Below, one piece after another: positions 1 through 64,000 of a stretch of DNA of 64,000 nucleotides. The first letter of the stretch is position 1; the number at the start of each line of letters is the position of its first letter. Origin of the DNA: Desulfosoma sp. (GTDB lineage Bacteria > Desulfobacterota > Syntrophobacteria > Syntrophobacterales > DSM-9756); contig JBBFKY010000006.1 in assembly GCA_037481875.1 (NCBI GenBank), forward strand, positions 124,001-188,000, read 5' to 3'. A model generated the notes under the pieces. That model made no database searches. It was given only the letters and a program-made list of their open reading frames with translations, and had not been told where the DNA came from. The translations under genes were made by a program, and so were the position numbers.

Positions 1-846
1 TTTTTCGTTATAGGTACGATTGTACTGGAGTGCTATTTCAATCACGACATCCTGGCGTTTACCTTCAATGTAAATGACTTCCGGATGCAGGGGCTCCTTA
101 TTTCGGTTCAAATATTCAACAAACTGAATGAGACCCCCTTCGTAATGGAACTTTTTTTCCTTGGACGTGCGCTCATCGATAAGGTCAATGCGAAGCCCTT
201 TATTAAGGAAAGCCAACTCCCGCATTCTTTGGGATAAAATATCGAAACTTAAATCCGTATCGGTGAAGATTTCTGGATCGGGCTTAAAGGTGACACGGGT
301 GCCTCTTCGGCGTGTTTCCCCGATCTGTTCCAAGGGCGTCTTGGTCTGACCCCGTTCATACCTCTGAAAATAGATTCGACCTCCACGGCGAATTTCCACC
401 TCAAGAAATTCGCTGAGAGCGTTCACCACCGACACCCCCACCCCGTGAAGGCCTCCTGAAACTTTGTAGACAGCATCATCGAACTTGCCGCCGGCATGCA
501 GCCTGGTCATGACCACTTCCACAGCGGGCAGACCTTCCTTTTCGTGAATATCCACAGGAATACCCCGCCCGTTGTCCTCCACGGTCACGCTGCCGTCCAG
601 ATGCACCGTTACCTGAATGTGGTCGCAATAGCCCGCCAAGGCTTCGTCTATACTGTTGTCCACCACTTCATAGACGAGCTGATGCAACCCTTCCGTGGAA
701 ACATTGCCGATGTACATGGAAGGGCGCTTGCGTACCGGCTCCAGACCTTCCAAAACCGTGATGCGGTCGCCCGTGTATTCCTCAGAAGCTGGGTCGTGAA
801 TCGTGTCTTGCGGCACATTCGGCCATTGTTGCGTGTTATGCTCCAT
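1..846 (-). CDS. gyrB: DNA gyrase subunit B, N-terminal part (cut by window edge)
   Basis: ATPase subunit of the type II topoisomerase that introduces negative supercoils. The 282 visible residues run from an ATG at 846 to the window edge, so the C-terminal half (transducer end, TOPRIM) is missing. GHKL ATPase motifs are clear: [13 protein letters not shown] (ATP/Mg-binding Asn), [16 protein letters not shown], and [15 protein letters not shown] (ATP lid), followed by the start of the transducer domain. It lies 253 bp downstream of dnaN on the same strand and has its own promoter-like sequence. Identification is secure; only the first third of the gene is seen. Confidence 0.97.
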
Positions 847-941
847 AGTGAGCCTCTTTCTCACACCATCGAATGTCCTTGAACCCCAACCGACCACCTT
901 TTTGGCGAGTTGGGTTGCAAGGCAAGGATTTAAAACACTCC

Positions 942-970
942 TTTATACTCTCTTTTTGCGGCGGTTTCAA
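942..970 (-). promoter_or_regulatory. Sigma-70-type promoter of gyrB
   Basis: On the minus strand TTGAAA (965-970) and TATAAA (942-947) are separated by 17 bp, about 95 bp before the gyrB start. Both hexamers are close to consensus. Predicted from sequence only. Confidence 0.6.
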
Positions 971-1099
971 CGAAAGGTTGGCTGTAAAAAAAGAATTTTT
1001 GATGGAATTCCAAATTTTTATGATACATGCGATGGGGGGGACGGTCAGGATGTTGCCGACGGCGCGGCGCGCTCTTGACCGTGCAAATCGCGAAGGATT

Positions 1100-2212
1100 T
1101 TATATCATCAGGGGCATGATGAGGGCGAAGATGCCCGGCTCTTGCGGATCTCTAAAGACGCCCCCATGGTATTCGTCCACCCACTCAAACCAAACATGAG
1201 ACCCGGTCAATACTTGAAGCACGTCCATGACATAGCGAATATTAAAGGCGATGGAAAAGTTTTCCCCAGAGTATTCCAAGGGAATTTCCTCATAAGCTGA
1301 GCCGTAATCGACACTGCCGGCTTCCAAGCTCAATTGGTTCTGCGAAATAAGGAATCGAACATGCATCGCCGAAGTGTCACTCACCACGGCCATACGGCGC
1401 AAGGCGGCCTGCAGTTCAGCTCTGGGGACCTCCAGACGCCCTTGAACCGTCTGGGGAATGATCACCTCGTATTTGGGAAAAGCTTCCTCCAAAAGATGTA
1501 CGGACAAATATGTGTCCTGCGTCTGAAAAATGAGGCGGTTTTCCTGAAGGGCTCCCTCGACGGTCTCTGTTTTTTCCAAAAATCTCAAGATTTCCTGAAC
1601 CCCTTTCCGAGGCACCACGACCCCTTGGGCATCCGAAAAAAAGGATTCAGAGGGAAAGGCGATCTCATTCAAGGCCAAGCGATGTCCGTCCGAACTAACC
1701 AAACGTAACCGATCGGGTGCAACAGGATGCCAGAACATACCCAATACACTGATGGCATCTTCACTTTCAGGAACCGCATGCAGCGTACTTTCCAAACCAC
1801 GGCGAAGCCCGGCTGGATCCAGCGGATGGGTCTGAGCCGGTACCGTCGTTTCAAAATGGGGAAAATCCACGGCAGGAATGGTCGCTAACATGTAGTTGAC
1901 GGTTCCTGCCGTCACACTCAATCGATCGTTCTCAAGCAGCTCGCACCGTATCCTATCCTGACGAAGCTCCTTGAGACTTTCCAGAAACTTTCTGGCCGAA
2001 ACGGTTGTTTGTCCTGCAAATTCCACGTCCGCATCGATGCGGGTTCGGATACTGAGATTCAGATCTGTTGCCGAAAGATACAGTTGGCCATCCGCAACGG
2101 CATCCAGCATCACATGGGTTAAAACTTGCATGGCTGCACGCCTTTGTTCGGTAACTCCCACAACCTTTTGTAATCCGGCCACTAATGTTTCACGATGCGC
2201 TGTCCACTTCAT
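1100..2212 (-). CDS. dnaN: DNA polymerase III beta subunit (sliding clamp)
   Basis: Ring-shaped clamp that tethers the replicative polymerase to DNA. The 370-residue length is normal for DnaN and the sequence shows the three-fold repeated clamp architecture, starting MKWTAHRETLVAGLQKV and ending with the usual hydrophobic tail LIMPLMI, which resembles the peptide-binding C-terminus of other clamps (MPMRL in E. coli). The start at 2212 is the first ATG after a strong promoter-like sequence. dnaA is not adjacent: upstream is 0.5 kb of non-coding DNA and then the divergent fhs gene. recF is also missing between dnaN and gyrB. Confidence 0.97.
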   Translation of the reverse strand: MKWTAHRETLVAGLQKVVGVTEQRRAAMQVLTHVMLDAVADGQLYLSATDLNLSIRTRIDADVEFAGQTTVSARKFLESLKELRQDRIRCELLENDRLSVTAGTVNYMLATIPAVDFPHFETTVPAQTHPLDPAGLRRGLESTLHAVPESEDAISVLGMFWHPVAPDRLRLVSSDGHRLALNEIAFPSESFFSDAQGVVVPRKGVQEILRFLEKTETVEGALQENRLIFQTQDTYLSVHLLEEAFPKYEVIIPQTVQGRLEVPRAELQAALRRMAVVSDTSAMHVRFLISQNQLSLEAGSVDYGSAYEEIPLEYSGENFSIAFNIRYVMDVLQVLTGSHVWFEWVDEYHGGVFRDPQEPGIFALIMPLMI

Positions 2213-2270
2213 GGTGTCGATCCAACCCTGTTTTTGGTTCTACTTTGTTTTATGCTTAAGGAGAGTGATC

Positions 2271-2300
2271 ATCATAAATCAAACCTTGTTCAATTGTCAA
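2271..2300 (-). promoter_or_regulatory. Sigma-70 promoter of dnaN
   Basis: Minus strand: TTGACA (2295-2300), 18 bp spacer, TATGAT (2271-2276), followed by a roughly 50-60 nt leader before the dnaN ATG. Near-consensus hexamers make this one of the best promoters in the window. Confidence 0.75.
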
Positions 2301-2514
2301 AAGACGCTCTAAGAACTTCATTTTTCTGCCAAATTTCTTGAACCTTTTCTCGATCTTTTCAAGTCCGTTGTGCACCTGACGAAAGGGGTTCCGGAAAATT
2401 ATGCACAATTTTGAACAAATGTTTCAGGATTTCAGCCAGGATTTTGCCGTTTCAGCACCGGTGATTTGTCGAGCCAAATGACTTGGAGCTCAAGGCTTCT
2501 CGTGACTTTTCCCC

Positions 2515-2543
2515 TTGACAACCACCCTCAGGTTCAGTACGGT
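2515..2543 (+). promoter_or_regulatory. Possible promoter of fhs
   Basis: TTGACA (2515-2520) with a 17-bp spacer to TACGGT (2538-2543), a poor -10. It would give a leader of about 210 nt in which the inverted repeat at 2644-2662 lies. Confidence 0.4.
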
Positions 2544-2758
2544 GCTTTGGAATGTGAAAAATAGTTCTTGTAGGAATGACCGTTCCCCATCTTCGCTCTC
2601 GTCATTGCAAGGTTTGGAATAGGCAGATTGCTCACGGCGTGTCAACAGGCATATCGCCTGTTTGGACCGTGGTGAATAGTGGGCGCCTCAAAGGGCGCGT
2701 AAGCCTCTGAGGGCAAGCCCAAAGGCTGATCTTTAACGAGTACATGAAGGAGGAAGCT

Positions 2759-4522
2759 ATGCCGTACGATCCGACCAAGATGGCAGATTGGCAGATTTCT
2801 GAGGAAGCGGAAAAGAACATGCCCACGCCTGACCAATGGCGGGAAAAATTGGGCTTGCAAAAGGATGAGGTCATTCCCATCGGCCGTTTGTGCCGGCTGA
2901 ACTTCATGAAGATCATCGAGAGGCTTAAAGACAAGCCGGACGGCAAATACATCGAAGTGACGGCCATCACGCCGACGCCGCTTGGCGAAGGCAAAAGCAC
3001 CACGTCTTTGGGTCTTATAGAAGGTCTGGGAAAGCGAGGTAAGAATGTAGGCGGCTGCTTACGGCAACCTTCCGGTGGTCCCACCATGAACGTCAAAGGC
3101 ACGGCAGCCGGCGGCGGCAACGCCTTGCTCATTCCCATGACGGAATTTTCCATGGGCCTCACCGGCGATATCAATAACATCATGAACGCCCATAACCTGG
3201 CCATGGTGGCCTTGACGGCTCGTATGCAGCATGAGCGCAACTACACGGATGAACAGCTGCAAAGACTGACCCGTATGCGCCGTTTGGACATCGATCCCAC
3301 CCGCGTGGAAATGGGCTGGGTCATCGATTTTTGTGCTCAAGCGCTGCGCAATATCGTCATCGGTTTAGGCGGTCGTTACGACGGCTACACGATGCAATCC
3401 AAGTTCGGCATTGCCGTCAGTTCTGAGATTATGGCGATCTTGTCCATCGTCACGGACCTGGCTGATCTTCGCGATAGGATGGGTAAAATCACGGTGGCCT
3501 TTGACAAGCGAGGCAATCCCGTAACTACCGGTGATTTGGAAGTGGCCGGAGCCATGACGGCTTTCATGGTGGAATCCATCAACCCGACCCTGTGCAGCAC
3601 CGCCGAATACCAACCTTGCATGGTTCATGCCGGACCGTTTGCCAACATCGCCGTAGGCCAGTCCTCCATCATCGGCGACCGAGTGGGCCTCAAACTGTTT
3701 GACTACCATGTCACAGAAAGCGGCTTTGCGGCGGACATCGGCTTTGAGAAATTCTGGAACGTGAAATGCCGTTTCAGCGGCTTGAAACCTCATGTTTCCG
3801 TTTTGACCACCACCATTCGCGCCTTGAAGATGCACGGCGGCGGCCCGAAGGTTGTGGCGGGTCTTCCGCTGCCGGAAGAGTACACCAAGGAAAACGTGGC
3901 CTTGGTGGAAAAAGGTGTGGCCAACATGGTGCACCACATCAACACCATTCGCAAGTCGGGTATGAACCCGGTGGTCTGTATCAATGCGTTTCATACCGAC
4001 ACCAAGGACGAGATCGCGGTGGTGCGCAAAGCGGCCGAAGCGGCTGGAGCCCGGTGTGCCCTTTCCGAGCATTGGCTCAAGGGCGGCGAAGGGGCGCTGG
4101 AATTGGCCGATGCGGTCATCGAGGCCTGCGAACAGCCCAGCGAATTCAAGTTCCTCTATCCGTTGGAAATGAAGCTGCGTGACCGCGTGGAACTCATTGC
4201 CAAGGAAGTGTACGGTGCCGATGGTGTGGCTTGGCAGCCTGAAGCGGAAGCCAAAGCGAAGATGCTGGAATCCGATCCCATGTACGCCGACTTCGCCACC
4301 ATGATGGTGAAAACCCACCTGAGCTTGACCCACGACCCGTCGCTCAAGGGTGTTCCCAAAGGCTGGATTCTGCCGATCCGCGACGTTTTGATCTACTCGG
4401 GAGCGAAGTTCCTCTGCCCGTGCGCTGGAACCATCAGCCTCATGCCCGGCACTTCCTCCGATCCGGCGTTCCGCCGCATTGATGTGGATGTCAAGACCGG
4501 AAAGGTCATGGGCCTGTTCTAA
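2759..4522 (+). CDS. fhs: Formate--tetrahydrofolate ligase
   Basis: ATP-dependent formation of 10-formyl-THF from formate and THF, first methyl-branch step of the Wood-Ljungdahl pathway; in acetate-oxidising sulfate reducers it can run backwards and make ATP. The 587 residues show the Fhs P-loop [16 protein letters not shown] near residue 75 and the conserved [13 protein letters not shown] segment. An ATG 15 bp upstream (2744) is possible, but GAAGGAGGAAGC sits directly before the ATG at 2759, so that start is chosen. folD follows 74 bp downstream beyond a hairpin terminator, so the two may be only partly co-transcribed. Confidence 0.97.
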
Positions 4523-4539
4523 CCCTAAACCGACCTGAT

Positions 4540-4576
4540 GACGGCGGGGGGATTCATGCCCCCCGCTGTCCTTTTT
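4540..4576 (+). terminator. Hairpin terminator between fhs and folD
   Basis: GCGGGGGG and CCCCCCGC arms (extended by outer pairs) around an ATTCATG loop, followed by CTTTTTG. It lies 18 nt after the fhs stop and just before the folD ribosome-binding site, so it may terminate or attenuate folD expression. Confidence 0.75.
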
Positions 4577-4596
4577 GAATCGAAAAGGAGGGCAAC

Positions 4597-5487
4597 ATGT
4601 CCGCGAAACTCATTAAAGGGGCGGAAGTCGCCAAACAGATTCGAGAAGAACTGGCCGAAGAGGTCAAACGCATAAAAGAAAAGTACGGTGTCGAACCGGG
4701 CCTTGTCACCATCTTGGTAGGGGAAAACCCGGCGTCTCAGAGCTATGTGAGGGCCAAGCAAAAAGCGGCCCATGAACTGGGCTTCTATTCGGTCCAGGAC
4801 AATCAGCCGGCGGATATTTCCGAGGATGCCCTTTTGGCCCTTATCGACAAATACAACAAGGATCCTAAGATCGACGGAATCCTGGTGCAGTTGCCTTTGC
4901 CCAAGCATATCGATGAAAACAAAGTGCTCTACGCCATCGATCCCGGCAAAGATGTGGACGCCTTTCACCCCTTTAACGTCGGCAAACTCATGATCGGTCA
5001 ACCCGATTATCTCCCTTGCACACCCGCAGGCATTCAGGAACTCCTGATCCGCTCAGGAACGGAAACCTCCGGTGCCGAAGTGGTGGTCATCGGTCGTTCC
5101 AACATTGTGGGGAAACCCATTGCCGTCATGATGATGCAAAAGGGTAAGGGCGCCAACGCCACGGTCACTGTGTGCCATACTCGCACGAAGGATGTGCAGT
5201 TCCACACGAAACGGGCTGACATTCTCATTGTGGCCGCAGGGGTCACGGAATACGTCAAAGGCGATTGGATCAAACCGGGCGCTGTGGTCATTGACGTAGG
5301 TGTCAACGAAGTGGGCCAGACGGCCGACGGTAAACGAATCCTCAAAGGCGATGTGGCTTTTGACGAAGCCAAGGAAGTGGCGAGCGCCATCACGCCTGTT
5401 CCCGGAGGCGTAGGCCCCATGACCATTACCATGCTCATGAAAAACACGGTGCGAGCCTGCAAAGTCCATCACAACATCAAGGACTAA
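4597..5487 (+). CDS. folD: Methylene-THF dehydrogenase / methenyl-THF cyclohydrolase
   Basis: Bifunctional enzyme interconverting 10-formyl-, 5,10-methenyl- and 5,10-methylene-THF with NAD(P). It has 296 residues, the usual length. Motifs include SYVRAKQKAAHELG (substrate site, catalytic Lys in the YxxxK arrangement), DGILVQLPLPKHID, and the Rossmann-type GRSNIVGKPIAVMM. PGGVGPMTITMLMKNT near the C-terminus is the FolD signature. An AAAGGAGGG ribosome-binding site precedes the ATG. It follows fhs, so steps one to three of the methyl branch are together. Confidence 0.97.
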   Translation: MSAKLIKGAEVAKQIREELAEEVKRIKEKYGVEPGLVTILVGENPASQSYVRAKQKAAHELGFYSVQDNQPADISEDALLALIDKYNKDPKIDGILVQLPLPKHIDENKVLYAIDPGKDVDAFHPFNVGKLMIGQPDYLPCTPAGIQELLIRSGTETSGAEVVVIGRSNIVGKPIAVMMMQKGKGANATVTVCHTRTKDVQFHTKRADILIVAAGVTEYVKGDWIKPGAVVIDVGVNEVGQTADGKRILKGDVAFDEAKEVASAITPVPGGVGPMTITMLMKNTVRACKVHHNIKD

Positions 5488-6011
5488 AAGGCCCGAACGG
5501 CATCAAGCCACCTCAAAAACTTCGAACAGCCGGTTTCCTAACCGAAGCTCAGGACACCCTGAGCATCTCCTCTCTTTGACCATCGGGCCTTCCATGATCA
5601 CACTGGTGGGGCGGACCGACGTGTCCGCCCCAAAGAAATAATGGCAGGATGGAACGCAGCCCTGGGGATTTCAAGGCGTCTGCGGCCCAAGGCTCCAGGT
5701 TCTTGTAGAGGCGGGGAGAAGTGTCTGCGCCGAAAACGTCCGGGTGCCGGAGGTTTTTTGGGGCGCACACACCGATGCGCCCTTCCAGAGTTTTGATGCT
5801 ATGGGTGCAGCCATTGGTCTTGGGCTGTGGCATCCGGATACGGCCAAGATTCATGATTGAAGATTTTGCAAGGACGATCTCCTGTAGGCGCCTGTGCCTT
5901 TGGAGGGGCGGACCGACACGTGTCCGCTCCAAAAAAAGGGGGCGATGGGCTTCGGCCCATCACCCCCTTTTCCATTGCACCGCTACTCGGCGTCAAGCCG
6001 GCGGCATTTCC
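5488..6011. repeat. Non-coding stretch with GGGGCG-type hairpin repeats
   Basis: No credible gene in 524 bp between convergent folD and mvhD. Three related hairpins stand out: 5608-5631 (GGGGCGGAC/GTCCGCCCC, loop CGACGT), 5761-5782 (GGGCGCA/TGCGCCC) and 5905-5930 (GGGGCGGAC/GTCCGCTCC with one G-T pair). The first and third share the string GGGGCGGACCGAC. Similar units occur at 39218-39287 and, more distantly, 58514-58536, so this looks like a dispersed REP-like family. Open frames across the stretch lack recognisable protein character. Confidence 0.6.
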
Positions 6012-6422
6012 TTAATCCTTAAGCGGGCTCGGCCCTAAAGCACGAACCTTTTCCACCATGGTCTTCGCTGCGTCCACAAATTCCTGGCCTTTTCCGGCCA
6101 TCATGTGAAAAAGGGCGACTCGATCGGCTTCCAGGCCGAGCTTTCCTAGCATGTCCTGAACGTACTTCACCTTCTTCTGGGCTTTTTCAACGCCGTGTTT
6201 ATACTGGCAACTGTCCGTCTGGCATCCCGCCACATAGACGCCGTCGGCCCCGGCTTCCAAAGCTTTCAGAAGGTGTAGGCTGTCCAGCCGACCCGTGCAC
6301 GGGAGCTGAATAACCTTAACGTTGTCAGGAAGGGTCAGCCCCATTTTTTCAGAAATCTGGGCGGCCGACGAGGCACAGTTAGCACAGCAATACGCGATGA
6401 TTTGCGGTTCAAAGGCGCTCAT
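6012..6422 (-). CDS. mvhD: MvhD/FlpD-family iron-sulfur protein (Cys form)
   Basis: Small [2Fe-2S] adaptor that passes electrons between HdrA and a hydrogenase, formate dehydrogenase or other partner. The 136 residues include IIAYCCANCASSAA, PCTGRLDSLHLLKALEAGADG and VAGCQTDSCQYKHG, the family's cysteine positions. The ATG at 6422 has AAGGAGTGGTCCA in front. It is the last gene of the minus-strand hdr cluster, 46 bp after the second hdrA. A paralogue at 20459-20902 carries selenocysteine where this one has the third Cys of CCANC. The partner enzyme is not encoded nearby, so the electron source is unknown. Confidence 0.92.
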   Translation of the reverse strand: MSAFEPQIIAYCCANCASSAAQISEKMGLTLPDNVKVIQLPCTGRLDSLHLLKALEAGADGVYVAGCQTDSCQYKHGVEKAQKKVKYVQDMLGKLGLEADRVALFHMMAGKGQEFVDAAKTMVEKVRALGPSPLKD

Positions 6423-6468
6423 TGGACCACTCCTTGTCATCTGTTTCTTCAAGCCGCGAACCCGGTCC

Positions 6469-9234
6469 TCACTGCACGGCGGATCCCAAAAGGCTCCGGG
6501 CCATGGCAGCAATGTGGTCATCACTTAACCGTCGATAGGAAATCGCCTTGCCTGGGCATTCACTGACACACATGCCGCATCCCTGGCACAATCCTGGGTC
6601 GATGAAGGCATGGCCTTGAGGGCTGTCGATAAAGGGGATATGGAACGGGCACGTGCGCACACAAGTGAGGCATACGGCGCATTTGTCTGGATCCACTTCC
6701 GCCACGGCACCTCCAACGAGCATCATATCTTGGCTGAGAAGACGCATGGCGCGCGCCGCCGCCGCCCAGCCTTCCGCAAGGCTTTCTTCCACCGGCTTTG
6801 GAGCCAGAGCCAGGCCGGCAAAAAAGACACCCTCCGTCTCGCCGTCCACAGGTCGCATCTTGGCAGGGGATTCAGCAAAGAAGCCGTCCGTGTCCAAAGA
6901 AACTTTATAAATGGCGGCTAGATTCGATGCTTCTGCAGGGATGATGGCCGTCTGCAGGGAAATGAAATCGGGCGTCAGCGCGATGGGACGGCCAAGAATA
7001 GGATCCGTGACCACAACTTTGAGTTGTCCGTTTTCCACACTGACTTGAGGCTTGGAATCCAGGTCGTATCGAATAAAAAAGACACCTTTTTCTCGGGCTT
7101 CTTTATAGATTCTTTCCCTTTCACCAAAGGTGCGCACTTCGCGGTACAGGACGTAAATGTCCATGTCCGGATTTTTGGCCTTGAGATCGATGGCGGAGCG
7201 GACCGCAAAGGTGCAACAGAGTCGGCTGCAATAGGGACGTTCCGGTTCTCGGCTTCCCACGCACTGGATAAAGACGCCGCATTTGGCGGAAGCAAAGGCG
7301 TTGGGATCATCGATGGTTTTCTTGGTAAAATCACTCCAGCGATAGATTTCCGGATGCTGTCCGTAGGCATATTCTTGCGGCTTCAGAGAATGGGCTCCCG
7401 TGGCCAAAACCACAACGCCATGTTCCACTTCTTTCTTCTGGCCACCCTGCAACACAGTGGTGATGTAATTGCCGGCAAAGCCTCGAGCCCCCACTACCTC
7501 AGCGGAGGTCAGCACAGTGATTTTTGGATTTTGAGAAACCTTGTCGATGGTGGCTTTGAGCAGGTCCTGGACCGATTCCCCTTTCCAAGCGGATCGCACT
7601 TTGTGTGCGTGGCCTCCCAAGCGTTCCTTCTTTTCCACCAAGGTCACCGGGACGTCCAGTTCCGCAAAGGCTAAAGCCGCTTGCATGCCGGCCAGCCCGC
7701 CTCCGACGACCAAAGCAGACTTCTTTACCGGAACTTTTGTATAGGTCAAAGGTTCCAGCATGCGAGCTTTGAGCACGGCGGTTCGAAAGAGGTTTTCCAG
7801 TCGAGGCATCTCCACAGCCGTTGTGCCGAGGGCGCGCAGGTCCACGAATTCGTAAAGGCTCGGATTCAGACCTGCTTCCTTCATGGCGCCTTCAATAAGT
7901 TCCTGGTGCATGATGGGGGTGCAGCTGGCATACACGAGACGGTTAACCCCTCCGGATTTGATGCGTTCGGCAAGGCGTCCGAGGGCCGCTGCGTCCTGAA
8001 GGTCCAAACGCTCCACAAACGAAACTCCAGGAAGACCCTTGACGAAATCGGCCAAGGGATTCAGAAGGGCTTCAAATTCAGGCAGCTTGGACGGGCACAG
8101 GCTCAACACCACGCCCACAGCCGGTGTTTCTCCTCGCACATCACGAAATTCCGGGACGGCTCCGTTTCCGGAGACACCTTTGAGCATGGCCGATGCTTTG
8201 CCGGCGGCGGCGGCAGCTTCCACCACGCTTTGATGGACGTCTCGTGGTCCCCCGGCACCGCCGCAAACAAAGACGCCGGGTACATTGGTTTCACAGGGTT
8301 TAAAGGTTTCCGAAGCCACATAATGATCTTCCGAAAGGGACACCCCCAACATCTTGGCCAGCCCTTCCAATTCCGCGGAAGGACGCAGACCTACGGAAAG
8401 CACGACAAGGTCGAAAGTCTCCGTCTGTTTAAGCCCGTTTTCGTCCACGTATTCCAAAACAAGATCCTCGGTGCCGGCTGCCCTTTCAATGCTGTGAATG
8501 CGGCTGCGCACTAAGCGTACGCCCTTTTCCTTGGCCTGATCGAAGTACCGCTCGTAGCCTTTACCGTGAGTGCGCATGTCCATGTAGAAGATGGTGGTTT
8601 CGGCGTCTGGAAGGGCATCCTTGAGCTGCACGGCTTCTTTCAAAGCGTACATGCAGCAAACGGAGGAACAATAGGGAGCATCACATTTATTGATTTCACG
8701 GGATCCCACACACTGCAGCCATGCCACCTTTTTGGGAGGTTGTCCGTCGGAAGGCCGTTTGGGAACACCCTGAAAAGGCCCTACGGGTTTTTGAAGCCAT
8801 TCCAGCTCGATGCTGGTCACCACGTTTTCAAAGGCCGCGTAAGCATAGGTGTCATAGGCCTGAGGATCGAATGGTTCCACACCTAAGGCCAAAATCACCG
8901 CCTGCGCCTGAATGGGCGTTTCTCCGGCAGGCCCTTTGATGACGGCCTGAAAAGCCCCGGTGGAACCTGAAATACTGGCGACACTGGATTCCGTCCAGGC
9001 ACGAATGTTGGGATCGAGTTTGCAGAGGATTGCCCGATTGGCAGCCTTACAGCAGCTGCACAGAGGATAAAGCCGATGGAGTTTGGCGACTGTGCCTCCC
9101 AGCTCTCTTTCCTTTTCCACCAGATCCACGTGGTAGCCTTGGGCCGCCAGGTCCAAAGCGGCGTTCATTCCAGCAACCCCGCCTCCAACTACCAGGACAT
9201 TGCCTTTGTTCTTTTTTTCTTGTGTTTGTGTCAT
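6469..9234 (-). CDS. HdrA-like iron-sulfur flavoprotein (double HdrA module)
   Basis: Heterodisulfide-reductase subunit A-like protein of 921 residues, longer than the ~650-residue methanogen HdrA. It holds two FAD modules: GGGVAGMNAALDLAAQGY near residue 17 and GGGLAGMQAALAFAELDV near residue 520. Each is followed by a CVGSRE...CCMY/CCTF cysteine segment. The C-terminus has two [4Fe-4S] ferredoxin motifs, CAVCLTCVRTCP and CQGCGMCVSECPG. The start at 9234 follows GAGGGG; an in-frame extension to 9303 lacks a ribosome-binding site. With the larger HdrA upstream and mvhD downstream it probably forms one electron-confurcating or bifurcating complex; QmoB-like behaviour is an alternative. Confidence 0.9.
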   Translation of the reverse strand: MTQTQEKKNKGNVLVVGGGVAGMNAALDLAAQGYHVDLVEKERELGGTVAKLHRLYPLCSCCKAANRAILCKLDPNIRAWTESSVASISGSTGAFQAVIKGPAGETPIQAQAVILALGVEPFDPQAYDTYAYAAFENVVTSIELEWLQKPVGPFQGVPKRPSDGQPPKKVAWLQCVGSREINKCDAPYCSSVCCMYALKEAVQLKDALPDAETTIFYMDMRTHGKGYERYFDQAKEKGVRLVRSRIHSIERAAGTEDLVLEYVDENGLKQTETFDLVVLSVGLRPSAELEGLAKMLGVSLSEDHYVASETFKPCETNVPGVFVCGGAGGPRDVHQSVVEAAAAAGKASAMLKGVSGNGAVPEFRDVRGETPAVGVVLSLCPSKLPEFEALLNPLADFVKGLPGVSFVERLDLQDAAALGRLAERIKSGGVNRLVYASCTPIMHQELIEGAMKEAGLNPSLYEFVDLRALGTTAVEMPRLENLFRTAVLKARMLEPLTYTKVPVKKSALVVGGGLAGMQAALAFAELDVPVTLVEKKERLGGHAHKVRSAWKGESVQDLLKATIDKVSQNPKITVLTSAEVVGARGFAGNYITTVLQGGQKKEVEHGVVVLATGAHSLKPQEYAYGQHPEIYRWSDFTKKTIDDPNAFASAKCGVFIQCVGSREPERPYCSRLCCTFAVRSAIDLKAKNPDMDIYVLYREVRTFGERERIYKEAREKGVFFIRYDLDSKPQVSVENGQLKVVVTDPILGRPIALTPDFISLQTAIIPAEASNLAAIYKVSLDTDGFFAESPAKMRPVDGETEGVFFAGLALAPKPVEESLAEGWAAAARAMRLLSQDMMLVGGAVAEVDPDKCAVCLTCVRTCPFHIPFIDSPQGHAFIDPGLCQGCGMCVSECPGKAISYRRLSDDHIAAMARSLLGSAVQ

Positions 9235-9493
9235 ACGGTTCCCCTCAACTCTTTGATGGCTCAACGGACAAAAAACACCCCCCCTTCGGGGCGGCATACC
9301 CATGCGACGCCTATCACCCTAAGGCGGCTGGCGAAGAAAAAGGCTCTTGTTCCGGCCTATGGTTGAAGGTTCGATGCTCCATGTTGCGGGTAAATGATCC
9401 ACAAGACACGTTCCTTCTATGTGAAAAAAGAGGCAACGTCAAGTTTCATTCTTGTTGTGGACCGGGAAAACAGACGGCTTTCTCTTTTCTTTT

Positions 9494-12400
9494 TTAAGCG
9501 CCCTGGGAATCCTGGCAGACGGCGGCGACGGCTTTATGGATCAACTGAACATCCGTAAAGTGCTGCAGCTGAATGGCTTTCCCCGGGCATTCAGCGACAC
9601 AAGCACCGCATCCCTGGCATTTGGCCGGGTCAATGTAAGCTGAGCGGCGAACCGATGTGGTAGGGGTCACCACCACAGGGACTTCATAAGGACAGGTACG
9701 CACACAGGTAAGGCAGACGGCGCATTTGGCCGAATCCACCACAGCGACGCGACCGCCTACGAAAAGCTGTTCTTTACTGAGCACGGTAGCGGCTCGAGCC
9801 GCCGCTCCCTTGGCCTGGGCGATGGATTCCTCGAGGAATTTGGGACTGTGAGCTAAGCCGCAGAGGTAGAGCCCCGGAGCGGCGAAATCCAAGGGTCGAA
9901 GTTTCACGTGGGCTTCCATGAAAAAGCCGTCGGCGTCTGTGCTGAGCTTAAACAATCCGGCCACCTCCGAATTGGAAGCCCTGGGCACGATCGCGGCGCT
10001 CAGAACCAGAAGATCGCATCGAAGCTGTATGTTTTCCTTCAGGTTTTGGTCAAACACGCGAATGTGCACGGCGTCTTCTTCAAAAGTCACCTGAGGCTTT
10101 TGTTCCGGCTGATACCTTAGAAATCGAACCCCGGCTTCCCGCGCCTTTCGGTATAGAAGTTCTCGAGTGCCAAAGGTTCGAATGTCTCGGTAAAGAATGG
10201 AGACATGAGCTTTAGGATTCTTTTCTTTGATCCTCAAAGCGTTGGCCACAGCCGCTGTACAGCACACACGACTGCAGTAGGGTCGCTCTTCGTCTCGAGA
10301 CCCCACACATTGAATCATGACCACGTGGGAGCTTTTCTCTATGGTGTCCGGGTGTTCAGCGAGAATTTTTTGCAATTGCAACTGGGTGACCACTCGAGGA
10401 TCCGCCCCGTAACCGTATTCCTTCGGTTGGTATTCTTCGGCGCCTGTCGCGACCACCAAAGCCCCGTACTCCAGGATCTTCTCGCCTTGAGGAGTCTTGG
10501 CTCGGCTGATAAAGTGCCCGGCATGGCCTTCAAAGGAAGTGATTTCCGAGGCCGTGAGAACCTGGATGTTGGGATGGTTGAGCACGGTTTCCACGGCTTG
10601 GGCCACGGCTTTGGTGACATCGACGCCGCTTGGATGAAAACGCATCCAGGCCCGTGCCTGTCCTCCAAGTTCCGGTTCCCGTTCCACCAGGAAGGTAAAA
10701 AACCCCTGGTCGGCCAAATAACGCGCGGCCGTCATTCCCGCCATACCGCCGCCGAGCACCAGAGCTTTTTGGGTCACCGGCACCGGCATTTCATGCAGGG
10801 GTTCAAGAAAGAGTGCTTTAGCCACGGCCATGCGCACCAGGTCTTTGGATTTTCTTGTGGCTTCTTCCGGCGTCGTGCCGTGAACCCATGAACACTGATC
10901 TCGAATATTGGCCATTTCAAACAGATATTTGTTGACTCCGGCTTCCCGCAGGCATTCCTGGAACAAGGGTTCATGGGTTCGAGGTGAGCAGGAGGCCACC
11001 ACGACACGGTTGAGGTTTTTTTCCTGAATGATCTTTTTGATTTTTTCCGTGGAATCCGTCGAACAGGTGAAAAGCAGGTCTTCTGCATGAACCACGTTGG
11101 GCAAAGTAGCGGCATAGTCGGCCACGGCTTTCACATTCACCACACCGGCAATATTGATACCGCAATGACACACGAAAACCCCAATGCGTGGAATATCTCC
11201 GGGCATGGAACGTTCTTGGACGTTCATGGGAGGTGTGGTTCGAGTGTGACGGGCTGACGCAAGTAAGCATTGGGCTGAAGCGGCCGCTGCGCTGGCCTGA
11301 GCCACGGTTTCCGGAATGTCCTTGGGGTCGGTGCTCACGCCGCAGGAAAACACGCCGGGCTGCGAAGTCTGGATGGGATCCAGCGGTTCCGAAACGATGA
11401 ACCCGAATCGATCCACGGCGGTTTGGAGACACTGAGCCGTTTCTTTGGCCTCGTTTGTCACCGAGAGCCCCACGGACAGAACCACCATGTCAAAAATTTC
11501 CTTTTGTAGAGTGTTGTTTTCGTCCACGTAGGAAATTTCCAGATTGTGGCCGTCGACGGTTTCCACCAATCGGCTGATTTGGCACCGCACATAGCGCACA
11601 CCATGCTGCGATTCAGCTCTTTGCCAGTACCTTTCGAAACCTTTTCCCATGGCCCTCAGGTCGATATAGAAAATGGTGGTTTCCACGTCGGGCTCATGAT
11701 CCTTGGTCACGATAGCCTGTTTGGTGGCGTACATGCAGCAAACACTGGAACAGTAATCCTTGCCGATGGACGCATCCCGGGATCCCACACACTGAATCCA
11801 TGCGATCCTTTGAGGCACCTCGCCGTCGCTGGGTCGCCGCACATGCCCGCCCGTGGGACCCGAAGCGGCGAGAATGCGTTCATATTCCAAACTGGTGATG
11901 ACATTAGGATAACGCCCGTAGCCGTATTCGGCTTTTTGAGCCGCATCAAAGGGGCTGAAGCCGCACGCGTAAAGAATAGCCCCAACTTCCACGGTTTCAT
12001 CTCGGGGCATCATGTTGTGATCGATGGCCTGCGGCAGACACGCATCCACACAGCGGTAGCATTCGCTGCACACTCCGCACTGAAGGCACCTTTGCGCTTC
12101 GGCCCGAGCTGTTTCTTCATCAAAGCCCAACTGGACTTCCTGAAAAGAATGAATTCGTTCCTTGGCGTCCAAGCGAGGCATCTCGAATCGAGGCACTTTT
12201 CGAACGGGTTTTTCCGGGCATGGTGCCGTGCGGCTTGGAGTCCATCGGCCTTCCCTCAAATCCACGCCTCGAAGATATCGATCGATCGATACGGCCACCT
12301 CTTTGCCGGCGGCGATGGCCTGTACCACGGTGGCGGGTCCCGATGTCACATCTCCACCGGCAAAAACACCCGGTCGATTCGTTTCATAGGTCACAGGATC

Positions 12401-13975
12401 CACCACAAAGGTTCCCCAGCGACTGACCAAGGGGCGGCTTTCCGGATCCATAGCCTCGATGACCGCGGGATCGGTCATGAGCCCCACAGCGGCGATGACA
12501 CTATCGATCTGTACCTGGTATTCAGATCCCGCCACGGGAATCGGACGGCGTCTTCCACTTTCGTCCGGCTCTCCCAATTCCATACGAATGCATTCAATGG
12601 CTTTCACATGCCCTTCCGCATCCCCATGGACGGCCACCGGAGCCGCCAGAAAATGCATCTGGACCCCTTCGTGCAGGGCCTCTTCCACTTCTTCCGGATT
12701 GGCCGGCATTTCTTCACGGCTTCTGCGGTAAAAGAGATGGACTTCGTCCACTCCCAATCGTAAACAGGATCGAGCCACATCCATAGCGCAGTTGCCGCCT
12801 CCGATCACCGCCACCTTACGGCCGACGGGCGGCCTTTGGCCGCTATTGAGTAATTTGAGAAAGCTTGTTCCGGTGTAAACTTCGCGAAGATTTTCGCCGG
12901 GTATATTGAGTTTCAGGTCTGTTTGAGTGCCGATGGCCAGAAAGAACGCTTCGTAGCCTTCTCGGCGAAGGTCTTCCAGCTGAAAGTCTTTTCCCAGAGC
13001 GGTATTGGTACGAATGGTCACTCCGAGCCTTTGAATGTATTCGATCTCCGCCCGGAGCACATGGCGGGGCAGGCGGTACTCGGGAATTCCGTAGCGTAAC
13101 CATCCTCCAGGCTCCGGCATGGCCTCAAAGATGGTCACACTATAGCCTTCCAAGGCCAGATAGTAGGCGGCCGTCAATCCGGCGGGGCCAGCTCCGATGA
13201 TAGCCACACGTCGTCCGTTGGGTTCCTTTCGTGGAGGCAAAGGCCCCGGGCCTGTTTTGGCTTCCCAGTCAGCCACAAACCTTTTCAGAAAATCGATGGC
13301 GACGGGTTCATCCACGGATCCTCGATTACACACGGTTTCGCATGGATGATGGCACACACGGCCGCACACCGCCGGCAAAGGATTATCTTTGCGAATAAGA
13401 TCCAAAGCTTCCTGGTACCGGCCTTGAGCAATGAGGGCGATATAGCCCTGGACACTGATCCCCGCGGGACAGGCCGCTTTGCAAGGCGCCATGCCTTTTT
13501 TGTCAATGGCGAAGGTGGAAGGGATGGCCTGAGGAAAATGACGATAAATGGCTTTGCGGGTGTTGAGCCCCTGATTGAATTCGGCCGGAATTTCCACGGG
13601 ACATACGCGCAAACATTCTCCGCAGGCTGTGCAGCGGTCTTCCAGCACATAGCGAGGTTCACGCCGCAATGTCACCTGAAACCGCCCTGGTTCACCTTCC
13701 AAACGGATGACGTTGGTGCGTGTGAGAATATCGATATTGGGATGGCTGGCCACTTCGATAAGTTTTGGCGAAATCATACAGGTGGAACAATCGTTGGTGG
13801 GAAAGGTCTTATCCAGTTTGGCCATGTTGCCGCCGATACTGATATCCTTTTCCACCAGCAGGACACGAAAACCGCTGTTGGCCAAATCCAGGCTTGCCTG
13901 CATACCCGCAATGCCGCCTCCAATGACCATAACCGAACCGTTGACGGACCCCGAGAATGTCGATTGCGCGCTCAT
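9494..13975 (-). CDS. hdrA: HdrA-GltD-HdrA triple flavoprotein fusion
   Basis: A 1,493-residue iron-sulfur flavoprotein. Approximate order: HdrA FAD motif GGGIAGMQASLDLANSGF (~19), ferredoxin motif CTACGECLRVCP (~113); GltD-like section with CKAACPAGISVQGY (~160), FAD motif GAGPAGLTAAYYLALEGY (~258) and NAD(P)-type GGGNCAMDVARSCLRLG (~390); CLQCGVCSECYRCVDAC (~632); HdrA segment CVGSRDASIGKDYCSSVCC (~727); second full HdrA with GGGMAGMTAARYL (~1072), CVGSRDEERPYCSRVCC (~1222) and two C-terminal [4Fe-4S] motifs (~1418, ~1452). The GltD part, as in glutamate synthase small subunit and NfnB, suggests direct NAD(P)H input to the Hdr core. GGGAGGCGTC precedes the ATG. No frameshift is seen across the gene. 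Confidence 0.93.
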   Translation of the reverse strand: MSAQSTFSGSVNGSVMVIGGGIAGMQASLDLANSGFRVLLVEKDISIGGNMAKLDKTFPTNDCSTCMISPKLIEVASHPNIDILTRTNVIRLEGEPGRFQVTLRREPRYVLEDRCTACGECLRVCPVEIPAEFNQGLNTRKAIYRHFPQAIPSTFAIDKKGMAPCKAACPAGISVQGYIALIAQGRYQEALDLIRKDNPLPAVCGRVCHHPCETVCNRGSVDEPVAIDFLKRFVADWEAKTGPGPLPPRKEPNGRRVAIIGAGPAGLTAAYYLALEGYSVTIFEAMPEPGGWLRYGIPEYRLPRHVLRAEIEYIQRLGVTIRTNTALGKDFQLEDLRREGYEAFFLAIGTQTDLKLNIPGENLREVYTGTSFLKLLNSGQRPPVGRKVAVIGGGNCAMDVARSCLRLGVDEVHLFYRRSREEMPANPEEVEEALHEGVQMHFLAAPVAVHGDAEGHVKAIECIRMELGEPDESGRRRPIPVAGSEYQVQIDSVIAAVGLMTDPAVIEAMDPESRPLVSRWGTFVVDPVTYETNRPGVFAGGDVTSGPATVVQAIAAGKEVAVSIDRYLRGVDLREGRWTPSRTAPCPEKPVRKVPRFEMPRLDAKERIHSFQEVQLGFDEETARAEAQRCLQCGVCSECYRCVDACLPQAIDHNMMPRDETVEVGAILYACGFSPFDAAQKAEYGYGRYPNVITSLEYERILAASGPTGGHVRRPSDGEVPQRIAWIQCVGSRDASIGKDYCSSVCCMYATKQAIVTKDHEPDVETTIFYIDLRAMGKGFERYWQRAESQHGVRYVRCQISRLVETVDGHNLEISYVDENNTLQKEIFDMVVLSVGLSVTNEAKETAQCLQTAVDRFGFIVSEPLDPIQTSQPGVFSCGVSTDPKDIPETVAQASAAAASAQCLLASARHTRTTPPMNVQERSMPGDIPRIGVFVCHCGINIAGVVNVKAVADYAATLPNVVHAEDLLFTCSTDSTEKIKKIIQEKNLNRVVVASCSPRTHEPLFQECLREAGVNKYLFEMANIRDQCSWVHGTTPEEATRKSKDLVRMAVAKALFLEPLHEMPVPVTQKALVLGGGMAGMTAARYLADQGFFTFLVEREPELGGQARAWMRFHPSGVDVTKAVAQAVETVLNHPNIQVLTASEITSFEGHAGHFISRAKTPQGEKILEYGALVVATGAEEYQPKEYGYGADPRVVTQLQLQKILAEHPDTIEKSSHVVMIQCVGSRDEERPYCSRVCCTAAVANALRIKEKNPKAHVSILYRDIRTFGTRELLYRKAREAGVRFLRYQPEQKPQVTFEEDAVHIRVFDQNLKENIQLRCDLLVLSAAIVPRASNSEVAGLFKLSTDADGFFMEAHVKLRPLDFAAPGLYLCGLAHSPKFLEESIAQAKGAAARAATVLSKEQLFVGGRVAVVDSAKCAVCLTCVRTCPYEVPVVVTPTTSVRRSAYIDPAKCQGCGACVAECPGKAIQLQHFTDVQLIHKAVAAVCQDSQGA

Positions 13976-14036
13976 GACGCCTCCCTGTCGTCTTTCAGGT
14001 ACCGTGTTTCAACTCAAGTCGATGGTTGCGTTTTTG

Positions 14037-14891
14037 TCAAAGCCCAACGGAAGTGAGTACGGGCTCACCATCCACTATATGGCGTTTGAGCCAGTCTCGA
14101 GCGCTGCGTTCTCCAAGTGCAAGGCCGATGAGGTCTGTGAAGTAAAACACGGGTATGGGCATGGTGAGCCCCTGTTGATGGAGAATGCGGTTTTGGTACA
14201 TGTCCAGATTGGCATGGCACATTTGGCAAGAAACCACGATGCAATGAGCGCCCTGGTCGGAAGCCCTTTTGAGAAGCTTGCCCACCAAGGCTATGACCAG
14301 GTCCTGCCGAGCCACCGCGTGGCTGGCGCCGCAACAGTCGGTCTTGTATGGCCAATCGAGAACCTCCACCCCCACGGTTTCCAACAGACGATCCATATTC
14401 GTCGGGTTTTCCCATGCTTGCGCATCGGTGATTTTGGGTGGTCGGTTCACCATACATCCATAATAACATACCGCCCGAAGACCCGTTAGGGGACGAACGA
14501 CTTTCCGCGCCAATTCTTCCAGGATGGAAGGCTGACAGAAATACTCCACCAGATCCCAAACACGAACCGGAACTTCCCCTTCGGCCAAAGGATCCCGAGA
14601 TGCCTTTTTCTTCAAGGCTTTTTCGGCTGTTTTCAATCGGTTATAGCAAAGGGCGCACGGTGCCGTAAGATCACTCAGTCCCTGCTCTTGGGCCAGAAGA
14701 AGATTTCGTGCCGGTAACGCCACCGAAAGTTCTTGGTCTAGACTGTGAGCCGCCGTAGCTCCACAACAGTTCCAATCGTCCAGCTCGATAAGTTGAATGC
14801 CCAGCACGCGACAAACGCCCTCAATGGATTCGGCATAATCGCGCGCCGTTCCTTCCAAAGAACATCCGGGATAGTAACCCACGGAAAACAT
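14037..14891 (-). CDS. hdrB: HdrB-like subunit (two CCG domains)
   Basis: Catalytic-type subunit of heterodisulfide-reductase-like complexes, where two CCG domains hold non-cubane [4Fe-4S] clusters. The 284 residues show both sets: YYPGCSLEG, DDWNCCGATAAHS, CALCYNRL; then CYYGCMVN, DCCGASHAV, CQMCHANLD. The ATG at 14891 follows AAAGGAGTGGTT; in-frame upstream sequence overlaps hdrC and is rejected. It lies between hdrC (20 nt gap) and the giant hdrA. Its substrate in bacteria without CoM/CoB is not known and may be a small disulfide or only an electron relay. Confidence 0.94.
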   Translation of the reverse strand: MFSVGYYPGCSLEGTARDYAESIEGVCRVLGIQLIELDDWNCCGATAAHSLDQELSVALPARNLLLAQEQGLSDLTAPCALCYNRLKTAEKALKKKASRDPLAEGEVPVRVWDLVEYFCQPSILEELARKVVRPLTGLRAVCYYGCMVNRPPKITDAQAWENPTNMDRLLETVGVEVLDWPYKTDCCGASHAVARQDLVIALVGKLLKRASDQGAHCIVVSCQMCHANLDMYQNRILHQQGLTMPIPVFYFTDLIGLALGERSARDWLKRHIVDGEPVLTSVGL

Positions 14892-14911
14892 AACCACTCC
14901 TTTGTGAGGGA

Positions 14912-15532
14912 TCAGGAAGATACCGAAGAGTTCTTTGCTTCGGGGGATTGCATAGGTTTTTGAAAATGGCGCTGCAAATCCGACATTCGGCGTATGCCGT
15001 GGGCTCGCAAAGGCAGTCGGCCTCGACGCCATAAGGCGAGACCCAAGCGAATTTCATCCCAGAAGGTGCCTTCTTTAAGTTTGGCTTTCCAGGCACCGCT
15101 GGAAAGCATGTAGCGTTGTAGAAGCCCGGTTTCAAAGATGCGACCGCGTCGACCGATGTCGCTGAGAAAAGCTTCGTGAAAGGCATAGGTCAGGTTAGCC
15201 CTCGGGTCCACGAGACCTCTGGCATGGGCCTGTTGTTTGAGGTAGTCCATAAGGCCGGCGATGTCGATATCGTTCGGGCATCGTGTGGTGCAGGTTTCAC
15301 AGGAGGAACAGACCCAGATGGTGGCGCTGGAAAGAACTTTTTCTTCCAGACCCAAAAGCAGATAGCGCACAATCTGATCCGGATAATAGTCCATGGCAAA
15401 GGTCAGAGGACACCCGCTGGTGCATTTGCGGCACTGGTAACACAATTCCGGCTGTATGCCGCTTAAAGCCGACACCCGCTGCGTCGCATCGTAGTTGGGT
15501 TCCAAAAAGGTTTCTTCCACCACGTGCTCCAT
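14912..15532 (-). CDS. hdrC: HdrC-like ferredoxin subunit
   Basis: Small electron-transfer subunit that links HdrA to HdrB. The 206-residue protein carries two [4Fe-4S] motifs, CYQCRKCTSGCPLTF and CSSCETCTTRCPNDIDI, then an alpha-helical tail. The ATG at 15532 is preceded by GGAGGTGGCT; in-frame sequence further upstream would run through a hairpin terminator and is unlikely to be translated. The short 14-nt space between that terminator and the start codon means hdrC is read only by readthrough or anti-termination from the upstream GcvH-like gene, unless a promoter overlaps the hairpin. Confidence 0.94.
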   Translation of the reverse strand: MEHVVEETFLEPNYDATQRVSALSGIQPELCYQCRKCTSGCPLTFAMDYYPDQIVRYLLLGLEEKVLSSATIWVCSSCETCTTRCPNDIDIAGLMDYLKQQAHARGLVDPRANLTYAFHEAFLSDIGRRGRIFETGLLQRYMLSSGAWKAKLKEGTFWDEIRLGLALWRRGRLPLRAHGIRRMSDLQRHFQKPMQSPEAKNSSVSS

Positions 15533-15546
15533 AGCCACCTCCAGGC

Positions 15547-15580
15547 AAAAAAAAGAGAACGGAACACACGTTCCGTTCTC
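15547..15580 (-). terminator. Rho-independent terminator/attenuator just before hdrC
   Basis: On the minus strand an 11-bp perfect stem GAGAACGGAAC/GTTCCGTTCTC with loop GTGT is followed by eight T. It lies between the GcvH-like gene and hdrC and its T run ends 14 nt before the hdrC ATG. It should reduce hdr transcription relative to the first gene. Confidence 0.85.
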
Positions 15581-15636
15581 GTCAGGGGAACACTTCAGCG
15601 CTTTCAAAGACGCCTAGGCTCGCAGGAACGTTTTTT

Positions 15637-16545
15637 CTAAGGCGCAAGAAACTCCGCCACCAGTTGATCCCACTTGAGGTGCGGCACGCTGCCATAAATG
15701 TCCTCAACCACCTCACCACCGGTGGCCGCCAAAGGCAGCTCGCTTTCCGGAGCCACCAGGGCTTCCAACCGGTGCACTTCGGCGCTGAGCCAGGTTCGAG
15801 CAGCCTGGTCGGCGTACAGTTCCGTCAGTTCTTTCTTAAGATGGCGCGGCTCCACAACCACGAGCCACCCATCCCCGTAGGGATCCTCCTTAACAATCCG
15901 AGGGTTCTCCACGGCTTTGTGGTTCACTGCAACGACCACGCCGTCCAAAGGGGCTACAAAAGGCGCAATCTTTTCTTCTCGCCGGAACGTCCATGCCGTA
16001 ACATTCCTTTCCACATGAACGCCTAACTTGGGTAACCGAACATGGGTAATATATCCTAACAAGTGCATGGTGAAATCATCAACCCCAAAACGCACCAATC
16101 CTCCATGTTCGACGCGAGCCCACGTGTGGCGTGGATGGTAATAGTAGCCGTCAGCCATCAAGAATCCCGAAACGCGCTCCAACTTAGGCACCCCAAGCAC
16201 CTCGGTCATGGTGCGGTGTTCCAGGATCTGATCAAATTCACAGGTGGCGCATTCATAGGCATTCCCGCAGGAACGCACCGGTACCCGCCCCGTGATCATG
16301 TGCCGACATTCCTTCTGGGCATAAACTTTTTCTTGATATTCGGAGCGCCATGATTGAAACTGAGGCTCAAGGGTTTCCAACCTTCGGGACATGGCCTTGT
16401 CAAAGGAACACGTGAGGCAATCATAAGCGTTGTCACACAGCTTGAAGTTGATCACACCGGCCTTCATCCACACACAGGGATGGTCCCCCTCAAGACCGAA
16501 AACCCGAACCCTGGCTTTTTTGTCGTGAATCGATGTCACCTTCAT
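15637..16545 (-). CDS. GcvH-like protein with duplicated Cys motif
   Basis: A 302-residue protein. The N-terminal third has two copies of a cysteine motif, CDNAYDCLTCSFD and CGNAYECATCEFD, each preceded by another Cys about 12 residues earlier, which suggests metal or Fe-S binding. The second half resembles glycine cleavage H protein (HPRHTWARVE..., then WTFRREEKIAPFVAPLDG). Counting back from the conserved P..G, the lipoyl-lysine position holds Glu, with Lys one residue later, so lipoylation is doubtful. A perfect ribosome-binding site (AAAGGAGGTTAT) and a sigma-54 promoter precede it. First gene of the hdr unit; a carrier or regulatory role is inference. Confidence 0.75.
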   Translation of the reverse strand: MKVTSIHDKKARVRVFGLEGDHPCVWMKAGVINFKLCDNAYDCLTCSFDKAMSRRLETLEPQFQSWRSEYQEKVYAQKECRHMITGRVPVRSCGNAYECATCEFDQILEHRTMTEVLGVPKLERVSGFLMADGYYYHPRHTWARVEHGGLVRFGVDDFTMHLLGYITHVRLPKLGVHVERNVTAWTFRREEKIAPFVAPLDGVVVAVNHKAVENPRIVKEDPYGDGWLVVVEPRHLKKELTELYADQAARTWLSAEVHRLEALVAPESELPLAATGGEVVEDIYGSVPHLKWDQLVAEFLAP

Positions 16546-16588
16546 GGGGATAACCTCCTTTCAAGGGTCATAGGTTACCCATTGGAAG

Positions 16589-16604
16589 AGCATCAAGTAT
16601 GCCA
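16589..16604 (-). promoter_or_regulatory. Sigma-54 (-24/-12) promoter of the hdr unit
   Basis: Minus-strand TGGCATACTTGATGCT has the invariant GG and GC separated by exactly 10 bp and matches TGGCAC-N5-TTGCW at most positions. It lies 44 bp before the GcvH-like gene. The divergently encoded response regulator (18352-19701) is an NtrC-type sigma-54 activator, which makes this site more credible. Confidence 0.72.
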
Positions 16605-16687
16605 AACGGTCCTGAAACAAAAAGAAAGGCTTAACTCTTCGAAAGCATAAATAATTCCGAGTCATTTTTTAAAAAGCGGACACGCCT

Positions 16688-16717
16688 TTGACCTTGCGGT
16701 TTCTTGCAGGGTATGGT
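16688..16717 (+). promoter_or_regulatory. Sigma-70 promoter of the histidine kinase operon
   Basis: TTGACC (16688-16693), 18-bp spacer, TATGGT (16712-16717), about 100 bp before the kinase start. Predicted from sequence only. Confidence 0.5.
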
Positions 16718-16816
16718 GAAAGAAACAACAGCCTGTTGTTATTTTCAGCAGGGACCAGATTTGGTTGGGATTCAAGGCTTTGTGAAAAGGCTGGAAGGGA
16801 GTGGGGAGGGACAAGG

Positions 16817-18352
16817 ATGCCAGGCCGAGACAAGGATCGACCCATGCGCATTGCGGTCATTGGAGGGGGCCGGCGGTGCAAGGCGTTGCTGGAAATGATG
16901 GATGAGCGACGCTTTCCGAGGCTGAAGGCTCAGATTGTGGCCGTAGCGGATCCCAATCAGGAAGCGGTGGGTGTGCAGCGGGCCAAGGCCATGGGCATTA
17001 TGGTCACGACCGATTACAAGGATTTTTACAAGATTCCCGACCTGGATCTGGTCATTCAGCTCACGGGAAAAGAAGAGCTTCTCGATGATTTCATCAAGCA
17101 CAGCCCCGCCAAGGTGCGCGTGCTGGAATCCGCCATTTCACGCCTTTTTGGCGACATTATTCGGTTTCAAGAAGAATTCCTCTTGCGTGAACGTCAGCTG
17201 GAACTGGTGGAACAGATCGTGGAAAGCATGTTTTCCAGCATTCGAGACCGGGTGCTGATTCTTCAGCCGGATCGAAAGATCGTGGATGCCAACCAGGCCT
17301 TTCTTGACTGGGTTGGGATCCGTAAAGAGGAGCTTCTTGGCAAGTTTTGCCATCAGATTTCGCACCGATCCCTAGAGCCGTGTGTTCAGTTGAGCTCACC
17401 TTGCCCATTAGAGGAATGCTTGCAGACGGGCTGTGTCGGGCATGCCATTCACGAACATTACGACCGAAACAATGAAATGCGTTATTGTGAGGTGACCACT
17501 CTGCCCCTCAAGGGCCGAAACGGCGCTGTGGACCTAATCCTGGAAGTCCAAAGGGACATCACCAACGAGCTTCAAAAAAAGCTGGAGCAAAAGACCCAAG
17601 ACCTCAAAAGGGATTTGGCGCGGCTCATTCACGAAGACAAGATGATTGCTCTTGGGAAACTGGTGGCCAGTGCCGTTCACGAAATCAACAATCCTCTATC
17701 GGGGATTCATGCTCTGGCGAGGCTCATGCGCCGCCAGCTGGATGAAGGCCTTTCGCCCTCGGATCTGGAACAGTTCAAGTATTATCTCCAGCTCATCGAT
17801 ACGGAATCGGCTCGCTGCAGCACCATTGTGTCCAATCTTCTCTCTTTTGCCCGCCAATGCAAGTTGGAGCGGCGTTCCTTTGACATCAACCGAGTCCTAG
17901 AAAACGTGGTGTTGCTGAGCCGACATCGCATGGAATTGCAGCATGTGAATTTGGTCCTGGAACTGGACGATACCTTGCCGGAAATCGAGGGGGATCCCGG
18001 GCAGATTCAACAATGTTTTATCAATCTGGTTTTCAATGCCTTGGAAGCCATGCCGGAAGGAGGGCGCCTGGCCGTCAGGACGGCCTTGGATACCAAGCGC
18101 CGCGAAGTGCGTGTGGACGTGGAAGACACCGGTGTGGGTATTCCCAAGGAACTTTTGTCGCAGATTTTTGAACCTTTCTTCAGCACCAAGAGCCAGGACA
18201 AAGGTGTGGGGCTTGGTCTTTCCGTGGTCTATGGTATCGTGAAAGAACATCTTGGCTCTATTTACGTCAAGAGTGAGGTGGGAAAAGGTTCGTGCTTTAC
18301 GGTGCGCTTTCCCATTCCATCGAAAACCTCGGGACAAGGGCGGGAAGCCTAA
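16817..18352 (+). CDS. Cytoplasmic histidine kinase with N-terminal Rossmann-like domain
   Basis: A 511-residue soluble sensor kinase with no membrane segment. Order: nucleotide-binding-like domain starting MRIAVIGGGRRCKALLEMM (~10-120), a PAS domain (~150-260) whose CxxxxxCPLEECLQTGC stretch is Cys-rich, HisKA with phospho-acceptor His at residue 288 in VHEINNPLSG, and HATPase with VEDTGVGIPKELL and GVGLGLSVVYGI. The N-terminal Rossmann fold and the Cys-rich PAS suggest sensing of a nucleotide cofactor or redox state. GGGGAGGG precedes the ATG chosen; ATG at 16844 is an alternative. Its stop overlaps the regulator start by one base (TAATG). Confidence 0.9.
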   Translation: MPGRDKDRPMRIAVIGGGRRCKALLEMMDERRFPRLKAQIVAVADPNQEAVGVQRAKAMGIMVTTDYKDFYKIPDLDLVIQLTGKEELLDDFIKHSPAKVRVLESAISRLFGDIIRFQEEFLLRERQLELVEQIVESMFSSIRDRVLILQPDRKIVDANQAFLDWVGIRKEELLGKFCHQISHRSLEPCVQLSSPCPLEECLQTGCVGHAIHEHYDRNNEMRYCEVTTLPLKGRNGAVDLILEVQRDITNELQKKLEQKTQDLKRDLARLIHEDKMIALGKLVASAVHEINNPLSGIHALARLMRRQLDEGLSPSDLEQFKYYLQLIDTESARCSTIVSNLLSFARQCKLERRSFDINRVLENVVLLSRHRMELQHVNLVLELDDTLPEIEGDPGQIQQCFINLVFNALEAMPEGGRLAVRTALDTKRREVRVDVEDTGVGIPKELLSQIFEPFFSTKSQDKGVGLGLSVVYGIVKEHLGSIYVKSEVGKGSCFTVRFPIPSKTSGQGREA

Positions 18353-19701
18353 TGGCAGGGCGTTTCAAAATCCTTGTGGTGGATGACGAACTGATTGTTC
18401 GGGAATCTCTGGTAGCCTGGCTCAAAAAGGGAGGATACCAGGTGGCGGCCGCCTCGGGAGGTCGCGAAGCCTTGGAGAGTGTGGAAAGAGCCGCCTATGA
18501 TTTGATCTTCTTGGACATCAAGATGCCGGATATGAACGGCATCGACGTCCTCAAAGAAATCAAGCAACGTTACCCCGGCACAATGGTGGTCATGATCACC
18601 GCCTATGGTTCTGTGGAAAGTGCGGTGGAAGCCATGAAGCTGGGTGCCAACGATTACCTCATGAAACCCTTTGAACCGGAACAGCTGGCCCTATTGGTGG
18701 AAAAGCTGCTGCAGCACAAAAAGCTCATCGACGAAAACATTCTCCTTCGAGAACAAATCGCGACGGCGGCTGTGGAACGTTACCAGGACATGATCGGCGT
18801 GTCCCCGGCCATGCAGGCCCTGTTTGATATGCTCGAAAGAGTTGCCTCCGTGGATTCTCCGGTGCTCATCAAGGGCGAAACAGGAACCGGAAAGGAACTG
18901 GTGGCCAAGGCCATTCATGCGCGCAGCCCGCGCCGTTACGCTCCCTTTATCGCCATCAATTGCGGCGCCTTCACGGAAACCCTTTTGGAAAGCGAACTTT
19001 TCGGACATGAGGTGGGCTCCTTTACGGGAGCCGTCAAGGCGAAAAAGGGACGGCTGGAACTGGTGCGCGGCGGCACCCTTTTTCTGGATGAGGTGGGCGA
19101 GATTCCCATGAAAATGCAGGTGGATCTGTTGCGCGTGTTGGAAGAACATCGAATGCATCGAGTCGGAGGGACTCGTGACATTCCCGTGGATTTTCGCCTC
19201 ATTTCCGCAACCCATCGGGACCTGGTCAAGGCCATCGAGGAAGGCTCTTTTCGTCGCGATTTTTACTTTCGGCTCAACGTGGTGGAGCTGGAAGTGCCTC
19301 CGCTTCGAGCGCGCCGAGAAGATATTCCCATTCTCGCTGATTTTTTCCTGCGCCGCTTTCGAAAAGAAACCAATAAGCCTGTGGAAGGCCTGGATAAGAA
19401 AGCCGTGGATCTACTGTGTTCTTATGATTGGCCCGGCAATGTACGAGAACTGGAAAACGCGGTGGAAAGGGCTGTGGTGCTGGCTCAGGGAAGGATTCTC
19501 ACCGAAGAGGATTTCGCCTTCTTGAAAAAAACAACGGGGGGTGTGGAACCCAGGTCCTTGGAAGAGATGGAAAAGTTTCATATTCAGAGGATCTTGAACC
19601 AGTGCCGCGGAAACATCAGCCAAGCGGCACGCATTCTCAAGATCAACCGCACGACGCTGCACCATAAAATCAGAAAATACGGGCTGCAGGGGAACACGTG
19701 A
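18352..19701 (+). CDS. NtrC-family sigma-54-dependent response regulator
   Basis: A 449-residue regulator: receiver domain with phospho-acceptor Asp55 (FLDIKMPDMNG), AAA+ sigma-54 interaction domain (~145-375) with Walker A GETGTGKE and Walker B GGTLFLDEVGE, then a Fis-type helix-turn-helix (GNISQAARILKINRTTLHHKI). The sigma-54 contact loop reads GSFTGA rather than the commoner GAFTGA; both are found in active members. It is translationally coupled to the kinase. A sigma-54 promoter on the opposite strand in front of the GcvH-hdr unit is the obvious target. Confidence 0.95.
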   Translation: MAGRFKILVVDDELIVRESLVAWLKKGGYQVAAASGGREALESVERAAYDLIFLDIKMPDMNGIDVLKEIKQRYPGTMVVMITAYGSVESAVEAMKLGANDYLMKPFEPEQLALLVEKLLQHKKLIDENILLREQIATAAVERYQDMIGVSPAMQALFDMLERVASVDSPVLIKGETGTGKELVAKAIHARSPRRYAPFIAINCGAFTETLLESELFGHEVGSFTGAVKAKKGRLELVRGGTLFLDEVGEIPMKMQVDLLRVLEEHRMHRVGGTRDIPVDFRLISATHRDLVKAIEEGSFRRDFYFRLNVVELEVPPLRARREDIPILADFFLRRFRKETNKPVEGLDKKAVDLLCSYDWPGNVRELENAVERAVVLAQGRILTEEDFAFLKKTTGGVEPRSLEEMEKFHIQRILNQCRGNISQAARILKINRTTLHHKIRKYGLQGNT

Positions 19702-20303
19702 AGGCCGCCGAGGACCTTGAGGGTTTTGCCCAGAGGCGGTCTGAGGCCGCCGTTGGCATTGTGCCCATAGGAGACGTGGGGGAAGCGGCGGTGCGTATGG
19801 TGGCCGCCAATCTTCAGGCGGTGCTCGGGTTAGCGGTCACGAGGCTGGAGCGTCAAGCCGTCCCTGAGGCTTGTTACGTTGTTGAGCGCCGTCAATACGA
19901 TGCCTCCAAGCTCATCGCCCACCTTCAGGAATGGAGTGCGCCCCTGCCGTACAGGAAAATCCTTGCCGTTTTGTCCGTGGACTTGGGAGTTCCCATTTTA
20001 CGGTATGTTTTCGGGGAAGCCCAGGTGGGGGGACGCTGCGCCGTAGTTTCCGGGTTTCGACTGCGCCGCAATCCGGACGGCACAGATGTGAGCCTGGACC
20101 ATTACTATGAAAGACTGGCCAAGGTGGCCCTTCATGAAACGGGACATACCTTTTCCCTTTTTCACTGTGATGATTCACGGTGCCTCATGCATTTTGCCCC
20201 CACTGTGGAACGCCTGGACCGAATTCGGCTTTTTTTTTGTTCCCGCTGTGATTTTTTGTGGAAAGAGACCCGTAAAAACCTGATCTTAGCGCATCCCGAA
20301 TGA
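19698..20303 (+). CDS. amzA: Archaemetzincin-like zinc metalloprotease
   Basis: Predicted zinc protease of 201 residues. The metzincin site reads HETGHTFSLFHC, giving the three zinc histidines and catalytic Glu, followed by the archaemetzincin-specific second zinc site formed by Cys in FHCDDSRCLMHF and FFCSRCDF. The usual Gly of HExxHxxGxxH is replaced by Ser. It starts with GTG overlapping the regulator stop (GTGA), so it is coupled to a sigma-54 regulator. The substrate is unknown for bacterial members. The link to the two-component system is seen in the sequence; its meaning is not known. Confidence 0.88.
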   Translation: MKAAEDLEGFAQRRSEAAVGIVPIGDVGEAAVRMVAANLQAVLGLAVTRLERQAVPEACYVVERRQYDASKLIAHLQEWSAPLPYRKILAVLSVDLGVPILRYVFGEAQVGGRCAVVSGFRLRRNPDGTDVSLDHYYERLAKVALHETGHTFSLFHCDDSRCLMHFAPTVERLDRIRLFFCSRCDFLWKETRKNLILAHPE

Positions 20304-20329
20304 AAACATGACGGAACGCGTCAGGCACC

Positions 20330-20358
20330 TTGACAATAAAAAGCCCATTAGATATACG
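20330..20358 (+). promoter_or_regulatory. Sigma-70 promoter of the mvhD-metV-metF operon
   Basis: TTGACA (20330-20335), 17-bp spacer, TATACG (20353-20358). Leader of about 95 nt to the selenoprotein start. A possible 8-codon reading frame (ATG at 20440, stop 20464-20466) with AAGGG before it overlaps the mvhD ATG. Confidence 0.65.
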
Positions 20359-20458
20359 TCTCTCTGTGAAAATTGTCTCATTATCCGCGCCACACATGCC
20401 ATGGAGGCTTCCGGGTTCGTGAGGAGGCCCAAGGGTCACATGCCACAGCGAGTTACCG

Positions 20459-20902
20459 ATGAGTGACTTTCAACCGAGAATCGTGGCTTTTTGTTGCATG
20501 TACTGAGCCTACACGGCAGCGGACCTGGCAGGTTCGATGAGGCTCAATTATCCGCCCAACGTGCGCATCGTGAATGTGCCGTGTACGGGGCGCGTGGACA
20601 TGATTCATTTGTTGAAAGCCATCGAGACGGGAGCCGACGGGGTGTATGTGGCCGGCTGCATGGAGGGGGAATGCCATTTCCGCAATGGCAATATCAAAGC
20701 CAAGCGGAGAGTGATGGCGGTCAAAAAGATTTTGCAGGACATTGGACTGGAGCCGGAACGTGTGGAAATGTTTAACGTATCGGCGTCCGATGGCCCAAGG
20801 TTTGCGGCCATAGCGCGTGAGATGACGGAGCGGATTCGAGCCCTCGGCCCCAGCCCTTTGCGGGGGTCCGAGGAATGTGTGTCGTGGATGGAAGCCGTGT
20901 GA
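20459..20902 (+). CDS. mvhD: MvhD-family selenoprotein (in-frame UGA = Sec)
   Basis: A 147-residue [2Fe-2S] adaptor protein in which UGA at 20504-20506 (codon 16) replaces the third cysteine of the CCxxC motif: AFCCMY-U-AYTAAD here against AYCCANCASSAAQ in the paralogue at 6012-6422. Alignment before and after the UGA is gapless, continuing PCTGRVDMIHLLKAIETGADG and VAGCMEGECHFRNG. A stem-loop starts at the UGA. Selenocysteine in VhuD of methanogens is established precedent. The ribosome-binding site is weak (GAG six bases before the ATG), so coupling to a short upstream frame is possible. First gene of the metVF operon, so it likely feeds electrons to methylene-THF reductase. Confidence 0.9.
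20504..20546 (+). promoter_or_regulatory. Putative bacterial SECIS stem-loop
   Basis: The UGA opens a hairpin: TGAGCCT (20504-20510) pairs perfectly with AGGCTCA (20540-20546), and an apical GGACCT-GGC-AGGTTC stem-loop places the loop about 20 nt after the UGA, the distance usual for bacterial SelB-binding elements. Folding was judged by eye. Confidence 0.75.
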
Positions 20903-21033
20903 TCGGTGAATTTTTGGGACTGCTATAAGCCAACGCGCAGTGGGGGTGCGGACCGAGCCGGCCCGCATCACGGGTGACGGACCAGTCCGCGGGTGTACGG
21001 CATCCGAGGACGCGCCAAGGGAGGGAAGGATTT

Positions 21034-21705
21034 ATGGTTGTTGCCGAAAGGAAACCCATCGAGGAAATCCTTGCGATGGTAGCCGACTTTAAGAAGGTGT
21101 TGCTGGTCGGCTGCAAGGGGTGCGTGACGGTCTGTTGTGCCGGAGGCACCAAGGAAGTGGGCATCTTGGGATCCGCGCTTCGGATTGCCAGGAAAAAAGA
21201 AGGGCGTCCGTTGGAGGTTGTAGAACACACGTTGGAGCGTCAGTGTGATCCCGAGTATGTGGATCAGCTGGCTCCTATGCTCAAGGACAATGGTTTTGAT
21301 GCGGTTTTGTCCATGGCCTGCAGCGTCGGCCCTCAGTTCATCGCCAAGAGGTACACCATTCCCGTGTACCCCATGTTGAACACCACCTTCATCGGCGGTG
21401 CTCTGGAACACGGTGTCTGGGCGGAATTCTGTCAATCCTGTGGCAACTGTATTATCCACAACTTCGGCGGCTTGTGTCCCATTGCGCGTTGCTCCAAGAG
21501 CCTCATGAACGGGCCGTGCGGAGGATCCGCCAACAAGAAATGTGAAGTGAGCCCGGAGATCGACTGTATTTGGCATTTGATCTACGACCGCATGGTGGAA
21601 CTCGGACAATTGGAGAAGCTCCGCCCCGTGTTTCCCATCAAGGATTGGTCCACGAGCCGCGATGGTGGTCCTCGTAAGATCGTGAGGGAGGATTTGAAAC
21701 TATGA
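21034..21705 (+). CDS. metV: MetV, zinc/iron-sulfur partner of methylene-THF reductase
   Basis: A 223-residue subunit that pairs with MetF in acetogens and related anaerobes and links it to ferredoxin or Hdr proteins. Many cysteines are present: CKGCVTVCCAGGTKEVG at the start, CSVGPQF in the middle and CQSCGNCIIHNFGGLCP with CPIARCSKSLMNGPCGG and KKCEV near the end. Start ATG follows GGGAGGGAAGGATTT; in-frame extension upstream is rejected. Its stop overlaps the metF start (ATGA). Gene order mvhD-metV-metF supports an MvhD-MetVF electron path. Confidence 0.93.
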   Translation: MVVAERKPIEEILAMVADFKKVLLVGCKGCVTVCCAGGTKEVGILGSALRIARKKEGRPLEVVEHTLERQCDPEYVDQLAPMLKDNGFDAVLSMACSVGPQFIAKRYTIPVYPMLNTTFIGGALEHGVWAEFCQSCGNCIIHNFGGLCPIARCSKSLMNGPCGGSANKKCEVSPEIDCIWHLIYDRMVELGQLEKLRPVFPIKDWSTSRDGGPRKIVREDLKL

Positions 21706-22628
21706 AAGCCGGAAGCAACCTGGAGAAAGTTTTTACTCAAGGGCATTTCGCAGTCACTGGTGAGTTGGGTCCTCCTCGCGGCGCTTCAGTCGAAGTCATT
21801 GAAAAGAAGGCTGGTTATTTGCGCGGTGTGGTGGATTCCATCAACGTGACGGACAACCAAACCTCGGTGGTGCGTATGTCCAGCGTGGCGGTTTGCAAGC
21901 TGCTGGTGGACATGGGCCTGGAACCCAACCTGCAGATGGTGTGTCGGGACCGCAACCGCATCGCCATGCAAAGTGATCTTCTTGGAGCCTATGCGCTGGG
22001 CATTCGAAACGTCCTGTGTCTTTCCGGAGACCACAACCGCTTCGGGGATCATCCGCAATCCAAAAACGTCTTTGACGTGGATTCCATGCAACTGATCAGC
22101 ATCGTGAAAAAACTTCGGGATGAAGGCAAGATGCTGAGCGGGCAGGAATTGGAAGGGGTGCCCAAATTTTTCATCGGAGCGGCCGCCAACCCCTTTGGGG
22201 ATCCTTTTGAATTTCGAGTGACTCGGTTGGCCAAGAAAATCGATGCCGGAGCGGACTTCATTCAAACCCAGTGCATCTACAACATGGAAAAATTCAAAAA
22301 ATACATGCACATAGCTCATGAAGAAGGGCTCACCGAAAAGTGCTACATCATGGCGGGGATCACTCCTTTGAAATCCGTCGGTATGGCTCGTTATATGGCC
22401 AATTTCGTGCCCGGTCTGGATGTGCCCGAATATTACATCAATCGTCTGAAGGGCGTGGACAAGAAGAAGCAGGCGGATGAAGGCATCAAGATTGCTGTGG
22501 AGCAGATTCAGGAGGTTCGGGAAATCCCAGGAGTCAAGGGCATTCACCTGATGGCCATCGAATGGGAACACAAGGTGCCCGAGATCTTGCAGGCGGCCGG
22601 ACTGCTGCCAAGGCCTTCCGTGAACTGA
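21702..22628 (+). CDS. metF: 5,10-methylene-tetrahydrofolate reductase
   Basis: FAD-containing TIM-barrel enzyme converting methylene-THF to methyl-THF, or the reverse when acetate is oxidised. 308 residues, typical for the short MetF that works with MetV. The N-terminal VTGELGPPRGASVEVIEKKA holds the catalytic Glu region, and CLSGDHNRFGDHP is the flavin-site segment. DAGADFIQTQCIYNMEKF and AGITPLKSVGMARYM are further family motifs. Translationally coupled to metV and followed by a strong terminator. It lacks the N-terminal NADH-binding features of MTHFRs with their own NADH site, in line with use of an external electron carrier. Confidence 0.95.
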   Translation: MKAGSNLEKVFTQGHFAVTGELGPPRGASVEVIEKKAGYLRGVVDSINVTDNQTSVVRMSSVAVCKLLVDMGLEPNLQMVCRDRNRIAMQSDLLGAYALGIRNVLCLSGDHNRFGDHPQSKNVFDVDSMQLISIVKKLRDEGKMLSGQELEGVPKFFIGAAANPFGDPFEFRVTRLAKKIDAGADFIQTQCIYNMEKFKKYMHIAHEEGLTEKCYIMAGITPLKSVGMARYMANFVPGLDVPEYYINRLKGVDKKKQADEGIKIAVEQIQEVREIPGVKGIHLMAIEWEHKVPEILQAAGLLPRPSVN

Positions 22629-22653
22629 AACATTCCTCGGGAATCGAAAACTC

Positions 22654-22688
22654 AAGAGGTGGAACCCATGTTCCACCTCTTTTTTTTG
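22654..22688 (+). terminator. Terminator of the mvhD-metVF operon
   Basis: 12-bp perfect stem AAGAGGTGGAAC/GTTCCACCTCTT with loop CCAT followed by a run of T. It lies 26 nt after the metF stop. Confidence 0.9.
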
Positions 22689-22727
22689 GCCCGGACCACG
22701 ACACCAAGCCAGGGCGCGGAGCTGTGG

Positions 22728-22757
22728 TTGACACAAGGGTAGGCTGGCGAATAGGAT
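22728..22757 (+). promoter_or_regulatory. Promoter of cooC
   Basis: TTGACA (22728-22733), 18-bp spacer, TAGGAT (22752-22757), about 55 bp before the cooC start and after the metF terminator. Confidence 0.6.
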
Positions 22758-22812
22758 GTTTCTCTGGATCCAAAAAGGGAAAACATGGGCGCACAAGAAG
22801 GAGGAGTCTTCC

Positions 22813-23571
22813 ATGGGTTTAACGGTGGCGTTTGGAGGCAAAGGGGGTACGGGCAAGACAACCCTCGCCGGCCTCTTGATTCGATATCTGATTGAAAAAG
22901 GAATGAAGCCCGTCTTGGCGGTGGATGCGGATTCCAACGCAAACCTCAATGAGGTCTTGGGGGTTCGTCTGGAGGAAACCCTATCCCAAGCCAGGGAGAT
23001 GATGAAAAAGGATGTGCCTACGGGTATGACCAAGGACATCTTCATGGAAATGAAAGTGGAACAAGCCTTGGTGGAAGGTGACGGGTTCGACCTCATCGCC
23101 ATGGGCCAGCCTGAAGGACCCGGCTGTTATTGCGCAGCCAATAATCTGTTGGCGAGCCTTCTTGACCGCCTGATGAAAAACTACCAGTACCTGGTTATTG
23201 ACAACGAAGCCGGCATGGAACATTTCAGTCGTCTCACCCAAAAGGATGTGGATGTACTGATGCTGGTTTCCGATCCCAGCCGTCGAGGCTTAACGGCTGC
23301 TTGTCGCATTTCGGAACTGGTGGATTCCTTGCCCATGAGGGTGGGTAAGAAGATTCTTGTGGTCAACCAAGTTCAGGAACCCATAGCGTGGCCCGAAGAA
23401 GTGGTGAAAGTCTTTTCCAACGGAAATATTTATACCATACCTGCGGATCCACTGTTGGTTCAGTTCGACATGGAAGGGAAACCCACCAGCCGGCTTCCCA
23501 AGGATTCCAAAGTGGTGCAGGCGGCTTGGGCTCTGTTTGACAAAGTGCTTCAAGAGCAAAAGCCGGCTTGA
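22813..23571 (+). CDS. cooC: CooC-like CO dehydrogenase maturation ATPase
   Basis: MinD/ParA-type ATPase that helps insert nickel into the C-cluster of carbon monoxide dehydrogenase. 252 residues with the deviant Walker A motif [16 protein letters not shown] at the N-terminus, [16 protein letters not shown] (switch I), the CooC-type nickel-binding CxC ([12 protein letters not shown]) and [13 protein letters not shown]. The ATG has AAGGAGGAGTCTTCC before it. No CODH gene is in the window, but the surrounding Wood-Ljungdahl genes fit a role in CODH/acetyl-CoA synthase assembly. Confidence 0.92.
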
Positions 23572-23621
23572 GGCGAAGAAAGCCCTTTTCGGTCAATGGA
23601 GACAGAGGGGAGGGGGAGTTT

Positions 23622-24212
23622 ATGGTGGCCGTTGGACAGGCGTTGTTGAGCGTGACAGACAAGACAGGTTTGGTGCCTTTCGCTCAGGGCTTGGTCCGGC
23701 ATGGGGTTCGGCTGCTTTCGACGGGCGGCACGGCCAAGGTTCTTCTGGAAGCCGGTGTTCCTCTTCGAGAGGTGTCGGATTACACGGGTTTTCCGGAGAT
23801 GTTGGACGGTCGTGTCAAGACTCTGCAGCCCAAAATCCACGGTGGGATTTTGGCCATGAGGGATCGGCGTGAGCACATGGAGACATTGGCGGCGCACGGC
23901 ATCGAACCCATCGACATGGTGGTGGTGAATCTGTACGCTTTTGAAAAGACCATTGCGAATCCCCAATGTCGCTTTGAAGATGCCATTGAAAACATCGATA
24001 TCGGGGGGCCGGCGCTTATTCGCGCAGCGGCAAAAAACCATGCCCATGTGGTGGTGGTCACGGATCCCGAAGATTACGGAGCTGTCCTTCAGGAAATGGA
24101 TGCCACGGGTGGTAAGGTATCGGCGGCCACACGGCTTCGATTGGCCGCCAAGGCTTTTTGTCTAACCCACCGTTATGATGGGGCGATCTGTCGATATCTC
24201 GAGAGCCGGTAA
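23622..24212 (+). CDS. purH: Stand-alone IMP cyclohydrolase domain (PurH N-terminus)
   Basis: A 196-residue protein equal to the MGS-like IMP cyclohydrolase half of PurH, with [49 protein letters not shown] and [12 protein letters not shown]. It catalyses closure of FAICAR to IMP. The AICAR transformylase half is absent and the frame stops normally at 24212, followed by a hairpin, so this is a separated domain rather than a truncated gene. The formylation step must come from another gene, for example a formate-dependent PurP or a separate transformylase. GGGGAGTTT precedes the chosen ATG. Grouped with purD and purE. Confidence 0.93.
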
Positions 24213-24240
24213 GGGATAGCCATACTGTAGACGTGGTGCC

Positions 24241-24264
24241 GAAAGCGGGGATTTCCCCGCTTTC
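24241..24264 (+). terminator. Hairpin between purH and purD
   Basis: 10-bp perfect stem GAAAGCGGGG/CCCCGCTTTC with ATTT loop, followed by GTGTTCTTG, a weak T run. It may act as an inefficient terminator or an RNA-processing stem. Confidence 0.5.
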
Positions 24265-24300
24265 GTGTTCTTGATGCCTGAGCGCGTGAGGAAGGGATTT

Positions 24301-25596
24301 ATGAAGATACTTGTGGTGGGAAGCGGCGGTAGGGATCATGCCATTGCTTGGAAATTTACGCAAAGCGATCGGGTCAAAAAGGTTTATGTCGCCCATGGCA
24401 ACGCCGGCATTTCGCAGATCGCTCAATGCGTGGATGCCCAGGAGCCGGAAGAGATTGCGAATTTTGCCCAAAAGGAAGGGATCGATTTGACCTTTGTCGG
24501 CCCAGAGAAGCCTCTTTCAGCCGGAATCGTGGACCTTTTTGAAAGTCGGGGTTTAGCCATTATCGGGCCCAATAGAAGAGCGAGTCGGCTGGAGTCCAGC
24601 AAATGCGACACCAAGATTATGCTTCGAGACTTGGGGATTCCCGTGCCGGAATTTGCCGTTTTTTCCGATCCTGACGCAGCCCGTGCCTATGTGCGTTCCG
24701 TCGGATACCCGGTGGTGGTCAAGGCCGACGGGTTGGCGGCCGGCAAGGGATCTTTGGTCTGTAACGATGTGGCTGAAGCGGAAGCGGCCGTTCACGACAT
24801 CATGGAAGCTAGAATTTTTGGGGACGCCGGATCCCGGGTGGACATTGAAAAGCGCCTCTATGGCCGAGAACTGTCCTTTTTCTGTTTTTCCGACGGGTAC
24901 AGCCTTGTTCCCATGGTGGCCGCTCAGGACTACAAGCGCGCCTATGATGACGACCAGGGAAAAAACACAGGCGGCATGGGTTCCTATTCGCCTCATCCGT
25001 GGCTGAATGACGCACTCGTGGAAATCATCATGAGCCGGGTTGCCAGGCCTTTGATTCACGGCATTCGGGAAAAGCACGGCATCCTTTATCGTGGCATCCT
25101 CTATCTAGGTCTCATGCTGGTGCAGGAAGGCTCAAGCATCACGCCTTACGTCCTGGAAATCAACATTCGCCTAGGGGATCCTGAAGCTCAGGTCATCCTT
25201 CCTCGCTTGAAAACGGATTTGGTGGATGTCTGCGAAGCCATTCTGGCCGGACGGCTTCAGAATGTGCCCTTGCAGTGGGATCCTCATTACCGCCTATGTT
25301 TGATAGCTGTCAGCGGTCGCACCAAGGGTAAGAAAGGTTGGTATAAGGGTTATCCGGATCGCTACAAAATCGGTGTGCCCATTCAGGGTCTTGAAATGGT
25401 AGATTCCCGGTGTCTGGTGTTCCACTCAGGCACAGGATGGAGCGAGGATGGAACTTTGGTCACCACGGGCGGTAGAGTTTTAGGTATTGTGAGTTCTGGT
25501 GAGACCTTGGCCGAAGCCAGAGCTGTGGCCTATCGTGAAATGGAAAAAATTCAATTTGAAGGCATCTATTATCGCAAAGACATCGGCAGAGATTGA
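24301..25596 (+). CDS. purD: Phosphoribosylamine--glycine ligase
   Basis: ATP-grasp enzyme making glycinamide ribonucleotide in de novo purine synthesis. 431 residues, normal length. N-terminal MKILVVGSGGRDHAIAWK, the ATP-grasp segment YPVVVKADGLAAGKGSLVC and the GARS signature within RLGDPEAQVILPRL are present. AGGAAGGGATTT precedes the ATG. It lies between the IMP cyclohydrolase gene and purE. Confidence 0.97.
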   Translation: MKILVVGSGGRDHAIAWKFTQSDRVKKVYVAHGNAGISQIAQCVDAQEPEEIANFAQKEGIDLTFVGPEKPLSAGIVDLFESRGLAIIGPNRRASRLESSKCDTKIMLRDLGIPVPEFAVFSDPDAARAYVRSVGYPVVVKADGLAAGKGSLVCNDVAEAEAAVHDIMEARIFGDAGSRVDIEKRLYGRELSFFCFSDGYSLVPMVAAQDYKRAYDDDQGKNTGGMGSYSPHPWLNDALVEIIMSRVARPLIHGIREKHGILYRGILYLGLMLVQEGSSITPYVLEINIRLGDPEAQVILPRLKTDLVDVCEAILAGRLQNVPLQWDPHYRLCLIAVSGRTKGKKGWYKGYPDRYKIGVPIQGLEMVDSRCLVFHSGTGWSEDGTLVTTGGRVLGIVSSGETLAEARAVAYREMEKIQFEGIYYRKDIGRD

Positions 25597-25648
25597 AAAA
25601 AACAGGTTGAAGACACAAAAGATTTACCAAATTCTGTTTGGGGGAAAC

Positions 25649-26173
25649 ATGGAAGACAGAAAACCTCTTGTGGGCGTCTTGATGGGAAGTGATTCAGATC
25701 TTCCGGTGATGGAAGGGGCTTTTGAGGTGCTTCGAAAATTTGATGTGCCCTTTGAAGCGGCCGTACTTTCGGCACACCGAACTCCGGAACGTGCGGCGCA
25801 CTATGCCGCCACGGCGGCCGAAAGGGGCCTCAAGGTGATCATTGCGGCGGCGGGTTGGGCCGCTCATTTGGCAGGCGTTTTAGCCTCCAAGACCATCCTT
25901 CCGGTTATAGGAGTTCCGGTGGACTCTTCCCCTCTTCAAGGCATGGACGCCTTGTTATCCACGGTGCAGATGCCCCCGGGCATTCCTGTGGCCACAATGG
26001 CCATCGGGAAAGGCGGGGCTAGAAACGCCGCTCTGTTTGCAGTCCAGATTTTGGCTCTTTCCTACGAAAACTTGGCGGAAGCTTTGAGACACCACAAGGC
26101 GGACATGGCGGCGGATGTTCTGGCCAAAAACGAAAAGATCGACGCCTCCGTAAGGGTTCAGGGACTTCTATGA
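25649..26173 (+). CDS. purE: N5-carboxyaminoimidazole ribonucleotide mutase
   Basis: Class I PurE converting N5-CAIR to CAIR. 174 residues with GVLMGSDSDLPVME, the SAHRTPERAAHYA active-site loop with catalytic His, and AAGWAAHLAGVLASKT. GGGGGAAAC lies before the ATG. Its stop overlaps the start of tsaC (ATGA), so the two are translationally coupled. purK is not adjacent. Confidence 0.96.
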   Translation: MEDRKPLVGVLMGSDSDLPVMEGAFEVLRKFDVPFEAAVLSAHRTPERAAHYAATAAERGLKVIIAAAGWAAHLAGVLASKTILPVIGVPVDSSPLQGMDALLSTVQMPPGIPVATMAIGKGGARNAALFAVQILALSYENLAEALRHHKADMAADVLAKNEKIDASVRVQGLL

Positions 26174-26841
26174 AATCGCTGCGGCGATGGATGGCTCCGT
26201 TTGATGAACTCCCTAGGGATTTGGAAGAGCTTTTGCGCCGTGGCGGCGTGGTGATTTATCCGACGGAGACGGTCTACGGTTTGGGTGGCGATCCCCGTAA
26301 CGCCGCTGTTCTTGAAAGGATCTATGCGTTGAAGGGTCGACCGCTCCACAAACCCCTGCCGCTGATTGCCTCCAATGTGGAGACGGTTCAAAAATGGGTT
26401 CAGTGGCGGTCGAATCCTTTAGATCGCATCGCCAAACGCTTCTGGCCCGGGCCTCTGACTTTGGTGCTGCAAGCTTCCATGAACGTGCCGCAGCACCTGA
26501 CGTCAAAAGAAGGAACGCTGGCTGTGCGTGTGAGTGCCCATCCGGTGGCGCTCTTGCTGGCCGAAGCCTGTGGGGGGATGGTGGTAGCCACCAGCGCGAA
26601 CCTTTCCGGTGAGGCTGTGGTATCGAATCCGGCGGAACTTTCATCCGGTTTACTGACCGAGGTGGACGGTCTTGTGGACATTGGGCCTTTGCCTCCTTCC
26701 CCTCCTTCTACCATCCTGGCCGTAGCCTTTGAAGGGACTCGTTATTCTGTGCAAGTGCTGCGGAAAGGAGCCGTTTCCATAGAGGCTCTGCGGGAATTTT
26801 TTCACGGTGAGCTTGTGGTGAGCCCGATGGAGGAACTTTGA
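26170..26841 (+). CDS. tsaC: L-threonylcarbamoyladenylate synthase (TsaC/Sua5/YrdC family)
   Basis: Makes threonylcarbamoyl-AMP for t6A37 modification of ANN-reading tRNAs. 223 residues with GGVVIYPTETVYGLG, the KxR/SxN-type elements KGRPLHKPLPLI, KRFWPGPLTLVL and VVATSANLSGE. Length fits a TsaC-like protein with a short C-terminal extension rather than full Sua5. Coupled to purE upstream and murG downstream by 4-bp overlaps, which suggests one long transcript. Confidence 0.92.
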   Translation: MKSLRRWMAPFDELPRDLEELLRRGGVVIYPTETVYGLGGDPRNAAVLERIYALKGRPLHKPLPLIASNVETVQKWVQWRSNPLDRIAKRFWPGPLTLVLQASMNVPQHLTSKEGTLAVRVSAHPVALLLAEACGGMVVATSANLSGEAVVSNPAELSSGLLTEVDGLVDIGPLPPSPPSTILAVAFEGTRYSVQVLRKGAVSIEALREFFHGELVVSPMEEL

Positions 26842-29003
26842 TTTATTGGGTGATTTCCATATTGGGGTTGTGTACGGGTTTCGCCGTCCCTGCATGGTGG
26901 TGCGCTCGACAGTGGCGAAAAGACCTTCAGGGGCCTAGACGGGTTGTGCTCACGGGCGGCGGGACTGGAGGCCATGTAAATCCGGCTTTGGCCATTGCGG
27001 AAGCGGTCAAGAAGCGGGAACCGGACGCCCGTTTTCTCTACGTGGGTGTGGCGGGCAAGGCGGAAGCCGTCATTGTGAAAAGGGCGGGCATGCCTTTACG
27101 GTTCGTGTCTTCACGGGGTCTTCCAGGGCTTCGACCTTCTTTGACCTTGGTGCGTTTTGGTGTGGCCTTGGCACTGGGGCTTGTCCAGTCTCTGTGGATT
27201 CTCGCGACGTTTCGACCCCATTGGATCATCGCCACAGGAGGGTACGTGAGCGCGCCCATTGTGATGGCAGGCCTTGTGCTCAAAGCCCTGGGCATCGGGC
27301 CGGTCAAGATCTTTCTTCATGAACAGAACAGTGTCCCAGGCCAAATGAACCTGCTTCTCGGTCGCTACGCGGACCTTGTGTTCCTCACTTTTCCTCAAAC
27401 CCTCGCCTATTTTCCCAAAAACGGTTGCGTGGTGGGATACCCCGTACGCCATTCCATTCTGGAAATTCCGAGGGAGGAAGCTCGTCAAAGACTGTCTTTT
27501 TCCCTGCCCCAAGGACGGAAGGTGGTCTTTATTTTTGGCGGGTCTCAAGGAGCCCGCACCATCAACCGGGCCGTGGTGGATGCCTTGGCTGTTTTGTCCC
27601 AGCATCGCGACAAGATTTTCGTGATCCATGGCATGGGCTTGGCCGCTTCGGAAGACTACCACGCCGTCCAAGACACCGAAGCCCTGCTTAAGGCGCGCTA
27701 CGACGAAGAAACTCTCGCCTCTTTCGGCGATTTTTACTATCGCCAGGACTACTTTCATAATATCGCCGAAGTTTATGCCGTGAGTGATCTTATCGTTTGT
27801 CGCAGCGGCGCAGGAAGCCTCAATGAACTGGCCAGGCTGGGCAAGCCCTCCCTGCTGATTCCCAAAGCGAATCTGCCAGGGGACCATCAGGTCATGAATG
27901 CGAGAGCTATGAAGCGAGCTCGAGCTGCCGAAGTGCTTTTTGAAGACACGGTGGTGGAAAAGGGAGAACTTCAGGACCGGATTGACGGAGAGGTTTTGGC
28001 GGCCAAGATTTTGGAGCTTCTTGATGATGAGGCCGGCCTCAAGGAAATGTCCGAAAAATCCCGTCAATTCTTCAGAAAACAGGCGGCGGCCAGAATTTTG
28101 AGTGAACTTTACGGCGATCGCACTTTTGACAACGGCTGGAGCACGCAGCCTTTGGAGACCTTATCCCCTCTCCTCACCAACAATCAGCTCTTACGCCGCT
28201 TACAGAAAGTTTACGAAGCCGATCCCACGGGTTATGATCCCGAGCATCTTTCAGGAATTTCGGAAGACCTGGCCTATTATCGTTACAGAGCTGCAGCCTT
28301 GCTGGTGCATCCGTCTTGGGCCGTGCGCAACCTGGGTGTGAAACTCATCGGATTGACTCGATATCAAGAAAAAACAGGCACACTGCTTCATATGCTTTTG
28401 GATCGTACACCGGCTTCAAGGCTGGAACGCTGGTTCGGCGGTGATTTCAAACAGGTGGGCTTCATTCGCCGCAACGTGATCGCTGCCCTGATGGTGTTGA
28501 ACCGTCTGGACCCTTCGGTGGAGCAGGCGCTTATGACCGCCATGGAAGATCCCTACTATGAAGTGAGGGCTCAGGCGTGCCGTGCCGTTTCTCATTTCGG
28601 CAGGTATTTGGCGGGGAAGGAACCCTGGCTCAAGGTCCTCCTGAAAAAGCTTGACGATCGATGTTTTGAAGTCAAGGTGGAAGCGGCACGGGCTTTGGGG
28701 GAAGTGGGAACCGACGGCCGAGCTCTGGAAGCGCTTTTGAAGCTCGGGGAGGCCTTCCATTGGCAAGTGCGTAATGCCGCTTTGATGGGCGTACGCCGAC
28801 TTATGGAAAGGCAGGTGATTTGGCCGTGCGAAGAGCTTTCTCAAAAATTGAGCCGATTTATTTTGACCGCTCCTGACTTTCGTCCCCATTTCGTCATTCG
28901 AGAAAACTTCAATGCGGTGATGCAGCTGTGCCGTCGTCGCGGTTCCATGAGCCGGGCCGCCGACGAGACCGAACCCGGAATTGTTGTCAGGAAAAAGACA
29001 TGA
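26838..29003 (+). CDS. murG: MurG glycosyltransferase fused to a C-terminal HEAT-repeat-like region
   Basis: Membrane-associated GlcNAc transferase forming lipid II. Residues ~35-420 match MurG: VLTGGGTGGHVNPALAIAE, HEQNSVPGQMN, FGGSQGARTINRAV and CRSGAGSLNELARLGKPSLL. Two features are unusual. A hydrophobic helix (IYWVISILGLCTGFAVPAW) precedes the catalytic domain. Residues ~430-700 form an alpha-helical repeat region with HEAT character (VRAQACRAVSHFGRYL, VKVEAARALGEVGTDGRAL, VRNAALMGVRRLMER). At 721 residues it is about twice the normal 355-380. It starts at TTG after GGAGGAAC, overlapping the tsaC stop, and is coupled to mraY. Confidence 0.9.
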   Translation: MIYWVISILGLCTGFAVPAWWCARQWRKDLQGPRRVVLTGGGTGGHVNPALAIAEAVKKREPDARFLYVGVAGKAEAVIVKRAGMPLRFVSSRGLPGLRPSLTLVRFGVALALGLVQSLWILATFRPHWIIATGGYVSAPIVMAGLVLKALGIGPVKIFLHEQNSVPGQMNLLLGRYADLVFLTFPQTLAYFPKNGCVVGYPVRHSILEIPREEARQRLSFSLPQGRKVVFIFGGSQGARTINRAVVDALAVLSQHRDKIFVIHGMGLAASEDYHAVQDTEALLKARYDEETLASFGDFYYRQDYFHNIAEVYAVSDLIVCRSGAGSLNELARLGKPSLLIPKANLPGDHQVMNARAMKRARAAEVLFEDTVVEKGELQDRIDGEVLAAKILELLDDEAGLKEMSEKSRQFFRKQAAARILSELYGDRTFDNGWSTQPLETLSPLLTNNQLLRRLQKVYEADPTGYDPEHLSGISEDLAYYRYRAAALLVHPSWAVRNLGVKLIGLTRYQEKTGTLLHMLLDRTPASRLERWFGGDFKQVGFIRRNVIAALMVLNRLDPSVEQALMTAMEDPYYEVRAQACRAVSHFGRYLAGKEPWLKVLLKKLDDRCFEVKVEAARALGEVGTDGRALEALLKLGEAFHWQVRNAALMGVRRLMERQVIWPCEELSQKLSRFILTAPDFRPHFVIRENFNAVMQLCRRRGSMSRAADETEPGIVVRKKT

Positions 29004-30106
29004 TTTACGAACTGGCTAATGCGATTCTGGAATCATGGCAGGTCTTTTCCTTTTTAAGGCTGATCAATTACCTTACCTTTCGGGCGATCATGGCGGCCCT
29101 GACCGGAGCGGCTTTCGTGTTCGTTTTCAGCCGACCTTTTATCCTGCACATGCATAGAAAGGGTTTTCAGGATCAGCATCGGGAAACGGGCCTGGCCACT
29201 CACGACAAGAGCGGTACGCCCACCATGGGCGGCGTCTTGATTGTGGGGGCCGTGGTCTTTTCCATGGGCCTATGGGGTAATTGGCGGAATCCTTTTCTGC
29301 AATGGCCTATGCTGGCCATGCTCTGGCATGCTCTCATGGGTTTTGCCGATGATTACCGAAAAATCGTCAAAAAAAGCGGAAACAGAGGATTATCGGAGCG
29401 CACGAAACTGGCGTTGCAGAGCCTTTTCAGTGGAGGTTTCGCTTGGATCATGGTCGGTCCCCTATCTCCCGTGGGACAGGACATGGCTGTGCGCCTCTAT
29501 GTTCCTTTTGTCAAGGTTCCTCTCTTCACCCTGCATCCTCTCGTCTACGCGTTGTTCATTTTTCTGTTCGTCATTTTCGTTTCCAATGCCGTCAATATCA
29601 CCGACGGCCTGGACGGGTTGGCCATCACACCGTCCTTGTTCGTCATGGGCGTGCTTGGCGTGTTTGCTTACGTGCAGGGCAACACCATCTATTCCGCCTA
29701 CCTTTTTTATCCTTATCTCAAAGGTGTGGGGGAACTTACGGTTTTCGGAGCGGCTTTCATCGGAGCGGGTTTGGGATTTCTTTGGTACAACGCCTATCCG
29801 GCCCAGATTTTCATGGGGGATACAGGATCTTTGGCCATCGGAGGGACGATGGCGGTCGTTTCGGTGCTGCTGAAACAGGAATTCCTCTTTCCCATTCTCG
29901 GGGGGCTTTTCGTTGCTGAAGCTTTAAGTAGTCAGATTCAGGACAAGATTGGGGTTCGATGGCTGGGGCGCCGTATTTTTTACAGAGCGCCTCTTCACCA
30001 TGATTTGCAACACCGAGGGATCGCAGAAACCAAAGTGGTTATTCGACTTTGGATCATCTCCGGTCTTCTGGCCCTTGTGGCTTTAGCCACCCTAAAGATC
30101 CGCTGA
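29000..30106 (+). CDS. mraY: Phospho-N-acetylmuramoyl-pentapeptide transferase (MraY family)
   Basis: Multi-pass membrane enzyme attaching phospho-MurNAc-pentapeptide to undecaprenyl phosphate (lipid I). 368 residues, about ten membrane segments, with HDKSGTPTMGGVLI, MGFADDYRKIVKK, SNAVNITDGLDGLAI and FMGDTGSLAIGG, the catalytic aspartates and HHDLQHRGIAETKV at the C-terminal side. Overlaps murG by ATGA. The usual neighbours (murF, murD, ftsW) are absent, so this is either a displaced pair or a second copy. DGLA and MGDTGS motifs are intact, so activity is likely. Confidence 0.93.
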   Translation: MIYELANAILESWQVFSFLRLINYLTFRAIMAALTGAAFVFVFSRPFILHMHRKGFQDQHRETGLATHDKSGTPTMGGVLIVGAVVFSMGLWGNWRNPFLQWPMLAMLWHALMGFADDYRKIVKKSGNRGLSERTKLALQSLFSGGFAWIMVGPLSPVGQDMAVRLYVPFVKVPLFTLHPLVYALFIFLFVIFVSNAVNITDGLDGLAITPSLFVMGVLGVFAYVQGNTIYSAYLFYPYLKGVGELTVFGAAFIGAGLGFLWYNAYPAQIFMGDTGSLAIGGTMAVVSVLLKQEFLFPILGGLFVAEALSSQIQDKIGVRWLGRRIFYRAPLHHDLQHRGIAETKVVIRLWIISGLLALVALATLKIR

Positions 30107-30142
30107 AAAACCACTTAGGAGACTTGGGACTCGAGCATGATT

Positions 30143-31480
30143 TCAATGCCTACCAGGGTTTCTTGACTCCGGCACTCTTCGGCCCACGCAATCATAGCGG
30201 AATCCCAGAGCCTTCATCTGGTCGGGTTCATACACGTTGCGTAGATCCACAAAAACGGGTTCGGCCAAAAGAGACTTCAGGCGAGGCAGATCCAAAGCCC
30301 GATACTCGTTCCACTCCGTCAATAAAACCACACAGTGGGCTCCCTTGCAGGCCTCATATGGGGATGAACAATAGATGACTTCCGGAAGCAGTTTGGCGGC
30401 TTCCTTCATGGCCTGGGGATCGTGAGCACGCACGATGGCTCCGTGTTCCATGAGCGCCGGAATAATGGTCAAGGCGGGGGCTTCTCGCATGTCGTCGGTT
30501 TCCGGTTTAAAGGCCAATCCCAGAACCGCGATGACTTTTCCTGCCTCCGAGCCGCCCAGAGCGGCACGAATCTTTCGAACCATACGCGCTTTTTGCGCCG
30601 CGTTGACTTCCACCACCGCTTCTACGATGCGACAGGCCACGCCATGTTCCTGCGCAATTCTTAGAAGCGCCAAAGTGTCCTTTGGAAAACAGGATCCACC
30701 GTAACCGGGACCGGGATGCAGGAACTTTTTCCCGATCCTTCCGTCCAGGCCCATGCCTTTGGCCACGGCATGCACGTCGGCTCCCACTTCTTCGCATAGG
30801 TTGGCCATTTCATTAATGAAACTGATCTTGGTGGCCAAAAAGGCGTTGGAAGCGTATTTGATGAGTTCCGCTGTTTCAATGGTGGTGATCACAAAAGGGG
30901 TTTCAATCAGATAAAGCGGCCGATAGATGGCTCGAAGCCTTTCCTCGGCTCGAGGGCTTTCCACGCCGAGAACAACCCTGTCGGGGCGCATAAAATCAGC
31001 GATGGCCGCTCCTTCCCTCAAGAACTCAGGATTACTGGCCACATCGAAATCGGCCTTGGGGTTTTCCTGAGCAATGATGCGTGCCACTTGCCGAGCGGTT
31101 CCCACGGGCACCGTGCTTTTGTTGACCACCACGGTGTAATCCCTCAGGCGCGGGGCGATGGCTCGAGCTGCCTCGAACACATAGCTCAGATCCGCATAGC
31201 CGTCGCCTCGACGCGAAGCCGGAGTACCCACGGCAATAAAGATCACATCGGCCTCCCCGATATAGGGATCGAACTCAAAGTCAAAGGTTAGCCTTCCGGC
31301 GGCGCTGTTTTTTTCCACCATGGGTTGAAGCCCCGGTTCGTAGATGGGCACCTGGCCTTCGCGTAGTCGCTGAATTTTCTGGATGTCAATATCGATGCAG
31401 GAGACCTGATGTCCAAATTCCGCAAAACAGGTCCCGCTTACCAAGCCCACGTAGCCCGTCCCGATGACCGCTATTTTCAT
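30143..31480 (-). CDS. ugd: UDP-glucose 6-dehydrogenase
   Basis: NAD-dependent two-step oxidation of UDP-glucose to UDP-glucuronate for polysaccharides. 445 residues. N-terminal MKIAVIGTGYVGLVSGTCFAEFGH is the NAD fold; the substrate/hinge region has SNPEFLREGAAIADFMRPDR, LIKYASNAFLATKISFINE and the catalytic Cys in PGPGYGGSCFPKDTLAL. GAGGAGACA precedes the ATG at 31480; in-frame sequence upstream is not coding in character. Convergent with mraY (36 bp apart) and divergent from the sensor kinase. Confidence 0.96.
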   Translation of the reverse strand: MKIAVIGTGYVGLVSGTCFAEFGHQVSCIDIDIQKIQRLREGQVPIYEPGLQPMVEKNSAAGRLTFDFEFDPYIGEADVIFIAVGTPASRRGDGYADLSYVFEAARAIAPRLRDYTVVVNKSTVPVGTARQVARIIAQENPKADFDVASNPEFLREGAAIADFMRPDRVVLGVESPRAEERLRAIYRPLYLIETPFVITTIETAELIKYASNAFLATKISFINEMANLCEEVGADVHAVAKGMGLDGRIGKKFLHPGPGYGGSCFPKDTLALLRIAQEHGVACRIVEAVVEVNAAQKARMVRKIRAALGGSEAGKVIAVLGLAFKPETDDMREAPALTIIPALMEHGAIVRAHDPQAMKEAAKLLPEVIYCSSPYEACKGAHCVVLLTEWNEYRALDLPRLKSLLAEPVFVDLRNVYEPDQMKALGFRYDCVGRRVPESRNPGRH

Positions 31481-31568
31481 TGTCTCCTCGTCTTCGAATG
31501 CTGTAAGCTTTTTATGAAAGAAACTAACAAACATTAGCGTGCGCCACTTTAGCACAGCCGTTTGAGAA

Positions 31569-34166
31569 GTGAAGAGCGAAGCCATGCGCCGGTGGTCTTT
31601 AAGGACGAAAATCTTTGCGGCCATCGTGGGCGTCACCGCGGTGAGCCTCACGATCACGGCCGGCTTTCTCTTTCGGCATGCAACCCGGTTGGTTCGGTCG
31701 AAAACCATCGACGAACTCTCCACGGCATCCGCTACCGTGGCTCATTTTGTGGAACATAATCTGGAAGACGCTTTGCGTCAGCTGGAAACATGCGCCGCGC
31801 CTGGCTTGCAAAAACGTTCAGATACAGAGACAAATCCTGAACAAGGCACAGATGTCTCCCTAAAGCCGTCGTTTTTGGCGGTTTCCCGTCATCTTTTTCA
31901 CACTTTCCCCTGGATCGTGGCGACGGCGTATCGAGATACCAACGGACAAATCCTTCTCAGCCATGGTGATGAACGCCTTCTTGCGACGTCTTTAGAGGCA
32001 TGCGAGCCTTTGGCTCTTTTTCCCAAAGGTTGTTTCATTCGAGCTTTTGAACAGGCGGATGCGGGAAAGGTGTATGTGGAGCTGGGGTTGAGCCGAATTG
32101 AAGGGGGGAGCCCTTGGACCTTTGTTGTGGATATGTCATCCTTGACGGAAACGGCTCCTGTGCCTCAAAGACTTTTCAACGACCTCGTGGTGGTTTTAGG
32201 CAAACTGGGCCGTGCCGACACCCTGGTGGTCAAGTCAGCATCATGGGCGGACAAGAAACTTCAAGAGGATTTGGCTGTGAGGCTCGGACAGATCTTTCTG
32301 GGCGCTCGAAAGCCGGATCCCGGTTCCATAACGGTTGAAGCCCAAGAAATCTTGGTGGCATTCAGCCACTTGCCCAAGGTTCGGTGGCCTCTTGCCATGG
32401 CCGTGCCCTCATCCCATGCCGGCCTTCCTTCCTCGGCCCTGCTTTCGGGTGTGGCCTGGGCTTGCTCCTTGAGTGTCCTGCTTTCCCTGGTGGTGGCCTG
32501 GCTTGCCGCTTCGCGCCTCATGCAACCTCTTCGACGTCTTCAGGAGGCTTTTCACGAATTCAGCCAAGGACATTGGAATGTTCAAGTGCCGGTGACGTCC
32601 GGGGACGAAATCGCCGAATTGACCGACGGGTTCAACCAAGGGGTGGTGTTTCTGAACACCCAGCACCGAAAGCTCAAGAGATTTCAAACCGTGGTGCATC
32701 ATGCTCAGGATGCCGTGGTTCTGTGTTCTTCAAAAGGAAGCTTCGTTTATGCGAACCCCTCGGCTTACGAGTTTTTCGGTTTTCAACGTCGAGAAGACAT
32801 CGTCCTCACGAGACTTCACGACCGAGTCTGCACCGTGGATCGAGAACGATTTGAAAACACCGTCTGGCCGCTCATGCTTCAAGGGCCATGGGAAGGGGAA
32901 GTCCATTTTTGTCGTCAGGATGGAAAAGTTCAGGTGGGATGGCTTCGAGCAGGAGTGGTTCCCGAAGGCACCGGTGAACCTAATTTTGTCTACGCCATCA
33001 TTCGGGATATTACCGATCGAAAGGCGACGGAAGAAGCTTTGCGCACGGCTGAAGAATACTACCGAACCCTGTTTCGAACCAGCCGCGATGCCATTGTGGT
33101 GACCGATCCTTCAGAAATCATTGTGGATGTCAACGAGCCCGCTTTTCCCTGTATTTTCGGATACACACGCCAAGAAATTCTGGGGCGTTCCATCATTGAT
33201 CTCATGGCCGAAGAATCCAGAGCTTCAACGGCGCCTTTTCCGGAGGCCACGAAAGAAGCAGACCGCGTTACCGTCAAATGGCGTCGCAAAGATGGATCCC
33301 TCTTTCAAGGCGAGGCCACCTTAAGCACCCTCAAAAATGCCAAGGATCATTGGCTCGGCTATGTGCGCGTGATTCGCGACGTTAGCGAACGAGAAGGCTT
33401 TTTGGAAAAATTGGAAAGGGCCTACCAGGATCTTAAGAGTTTGGATGAGTTGAAGGATAAGTTTTTGGCCGGAGTCAGTCACGATCTACGCACACCCCTC
33501 ATTCCTGTAAGGGCTTTTCTCGAAAAGTTGCTTCAAGGCAAATGGGGACCGTTGACACCTAGGCAGGAAGAGTTCCTTCGTTACTGTTTGATCGGCGTGA
33601 GTCGAGAAATGATCCTTGTGGATGAATTGCTGGACTACACGCGACTGAAATCGGGAAAATTGACCCTGCGTCAAGAAAGGGTGGACCTACAGGAAGTTCT
33701 TCGAACAAGCCTTTTCCTTCTCAAAATCTTGGCCCAAACCAATCGCCTGACCATTGCCGTGGACATCCCTTTGGAGCCCGTTCCAATCCTGGGGGATTAC
33801 AACAAGTTGCTGCGCATTTTTCATAATCTCTTTTCCAACGCGGTCAAATACAACCGACCGGGAGGCCATGTGACGGTTCGAGGCACGTGGGAAGGTCTTG
33901 AACGTTTTCGTGTGGCTGTGGAAGATACGGGGATCGGCATTCCCCAAGAAGATTTGCGGCGCATTTTTGACGACTTTTACCGCGTGGACGCAAGCGGATC
34001 GGTTGTGAGGGGTTCCGGTATCGGGTTGGCTGTGGTGAAGGAATTGGTGCATCTGCATAACGCCCAGCTGGATGTACAAAGCACCCTGGGTGTAGGAAGC
34101 ATCTTTGCCATCACTTTTCCCGTGCTGGGGGATTCTCAGAATGACCGGAACCAGACATCGTCGTGA
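31569..34166 (+). CDS. Membrane sensor histidine kinase (HAMP-PAS-PAS-HisKA-HATPase)
   Basis: An 865-residue sensor kinase. Order: membrane helix (~13-33), a periplasmic sensing domain of about 250 residues, second helix (~290-312), HAMP (~312-362), two PAS domains (~370-480 and ~490-610), HisKA with phospho-acceptor His638 in VSHDLRTPLIP, and HATPase with VEDTGIGIPQEDL and GSGIGLAVVKELV. No response regulator is adjacent, so it is an orphan. GTG at 31569 and ATG at 31584 are both possible starts; neither has a strong ribosome-binding site. Its stop overlaps a GTG in front of the cobalamin adenosyltransferase. Confidence 0.93.
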   Translation: MKSEAMRRWSLRTKIFAAIVGVTAVSLTITAGFLFRHATRLVRSKTIDELSTASATVAHFVEHNLEDALRQLETCAAPGLQKRSDTETNPEQGTDVSLKPSFLAVSRHLFHTFPWIVATAYRDTNGQILLSHGDERLLATSLEACEPLALFPKGCFIRAFEQADAGKVYVELGLSRIEGGSPWTFVVDMSSLTETAPVPQRLFNDLVVVLGKLGRADTLVVKSASWADKKLQEDLAVRLGQIFLGARKPDPGSITVEAQEILVAFSHLPKVRWPLAMAVPSSHAGLPSSALLSGVAWACSLSVLLSLVVAWLAASRLMQPLRRLQEAFHEFSQGHWNVQVPVTSGDEIAELTDGFNQGVVFLNTQHRKLKRFQTVVHHAQDAVVLCSSKGSFVYANPSAYEFFGFQRREDIVLTRLHDRVCTVDRERFENTVWPLMLQGPWEGEVHFCRQDGKVQVGWLRAGVVPEGTGEPNFVYAIIRDITDRKATEEALRTAEEYYRTLFRTSRDAIVVTDPSEIIVDVNEPAFPCIFGYTRQEILGRSIIDLMAEESRASTAPFPEATKEADRVTVKWRRKDGSLFQGEATLSTLKNAKDHWLGYVRVIRDVSEREGFLEKLERAYQDLKSLDELKDKFLAGVSHDLRTPLIPVRAFLEKLLQGKWGPLTPRQEEFLRYCLIGVSREMILVDELLDYTRLKSGKLTLRQERVDLQEVLRTSLFLLKILAQTNRLTIAVDIPLEPVPILGDYNKLLRIFHNLFSNAVKYNRPGGHVTVRGTWEGLERFRVAVEDTGIGIPQEDLRRIFDDFYRVDASGSVVRGSGIGLAVVKELVHLHNAQLDVQSTLGVGSIFAITFPVLGDSQNDRNQTSS

Positions 34167-34252
34167 AACGTCGTGAGAACTTCAGGATGATTGGTTCGAC
34201 CGGGTGCGGTTCAAGGGCACATCATGTAGCTCATGAGGGAAGGGAGTTGACG

Positions 34253-34771
34253 GTGGAAATTTTTACATTTTCCAAGAAAGGCGACGGTGGAGAGACAAGC
34301 CTGTTGACCGGGGAAAGGGTTTCCAAGGCAAGTCTAAGACCAGAGACCTACGGCACCTTGGATGAGGCCAGTTCCGTTTTGGGACTGGCCAAGGCTTTGA
34401 GCACCAATGACACGGTGCGCCATCTGGTGCACACCATTCAGGAGGATTTGATCCTTCTTGGAGCTCAACTGGCCTGCAGCGCCGAAGAACGCTGTAAGTG
34501 GAAGGTGGAAAACCACCATGTGCATCGGCTGGAACAATGGATCGAAGACCTGCAGCGAGAAGTGCCTCTTCCGCGGCATTTCGTGCTGCCAGGAACCAAC
34601 GCCGTCAGCGCCGCTCTGGACATGGCGCGGACCGTTGTGCGGCGCGCCGAACGCCGTGCAGCAGGCATGAAGGAAGCCGGCATGCTGGAAGACCCGCTCG
34701 TCCAGGCTTACCTGAACCGCTTGGCCGACCTGTTGTTCACCTTGGCCCGATACGCCGAAAAACATCCTTGA
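34253..34771 (+). CDS. Cob(I)alamin adenosyltransferase (PduO type)
   Basis: ATP-dependent adenosylation of cob(I)alamin to coenzyme B12. 172 residues with FSKKGDGGETSLLTGERVSK (phosphate loop), YGTLDEASSVLGLAKAL, and the active-site helix FVLPGTNAVSAALDMARTV followed by RRAERRA. The GTG at 34253 is chosen because GGGAAGGGAG lies before it and the family begins at this point; a longer version from GTG 34163 would add about 30 unrelated residues. Useful to a cell relying on corrinoid proteins and adenosylcobalamin-dependent mutases. Confidence 0.93.
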   Translation: MEIFTFSKKGDGGETSLLTGERVSKASLRPETYGTLDEASSVLGLAKALSTNDTVRHLVHTIQEDLILLGAQLACSAEERCKWKVENHHVHRLEQWIEDLQREVPLPRHFVLPGTNAVSAALDMARTVVRRAERRAAGMKEAGMLEDPLVQAYLNRLADLLFTLARYAEKHP

Positions 34772-34916
34772 GTGCCCCGGTTCATGAAAGCTTGTGCCAC
34801 AAAAAATCATAAAAGAAAGAGAAAAAAAACGAAAAAAACCAAGAGATCAAAGGCCGACGTTTTCCCTCTTTTTTCATAAATTCCTTTTCCTTCCCCGAAA
34901 TTTTCCTTTTTCGAAC

Positions 34917-34945
34917 TTGCCATACGGCTCAAAGATCTTTATGAA
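34917..34945 (+). promoter_or_regulatory. Vegetative promoter of groESL
   Basis: TTGCCA (34917-34922), 17-bp spacer, TATGAA (34940-34945), ending four bases before the CIRCE element. Confidence 0.65.
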
Positions 34946-34948
34946 ATG

Positions 34949-34975
34949 TTAGCACTCGGCGGAAGCGAGTGCTAA
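34949..34975 (+). promoter_or_regulatory. CIRCE operator (HrcA binding site)
   Basis: Perfect inverted repeat TTAGCACTC-N9-GAGTGCTAA, the standard CIRCE sequence. It overlaps the predicted transcription start of groESL, so HrcA should repress the operon until heat or misfolded protein titrates GroEL. Confidence 0.97.
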
Positions 34976-35008
34976 CATCATTTCAAGGTTTACAAGGAGT
35001 GAGAAGCC

Positions 35009-35296
35009 ATGAAGTTACGTCCACTGCATGACCGAGTGATCGTCAAACGTTTGGAGGAAGAGGAACGGACCCAAGGCGGTATCATCATCCCTGACACGGC
35101 CAAGGAAAAGCCTCAGCAAGGCAAGGTTTTGGCCGTGGGTAAAGGGAAGCTCTTGGACAAGGGCGATGTGGTTCCCTTGATGGTCAAGGAAGGTGACCGA
35201 GTGCTCTTTTCCAAGTATGCCGGCACGGAAGTCAAGGTGGAAGGCGAAGAGCTTCTCATTATGCGTGAAGACGACATTCTGGCCATTCTCGACTGA
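35009..35296 (+). CDS. groES: Co-chaperonin GroES
   Basis: Heptameric lid of the GroEL chamber. 95 residues, normal length, with [19 protein letters not shown], the mobile loop [19 protein letters not shown] and the C-terminal [24 protein letters not shown] precedes the ATG. First gene of the CIRCE-controlled operon, 24 bp before groEL. Confidence 0.98.
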
Positions 35297-35308
35297 TCGC
35301 ATGGATGA

Positions 35309-36940
<1,632 letters not shown>

Positions 36941-36966
36941 TCCCAGGGCTATTCCTGGGCACTCCC

Positions 36967-36998
36967 AAGAACCCGGACTCTGTCCGGGTTCTTTTTTG
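36967..36998 (+). terminator. Terminator of groESL
   Basis: Perfect 12-bp stem AAGAACCCGGAC/GTCCGGGTTCTT with a TCT loop, leading into a T run. Confidence 0.92.
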
Positions 36999-37082
36999 TT
37001 GCACCTTCGGCGTCGATTTTGCTAAGCAACGGAACGCTGCACACCCAAATCCGTGCTGAAAAGCATGAAAGGAGGAGCCGCC

Positions 37083-37451
37083 ATGGCTCGCGTCACAGTA
37101 GAAGATTGCCTCAAACAAGTAGAAAATCGGTTCGCCTTGGTGCATTTGGCGGTCCGTCGCGTTCTTCAGCTTCGCAAAGGGGCGCCCCCCCTTATCGATG
37201 CCCCGAAAAACAAAGAAGTGGTCATCGCCCTTCGCGAGATTGCCGCCGGAAAAGTGACACCCCAGAACATTCTGGAACTTGAAGCTCAAGAAGACCAAAC
37301 CGGTGAGCTTGCTCGGCGTCGTCGCATTGCTTCCAGTTCCGAAGAGATTCAGGAAGTCCTGGAAGAGTCGGCTCAGAGCGGGTCGTTGGAAGAGACCATG
37401 GAAGAGGCCGTAGCCGAGGAAAGTCGAAAACAGGACGAAGAGCTCGATTGA
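37083..37451 (+). CDS. rpoZ: RNA polymerase omega subunit
   Basis: Small subunit aiding RNA polymerase assembly and, in many bacteria, ppGpp binding. 122 residues; [20 protein letters not shown] and the [17 protein letters not shown] segment are characteristic. The C-terminal ~45 residues are strongly acidic and likely disordered. AAAGGAGGAGCCGCC precedes the ATG. Overlaps or abuts the next small gene. Confidence 0.95.
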
Positions 37452-37486
37452 AGCGTCGCCGTCAAAGCCCATGGAGTGAAGCTGGA

Positions 37487-37822
37487 ATGGGAAACCGGAG
37501 CGTCATGACTTGTTTGGAAAAGCGGGAATGGCTCAATCGAACGGCGGTGGCTTTGGACGATCTTCTCTCCCGGGGTCGAGCTCTGGAAGAAGCGGGGCTG
37601 ATTCACGATGCCGTGGATTTTTATGAAAAGGCTCAGGCGAGGAGTGAACTGGAACGACTGTTGCCCTTGGCCCTAGAGGAAGGGGATGCTTTTCTTTTTG
37701 TTCGCCTGCACCGGCTTCTGAAAAAGGATCCTTCCCCTGAACAGTGGGAAATCCTGGCGCAACGGGCGGAAGCACTGGGAAAAAACCTTTATGCACAGCG
37801 TGCACGGCAGCACCTTGCTTGA
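37487..37822 (+). CDS. Small helical protein, unknown function
   Basis: About 111 residues, not recognised. It is alpha-helical with TPR-like character: ALEEAGLIHDAVDFYEKA, LERLLPLALEEGDAFLFVRL and QWEILAQRAEALGKNLYA look like consecutive helix pairs. The start is uncertain: TTG 37448 would overlap the rpoZ stop, ATG 37487 and ATG 37505 (GGAG four bases before) are alternatives. Its place between rpoZ and dnaJ suggests co-transcription. Confidence 0.65.
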   Translation: MGNRSVMTCLEKREWLNRTAVALDDLLSRGRALEEAGLIHDAVDFYEKAQARSELERLLPLALEEGDAFLFVRLHRLLKKDPSPEQWEILAQRAEALGKNLYAQRARQHLA

Positions 37823-37883
37823 CAAGCGGCCCCACCATGCTTATGGAACCTTCGGTTTTGCCGTCCTTTGAAAGAAACCCTAA

Positions 37884-39059
<1,176 letters not shown>

Positions 39060-39457
39060 GGTTCGAGTACCGTTAAGATCGATGCTGAGGATGCCGCCTT
39101 TCCTAGGGGGACGCGTAGGAGCGTCCGTTCGGGTTGCCGAAGGGTAAGGACAGTGAGAGGCGGAATCTGTGGGGACGATTGACGGAAAAAGAGGGTGCGG
39201 CTTTTCTGAAAAGTTGTGGGGCGGACTCATGGTTCGCCCCTACAGGGTGTTGGTTTTGGGCGGATCCATGGATCCGTCCCTACAGGGCAATGATTTTGGG
39301 TGGCTATATTGTTGCGCCTTGACGGGTTCCAAAGAATCTGAAGACGTCGATTTTGGTGTCGTTTTGGCGGATAAGATCTTATGGTGCCACAGCAAGTCCT
39401 TGGTGTGCCGCTGAAACCGGCGGCTGCTTATGGGCCAAGAGGTAAGGAGTGCCGATC
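39060..39457. repeat. Non-coding stretch with tandem GGGCGGA hairpin repeats
   Basis: 398 bp with no credible gene. Two similar units lie in tandem: 39218-39247 and 39258-39287. Each has a GGG(G)CGGA left arm, a central CATGG, a C(G/A)CCCC-like right arm and the common end CCCTACAGGG, followed by TTTTGGG. A weaker third copy (GGGTGGC...GCGCC) follows at about 39298. They resemble the hairpins at 5608-5930. Confidence 0.6.
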
Positions 39458-39670
39458 GTGTGGGGTGACCGTCAATCCGCCCAATACCGAGATTTTCATG
39501 CCACAGCCCTCTATTGTCCGCGATGTCGGCAGGCCATGCCGGTGCGAAGTCGCCTTCTTTTGATTCTTCCTGACGGGGAACTTCACGAATACTTGTGTGC
39601 GGTGTGTGCTACTTCCGTAGGCACGAAGACTGTCAGACAAGAGCGTGAAGCTCGCATCTATGTGGCCTAA
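39458..39670 (+). CDS. Small zinc-ribbon-like protein, unknown function
   Basis: About 70 residues with two CxxC pairs, ALYCPRCRQAMPVR and EYLCAVCATSVG, spaced as in a zinc ribbon. GTG at 39458 is preferred because AAGGAG sits eight bases upstream; GTG 39449 is too close to that site. It lies 63 bp before the ABC transporter genes and may share their transcript. No family recognised. Confidence 0.6.
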   Translation: MWGDRQSAQYRDFHATALYCPRCRQAMPVRSRLLLILPDGELHEYLCAVCATSVGTKTVRQEREARIYVA

Positions 39671-39733
39671 TCAAGCCGCGTTAAATAGCTCGAATCATTT
39701 CATGAGCCTGAATGTGCAAAGAGGTGAACAAGG

Positions 39734-40729
39734 ATGATTGAAGCCCAAGGTTTGACCAAGTGGTATGGAACGGTTCCGGCCATTCAGGATGTGAGTTTTG
39801 AAATCGCCAAGGGCGAGGTGGTAGGGTTTTTGGGTCCCAATGGTGCCGGTAAATCCACCACCATTCGCATTCTCACGTGTTTCATGCCGCCTACAGCCGG
39901 ATCCGCCAAGGTGGACGGCTTGGACTGCCTGGAAAACTCTTTGGAAGTCCGCCGGCGCATTGGATATCTGCCAGAAAACGTTCCTTTATATAACGAAATG
40001 ACGGTGTGTCGGTTCCTTTCCTTTGTAGCCCAAGTCAAAGGGGTTCCTTGGAAAAGCATGACAAAGGAAGTGGAACGGGTCGTGGCCGTGTGCGGCTTGG
40101 AAGCAGTCCGCAACCGGATCATCGGAAATCTTTCCAAAGGCTACCGACAAAGGGTGGGATTGGCCCAGGCGTTGGTGGGAAACCCCCCGGTGCTCATCTT
40201 AGATGAACCCACCATTGGGTTGGATCCCACCCAGATCGTGGAAATTCGAAAACTCATTCAGGATTTGGGACAAGACCACACGGTGCTGCTGAGCAGCCAT
40301 ATTTTGCCTGAAGTGGCTCAAATTTGCCAAAGGGTGCTCATTATCAACAAGGGCCGCATCGTGGCCACGGATGCTCCGCAAGCCCTCACGTCCCAATTGC
40401 AAAAGTCGGCCACGGTTCATCTGACGGTTTGTGGGGATGGCACGGGATTGGCCGAATCCTTACGTCGTTTGGACGGAGTGCTGAACGTTGTCGTGGAAGG
40501 GGGCGAACCGTCACGGCTCATTGTGGAAACGGATCGTCACGCCGACCTTCGACCTGCTTTGGCGCGCACGGTGGTGCAGCACGGCGCGGATCTTTTGGAA
40601 TTGAAAACCGTGGATTTGAGCCTTGAAGATATCTTTATGCATTTGGTGACAGAAGAACCCTCGCAGGAACAGGGTGTGGTCGCCGAAACAACTCGGGTAT
40701 CCCAGCATGAGGAGGCGATGGAATCATGA
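39734..40729 (+). CDS. ABC transporter ATPase (GldA-like)
   Basis: 331-residue ATP-binding subunit. Walker A GPNGAGKSTTIRIL, Q-loop region, signature NLSKGYRQRVGLAQALVG, Walker B PPVLILDEPTIGLDP and the H-loop SSHILPEV are intact. The C-terminal ~90 residues form a regulatory extension typical of CcmA/GldA/NosF-type exporters. GAGGTGAACAAGG precedes the ATG. It overlaps the permease gene by ATGA. Together with the next three genes it forms a Gld-type export unit, found widely outside gliding bacteria. Confidence 0.93.
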   Translation: MIEAQGLTKWYGTVPAIQDVSFEIAKGEVVGFLGPNGAGKSTTIRILTCFMPPTAGSAKVDGLDCLENSLEVRRRIGYLPENVPLYNEMTVCRFLSFVAQVKGVPWKSMTKEVERVVAVCGLEAVRNRIIGNLSKGYRQRVGLAQALVGNPPVLILDEPTIGLDPTQIVEIRKLIQDLGQDHTVLLSSHILPEVAQICQRVLIINKGRIVATDAPQALTSQLQKSATVHLTVCGDGTGLAESLRRLDGVLNVVVEGGEPSRLIVETDRHADLRPALARTVVQHGADLLELKTVDLSLEDIFMHLVTEEPSQEQGVVAETTRVSQHEEAMES

Positions 40730-41496
40730 GAGGTATTTGGGCCGTTTATCGCAAGGAACTATATGTGCTTTTTGCCTCCCCTATCTTTTACGTGGTGGCC
40801 TTTATCTTTCTCGTGTTGAACGGCTACTTTTTCTATACGGCTTTGGCTTATTACAGCATGGTGAGCTTTCAAGCCGCCCAAAACCCTTTTATGGCCCACC
40901 AGATGAACCTGATGGATATGGTGGTGCGTCCCGTGCTGATGGATCTTGCCGTCGTTCTTTTGCTCACGGCGCCTTTGCTCACCATGCGAACCTACGCTGA
41001 AGAGAGGCGTTCAGGCACCATGGAACTACTTTTCACTCTGCCCGTCACTGACAAGGGAGTGTTGGCGGCCAAATTTGCGGGAGTGCTCACGACCTTGTTC
41101 CTTTTGCTTCTGGGAACCCTGCCGTCCATGGCCTTGTTGGGGTTTTTGGCTGATCCCAATTGGAAAGTGATGCTATGCGCCTATGCAGGTTTGTTTTTGA
41201 TGGGAGCGGCTTTTCTGTCGTTGGGTATGTTCTCATCGGCTTTGACCAGAAACCAGATCGTGGCGGCGGTAATCTCCTTCGGCGCCTTGTTGCTTTTTTG
41301 GGTGATCGGCTGGCTGAGTTCCATCATGGGGCCCACATCCGTGCGGCTGGCGGAGTATCTTTCCATCATTCGCCATTTCGACAATTTTTCCAAAGGGGTG
41401 CTGGATTCTCGAGACCTGCTCTATTACGGGATCTTTATAAGCTTTTTCCTTTTTCTCACCGTGCGCCAGATCGAATCCTACCGGTGGCGTGGTTGA
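40726..41496 (+). CDS. ABC transporter permease (GldF-like)
   Basis: 256-residue membrane protein with six predicted helices, for example IFYVVAFIFLVLNGYFF and VVLLLTAPLLTMRTYAEERR. The sequence RTYAEERRSGTMELLFTLPV is the characteristic cytoplasmic segment of this ABC-2 permease family. It overlaps the ATPase gene and probably forms the transmembrane part of the exporter. Confidence 0.92.
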   Translation: MRGIWAVYRKELYVLFASPIFYVVAFIFLVLNGYFFYTALAYYSMVSFQAAQNPFMAHQMNLMDMVVRPVLMDLAVVLLLTAPLLTMRTYAEERRSGTMELLFTLPVTDKGVLAAKFAGVLTTLFLLLLGTLPSMALLGFLADPNWKVMLCAYAGLFLMGAAFLSLGMFSSALTRNQIVAAVISFGALLLFWVIGWLSSIMGPTSVRLAEYLSIIRHFDNFSKGVLDSRDLLYYGIFISFFLFLTVRQIESYRWRG

Positions 41497-41534
41497 TCGA
41501 AAGAACCCACAAGACACGATGGAGGCCTTGAAAG

Positions 41535-42992
41535 ATGCCGAAGACTATAAAATCGCGGCGGCTGCATTACGGATCCAGCGCGGTTTTTTCCACCTTGGTT
41601 TTTTTGGCCATTTTGGTGCTGGTCGCTCTTATTGCCGAAAGACATCCTCTTCGAGCGGACCTTACGGAAACCGGACAGTTCAGTTTATCGGAACAGAGCC
41701 GAAAAGTGGTGGCGTCCATCAAAGAGCCTGTGACCATCAAGGCTTTTTTTGCCTCCGGTGCTTCCGACGCCTCACGTGCTAAGGACCTGCTGGAAACCTA
41801 CCGTTACTACAACAAGAACCTTCACTATGAATTCATCGATCCCGACAGAGAACCACAACTGGCCCGCCAATACGAAATTCGCGACTACGGGGTGTTGGTG
41901 GTTGAAGGTCAGGGACGTAAGGAAATCGCCCCTCGCGCCGATGAAGAGGCTTTGACCAACGCGCTTTTTAAACTTAGCCGGGACGAGGACAAGGTCATTT
42001 ATTTTCTCACGGGGCATGGGGAGCGATCCCCGGAGGAAATGCACAAAGGGGGATATTCTTCAGCCAAATCAGCATTGCTGAAGGAAAACTTTCAGGTGAA
42101 GCCGCTCAACTTGATGCAGCAGCCTCGGGTGCCCGAGGATGCCGCTGTGGTGATCGTGGCGGGTCCTGAAAAAACCCTGTTTCCCGAAGAGGTGGCGTCC
42201 TTGGAAGAGTATGTGCTGCGAGGCGGCAAGGCGGTTTTCTTTCTCGATCCCGAAAAAGACGGCGGTGTGCGCTCTCTGCTGGAAAAATACGGTATTGTTC
42301 TCGGAAACGACATGATCATCGATAAACTCAGTCGCGTCTTTGGAGGCAGTTACCTTATGCCCGTCGTGACCCACTATGGGGCGCACAAGATCACACAAGG
42401 GTTCAATGTGGCTACCTTTTACTCCGAGGCACGGTCCGTGTCCGCCGCCGATCCTCCCCCGAACGGCGTGACCCTGGTGACCCTAGCCTCCACATCGGAA
42501 AATGCATGGGCGGAAACGGATCTGGAACGGCTCTATCGAGGGGAGGCGAGTTTTGAACAAGGCATAGACAAACCCGGTCCCGTGTCCCTTGGCGTGTTGG
42601 CGGCCGTGGACATCAGCCAATTTGGCGGCAAAGAGACGGCATCCTTCAAAGCTGAAGAAGGCACTCAGGGTTTCGACAAAGAAACCGGCGACAAAGACCC
42701 CCTAAAGTCCAAGCCGACCTTGGGATACCTGGTCGCATTTGGGGATTCGGACTTTGTGGACAACACTCATTTCGGTGTTTCCGGCAATGCGGATTTGTTC
42801 CTCAACATGATGCATTTTCTGGCCGATGAGGAAACCCTCATCACGATAGAACCAAGAAAGCAAAAAGCTCAGACCTTGATGCTCACGGCAAACCAAGCTC
42901 GAATGGTTTTTTGGACATCCGTGGTCGCGGTTCCTATGATGGTGTTGCTTGCAGGATTCGGGGTTTACCGTGTGCGGAGGTCGCAGCGATGA
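41535..42992 (+). CDS. GldG-like auxiliary membrane protein of ABC exporter
   Basis: 485 residues: an N-terminal anchor helix (VFSTLVFLAILVLVALIAE), a large extracytoplasmic domain, and a C-terminal helix (ARMVFWTSVVAVPMMVLLAGFGVY). The SLSEQSRKVVASIKEPVTIKAFFA segment and YRYYNKNLHYEFIDPDREP mark the GldG/DUF-type family, whose middle domain resembles an intraflagellar-transport-like fold. GGAGGCC precedes the ATG. Overlaps the next gene by ATGA. Confidence 0.88.
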   Translation: MPKTIKSRRLHYGSSAVFSTLVFLAILVLVALIAERHPLRADLTETGQFSLSEQSRKVVASIKEPVTIKAFFASGASDASRAKDLLETYRYYNKNLHYEFIDPDREPQLARQYEIRDYGVLVVEGQGRKEIAPRADEEALTNALFKLSRDEDKVIYFLTGHGERSPEEMHKGGYSSAKSALLKENFQVKPLNLMQQPRVPEDAAVVIVAGPEKTLFPEEVASLEEYVLRGGKAVFFLDPEKDGGVRSLLEKYGIVLGNDMIIDKLSRVFGGSYLMPVVTHYGAHKITQGFNVATFYSEARSVSAADPPPNGVTLVTLASTSENAWAETDLERLYRGEASFEQGIDKPGPVSLGVLAAVDISQFGGKETASFKAEEGTQGFDKETGDKDPLKSKPTLGYLVAFGDSDFVDNTHFGVSGNADLFLNMMHFLADEETLITIEPRKQKAQTLMLTANQARMVFWTSVVAVPMMVLLAGFGVYRVRRSQR

Positions 42993-44347
42993 AGTGGCGT
43001 CATTCGATCATTTACCTGCTCGTGTTGATTGTTCTGGGCGGCTACTATTATTGGTTTGAAGTCGTCAAAAAGCGGGAAAAGGACGAGGCGGAGAGGGTTA
43101 AGAACAAACTTTATACGGTGAAAGCGGAAAACGTGGAGGAACTCTTCCTCGAGGCCGAAGGCAAGCCGAGGGTGCACCTGGTCAAAAAGGACGGGACATG
43201 GGTTTTGGAAGAGCCCCTCGACACCGAAGCCGATCAAGGCGCTGTAGACACCTTGGTTCATGTTCTGGTGGAATTGGAAAAAAGCCGTGAGGTGGACACA
43301 GCCGCCAAGGACGTGGCCCTTTACGGGCTTGCGGCCCCTCACCTTACAGTGCGGTTTCGTTCCGCAGACACGTGGCATCGTCTGCGGTTCGGGTCCCAAA
43401 ACCCTTCAGGGGAAAGCCGCTATGCCGTTAAAGAAGACGAAAATGCTGTTTTTCTTGTGGCTGCAGGCCAGGTACAGGGTTTAAGTAAAACGCCGGAAGA
43501 TCTTCGTCGTCGAGATCTTTTGACCTTTGACGATGATAACATTGAAGGCCTCAAAGTGTCTTGGGCTGACGGACGCCGTGTGGAGCTGGTTCGAGAGGAA
43601 AAAAATAAAGAGACATGGCGCTGTGTGGAAGAGCCTGAAAGGCGTGTGAAGAACACCAAGGTGGAAAACGTTCTGAACCAGTTACGGTGGTTACGGGCCA
43701 AAACCTTTTTGGATTCTGCCGGTCAAGAGGCTCCATGGCAAGGGGAGGCTTTCGAGGTCCAGGTGATTCTGCGAGGCTTCGATGGTTCCGAACAATCCAT
43801 TCAGCTGGGACGCAAAAAAGATCAACCGGAAACCTATGTGGCCCTGAGTTCCCAGCTCAAGACTCCGGTGACCGTCGATGCCTCCATCTTCAAGGAACTG
43901 CCTAAGACGGTGCGCGATGTGGAAGATCGATCCCTCGTGGCTTTGAACTCCAAAGACGTCACACGTGTGGAATACAACGTGGGTGAAGAAAAAGGTGAAC
44001 TGATCCTTGAAGACGGCGGCACGTGGGTCCAGGTGAAAGCCGATGGTACCCGGCGCCGATTCAAGGAATCCTGGCGTGTTCGTCCCCTGTTTTGGGAATG
44101 GGAGGATTTGGAATACGAGGAAAAGGTTCCCACTGAGGAAGCTTGCGGACAAAGTCAGGACATGAACCGCATGGCCTTTTTCCAAAAGGACAAGGGGCTC
44201 GGCGTGTTGACCTGGCTCCAAAGACAGCCGAATGACAAGGATGACACCCTGCCGCTCTGTGTCGATTCCGGCACGGCTTTTCTTGTCAAAGCTGAAAAAA
44301 TCAAAGAAATCGAAAGAAAATTTCGAGAAGTCTTGAAAAGCCCATAA
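42989..44347 (+). CDS. DUF4340-type membrane-anchored protein
   Basis: 452 residues with one N-terminal helix (IIYLLVLIVLGGYYYWF) and a long extracytoplasmic part of repeated beta-rich domains (YTVKAENVEELFLEAEG, TWVLEEPLDTEADQGAV, SSQLKTPVTVDASIFKELP), as in DUF4340 proteins that accompany GldFG-like exporters. Start ATG 42989 follows GGAGGTCGCAGCG. The cargo of such exporters is not known. Last gene of the unit, 24 bp from convergent queF. Confidence 0.82.
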   Translation: MKWRHSIIYLLVLIVLGGYYYWFEVVKKREKDEAERVKNKLYTVKAENVEELFLEAEGKPRVHLVKKDGTWVLEEPLDTEADQGAVDTLVHVLVELEKSREVDTAAKDVALYGLAAPHLTVRFRSADTWHRLRFGSQNPSGESRYAVKEDENAVFLVAAGQVQGLSKTPEDLRRRDLLTFDDDNIEGLKVSWADGRRVELVREEKNKETWRCVEEPERRVKNTKVENVLNQLRWLRAKTFLDSAGQEAPWQGEAFEVQVILRGFDGSEQSIQLGRKKDQPETYVALSSQLKTPVTVDASIFKELPKTVRDVEDRSLVALNSKDVTRVEYNVGEEKGELILEDGGTWVQVKADGTRRRFKESWRVRPLFWEWEDLEYEEKVPTEEACGQSQDMNRMAFFQKDKGLGVLTWLQRQPNDKDDTLPLCVDSGTAFLVKAEKIKEIERKFREVLKSP

Positions 44348-44371
44348 AGAAAGGTTCAAAAAAGCTAAAGG

Positions 44372-44839
44372 CTATTCACGACCTCCCCTGTAGCTGGTTT
44401 TTTCCAGCGGCAGGGGACGGCATCCTTGAGGAATCTGTCCTGTTTCCACCACAACGTCGATGGGAATCCCTCCGCGAGCATACCAAAGGCCCACCACACG
44501 CAAATACTTGGGATTCATGGCCTGTTGCAATCTCTTGAGAATGGTCACCGTGCAGGCTTCATGAAATGTTCCGTAATTGCGAAAACTTCCGAGAAAGAGC
44601 TTGTAGGATTTGCTTTCCACGAGCCTTTCTCGAGGCACATAGTCGACGATGATCACGGCAAAGTCAGGTTGACCCGTCAGTGGGCATAAGGTTGTGAATT
44701 CGGGGGCTGTAAGCCGCACCACGTAGTCCACGTCTGGATGCGGGTTGGCAAAGGTTTCCAAAACCGCTTCGTCGGGATGTTTTGGAAGTGGTGAGGGGCG
44801 TCCCAGAAGGGTCAGTTGGTCCAGATCGTCTTGAGGCAT
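44372..44839 (-). CDS. queF: 7-cyano-7-deazaguanine reductase (preQ0 reductase)
   Basis: NADPH-dependent reduction of preQ0 to preQ1 in queuosine synthesis. 155 residues, the short unimodular type. The catalytic Cys is in TTLCPLTGQPDFAVI, and ESKSYKLFLGSFRNYG with FHEACTV is the QueF signature. Other queuosine genes are not in the window. It is the last gene of a minus-strand run behind an unknown protein and a RecA-fold ATPase. Confidence 0.96.
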   Translation of the reverse strand: MPQDDLDQLTLLGRPSPLPKHPDEAVLETFANPHPDVDYVVRLTAPEFTTLCPLTGQPDFAVIIVDYVPRERLVESKSYKLFLGSFRNYGTFHEACTVTILKRLQQAMNPKYLRVVGLWYARGGIPIDVVVETGQIPQGCRPLPLEKTSYRGGRE

Positions 44840-44918
44840 CTCTGAATCTCTCAGCCTTTTTGAAGAGTTTGACCATGCATCGAGTTTCTGTGCGTCCCGA
44901 CTTCTGAAGACGGAAGCT

Positions 44919-45632
44919 TCATCGTATCAGGCGTTTGATTTGGTTATGGTGCCTGCGAAACACCTCTTCGGCCAGCTTGCTTAAATCTTCTTGAACCAGT
45001 GATGCCGGTGGAAGATCGAGAGGAGACGGCAGCTGGAATCGTTCGATTTTTTGAGGATGAATGTAAAGTTTTTTCTCTACGGACATGATTTCTTCCGCGG
45101 TAAAGTTGCTTCCCAGAAAATGCTTGTGTTCCAGGCCGCACACATCCAGGCTTTTGAGAAAGTTGAGAATCGTCAAAAGGTCGAAATTGGATTGGAAAGC
45201 CTGAATATTAATGTTCAAAGCCCGCACTTCCAACTCCAGGTCGTTAAAAGCATCCCGGTATTTGCCCATCCAGGTGAGCAATCGGTTGTAGGATTCCAAA
45301 TACAGTTTTCGAAACTTACCCTTGTGAGTCAGGGCGATCACCTTGATGAATCGCACACCGGGGGCAAAAGGTTTTTGCAGGCATTCATGCCAGTATGAAT
45401 TCCGAGGGATTTCCAGAAGACCTGCAAGGTGTTCCAGCAATTCGGAATCCATGGTCAGGTAACCGAGGCGCGTGAAGCGTTTGCCCACTTCCTGGGCCAA
45501 AGCGCGCACTTTTTCCGCTTGAGCCTCCAGGTCTTCCGTTTCCAGCTCGATGAGGCGTCTTTGGGTCAGGTAGTTTTCAAGAACTTCCTCTTTGACCTGT
45601 CGCGTGAGACATGTGATGAGATCGTCTTCCAC
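44919..45632 (-). CDS. Conserved-looking helical protein, unknown function
   Basis: 237 residues, not recognised. Mostly alpha-helical; the N-terminal TQRRLIELETEDLEAQAEKV has heptad-like charge spacing. No membrane segment or clear motif. The GTG at 45632 follows GGGAGGT; a longer frame to ATG 45674 lacks a ribosome-binding site. It lies between the KaiC-like ATPase and queF, all on the minus strand with gaps of 101 and 79 bp, so an operon is plausible. Confidence 0.7.
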   Translation of the reverse strand: MEDDLITCLTRQVKEEVLENYLTQRRLIELETEDLEAQAEKVRALAQEVGKRFTRLGYLTMDSELLEHLAGLLEIPRNSYWHECLQKPFAPGVRFIKVIALTHKGKFRKLYLESYNRLLTWMGKYRDAFNDLELEVRALNINIQAFQSNFDLLTILNFLKSLDVCGLEHKHFLGSNFTAEEIMSVEKKLYIHPQKIERFQLPSPLDLPPASLVQEDLSKLAEEVFRRHHNQIKRLIR

Positions 45633-45733
45633 CAAAATACCTCCCGGGCCCCTGTGTGTCATCCTGGTTCCCACCCCGATTGGCGGCTGTGTAGGGACTG
45701 GATGAACGCATGAGGAGAAAAAAGACGTCGGGC

Positions 45734-46471
45734 TTACAGGGAGCGTTGAGCCATCGTGCCTTCCTGCGCTTGAGTGACGAGAAAAGTCCGAGGGTTGATG
45801 GTCAGAGCCGGATGCGCCGGTTGGTAGTCCTCACCGTGTTTCAGAACAACCATGGAAATGCCGTGCGCTTTCGGTTCCAGAAGAACAATGGCCTGAAAAA
45901 GATCATCCAGTTCATGGCACGGGTACGGCACGCCCTTGTCGTTGGTGATGTCGATGTGCCGGTGAATACGGCATGAAAACCAGACCGCGGCACCATGGTT
46001 TTCGGCCGTCTGTTGAATGGATTCCAGTTGCTTGCGGGAAACCCGCTCAAAGTCCAGCCCATCCAAAACGATCAGAGTCGGATGAAACATCACCTGGTCC
46101 CGCAAATTCTGAATACTTTCCTCCAGCTTGGCCGGAGTGAACGTGTGATGCAGATACGACATGATAAACCTTGAAGAAACCATGTTTTCTTTGAGGTTCT
46201 TCAGCAGTGTTTCGTCCTTCACGGTGCTCCTGAAGTTTCGATACAACTCTTCATACCAAATCTTGATTTTGTCAGGCAGTTCGTCAATGCAGATGTGCAA
46301 GACCTTTTCGTTCCGAGCAAGCCCTTCCAGGGCGATAAGGGTCAGACAGGCGGTTTTGCCCACACCCGCCCGGGCGAGAAGCACGCCCATTTGCCCGGAA
46401 CGCAGTGAATCTCCAAGGCAAGAGTGAATCAGTCCTGCCGGAAAAGACGATGATCCGTCAAAAGCTGTCAT
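45734..46471 (-). CDS. RecA-fold (KaiC/RadA-like) cytoplasmic ATPase
   Basis: 245 residues, a single ATPase domain. Walker A is LLARAGVGKTACLTLIALEG and Walker B TLIVLDGLDFERVS. The overall plan resembles single-domain KaiC-like proteins but lacks the zinc finger or Lon domain of RadA. AAAGGAGTG precedes the ATG at 46471. Function unknown; the gene downstream may be its partner. Confidence 0.72.
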   Translation of the reverse strand: MTAFDGSSSFPAGLIHSCLGDSLRSGQMGVLLARAGVGKTACLTLIALEGLARNEKVLHICIDELPDKIKIWYEELYRNFRSTVKDETLLKNLKENMVSSRFIMSYLHHTFTPAKLEESIQNLRDQVMFHPTLIVLDGLDFERVSRKQLESIQQTAENHGAAVWFSCRIHRHIDITNDKGVPYPCHELDDLFQAIVLLEPKAHGISMVVLKHGEDYQPAHPALTINPRTFLVTQAQEGTMAQRSL

Positions 46472-46583
46472 GAAAAACACTCCTTTGATAATGTCTGAGG
46501 AGACGGGTCCATGTCCCTGCATGTCGGCCCAGCCAATCCATATTACCCCACAAGACCGGTTAAAGGGTAGTCAAGAAAGCAGG

Positions 46584-48668
46584 TTAGTTTTTCCGGCCCA
46601 GTTCCTCTTTCCGTGCTCGTATGATCTCCTCGGCGATGCCTTTAGGCACAGGGCTGTAGCGAGCAAATTCCATGGTGAATTCCGCCTTGCCTTGGGTTGC
46701 GGACCGAAGCACGGTGGAATAGCCGAACATTTCCGAAAGAGGCACTTCGGCTTCGATACTTGAAAAAGTGCCGTCTTCCGCCGTGCTGATAATCATGCCT
46801 CGGCGTTGGTTCAAGGTGCCCAGAACCGCGCCTTGGAATTCGGAAGGGGTTTCCACCACGACGCGCATGAGGGGTTCCATGAGTTGCGGCTTGGCCTTTT
46901 CATACGCTTGGCGGAAGGCTCCGATGGCTGCCTGCTGAAAAGCCAGGTCCGAAGAATCCACAGGATGGGTGTTGCCGTCATGAATCGTCACTCGAACCCC
47001 CGTGACGGGAAAGCCTCCAAGAGACCCCTTTTTAAGGCAGGCGCGGAATCCCTTGTCACAGGACGGAATAAATTCCTGAGGAATCACGCCCCCGGTGATG
47101 CGGTTGACGAATTCATAATCGCCTTCTTCCAAAGGTTCAATGAATCCGGCCACACGACCGTATTGCCCTGCACCTCCCGTCTGTTTCTTGTGGGTGTAAT
47201 CGAAATCCGCCTTTTGGGTAATGGTTTCACGATAAGCTACCTTGGGCTGACCGGTGGACACCTCGGCCCCGTACTCCCGTCGCATGCGCTCCACATACAC
47301 GTCCAGATGCAGTTCCCCCATGCCGCAAATGAGGGTTTCTCCCGTTTCTTCGTCCAGATAGGAACGAAAAGTGGGATCTTCCTTGGTGAAACGCGTGAGA
47401 GCCTTGCTCAGGTTCATTTCGGCCTTTTTGTCTTTGGGCTTGATAGCCAAGGAAATGACGGGCTCCGGAACGTAGATGGAAGTCATGGTCAGACGTCGGC
47501 TTCCGTCCGTAAAGGTGTCCCCTGAAGCGCAGTCGATGCCGAAAAGGGCGACAATGTCGCCGGCGGAAGCGGATTCAATATCTTCCATTTCATCGGCATG
47601 CATGCGACAAAGGCGCCCGACCTTGGACACCTTGCCGGTGCGGGTGTTGACAATGGTGGAACCTTTCTCGATGGATCCCTGATAAAGACGCACATAGGTC
47701 AATTGACCGTAGCGGGTGACTTCCAGTTTAAAGGCCAACATGACAAGAGGCAGATCCGGGCTGGATTTCAAGGGGACTTCTTCGTTGTCCCGGTCCGCGT
47801 CCAGAGCCGTGTTCTGCACATCGGCTGGACCGGGCAAATAACGCAGCACCGCATCCAGCAGCGGCTGCACACCCTTGTTCTTGTAAGCGGAACCCATAAG
47901 AACGGGGGTGATTCGAAGATTCAAAGTCGCCTGGCGCACGGCCTGGTGAATGATGTCTTCGGTAACCGTTTCTTCCAGAATGGCTTCTGTGAGTTCATCG
48001 GAAAAGAGCGACAGAGTGTCCAGCATCTCCTCGCGCTTTTCCAGGGCCAGAGCCTGCAATTCTGAAGGGATATCGTGTTCGCGAACGTCTTCACCGTTGG
48101 GACCTTCAAAAGTCACGGCCTTCATGCGAATCAGGTCCACAACACCTTGATGCTCCGCTTCCAAACCCAAGGGAATCTGCAACAGAACAGGCACATGCCC
48201 AAGTTTTTCTCGAAGCTGGTCAGCCACCTTGAGCGGGTTGGCGCCGGCGCGGTCACACTTGTTCACAAAGGCGATCCTTGGCACATTGTAACGTCTCATC
48301 TGCCGGTCTACAGTTACGGACTGACTTTGCACGCCGCCCACGCCGCACAGCACCAGAACGGCTCCATCCAAGACCCTCAAGGCCCGTTCCACTTCAATGG
48401 TAAAATCCACATGCCCAGGCGTATCGATGATATTGATGGCATGGTCTTTCCACAGGCAATGCGTGGCTGCAGACTGAATGGTGATACCGCGCTCTTTTTC
48501 CAGTTCCATGGAATCCATGGTGGCGCCCACGCCGTCTTTGCCCTTGACCTCATGAATGGCGTGAATTTTCCGAGTGTAAAAGAGAATACGCTCCGTCAAG
48601 GTGGTTTTTCCCGAATCAATGTGAGCGCTGATGCCGATGTTTCTTAGCTTCGTCAGATCCTTCATCAT
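46584..48668 (-). CDS. fusA: Elongation factor G, spirochaete/mitochondrial-like subtype
   Basis: Translocation GTPase of about 694 residues. G1 motif is [18 protein letters not shown] (most bacterial EF-G has HIDAGKTTTTER), followed by [19 protein letters not shown] and [10 protein letters not shown] (switch I/G2), DTPGHVDFT (G3) and [10 protein letters not shown] (G4). The SGKTTLTER and [11 protein letters not shown] variants are typical of the spdEFG1 subfamily known from spirochaetes, planctomycetes, some Deltaproteobacteria and mitochondria, so a second canonical EF-G elsewhere in the genome is expected. ATG 48668 with GGAGAG is preferred; ATG 48665 is close by. No rpsL/rpsG/tuf neighbours. 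Confidence 0.93.
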
Positions 48669-48709
48669 CAATCTCTCCAGACAAGCCTTTCAAAGGTTTC
48701 CCGCCCCAA

Positions 48710-48745
48710 AGAAAACAAAAACGGGCACACAAGGCTTCGTGCCCG
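48710..48745 (-). terminator. Terminator of the endopeptidase gene
   Basis: Minus strand: CGGGCAC/GTGCCCG stem with a 10-nt loop followed by TTTTTGTTTTC. It lies between the LysM endopeptidase and fusA, so fusA should have its own promoter. Confidence 0.75.
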
Positions 48746-48985
48746 CCGGGGGAGACCGTGGGTATCAAAATTTAATCGGAAAGGGAAGAAAAAAGTCGAG
48801 CCCTATCAGGTTGTCTAAAAACGAATTTCCCCACTGGAGTGCGGCATGCCGCCCACACATCACGCACCGGACGACCGCGATCCAAGAAAAAACACGGTTT
48901 CAGGATTGAAGGGCTAAGGCGCCGCCTCGCCCCTACCCTGAAACGGCTTTAGAGACCTTGGGGGCCGGTTCCCGGACAGGTTAGG
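48746..48985. other. Intergenic DNA between terminator and endopeptidase gene
   Basis: 240 bp, no gene seen. GCGCCGCCTCGCCCCTAC near 48925-48942 and GAAACGGCTTT after it resemble the GC-rich repeat at 58514-58560 (CGCCTCGCCCCTGG...GAAACGG), so it may hold one arm of the same repeat family. Confidence 0.4.
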
Positions 48986-50803
48986 CTAGGAGCGTTCGGG
49001 AATTTTTAATTTGAGTCCGGGTTTGAGCTTCTTTGCATCGCTGATTTTGTTCGCAGAAAGGATGTCTTTCATCTCAACGTTGTATTTTCGACTGATGGCA
49101 TTGAGGGTGTCACCGGGAGCCACCGTATGCACCGCCGGTTGGTTTTTCTTGACGTTGGAAGCTTTGGTGTCGGGGTTTTGCGCAGCATCTCTTGAAGAGG
49201 TTCCTTTTTCCGTTGTCGTTTTCTGCAGGGGGACCGCCTGGGGAGCTTTTTGTGGGGCTGCCTTTTCTTTGGCTGTGTTGGAATTTTCCTTTTGCGAGGC
49301 AGTCTTTGACGCTGGCTGCGGTGCGACCTTGGTTTCCTTTTCAGGCGGGGAAACCGTTAGAGACATGCCGGTGGTAAGCTTGATTTTGCTGGAAAGCTTG
49401 TTCCATTCCAGAAGATCGCTCACAGTTACGCCATACTTCTTGGCAATGGCAGCAAGCGTGTCCCCCTTTTGAACGACATGGGTGCGGGCACTCTTTTGCA
49501 GGCTCTTTTCGGAAGATGCCGCGGCACTTGGGTTGCCTTGCAGAGTCCGAGAGCTGGGTGACGACGCCCATTTGTTAAGGTTATCCACGCCGGAGTGGGT
49601 TCGGGCCACAATGAGTTTTGATCCTGGTCGCAGAGCCTGCTTTTCGTTAAGGTTGTTCATGCGAGCCAGTTGAGCGCGGGTAAGCCCATGGAGGCGAGCG
49701 ACGGACTGCAGGGTTTCTCCACGACGGACCGTGTGTGTCTTTTCATAGGACTTTGGAACTTCGGAACGCACCCAGGAACTGACATCGACGGGAGGCAAGG
49801 AAGCTACCGAAGCGACCCGCACGGGTTCAAGAGGGATAAGGTGACGGAGTCTTAAGCTTTCCGCAAGGTGCACCGGTTCCAGTTCAAAGGCACGACGATA
49901 ATAGACTAACGGTGTTCCAGGGGCCAGACGGGCATGGGCAGGAAGATGATTCCAGCGGGCGAGGTCTTCCGGACGCACTCCGAAACTTTGAGCCAGAGTC
50001 GGCAGATCGCTCTGGTGCTTGTCTACATAATAGAGAACCTTCTTGGGAAGAAAGCCGGCCTGAGCCAGTTCGATAATATTTCTTTTTTCGATGTCTGAAG
50101 GGTCTATCTGGGCTGCCAAAGAAGACCACGGAGCATCAAAGCGCACGTGAATATGGTCGTTGTGACGAGGCTCATGGCGAATGGCGGCGTCCGCCGAACC
50201 GTGACCCACATCGTTGAACAGCCGGTTCAGAAGATCCTCGTCAAACCCTCGGGATAGAGCATATTCAAAGAGCATTTTCTGAATTCTTCGATCCACGAAA
50301 AGGTACTGAACCCGTCCCGTGCGGATCAGGCCTTCGATGAGTGTCCATGTCTTGGGCACATCCAGGTTCCCGGCATGCATGGGAATGAACTGGTCTAGAG
50401 GCTGGTTTCCGAGAGCATACATGCCCAGGTCCACATCCCGCCCGTTTTGATGGGACTTGTGGCCCTTCAGACGTCCTCCATCGGCGGCCGAGAAATCACC
50501 GATGAAAAGATCTACAGTGTTGGGATACCTCTCCCGAACAACTTCAATGGCGTCCAAAAGGCTCCCGATCAGTTCAGGGGTGGCGTAGGATAACTCCGGA
50601 TCCCGAACCTTGTATCCCCCCATGTCCAAGGGGAAGGGGATACCGTTAACCAGACGACCGCGATAAGGTTCTCCGATGGAAACGGTGAGGGCTTCTGAGC
50701 AGGAAGTCCATGCGAGACAGGTGCACAGGGTGGCCGCGGTTGCAAAGAGGTTGACAAACCAACGCCGGCGCGCCTGAAATGGGTGTTGGCCGGCGGAACT
50801 CAT
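48986..50803 (-). CDS. Murein endopeptidase (M74/MepA-like) with LysM repeats
   Basis: 605 residues. A signal peptide-like N-terminus (RRRWFVNLFATAATLCTCLA) leads to a penicillin-insensitive murein endopeptidase domain (~40-235) with zinc motifs SHQNGRDVDLGMY and EPRHNDHIHVRF. The rest carries one divergent (~255-305) and three clear LysM repeats (THTVRRGETLQSVARLHG, THVVQKGDTLAAIAKKYG, VHTVAPGDTLNAISRKYN), separated by a Lys/Gln/Ala-rich linker. MepA of enterobacteria is about 275 residues and has no LysM, so this is an extended, wall-anchored form. It probably cleaves cross-links in the periplasm. AGGAAAGGC precedes the ATG. Confidence 0.9.
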   Translation of the reverse strand: MSSAGQHPFQARRRWFVNLFATAATLCTCLAWTSCSEALTVSIGEPYRGRLVNGIPFPLDMGGYKVRDPELSYATPELIGSLLDAIEVVRERYPNTVDLFIGDFSAADGGRLKGHKSHQNGRDVDLGMYALGNQPLDQFIPMHAGNLDVPKTWTLIEGLIRTGRVQYLFVDRRIQKMLFEYALSRGFDEDLLNRLFNDVGHGSADAAIRHEPRHNDHIHVRFDAPWSSLAAQIDPSDIEKRNIIELAQAGFLPKKVLYYVDKHQSDLPTLAQSFGVRPEDLARWNHLPAHARLAPGTPLVYYRRAFELEPVHLAESLRLRHLIPLEPVRVASVASLPPVDVSSWVRSEVPKSYEKTHTVRRGETLQSVARLHGLTRAQLARMNNLNEKQALRPGSKLIVARTHSGVDNLNKWASSPSSRTLQGNPSAAASSEKSLQKSARTHVVQKGDTLAAIAKKYGVTVSDLLEWNKLSSKIKLTTGMSLTVSPPEKETKVAPQPASKTASQKENSNTAKEKAAPQKAPQAVPLQKTTTEKGTSSRDAAQNPDTKASNVKKNQPAVHTVAPGDTLNAISRKYNVEMKDILSANKISDAKKLKPGLKLKIPERS

Positions 50804-51125
50804 GCCTTTCCTAAAGTGGGCTGACCGTTCCAGGATGTCCCTCCTTGACTCGGGGTTTACCTATCTACGCGTCGAGTCGCCTCTTATCGTATGGCGGAAC
50901 CCATGTCCACCACGGTGAAACCTCGATGGGCGCACCTTCCCACGGAACATCCTGCGGCGCGCCACAGTTCGTGAAAACAATTCCTTACTTAAAAAAGGCG
51001 AAAGGATCTGTCAAAGAAAAAATGCAAGTCCGCTCCATCACATGGAAAAAGTAAGCTTGGCCTAATTTGAAAGCCCTCCTGCGTTTTCAAGATTTTCCTT
51101 GTCCCGTTCCATGAAGCGGGTGTTT
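50804..51125. other. Intergenic region, possible short transcript
   Basis: 322 bp with no credible gene. A 6-bp inverted repeat GACTCG/CGAGTC spans 50845-50876. A plus-strand terminator-like hairpin lies at its end (51102-51128) although no plus-strand gene precedes it, which may indicate a small RNA, but no clear promoter was found. Confidence 0.35.
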
Positions 51126-51128
51126 TTA
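51102..51128 (+). terminator. Terminator-like hairpin without an assigned gene
   Basis: CCCGTTC-CAT-GAAGCGGG (one bulged G) followed by TGTTTTTAG on the plus strand. On the minus strand the hairpin lacks a T run, so it does not serve the small Cys-rich gene. Confidence 0.4.
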
Positions 51129-51383
51129 GGAGGATTTTTTAGAAGAATGTTGAGCGTTAAGGCTCTCGTAGAGGGCGATTTGTTCGGAAAAGCTCAAACG
51201 CCGTTTCGGGGAGCCCTTTCTCCGGCACGCGTGGCAGCGAGTTTCAGAACATTGCTGGCAGAAATGGCAGTCGGGACAAGGATTTTTCTTAGGGGTTTCA
51301 TGGGCGTGAGTGGGCTGATACACCTGGGACAGACCGCAGCGATGGGAAAAAGGCAGGACGCGATCGGCATCTTTGAAAGTCAT
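51126..51383 (-). CDS. Small Cys-rich protein, unknown function
   Basis: 85 residues, not assigned. A tight cysteine cluster, CPDCHFCQQCSETRCHACRR (~39-58), follows a His-containing N-terminal part and precedes a basic, helical tail. Such spacing suggests two zinc or iron-sulfur sites. GGAGGTTCCCC lies directly before the ATG, which supports expression. Divergent from tadA. Confidence 0.68.
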   Translation of the reverse strand: MTFKDADRVLPFSHRCGLSQVYQPTHAHETPKKNPCPDCHFCQQCSETRCHACRRKGSPKRRLSFSEQIALYESLNAQHSSKKSS

Positions 51384-51515
51384 GGGGAACCTCCGGCGTT
51401 TGAGTTGCTCCTGTCTTGAAGCTACACTAAGAAGCAAGGCGACCCAAAGCAAGCGAGCGGGAATGTTTCGGAATATTTCCAAGAGAACGGGGCGGGGTTG
51501 AAAAGGGCAAGACGG

Positions 51516-52019
51516 GTGCAGGACGTTTTGGATCATGAGTATTTCATGGGCTTAAGTCTTCAGGAAGCGGATCGAGCGGCGGCCTGTGGGGAAGTGCCGG
51601 TGGGGGCCGTTTTGGTGGGGAGGGACGGGGTGGTGTGGGCGCGTGGCCATAACCTCACGGTGACTCTAAGGGATGCCACGGCCCATGCGGAAATGGTGGT
51701 GCTCCGGCGAGCCTCGGCCTTGCTACGCAACTACCGACTTTCAGGCACAATTCTGTACGTGACCCTGGAACCCTGTCCCATGTGTCTTGGGGCTTTGATC
51801 CAGGCACGGGTGGATGCGGTGGTCTTTGGAGCCTCGGATTCCAAGGCGGGAGCTGCCGGTGGTGTTGTGGACTTGACAAGGCCAGGGTGTTTCCAGCATA
51901 GTGTTTCGGCTTTGGGTGGGGTTCGAAGCGAGGAATGTGCGCAACGCCTTGCCCGGTTTTTTCAGCAGCGGCGGAAAGACAGCCGCCGTGGATGCGGAGA
52001 GGTACCGAAGTGGCCGTAA
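51516..52019 (+). CDS. tadA: tRNA-specific adenosine deaminase
   Basis: Converts A34 to inosine in tRNA-Arg(ACG). About 167 residues. Zinc and catalytic motifs THAEMVVL-type HAE (DATAHAEMVVLRRA) and PCPMCLGALIQARV are intact, as is the N-terminal YFMGLSLQEADRAAACGEVP. The start is uncertain: GTG 51516 with AGGG eight bases upstream is preferred over TTG 51498. The last eight codons (VPKWP and stop included) lie inside the tRNA-Ser(CGA) gene, a 24-nt overlap. Confidence 0.93.
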   Translation: MQDVLDHEYFMGLSLQEADRAAACGEVPVGAVLVGRDGVVWARGHNLTVTLRDATAHAEMVVLRRASALLRNYRLSGTILYVTLEPCPMCLGALIQARVDAVVFGASDSKAGAAGGVVDLTRPGCFQHSVSALGGVRSEECAQRLARFFQQRRKDSRRGCGEVPKWP

Positions 52020-52091
52020 CGGGGTCGACTCGAAATCGACTTGTCCTGTGAAGAGCAGGGCACGTGGGTTCGAATCCCACCCTCTCCGCCA
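51996..52091 (+). tRNA. tRNA-Ser (anticodon CGA)
   Basis: Acceptor GGAGAGG pairs with CCTCTCC, followed by G and an encoded CCA. The anticodon arm is GTCGA-CTCGAAA-TCGAC, anticodon CGA, reading UCG. The long variable arm expected for serine tRNA and a GTGGG-TTCGAAT-CCCAC T-arm are present. Its 5' end overlaps the end of tadA. Confidence 0.97.
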
Positions 52092-52159
52092 GTTTCGCGG
52101 ATCGATAAAGCTTGCGAAGGTTCCATTGTTCTTTGCCATCATGTGATGGAGTGCGCTGC

Positions 52160-52253
52160 GGAGAGATGCCCGAGCTGGCCGAAGGGGCACGACTGGAAAT
52201 CGTGTGTTCCGTCAAAAGCGGAACCGAGGGTTCGAATCCCTCTCTCTCCGCCA
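52160..52253 (+). tRNA. tRNA-Ser (anticodon GGA)
   Basis: Acceptor GGAGAGA/TCTCTCC, G discriminator and encoded CCA. Anticodon arm CACGA-CTGGAAA-TCGTG gives GGA, reading UCC and UCU. Long class II variable arm present. It lies 68 bp after tRNA-Ser(CGA) and 37 bp before dnaX. Confidence 0.97.
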
Positions 52254-52290
52254 CTTTTGTGTTCCACGAACCCATGCCCCCGACATCCCC

Positions 52291-54189
52291 ATGTCCTATT
52301 TGGTTCTGGCCCGAAAATGGCGGCCTCAAACCTTTGAGGAAGTGGTCGGGCAACCCCATGTGACCCGAACCCTCAAAAATGCCGTCCAATCTGGTCGCAT
52401 TGCCCATGCCTACCTTTTCACGGGAGCTCGAGGCGTCGGCAAAACCTCGGTGGCCCGCATTCTTGCCAAAGCCTTGAATTGCGAAACTGGGGTGACTCCG
52501 GTTCCGTGTAACCGCTGTTCCAACTGCCTGGAAATCGCTCAAGGCAAAGCGGTGGATGTGCTGGAAATCGACGGGGCCAGCAACCGGGGTATCGATTCCA
52601 TTCGAGAGCTGAGGGAAACGGTTCGATACCGGCCGGCCAAGAGCGCCTACAAGGTTTACATCATTGACGAAGTCCACATGCTCACGCCGGAAGCCTTCAA
52701 TGCCTTGTTGAAAACTCTTGAAGAACCGCCGTCCCACGTGGTTTTCATCTTTGCCACCACGGAACCGCACAAAATACCGGCCACCATTCTCAGCCGCTGT
52801 CAGCGATATGATTTTCGAAGGATCACCACCGAGGAAATCCTCGCTCATTTGCTCAAAATCGCGCAGCAAGAAGGTGTGGATTTATCGCCCTCGGTTCTGG
52901 ATGCGGTGGCTCGAGAAGCCGACGGCAGCATGCGGGATGCTCAGAGCCTCATGGAGCAGCTTCTGGCCCTCAAAGGGGAAGATCAGGAAGACGGGGAACT
53001 TCTGGATCTTTTAGGCATTGTGGATCGAGAAAGCGTTCTGGAAGCGGCCGAGGCTGTTGTGGGTCGAGATCCCCTGGCGTGTTTGGATGTGGTGGAGCGT
53101 ATCTATCGGCGTGGGATGGACAGCCGTCGGTTTTGTCAGAGGCTGTGCGAAGTGTTTCGAGATCTTTTGGTGCTGTCTTTTGGATCGAAAGCCTCGAAAA
53201 CTTCGCCGCAAAGCTTGACTCGGGAACAAGAAAGACTGCAACGCCTGGTGGATCGCACCACGGTGGAAGATCTCTTCCAGTATTTTCAAGTTCTCGTATC
53301 CGGAGAAGAGGATATTCGAAGGGCCTCGCTTCCTCGAGTCACCCTGGAAATGTTGCTTCTTCGGCTGGCCTGTCTTCCGAAAGCGGAAACTCTGGAAAAC
53401 ATTTTAAGGCGGCTGGAAGAAGGCGATCGAGAAGGTCCCCATCGAAAGCCGGAACCTTCGCTGGCCGATTCAGCTTTGAGCCGAGAAAAGGGTTTCGAAA
53501 GCCTGCGGGAACCCAGCAGCGTGTCTGAGGAGGGATTTCTTCCTGGAAGCGCGACCGTTGAGCCCGCACAAACACCATCCCGGAAGCCCATGCTCCCGGA
53601 AAAACCATCACTTTCTCACGTTCTTGAACAGCCTTCCAGGGACTCCGTCGAGACTTCCCTGCCACCCGTTGAAAGTCCCTTTTCTGAGCCCTTGAACGAG
53701 ATCATGGATCAAGAAAAGTTTGAGGAAGGCTTGTTGGAGGGAGGTGCGGGCCCGGTTCTGGAAGAGGCGGTTCAGAGTTGGGAAGATTTTTGCCGATGGC
53801 TGTCGCAGAGGGATCCCGTCATCGGGGCGAAGCTTACCCAGAGCACGGCGAGGGTCTCATCGCCGAACCAGATGACGGTGGAGGTTTTGGAAATCTACGA
53901 AGAAAGCGTGAAGAACGGCGAAACGGAGCAGGTGCTTCTACGGTATTTGACCCAGTACTTTCAAGGGAGACGGCCGAATTGGCGGATCAAGTTTTCCATA
54001 AAGAAAACTCGACCCCAGACAAGTGCGCGGACTCGAAAGGAATCCCCCCATACGGCGGCTTCGGTGTTGCGTCATCCGGTGGTGCAACAGGCTTTGGAAA
54101 TCTTGGGGGGGGAACTGGTCGAAATACGACCGGTTCGGCCGCACAAGTCCGCTCGACGCCGCCCCGAGCCGGGCGACCAAAAGACGTAA
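52291..54189 (+). CDS. dnaX: DNA polymerase III subunits gamma and tau
   Basis: Clamp-loader ATPase. 632 residues: N-terminal SYLVLARKWRPQTFEEVVGQ, Walker A FTGARGVGKTSVARILAKAL, zinc cysteines (CNRCSNCLE), Walker B YIIDEVHML and sensor region ATTEPHKIPATILSRCQ. The variable tail (~400-560) is Pro/Ser/Glu-rich before a final domain. Start ATG 52291 matches the family N-terminus although no good ribosome-binding site precedes it. Heads the usual dnaX-ybaB-recR set. Confidence 0.96.
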   Translation: MSYLVLARKWRPQTFEEVVGQPHVTRTLKNAVQSGRIAHAYLFTGARGVGKTSVARILAKALNCETGVTPVPCNRCSNCLEIAQGKAVDVLEIDGASNRGIDSIRELRETVRYRPAKSAYKVYIIDEVHMLTPEAFNALLKTLEEPPSHVVFIFATTEPHKIPATILSRCQRYDFRRITTEEILAHLLKIAQQEGVDLSPSVLDAVAREADGSMRDAQSLMEQLLALKGEDQEDGELLDLLGIVDRESVLEAAEAVVGRDPLACLDVVERIYRRGMDSRRFCQRLCEVFRDLLVLSFGSKASKTSPQSLTREQERLQRLVDRTTVEDLFQYFQVLVSGEEDIRRASLPRVTLEMLLLRLACLPKAETLENILRRLEEGDREGPHRKPEPSLADSALSREKGFESLREPSSVSEEGFLPGSATVEPAQTPSRKPMLPEKPSLSHVLEQPSRDSVETSLPPVESPFSEPLNEIMDQEKFEEGLLEGGAGPVLEEAVQSWEDFCRWLSQRDPVIGAKLTQSTARVSSPNQMTVEVLEIYEESVKNGETEQVLLRYLTQYFQGRRPNWRIKFSIKKTRPQTSARTRKESPHTAASVLRHPVVQQALEILGGELVEIRPVRPHKSARRRPEPGDQKT

Positions 54190-54205
54190 GGAGGCGAAAC
54201 AGAGG

Positions 54206-54532
54206 ATGAAAGGATTCAATCCGTTACAACAGCTCAAAAATTTTCAAAAACGACTTGCCGAAGTCCAAGAGGAATTGTCTCATCGCACGGTGGAAGCGTC
54301 TTCCGGAGGGGGCATGGTGACGGCGGTGGCCAATGGGCGTCAGGAAATTTTGAAGATCCGGATCGATCCTCAGGTGGTGGACCCTCAGGATGTGGAAATG
54401 CTGGAAGATCTTGTCACGGCCGCGGTCAACGAGGCTTTGAAAAGATCACAGCAGATGATGGCCGAAGAAATCGGCAAACTGGCCGGAGGCGTCAATCTGC
54501 CACCGGGGCTGAACATTCCCGGCTTGTTCTAG
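54206..54532 (+). CDS. ybaB: YbaB/EbfC-family nucleoid-associated protein
   Basis: Small dimeric DNA-binding protein, 108 residues, with LQQLKNFQKRLAEVQEELS at the start and the conserved core GGGMVTAVANGRQEILKIRI. GGAGGCG precedes the ATG. Seventeen bases after dnaX and just before recR, the standard bacterial order. Confidence 0.95.
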   Translation: MKGFNPLQQLKNFQKRLAEVQEELSHRTVEASSGGGMVTAVANGRQEILKIRIDPQVVDPQDVEMLEDLVTAAVNEALKRSQQMMAEEIGKLAGGVNLPPGLNIPGLF

Positions 54533-54579
54533 CTTTTTGAAAAAGTCACAGTGCCGGTATCAAGAAAGGGTTTGTGTGT

Positions 54580-55188
54580 ATGGTGACCAAGGCCCATCCG
54601 CCCGTGTTGCGGGAACTGGTCCAGAGGCTGACGAAGTTGCCGGGGATAGGGGAAAAGAGCGCCACACGGATGGCCATGTTTCTTTTGAAGGCATCCGACG
54701 ACTACGTGCATGGGTTGGCGGAAAATCTGCAACGTTTGAAGAGGGAGATTCGCACCTGCCCCGTGTGTTTCCATTTCACGGACGGATCCTTGTGCGGTAT
54801 ATGCGCCGATGCTTCCCGTCAAACGGGGGAAATCTGTGTCGTGGAAACCAGCGCCGACCTTTTGGCCATTGAAGAATCGGGAGCCTTTAAAGGGCGTTAT
54901 CATGTGCTGCAAGGGGCTTTGGCCCCCCTGGACGGAATCGGCCCCGATGATCTGCGTATTCCTGAACTTCTCAAACGCTTGGAACAGGAAAAGGTTCAGG
55001 AGGTCATTCTGGCCACCAACCCCACGGGTGAAGGGGAAGCGACGGCGCATTATCTGATGAAGCTGCTCGAAAAGGTTCCCGTGCGGGTTTCTCGTATCGC
55101 TTCCGGCATTCCCATGGGAGGGGATGTCAAATACGCAGATAAGGTCACTTTGGAAAGAGCCCTGCAGGGGCGTCGGCACGTGCAATGA
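54580..55188 (+). CDS. recR: Recombination protein RecR
   Basis: Works with RecFO in gap repair. 202 residues: helix-hairpin-helix LTKLPGIGEKSATRMAMFLL, zinc finger CPVCFHFTDGSLCGICAD, TOPRIM domain with VVETSADLLAIEESGAFKG and the C-terminal IASGIPMGGDVKYADKVTL Walker B-like motif. ATG 54580 with AAAGGG nine bases before is preferred to GTG 54574. Confidence 0.96.
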   Translation: MVTKAHPPVLRELVQRLTKLPGIGEKSATRMAMFLLKASDDYVHGLAENLQRLKREIRTCPVCFHFTDGSLCGICADASRQTGEICVVETSADLLAIEESGAFKGRYHVLQGALAPLDGIGPDDLRIPELLKRLEQEKVQEVILATNPTGEGEATAHYLMKLLEKVPVRVSRIASGIPMGGDVKYADKVTLERALQGRRHVQ

Positions 55189-55201
55189 AGCACAAAATGG
55201 C

Positions 55202-55231
55202 TTGACCCTCAAGGAATCGACTCGATATAAA
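55202..55231 (+). promoter_or_regulatory. Sigma-70 promoter of porCDAB
   Basis: TTGACC (55202-55207), 18-bp spacer, TATAAA (55226-55231), about 125 bp before the porC start. Confidence 0.65.
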
Positions 55232-55358
55232 GGCCTGAGTGGTCGTGGGGTGAGCGGGAACGAAAAGACGCGTTCGGGGCCGTTTCGCCGCTCCCCCCAC
55301 AAGACACCGCCGCGTAAGCGGTCCTGCCCTGAACCAGCGAAGAATATGGAGTATGTCT

Positions 55359-55907
55359 ATGGTGGAGATTCGATTTCACGGTCGAGGCGGACAGGGAGGC
55401 GTGACGTCTGCGGAGCTGACAGCCCTGGCTGCCATTGAACAGGGCAAATTTGCCCAGGCTTTTCCCAGTTTCGGCCCGGAGCGTCGAGGGGCTCCCGTCA
55501 TGGCTTTTGTGAGGGTGAGCGATCAGCAGATTCGAACACGGGAAAAGGTCTACAGCCCCAATATCGTGGTGGTGTTGGATCCGACCTTGTTACAGATCGT
55601 CGATGTGGAAGCCGGGGTTCCCGAGGACGGCATCGTTATTGTCAACACCAAATTCAGTCCCGCAGACATTCGGCAATCCCTGGGTTTGAAAAGACGTCTG
55701 GCCGTGGTGGATGCCAGTACCATCGCCGTGGAAACCCTCAGGGTGCCTATCACCAACACAACCATGCTGGGGGCGCTCATCAAGGCCACACAAGTGATTT
55801 CCATGGAGGCTCTCAGGAGCCCTATGGAAAAGCGTTTCGGACCCATTGCGGAAAAGAATCTCAAAGCCTGTCAAAGAGCCTACGAAGAGACGGTGGTGGA
55901 GGGATAA
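55359..55907 (+). CDS. porC: Pyruvate:ferredoxin oxidoreductase gamma subunit
   Basis: Subunit of the four-gene 2-oxoacid:ferredoxin oxidoreductase that converts pyruvate and CoA to acetyl-CoA, CO2 and reduced ferredoxin, or the reverse. 182 residues with VEIRFHGRGGQGGVTSAEL and FPSFGPERRGAPVMAFVRV, the gamma-domain signature. ATG 55359 is preferred over 55353 because GGAG lies seven bases upstream. First gene of porCDAB. Confidence 0.93.
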   Translation: MVEIRFHGRGGQGGVTSAELTALAAIEQGKFAQAFPSFGPERRGAPVMAFVRVSDQQIRTREKVYSPNIVVVLDPTLLQIVDVEAGVPEDGIVIVNTKFSPADIRQSLGLKRRLAVVDASTIAVETLRVPITNTTMLGALIKATQVISMEALRSPMEKRFGPIAEKNLKACQRAYEETVVEG

Positions 55908-55910
55908 ACG

Positions 55911-56204
55911 GTGGCCAAGGAAACGGGAATCGTGAGTTGGAAGGACCTGGCGTTAGGGTGCACCTTGACGGAGCCCGGCACGGCGGCTCGGCTCAGAACG
56001 GGAGACTGGCGCTCCATGCGCCCTGTGACCAATTACGAGCTGTGCAATAAATGCGGCCAGTGTTACATCTTTTGCCCGGATATGGTGTACTCTCGGACGG
56101 CCGAGGGATATTACGAGGCGAATTATTTCTACTGTAAGGGCTGCGGCATTTGTGCTCGAGAATGTCCCAAGGACGCCATCCAAATGGTACAGGAGGAAAA
56201 GTAA
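55911..56204 (+). CDS. porD: Pyruvate:ferredoxin oxidoreductase delta subunit
   Basis: 97-residue ferredoxin-like subunit with two [4Fe-4S] motifs, CNKCGQCYIFCPD and CKGCGICARECPKDAI. GTG start after GGAGGGATAAACG. Three bases after porC. Confidence 0.94.
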   Translation: MAKETGIVSWKDLALGCTLTEPGTAARLRTGDWRSMRPVTNYELCNKCGQCYIFCPDMVYSRTAEGYYEANYFYCKGCGICARECPKDAIQMVQEEK

Positions 56205-56205
56205 G

Positions 56206-57381
56206 ATGGGCAAGAGAGTGGGAATGGAAGTCTCCATCGCCGCGGCCGAAGTGGTCGGGTTATGCGATGTGGACGTGATCGCGGCGTATCCCATCACGCC
56301 GCAGACGCACATTGTGGAACACCTTTCGGAATTGGTGGCGGACGGACATCTGGATGCGGAATTTGTGCCCGTGGAATCGGAGCACAGTGCCATGAGCACC
56401 TGTGTGGGAGCGGCGGCGGCCGGCGCGCGCACCTTCACGTCCACGAGCTCTCAGGGTTACGCTCTGATGGCCGAAATCTGCTACATTGCTTCGAGCCTTC
56501 GACTGCCCATCGTCATGGCGGTGGCGAACCGGGCTTTGAGCGCCCCCATCAACATCTGGAACGACCATTCGGACATGATGATGGCCCGGGATACGGGCTG
56601 GATTCAAACGGTGGCCGAAAACGGTCAGGAAGTGGTGGACCTTTTGTTGCACGCTTACCGTGTGGCTGAAGATCCTCGCGTGCTTCTTCCTGTGATGGTG
56701 AATCTGGACGGTTTTACCTTGACGCACATGATCGAGCCTATCTGGCTTCCGGACAAGGACGAAGTGCAACGGTATCTTCCGCCGTATAAGCCGCAAATTC
56801 GGCTGGATCCTCGAAATCCCATGACCTTCGGGCCTGTGGGCATGCCGGAGGTTTACACGGAAGCCAAGAAGGCTCAGGATGAGGCCATGAACGGGGCCTT
56901 GCCCGTGATTGTGGAAGCGTGGCAGGAATTTGAAAAGCAGTTCGGGCGGTCGTATCACCCGGTGGAAACCTATAAGACCGAAGGTGCCGAGATTCTGCTT
57001 TTGACCGTAGGCAGCGTGTCCGAGACGGCCATGACGGCCGTGGACAAGATGCGCGCCCAAGGCCGGAATGTGGGGCTGGTGCGTTTGAGACTATGGCGGC
57101 CTTTTCCGGCCAAAGAACTGGTCAATGTTTTGAAGACGGCCAAAGCGGTGGCCGTGGTGGATCGTGCCATGGCCTTCAGCACGCGAAGCGGCCCTCTGTG
57201 CACGGAAGTCAAAGCGGCTCTTTACGATCACGGAGTATCGCCCTATGTGCAGAATTATATTGCCGGCTTGGGCGGTCGGGATGTGACGGTAGAAGACTTT
57301 GAGATGATGGCGGCCAAGACGAGTGATGGACTCGCCAAGGGCCTTCCCATGGGATACGAAATCGTGAATGTGAGGGAATAA
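56206..57381 (+). CDS. porA: Pyruvate:ferredoxin oxidoreductase alpha subunit
   Basis: 391 residues. VIAAYPITPQTHIVEHLSE is the substrate-side motif of the alpha subunit and EFVPVESEHSAMSTCVGAAA the thiamine-side glutamate region. AGGAGGAAAAGTAAG precedes the ATG. One base after porD and directly followed by porB. Pyruvate is the most likely substrate; 2-oxoisovalerate cannot be excluded. Confidence 0.93.
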   Translation: MGKRVGMEVSIAAAEVVGLCDVDVIAAYPITPQTHIVEHLSELVADGHLDAEFVPVESEHSAMSTCVGAAAAGARTFTSTSSQGYALMAEICYIASSLRLPIVMAVANRALSAPINIWNDHSDMMMARDTGWIQTVAENGQEVVDLLLHAYRVAEDPRVLLPVMVNLDGFTLTHMIEPIWLPDKDEVQRYLPPYKPQIRLDPRNPMTFGPVGMPEVYTEAKKAQDEAMNGALPVIVEAWQEFEKQFGRSYHPVETYKTEGAEILLLTVGSVSETAMTAVDKMRAQGRNVGLVRLRLWRPFPAKELVNVLKTAKAVAVVDRAMAFSTRSGPLCTEVKAALYDHGVSPYVQNYIAGLGGRDVTVEDFEMMAAKTSDGLAKGLPMGYEIVNVRE

Positions 57382-58371
57382 ATGGGCATCGCAGCGGAAG
57401 CACTCAAGGATTTCAAGGGCTTCAACCCGAAGAAGCTCCCCGAAGTGGAACCGCTTTCTCCCGGCCATCGAGCCTGTCAGGGGTGCGGCGAGATTCTGGC
57501 GCTGCGTCAAGTGCTTAAGGCTTTGGGAGAAAACGTCATTGTAGCCAGTGCCACAGGGTGCATGGAAATCGTCACCTCGCCCTTTCCGCAGACGGCGTGG
57601 CGGGTGCCTTGGATTCATGTGGCCTTTGAAAACGCCGCAGCGGTTATAAGCGGTGTGGAATCGGCTTACAAGGCGCTGAACCGCAAGGGGAGAATCAATC
57701 AACCCGATGTGGTCTTTTTGGCCTACGGGGGGGACGGCGGCACGGCGGACATCGGCTTGCAGGCCTTGAGCGGGGCTCTGGAACGGGGACATAATTTCAT
57801 CTATGTTTGTTTGGACAACGAAGCCTACATGAACACGGGAATTCAGCGTTCTTCGTCGACCCCTTACGGAGCCATGACCACCACGTCACCTCCGGGTAAG
57901 AAAAGCATCGGGCAGCGCACCTGGAAAAAGAACGTGGCCTACATTGCGGCGGCTCACGGCATTCCGTACGTGGCCACCGCGTCACCCGCCTTTGCTCTGG
58001 ATCTCATGAACAAGGTCAAAAAGGCGGCCATGATTCCGGGACCGGCGTATTTGCACATCTATTCACCGTGCCCGACGGGATGGCGTCATGAAACGGATTT
58101 GGCCATCGAGGTGGCTCGGTTGGCGGTGCAAAGCAAAGTCTTTCCGCTTTATGAAGTCATTGACGGCAAATGGATTTTGTCACGAAAGATCGCGAAACCC
58201 AAGCCGGTCAGTGAATACTTCAAGGTGCAGCGCCGCTTTCGGCACCTGACGGAAAAGGACATTGAAGAGATTCAGCGTCGCGTGGACGAAGAATACGAAG
58301 AGCTGCTGCGACGCTGTGCCATGAGCGGTGAGCCCGAAAAGAAGGAAGCCGAGGAAGCCAAGGAAGACTGA
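57382..58371 (+). CDS. porB: Pyruvate:ferredoxin oxidoreductase beta subunit
   Basis: Thiamine-diphosphate-binding subunit of 329 residues. [20 protein letters not shown] supplies two cluster cysteines, [10 protein letters not shown] the next, and [20 protein letters not shown] with [14 protein letters not shown] is the TPP/Mg motif. The tail is Glu/Lys-rich. ATG directly follows the porA stop. Confidence 0.94.
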
Positions 58372-58680
58372 GTGTTGAAGGGCGCATGTGGTTTTCGGCG
58401 TCCCGGAACGGTGTTCGAAAGCGGTTGTCTTCCTGGAAGCGAGGGCCTTCAGGTTGCACGACTTGCCGGCCGAAAGCCGACGTTCCGGAAAAAACTCCAG
58501 GTTCCAGTTTGGCGGGGCGATGTATCGCCTCGCCCCTGGTTCGAAACGGTCTTCGATGCAGCGGTTTGAGAGGATTTCGGACATCTTGTGGTAGCGGTTG
58601 GGTTTGCCCTTGACAAAAAGCCCTGCCTTTGCTACTGATGCGCGGCGCTTTCGGGAAGACCTTTTTGAAAGCGCCTCCAT
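58372..58680. repeat. Intergenic DNA with GC-rich hairpin before tRNA-Asn
   Basis: 309 bp, no gene. 58514-58536 forms a hairpin, GGGGCG/CGCCCC, with alternative inner pairing GGCGA/TCGCC. Neighbouring text resembles 48925-48955, supporting a dispersed repeat. Confidence 0.5.
58610..58638 (+). promoter_or_regulatory. Promoter of tRNA-Asn
   Basis: TTGACA (58610-58615), 17-bp spacer, TACTGA (58633-58638), 43 bp before the mature 5' end. Confidence 0.6.
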
Positions 58681-58756
58681 TCCCCGGTAGCTCAATCGGC
58701 AGAGCGGGTGGCTGTTAACCACTAGGTTGGCGGTTCGAGTCCGTCCCGGGGAGCCA
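58681..58756 (+). tRNA. tRNA-Asn (anticodon GTT)
   Basis: Acceptor TCCCCGG/CCGGGGA, G, encoded CCA. Anticodon arm GGTGG-CTGTTAA-CCACT gives GTT. D and T arms are standard. It marks the border between housekeeping genes and an accessory island, as expected for an integration target. Confidence 0.97.
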
Positions 58757-58795
58757 AGAATTCATCCGTGAATTTCAGCGGTTTTTCGCGAACGT

Positions 58796-58827
58796 AAGAC
58801 CCCGTGGGGTGATCCCTTCGGGGTCTT
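58796..58827 (+). terminator. Terminator of tRNA-Asn
   Basis: AAGACCCC (58796-58803) pairs with GGGGTCTT (58820-58827), followed by GTCGTTT. Confidence 0.6.
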
Positions 58828-59171
58828 GTCGTTTCCGGCATGACCGTGCCGCCTGACGCCCGCGAGCTCATTGACCCGATTCGACATGACTTCCCGCCGA
58901 TTTGCGCCAATCGCATACCGAGCCGCTGCAATGTAGCGCTAGTTGAAGACCCTGAGGCGTTTACGGAAAGAAGCTTTACTGCTCCGTGCCCGCGCGAAGC
59001 CTTCATTCGCGAGTTAGCGGAAGTTTGTCGTAAAAGAGCCCACACTGACCGATTTTAGTCCAGTAAGTCCCTCAAAACACGTCGCTGAAGGGGGCACAAT
59101 CTGATTTTAGGGGTGCACAAGGAGGCCGTTGAAGAGGTTCGCTTTCATCATCCGGAACCTGACACCTAGCA
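58828..59171. other. Unassigned DNA at the island border
   Basis: 344 bp without a recognisable gene. A 72-codon frame (58840-59058) and an opposite frame exist but show no family features or ribosome-binding sites. No copy of the tRNA-Asn 3' end was found here or further into the window. Confidence 0.4.
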
Positions 59172-59714
59172 ATGAATCCAACAGAACCCTCGAACGCAAA
59201 CACAAACGGAATGCTAAGACTCTTCGTCCACGGCATACCGAAGCACGGTTTCTGGAACCACGACCGCTTCTGCCGAGGCGTCTTGACCGTGGATGACGTC
59301 GTGGTCCGCGGCCGCCTCTTCGAGACACCCTCCGGAATCCCCGTCCTGATTGTTCCGGAGGAGGACATCCTCACCGTCGGGACCAACAATCCGCCCGCCG
59401 ACGCGGCCACGCAAGCGCGCGTCGTGGCCCACACGCCCAATCCCGAGTTAATCCCCAACCGGCCTCCGAAGAAGGGCACAGGCCCGCCCTGGGGGCCCGT
59501 GTACGGGGAGCTTCTGAGCTTCGACGACCCAGAGACCCGCCTTCCGGCCATTGACCGACTGGAGGGATTTCATCCCGACGGCCCCTGCCTGTACCGGCGC
59601 ATCCTGACTTCGGCGCAGGTCCACGGAATCGTGGTTCCGGCATGGCTCTATGTTGCTGATGTAACTGAATATCTCGGTTTCAATCCGCTTCCGTCAGGCA
59701 AATGGCGATCGTGA
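59172..59714 (+). CDS. Gamma-glutamylcyclotransferase-like protein
   Basis: 180 residues of the GGCT/AIG2 fold. LRLFVHGIPKHGFWNHDRFC corresponds to the YGTLxxG nucleotide-like loop, and VYGELLSFDDPETRLPAIDR with LEGFHPDGPCLYRR holds the usual catalytic Glu region. Between them is a Pro-rich insert (~75-105). Substrate unknown. First gene of the island after tRNA-Asn. Start ATG 59172 has only a weak ribosome-binding site; ATG at MLRLF (codon 14) is an alternative. Confidence 0.75.
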   Translation: MNPTEPSNANTNGMLRLFVHGIPKHGFWNHDRFCRGVLTVDDVVVRGRLFETPSGIPVLIVPEEDILTVGTNNPPADAATQARVVAHTPNPELIPNRPPKKGTGPPWGPVYGELLSFDDPETRLPAIDRLEGFHPDGPCLYRRILTSAQVHGIVVPAWLYVADVTEYLGFNPLPSGKWRS

Positions 59715-59821
59715 AAGCCGACTCGATCAACCCACGGATTTCCTTTGCTTTTCTCTTGCCAACGATATAACATACGTCATTAAATTCGAGCAGGAGCCGT
59801 AGTCTGTTATTCAGACGAGAG

Positions 59822-60061
59822 GTGCAGCGAACGGACACAGACGGTCGAAGTCTTTCGGCATTGGTAAAAGAGATACGACGTGAGCTTTCCTTGAGCCAGG
59901 AAGACCTGGCGCGGCAGCTCGGCGTCAGTTAAGCGACCGTCAACCGATGGGAGAACGGTCTATCCGAGCCTGCCAAGCTCGCAAAGACCCAACTGTAGAG
60001 CTTTTGTAAGAAGATATCCGGTCAGGGCAAGTTGACGTTTCCGGAGGGTGAGCACAGATGA
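59822..60061 (+). pseudogene. Decayed XRE-type HTH regulator with two in-frame stops
   Basis: Reading from GTG 59822 gives an XRE helix-turn-helix, KEIRRELSLSQEDLARQLGVS, then TAA (59930-59932), then ATVNRWENGLSEPAKLAKTQ, then TAG (59996-59998) before SFCKKISG and a final TGA at 60059-60061. Homologous domains read through both positions, typically an aromatic residue at the first and Glu/Asp at the second. One base change each explains both stops. The ending ATGA overlap with the next small gene is preserved. Probably once the regulator of the hsd operon. Confidence 0.8.
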
Positions 60062-60183
60062 CGAGCGAACTCGAAAAACATAAACCACCGCTGGCACTTA
60101 AACAGATTGAGGAATTGGCCCGGGCTCTGGGCGAGCGGGGCAAGTGCCTCTTACAGGAATTCTTCCCCGGAGAGGAGAGCTGA
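60058..60183 (+). CDS. 41-residue protein upstream of hsdM
   Basis: Begins [20 protein letters not shown] and ends [15 protein letters not shown] overlaps the stop of the decayed HTH gene, GGAGGGTGAGCACAG lies before it, and hsdM starts two bases after its stop. The tight packing argues for a real small gene. Function unknown; it may be a helical adaptor or a leader for translational coupling. Confidence 0.6.
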
Positions 60184-60184
60184 C

Positions 60185-61737
<1,553 letters not shown>

Positions 61738-61741
<4 letters not shown>

Positions 61742-63435
61742 CGCCGGAACAGCTTCAAGAGCTTCTTCAGTGTGGCGAGGCGCTGGACGTTGAGTTCAAA
61801 GGAGAAGAGCGCAATGCTCTCTCGGACAACGAGTTGGTGGAAGCCATTGTGTGCCTAGCGAACCGTTCGGCCAGCACCCCCGGCTGGCTCCTCATTGGGG
61901 TCGAGGATGACGGGCGCGTGACCGGTGCCCGCCCCAGACAAGAATCTGGTCGCACCGATCCCTTACGGCTTGCTGCACTCATCGCCAATCGCACGCGTCC
62001 ATCGCTGAGCGTTCGTGTTTTCGTCGTGCCTTGGGAAGACAAAGAGGTTTTAGCCATCGAAGTGCCTACATCTCCAACCCCCGTGGCTACCACAGGCGGG
62101 AAGTATCTCCGCCGCGCCTTGGGCAGTGATGGCAAACCCTGCTGCGTCCCGATGTACTTCCACGAAATGCACGCGCGGCAAGCAGACCGGGGCGTTGAGG
62201 ACTACTCGGCTCTGGTGATACCCGAGGCCCGCTGGGGGGATTTAGATCCGCTGGCATTTGAGCGCTTTCGCCGGAGTATCCGCGAACGCCGAAACGGCGA
62301 CGTGACGCTCCTCCAGCTCTCCGACTTAGATCTAGCCAAGGCGCTGGGAGCGGTGGAAGCCAACGACCAAGTCCACGCCATTCGGGTGCTAGGCCTTTTG
62401 CTCTTTGGCAAGGAAGAGGCGCTGCGACGGCTCCTCCCTACCCACGAAGTTGCCTTCCAAGTTCTCAAGGGGCAAAAAGTGGAGGTCAACGACTTTTTCC
62501 GCTGGCCGCTCCTGCGCGTCCTGGAAGAGTTCGAACAGCGCTTTGCCGCTCGGAACCGAGAAGAGGAAATCCAGGTAGGACTTTTCCGGATCGGTGTTCC
62601 GGATTATTCTCCGGCGGCTTTTCGAGAGGGATTGGCCAATGCGCTGGTGCATCGCGACTATACTCGTCTTGGGGCTGTGCACGTGCAATGGCACCCTGAC
62701 CACATGGAAATCTCAAACCCAGGCGGATTCCCCTAGGGTGTCAGGTTGGACAACTTGCTGGTGACGCAGCCTCGGCCGCGTAACCCCTTGCTCGCCGACG
62801 CATTCAAGCGGGCGTGCATCGTCGAGCGCACCGCCCGGGGCATCGATACCATCTTTTACGAGCAGCTACGCAATGGCCGGCCCGTGCCGTCTTATGAACG
62901 CAGCAATGAAAGCGGGGTGGTGCTCCTTCTCCCAGGCGGCGAGGCCAATCTCGATTTTGTTCGTCTGGTAGTTGAGGAATCCCGAGCCGGACGTGGACTT
63001 GGACTGGATGACCTGCTCATCCTGAATGCCCTTTGGCAGGACCGGCGTCTGACCACCGAGGAAGCTGTGTGTTTCACCCAGAAACCGGCAGCCGAAGTCA
63101 GGGCTGTGCTCAACCGCCTCGTGGAAATGGGTCTTATTGAGGCGCGGGGCGAGCGCAAGGGGCGCTCTTGGCACCTTTCGGCCACCACCTACCGCCGCCT
63201 AGGCAAGCCTGCGGCTTATGTGCGCCAGCGGGGCTTCGAACCGCTGCAGCAGGAGCAGATGGTACTGCAGTATGTGGAAAAGCACAGGCGTATCACGCGC
63301 AAGGTGGCGGCGGAGCTGTGCCGGATCGGCCCGTACCAAGCGACGCGTTTGCTAGCCAGGCTCGTTGAGGATGGACGCCTCATCCGTCACGGCGAGCGAA
63401 AGGCGGCCAGATATGAGCGGGGGCAAAAAATATGA
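61738..63435 (+). pseudogene. AlbA/Schlafen-type ATP-binding protein interrupted by an amber codon
   Basis: A 566-codon frame with one TAG at codon 333 (62734-62736). Before it: AlbA_2/Schlafen-like domain (LDVEFKGEERNALSDNELVE, WLLIGVEDDGRVTG) and the beginning of a GHKL-type ATPase (EGLANALVHRDYTRLG, MEISNPGGFP). After it the same frame continues GVRLDNLLVTQPRPRN and a winged-helix C-terminus (RITRKVAAELCRIGPYQATR). Homologues usually have Glu at the stop, so GAG to TAG is the simplest explanation. Such proteins often lie between hsdM and hsdS. ATGA overlap with hsdM. Readthrough is possible but unproven; a TTG at 62746 could restart the second half. Confidence 0.85.
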
Positions 63436-63467
63436 GCGCGCTCATAAGTTTTGGAGAACCGCTCATA
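63412..63467. promoter_or_regulatory. Four TATGAGCG half-sites in dyad arrangement
   Basis: TATGAGCG occurs at 63412-63419 and 63431-63438 on the plus strand and at 63439-63446 and 63460-63467 on the minus strand. The middle two form a perfect 16-bp palindrome and the outer two flank it at 11 and 13 bp. The block overlaps the stop codon of the ATPase gene and precedes the MNT/HEPN pair. It looks like an operator. Confidence 0.6.
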
Positions 63468-63533
63468 TATTTGAGCGCCGTCGATAAAAATGCACGTGTG
63501 CGTTTATTTGTGCGGTGCGTGTGTTTCTCGGCA

Positions 63534-63617
63534 GGTACGGGGTGGCAGCAGGCCGAGGCCGCGCGGCTGGATGCGGCCATCGCTAGGAACCTCAAGGAGC
63601 TGGGCTATGACCTTTGA
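63534..63617 (+). pseudogene. Fragment of an hsdM 3' end
   Basis: Frame reading [20 protein letters not shown] and KELGYDL, closely like the tail of type I methylases and similar to the end of hsdM in this window ([20 protein letters not shown]). Only the last ~28 codons remain, suggesting deletion or recombination involving a second hsdM copy. Upstream in-frame sequence (63432 onward) is not hsdM-like. Confidence 0.7.
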
Positions 63618-63894
63618 GCAGCTAATGGAGAGACGGGAGGAGATCCTGCGGATCGCCGCCAAGCACGGCGCCCGCAACGTGCGCGTGTTTGGCTCTGTGG
63701 CCCGCGGCGAAGCGGACGAGGAAAGCGACATCGATCTCATTGTCGAATTCGAGCCCGGACGCAGCCTGCTCGACCACGCGGCGCTCTGGCTCGAACTGCA
63801 GGAGCTGCTCGGCCGCAAGGTGGACGTGGTGAGCGATCGCGGCATCAAGCCCCGCATCCGGGATCGGGTGCTCAAGGAGGCCGTGCCCCTATGA
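63607..63894 (+). CDS. MNT-type nucleotidyltransferase antitoxin (MntA-like)
   Basis: 95 residues. [20 protein letters not shown] has the GSxARG and DxD motifs of minimal nucleotidyltransferases. In HEPN/MNT systems this protein inactivates the HEPN RNase by AMPylation. It starts inside the hsdM remnant's last codons and overlaps the next gene by ATGA. Confidence 0.92.
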
Positions 63895-64000
63895 GAGACC
63901 CGAAGGAGCGCCTGCGGGACATCCTGGATGCCATCGCTCGGATCGAGCGCTACGCCTCCCGAGGCCGCGAGGCCTTCGAGCAGGACGAGCTCATCCAGGT
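63891..64000 (+). CDS. HEPN-domain toxin (HepT/DUF86-like), cut by window edge
   Basis: Only the first 36 residues are visible: [20 protein letters not shown], then [17 protein letters not shown]. This is the typical beginning of DUF86/HepT proteins, predicted RNases with an RxxxxH motif further on (outside the window). ATG overlaps the mntA stop, the normal arrangement of the pair. Confidence 0.85.

Follow-up and report, generated by a model that had tools for sequence, protein, structure and literature searches.

A mid-gene UGA in mvhD beside metV and metF of Desulfosoma sp. almost certainly encodes selenocysteine

The 64,000-nucleotide stretch of the Desulfosoma sp. genome analysed here (the window) contains, beside metV and metF, an mvhD gene that is real and easy to mis-annotate. 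Judged from sequence, its product is almost certainly made with selenocysteine (Sec). We consider it very probable that SelB and tRNA-Sec(UCA) decode the in-frame UGA at 20504 and that the product is a Sec-MvhD adaptor of an Hdr/MetVF reductase. A mid-gene UGA accompanied by an almost unchanging RNA hairpin occurs in more than two dozen bacterial families.

An in-frame UGA in mvhD

On the plus strand the gene starts at ATG 20459, carries an in-frame TGA at 20504-20506 and ends with the stop TGA 20900-20902 (Table 1). Read with the inner TGA as U, the product begins MSDFQPRIVAFCCMYUAYTAADLAGSMRLNYPP..., and M-x-x-F-E-P at the MvhD N-terminus is conserved among relatives. No strong Shine-Dalgarno sequence is visible ahead of ATG 20459. 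With the UGA read through, mvhD matches PF02662 (FlpD) at 176 bits against a cut-off of 22.3, covering profile positions 1-123 of 123, and it scores 160 bits on the VhuD model NF045873 (NCBIfam), below the curated cut-off of 215. The MvhD fold is already established by solved homologues: 7bkb (1e-42), 5odc (6e-40) and others align over nearly the full length and have Cys at the Sec site. Cys/Sec at positions 12, 13, 16, 42, 67 and 72 are invariant in the alignment of relatives (A1).

A preliminary description of this DNA had placed the UGA at the third Cys of the CCxxC motif of an all-Cys paralogue in the same window (6012-6524, minus strand), and the comparison of FCCMYU with YCCANC agrees. 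The alignment with this paralogue is gapless on both sides of the UGA, as described, and pairs 408 nt with 136 residues. The table-11 ORF list also splits mvhD as anticipated for a gene caller, starting at Met 20537 and losing the Sec site. The observations of an in-frame UGA, a hairpin and a Cys in the paralogue are thus confirmed, and the interpretation of mvhD as a Sec gene is supported by our analysis; its "Sec/Cys [2Fe-2S]" part we infer from the family.

Table 1 Positions of mvhD, its predicted SECIS and neighbouring genes in the window.
Feature	Position	Strand	Basis or remark
Sec-mvhD (FlpD/MvhD family), predicted	20459..20902	+	147 aa, Sec = residue 16; PF02662 match through UGA
Putative Sec codon UGA, C-M-Y-U = second position of CxxC	20504..20506	+	UGA/Cys comparison with relatives
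SECIS stem-loop, whole (predicted)	20504..20546	+	UGAGCCU...AGGCUCA lower stem plus apical hairpin; RNAfold
Synonymously frozen block GCG GAC CTG GCA GGT TCG	20519..20536	+	Codon comparison of relatives
SECIS apical hairpin GGACCU-GGC-AGGUUC	20521-20535	+	15-mer and phylum pattern counts
metV (PF12225, methylene-THF reductase C-terminal type)	21034..21705	+	Profile match
metF (PF02219, methylene-THF reductase)	21702..22628	+	Profile match; 4-nt overlap with metV
CooC/MinD-like ATPase, after metF	22756..23571	+	Same place in Desulfacinum loci L096, L098, L099
All-Cys MvhD paralogue (CCANC), hdr cluster	6012..6524	-	Window comparison
HdrA-like flavoprotein	6469..9303	-	Homologue directly 5' of mvhD in relatives
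HdrA with internal GltD/NAD(P)H-type domain (HdrL-like)	9494..13975	-	Fer4_20, Pyr_redox_2
HdrB-like (CCG domain)	14037..15032	-	
HdrC-like ferredoxin	14912..15607	-	
fhs-like gene	2744-4522		Named from sequence
folD-like gene	4597-5487		Named from sequence

A SECIS hairpin tied to the UGA

RNAfold predicts a stable structure for the 45 nt from the UGA (-18.6 kcal/mol, z = -3.2), with 2 of 200 shuffles folding as low. In the predicted fold UGAGCCU pairs with AGGCUCA and encloses the apical hairpin. The hairpin that had been said to open at the UGA is therefore real, but its lower stem, which includes the UGA, is not kept in relatives. Since the RNAalifold consensus retains mainly the apical hairpin, we make no claim for the lower stem and dropped its covariation as support for the SECIS. 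A comparison with bacterial SECIS elements, suggested in the preliminary description, gave agreement on all four published points (PMC13188914). These are an upper stem of 4-16 bp, a loop of 3-9 nt with G in the first two positions, a distance of 16-37 nt from the UGA and an MFE <= -7.5 kcal/mol; the window element has a 6-bp upper stem, the loop GGC (or U-GG-C-A), a spacing of 20 nt and the energy given above.

The 15-mer GGACCTGGCAGGTTC, at a distance of 17 nt from the first base of the UGA, is present in 63 of 64 distinct UGA copies and absent from all 40 distinct Cys copies among the relatives. The loci in this contrast were picked at the protein level and the SECIS was not used for selection; the Fisher value of 4e-28 ignores relatedness and so is not a probability. 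Codons +5 to +9 (GCG GAC CTG GCA GGT) are invariant in 25/25 UGA copies of the order, and in these same copies all 18 other degenerate codon columns with an invariant amino acid vary. In the non-redundant set, codon entropy ranges from 0 to 0.12 in the frozen block, and the lowest value among 39 other conserved columns is 0.66. The synonymous freeze of the five codons is confined to UGA copies. At the level of sequence, we regard the SECIS evidence as decisive.

The frozen SECIS also puts an AGG a few bases 5' of the conserved ATG 20537 (window 20528-20539), and ribosomes halted at the UGA might restart there. A search of the bacterium's own genome for the SECIS core at the same spacing, allowing up to 3 mismatches, returned one match elsewhere, at 3, which equals the rate of the reversed control. 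We therefore rejected the core as a general element of the selenoproteins of this genome.

UGA and Cys copies across the phylum

A search of 395 genomes of the phylum, from 246 genera, with a 32-nt pattern consisting of TGA, a spacer and a 17-mer gave matches in 98 genomes and 63 genera; the reversed version, used as control, had 0 matches. Among distinct relatives the Sec-site codon is UGA in 64 and TGT/TGC in 40, frequencies that are not population estimates because the relatives were partly chosen by patterns covering the CC-x-x-C motif region or the SECIS itself. All UGA copies conserve the CCxxU segment near the N-terminus, and it agrees with that of the Cys copies. Downstream of the UGA the frame is intact in all 25 copies of the order, all 45 taken from named genomes and all 30 sampled across the phylum, these last staying open for about 115 codons. 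The frame decay after TGA in close relatives that would have spoken against Sec, according to the preliminary description, was seen in none of the UGA copies inspected.

Exchanges between Sec and Cys within the MvhD family always concern the UGA codon of the window. The protein tree most parsimoniously implies five of them, at least two being forced by well-supported branches, though it is built on few columns and has many open forks. One MvhD copy (L156:2379-2420) has TGC at the Sec site with GACCTGGCAGGTTC still present, a probable relic SECIS left after a Sec-to-Cys change.

Selenocysteine machinery and other MvhD copies

The genome (3.4 Mb in 19 contigs, 99.6% complete) encodes selA (630 bits), selD (385 bits), canonical selB (416 bits) and a tRNA-Sec with the anticodon UCA. 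The set that the preliminary description had listed for a check is thus complete, and the absence of machinery that it had named as counter-evidence does not apply. The selD gene itself has one in-frame TGA. A second SelB (308 bits) adjoins a Sec-like tRNA-Cys (selC*).

This selC* locus (L036:9651-12849; C2:315650-318848) comprises the Sec-like tRNA-Cys, an all-Cys mvhD (FCCQWC), an ORF with no Pfam match and the second SelB, which shares 33% identity with the canonical SelB. The tRNA has a GCA anticodon, an 8-bp acceptor stem, a bulged A in a 4-bp T-stem and U73. No SECIS-like frozen block lies 3' of the UGU codon in this mvhD. Six other genomes of the order share the arrangement tRNA-Cys(GCA)-mvhD-selB*; selC* copies with a UCA anticodon have selB* and no co-directional mvhD.

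The genome holds 14 FlpD matches. Some contain in-frame TAA/TAG, and other recoding was rejected for them: they have Cys at the Sec site, so their stops lie elsewhere. A second Sec-MvhD candidate (L025; C12:24072-24440) has its UGA at a different site, GUHLGECHY, where homologues have the motif GCHxGDCHY. Its hairpin UUACC-UGGAU-GGUAA, about 22 nt past the UGA, resembles the apical loop of the window SECIS.

Gene neighbourhood

In the window mvhD, metV and metF are adjacent and co-directional. After mvhD there is a 131-nt gap before metV, which has its own ribosome-binding-like site GGGAGGGAAGG. The link to these genes, noted at first for this DNA only, is general: 80 related loci contain metV in 72, metF in 68 and hdrA-type matches in 70-75 cases, and a second set of 30 loci has metV in 27 and hdrA in 29. 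Homologues of the fhs-like and folD-like genes also lie near mvhD in some relatives.

The position of mvhD at the head of metV-metF, as first described, holds in this bacterium's family, where inversion and separation of the hdr genes leave mvhD as the first gene of the metVF unit. Most relatives instead show the order hdrA/gltD-hdrA-mvhD-metV-metF, with mvhD inside and not first, an arrangement that corresponds to the Moorella-type Hdr/MetVF methylene-THF reductase. In the window hdrA/B/C do not belong to the mvhD operon; they occupy the minus strand 5-14 kb upstream and have an all-Cys MvhD of their own. The same split occurs in Desulfacinum infernum and D. hydrothermale (L096, L099), whose hdr genes are inverted and set apart.

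A two-component system and an archaemetzincin separate the hdr genes from mvhD in the family. The archaemetzincin-family protease gene (19698-20303) lies between the two-component system and Sec-mvhD, and is also present in the Desulfacinum loci L096, L098 and L099. A gene for a GcvH-like domain with a Cys-rich N-terminal part (15637-16545) adjoins hdrC where the hdr cluster ends and is conserved in the same three loci.

Proposed function and alternative explanations

We propose that canonical SelB and tRNA-Sec(UCA) would insert Sec at UGA 20504, guided by the SECIS hairpin whose apical loop GGACCU-GGC-AGGUUC lies 20 nt past the UGA. The product would be a Sec-containing MvhD that acts as [2Fe-2S] adaptor of an Hdr/MetVF-type methylene-THF reductase, with Sec16 most likely standing in for a cluster-ligand or cluster-adjacent thiol. 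MvhD would then serve as the electron link of MetVF (methylene-/methyl-THF) with an HdrA flavin. Its HdrA partner probably belongs to the hdr complex whose genes lie 5-14 kb upstream; this assignment is uncertain because these genes stand apart from the mvhD operon and come with a Cys-MvhD of their own. Pull-down with MvhD of Sporomusa ovata recovers HdrA, HdrB and MetF (PMC9430772). The proposal builds on the reading frame, SECIS, machinery, phylum-wide conservation and gene neighbourhood found in the DNA; from these we infer that the protein contains selenium, that Sec is a ligand of the cluster, which HdrA is the partner and which way the electrons flow.

The UGA could instead be a true stop or a pseudogene lesion, with a functional protein made from ATG 20537. 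A gene caller yields precisely this ORF and the AGG of the SECIS precedes its start, but the CCxxU segment is conserved in every UGA copy and matches the Cys copies, and the frozen SECIS and the intact frame in each copy inspected make this explanation extremely improbable. Decay in particular is refuted by the intact frames together with the SECIS tied to UGA copies. Decoding of the UGA as cysteine by the Sec-like tRNA-Cys and SelB* is highly unlikely as well. The genome does have the second SelB beside such a tRNA, and tRNA-Cys with UCA anticodons are proposed opal suppressors (PMC7609411); the selC* found here has a GCA anticodon, unable to read UGA, and for this reason we reject it as the decoder. 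In addition, a canonical tRNA-Sec(UCA) is available, and UGA with SECIS extends throughout the phylum while SelB* is present in only 10/39 genomes of the order.

Other alternatives accept Sec decoding and differ on its role. The UGA and SECIS may act mainly as a selenium-responsive switch, termination without Sec lowering metV-metF translation or mRNA. In this bacterium's family the metVF unit does begin with mvhD, whose UGA comes early, yet we give the switch a slight chance, as mvhD is not the first gene in most relatives, Cys copies exist and metV has a ribosome-binding-like site of its own. It is also conceivable, if rather unlikely, that Sec-MvhD is real and serves a formate dehydrogenase or hydrogenase, not MetVF. 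MvhD/VhuD is a shared adaptor that can serve Fdh and Vhu (PMC6019823), and the many FlpD matches in the genome fit such a role, but the adjacency of mvhD and metV in both sets of loci extends over many families. A Sec-MvhD serving MetVF and HdrA remains our preferred explanation.

For acetogens and for sulfate reducers that oxidise acetate, the question of which protein exchanges electrons with MetVF-type methylene-THF reductases is still open. Sec at the adaptor between MetVF and HdrA would mark this contact as redox-critical and offer a handle through selenium dependence and a Sec-to-Cys swap. In roughly one in four of the genomes sampled from the phylum, standard gene calls would cut MvhD short, so that its redox motif would be missing from annotations and from proteomics databases. 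With UGA and SECIS so closely coupled, a simple 32-nt search pattern finds these genes, with zero control matches.

Comparison with known systems

Sec-FrhD/MvhD proteins of Deltaproteobacteria have been known since 2006 (Zhang et al. 2006, PMC1794560). Syntrophobacter fumaroxidans has 8 Sec-FrhD/MvhD/VhuD, Desulfobacterium autotrophicum has Sec mvhD1,2,3,5 (PMC2702500) and Desulfococcus multivorans a Sec mvhD (PMC5109826). The window copy resembles the Sec-FrhD/MvhD/VhuD group (PMC1794560; PMC13188914) in its PF02662 domain, CxxU motif, UGA with bacterial SECIS and Deltaproteobacterial host. In the accessible text of these reports Sec-FrhD stands in hydrogenase/Hdr operons or metVF is unmentioned, whereas the window copy is tied to metV-metF.

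MvhD-MetVF complexes have been known since 2014, and HdrABC-MvhD-MetVF is described for Moorella thermoacetica and Sporomusa ovata (PMC9430772). As in these Hdr-type reductases, MvhD adjoins MetV and MetF, and HdrA homologues of the same long types lie upstream in the window's relatives. In contrast, the hdr genes are split onto the other strand in this lineage, and MvhD of the window has the predicted Sec while the Bacillota copies examined (L118, L142, L144, L175) have Cys.

The archaeal VhuD of Methanococcus (PMC2933860, PMC6019823) has its SECIS in the 3' UTR, unlike the window SECIS inside mvhD, and the window MvhD stays below the VhuD model cut-off (160 against 215 bits). This genome also has the selC*/selB* tRNA-Cys system (Mukai 2017, reviewed in PMC7609411), whose operon here includes an mvhD paralogue; its GCA anticodon leaves the window UGA out of reach. 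Within the accessible text of the open-access literature searched, we found no Sec-MvhD tied to MetVF, and the frequent use of Sec in MetVF-linked MvhD with a near-invariant SECIS is apparently unreported. Sec-MvhD itself is of a known kind; its generalisation across the phylum in MetVF-linked MvhD may be new.
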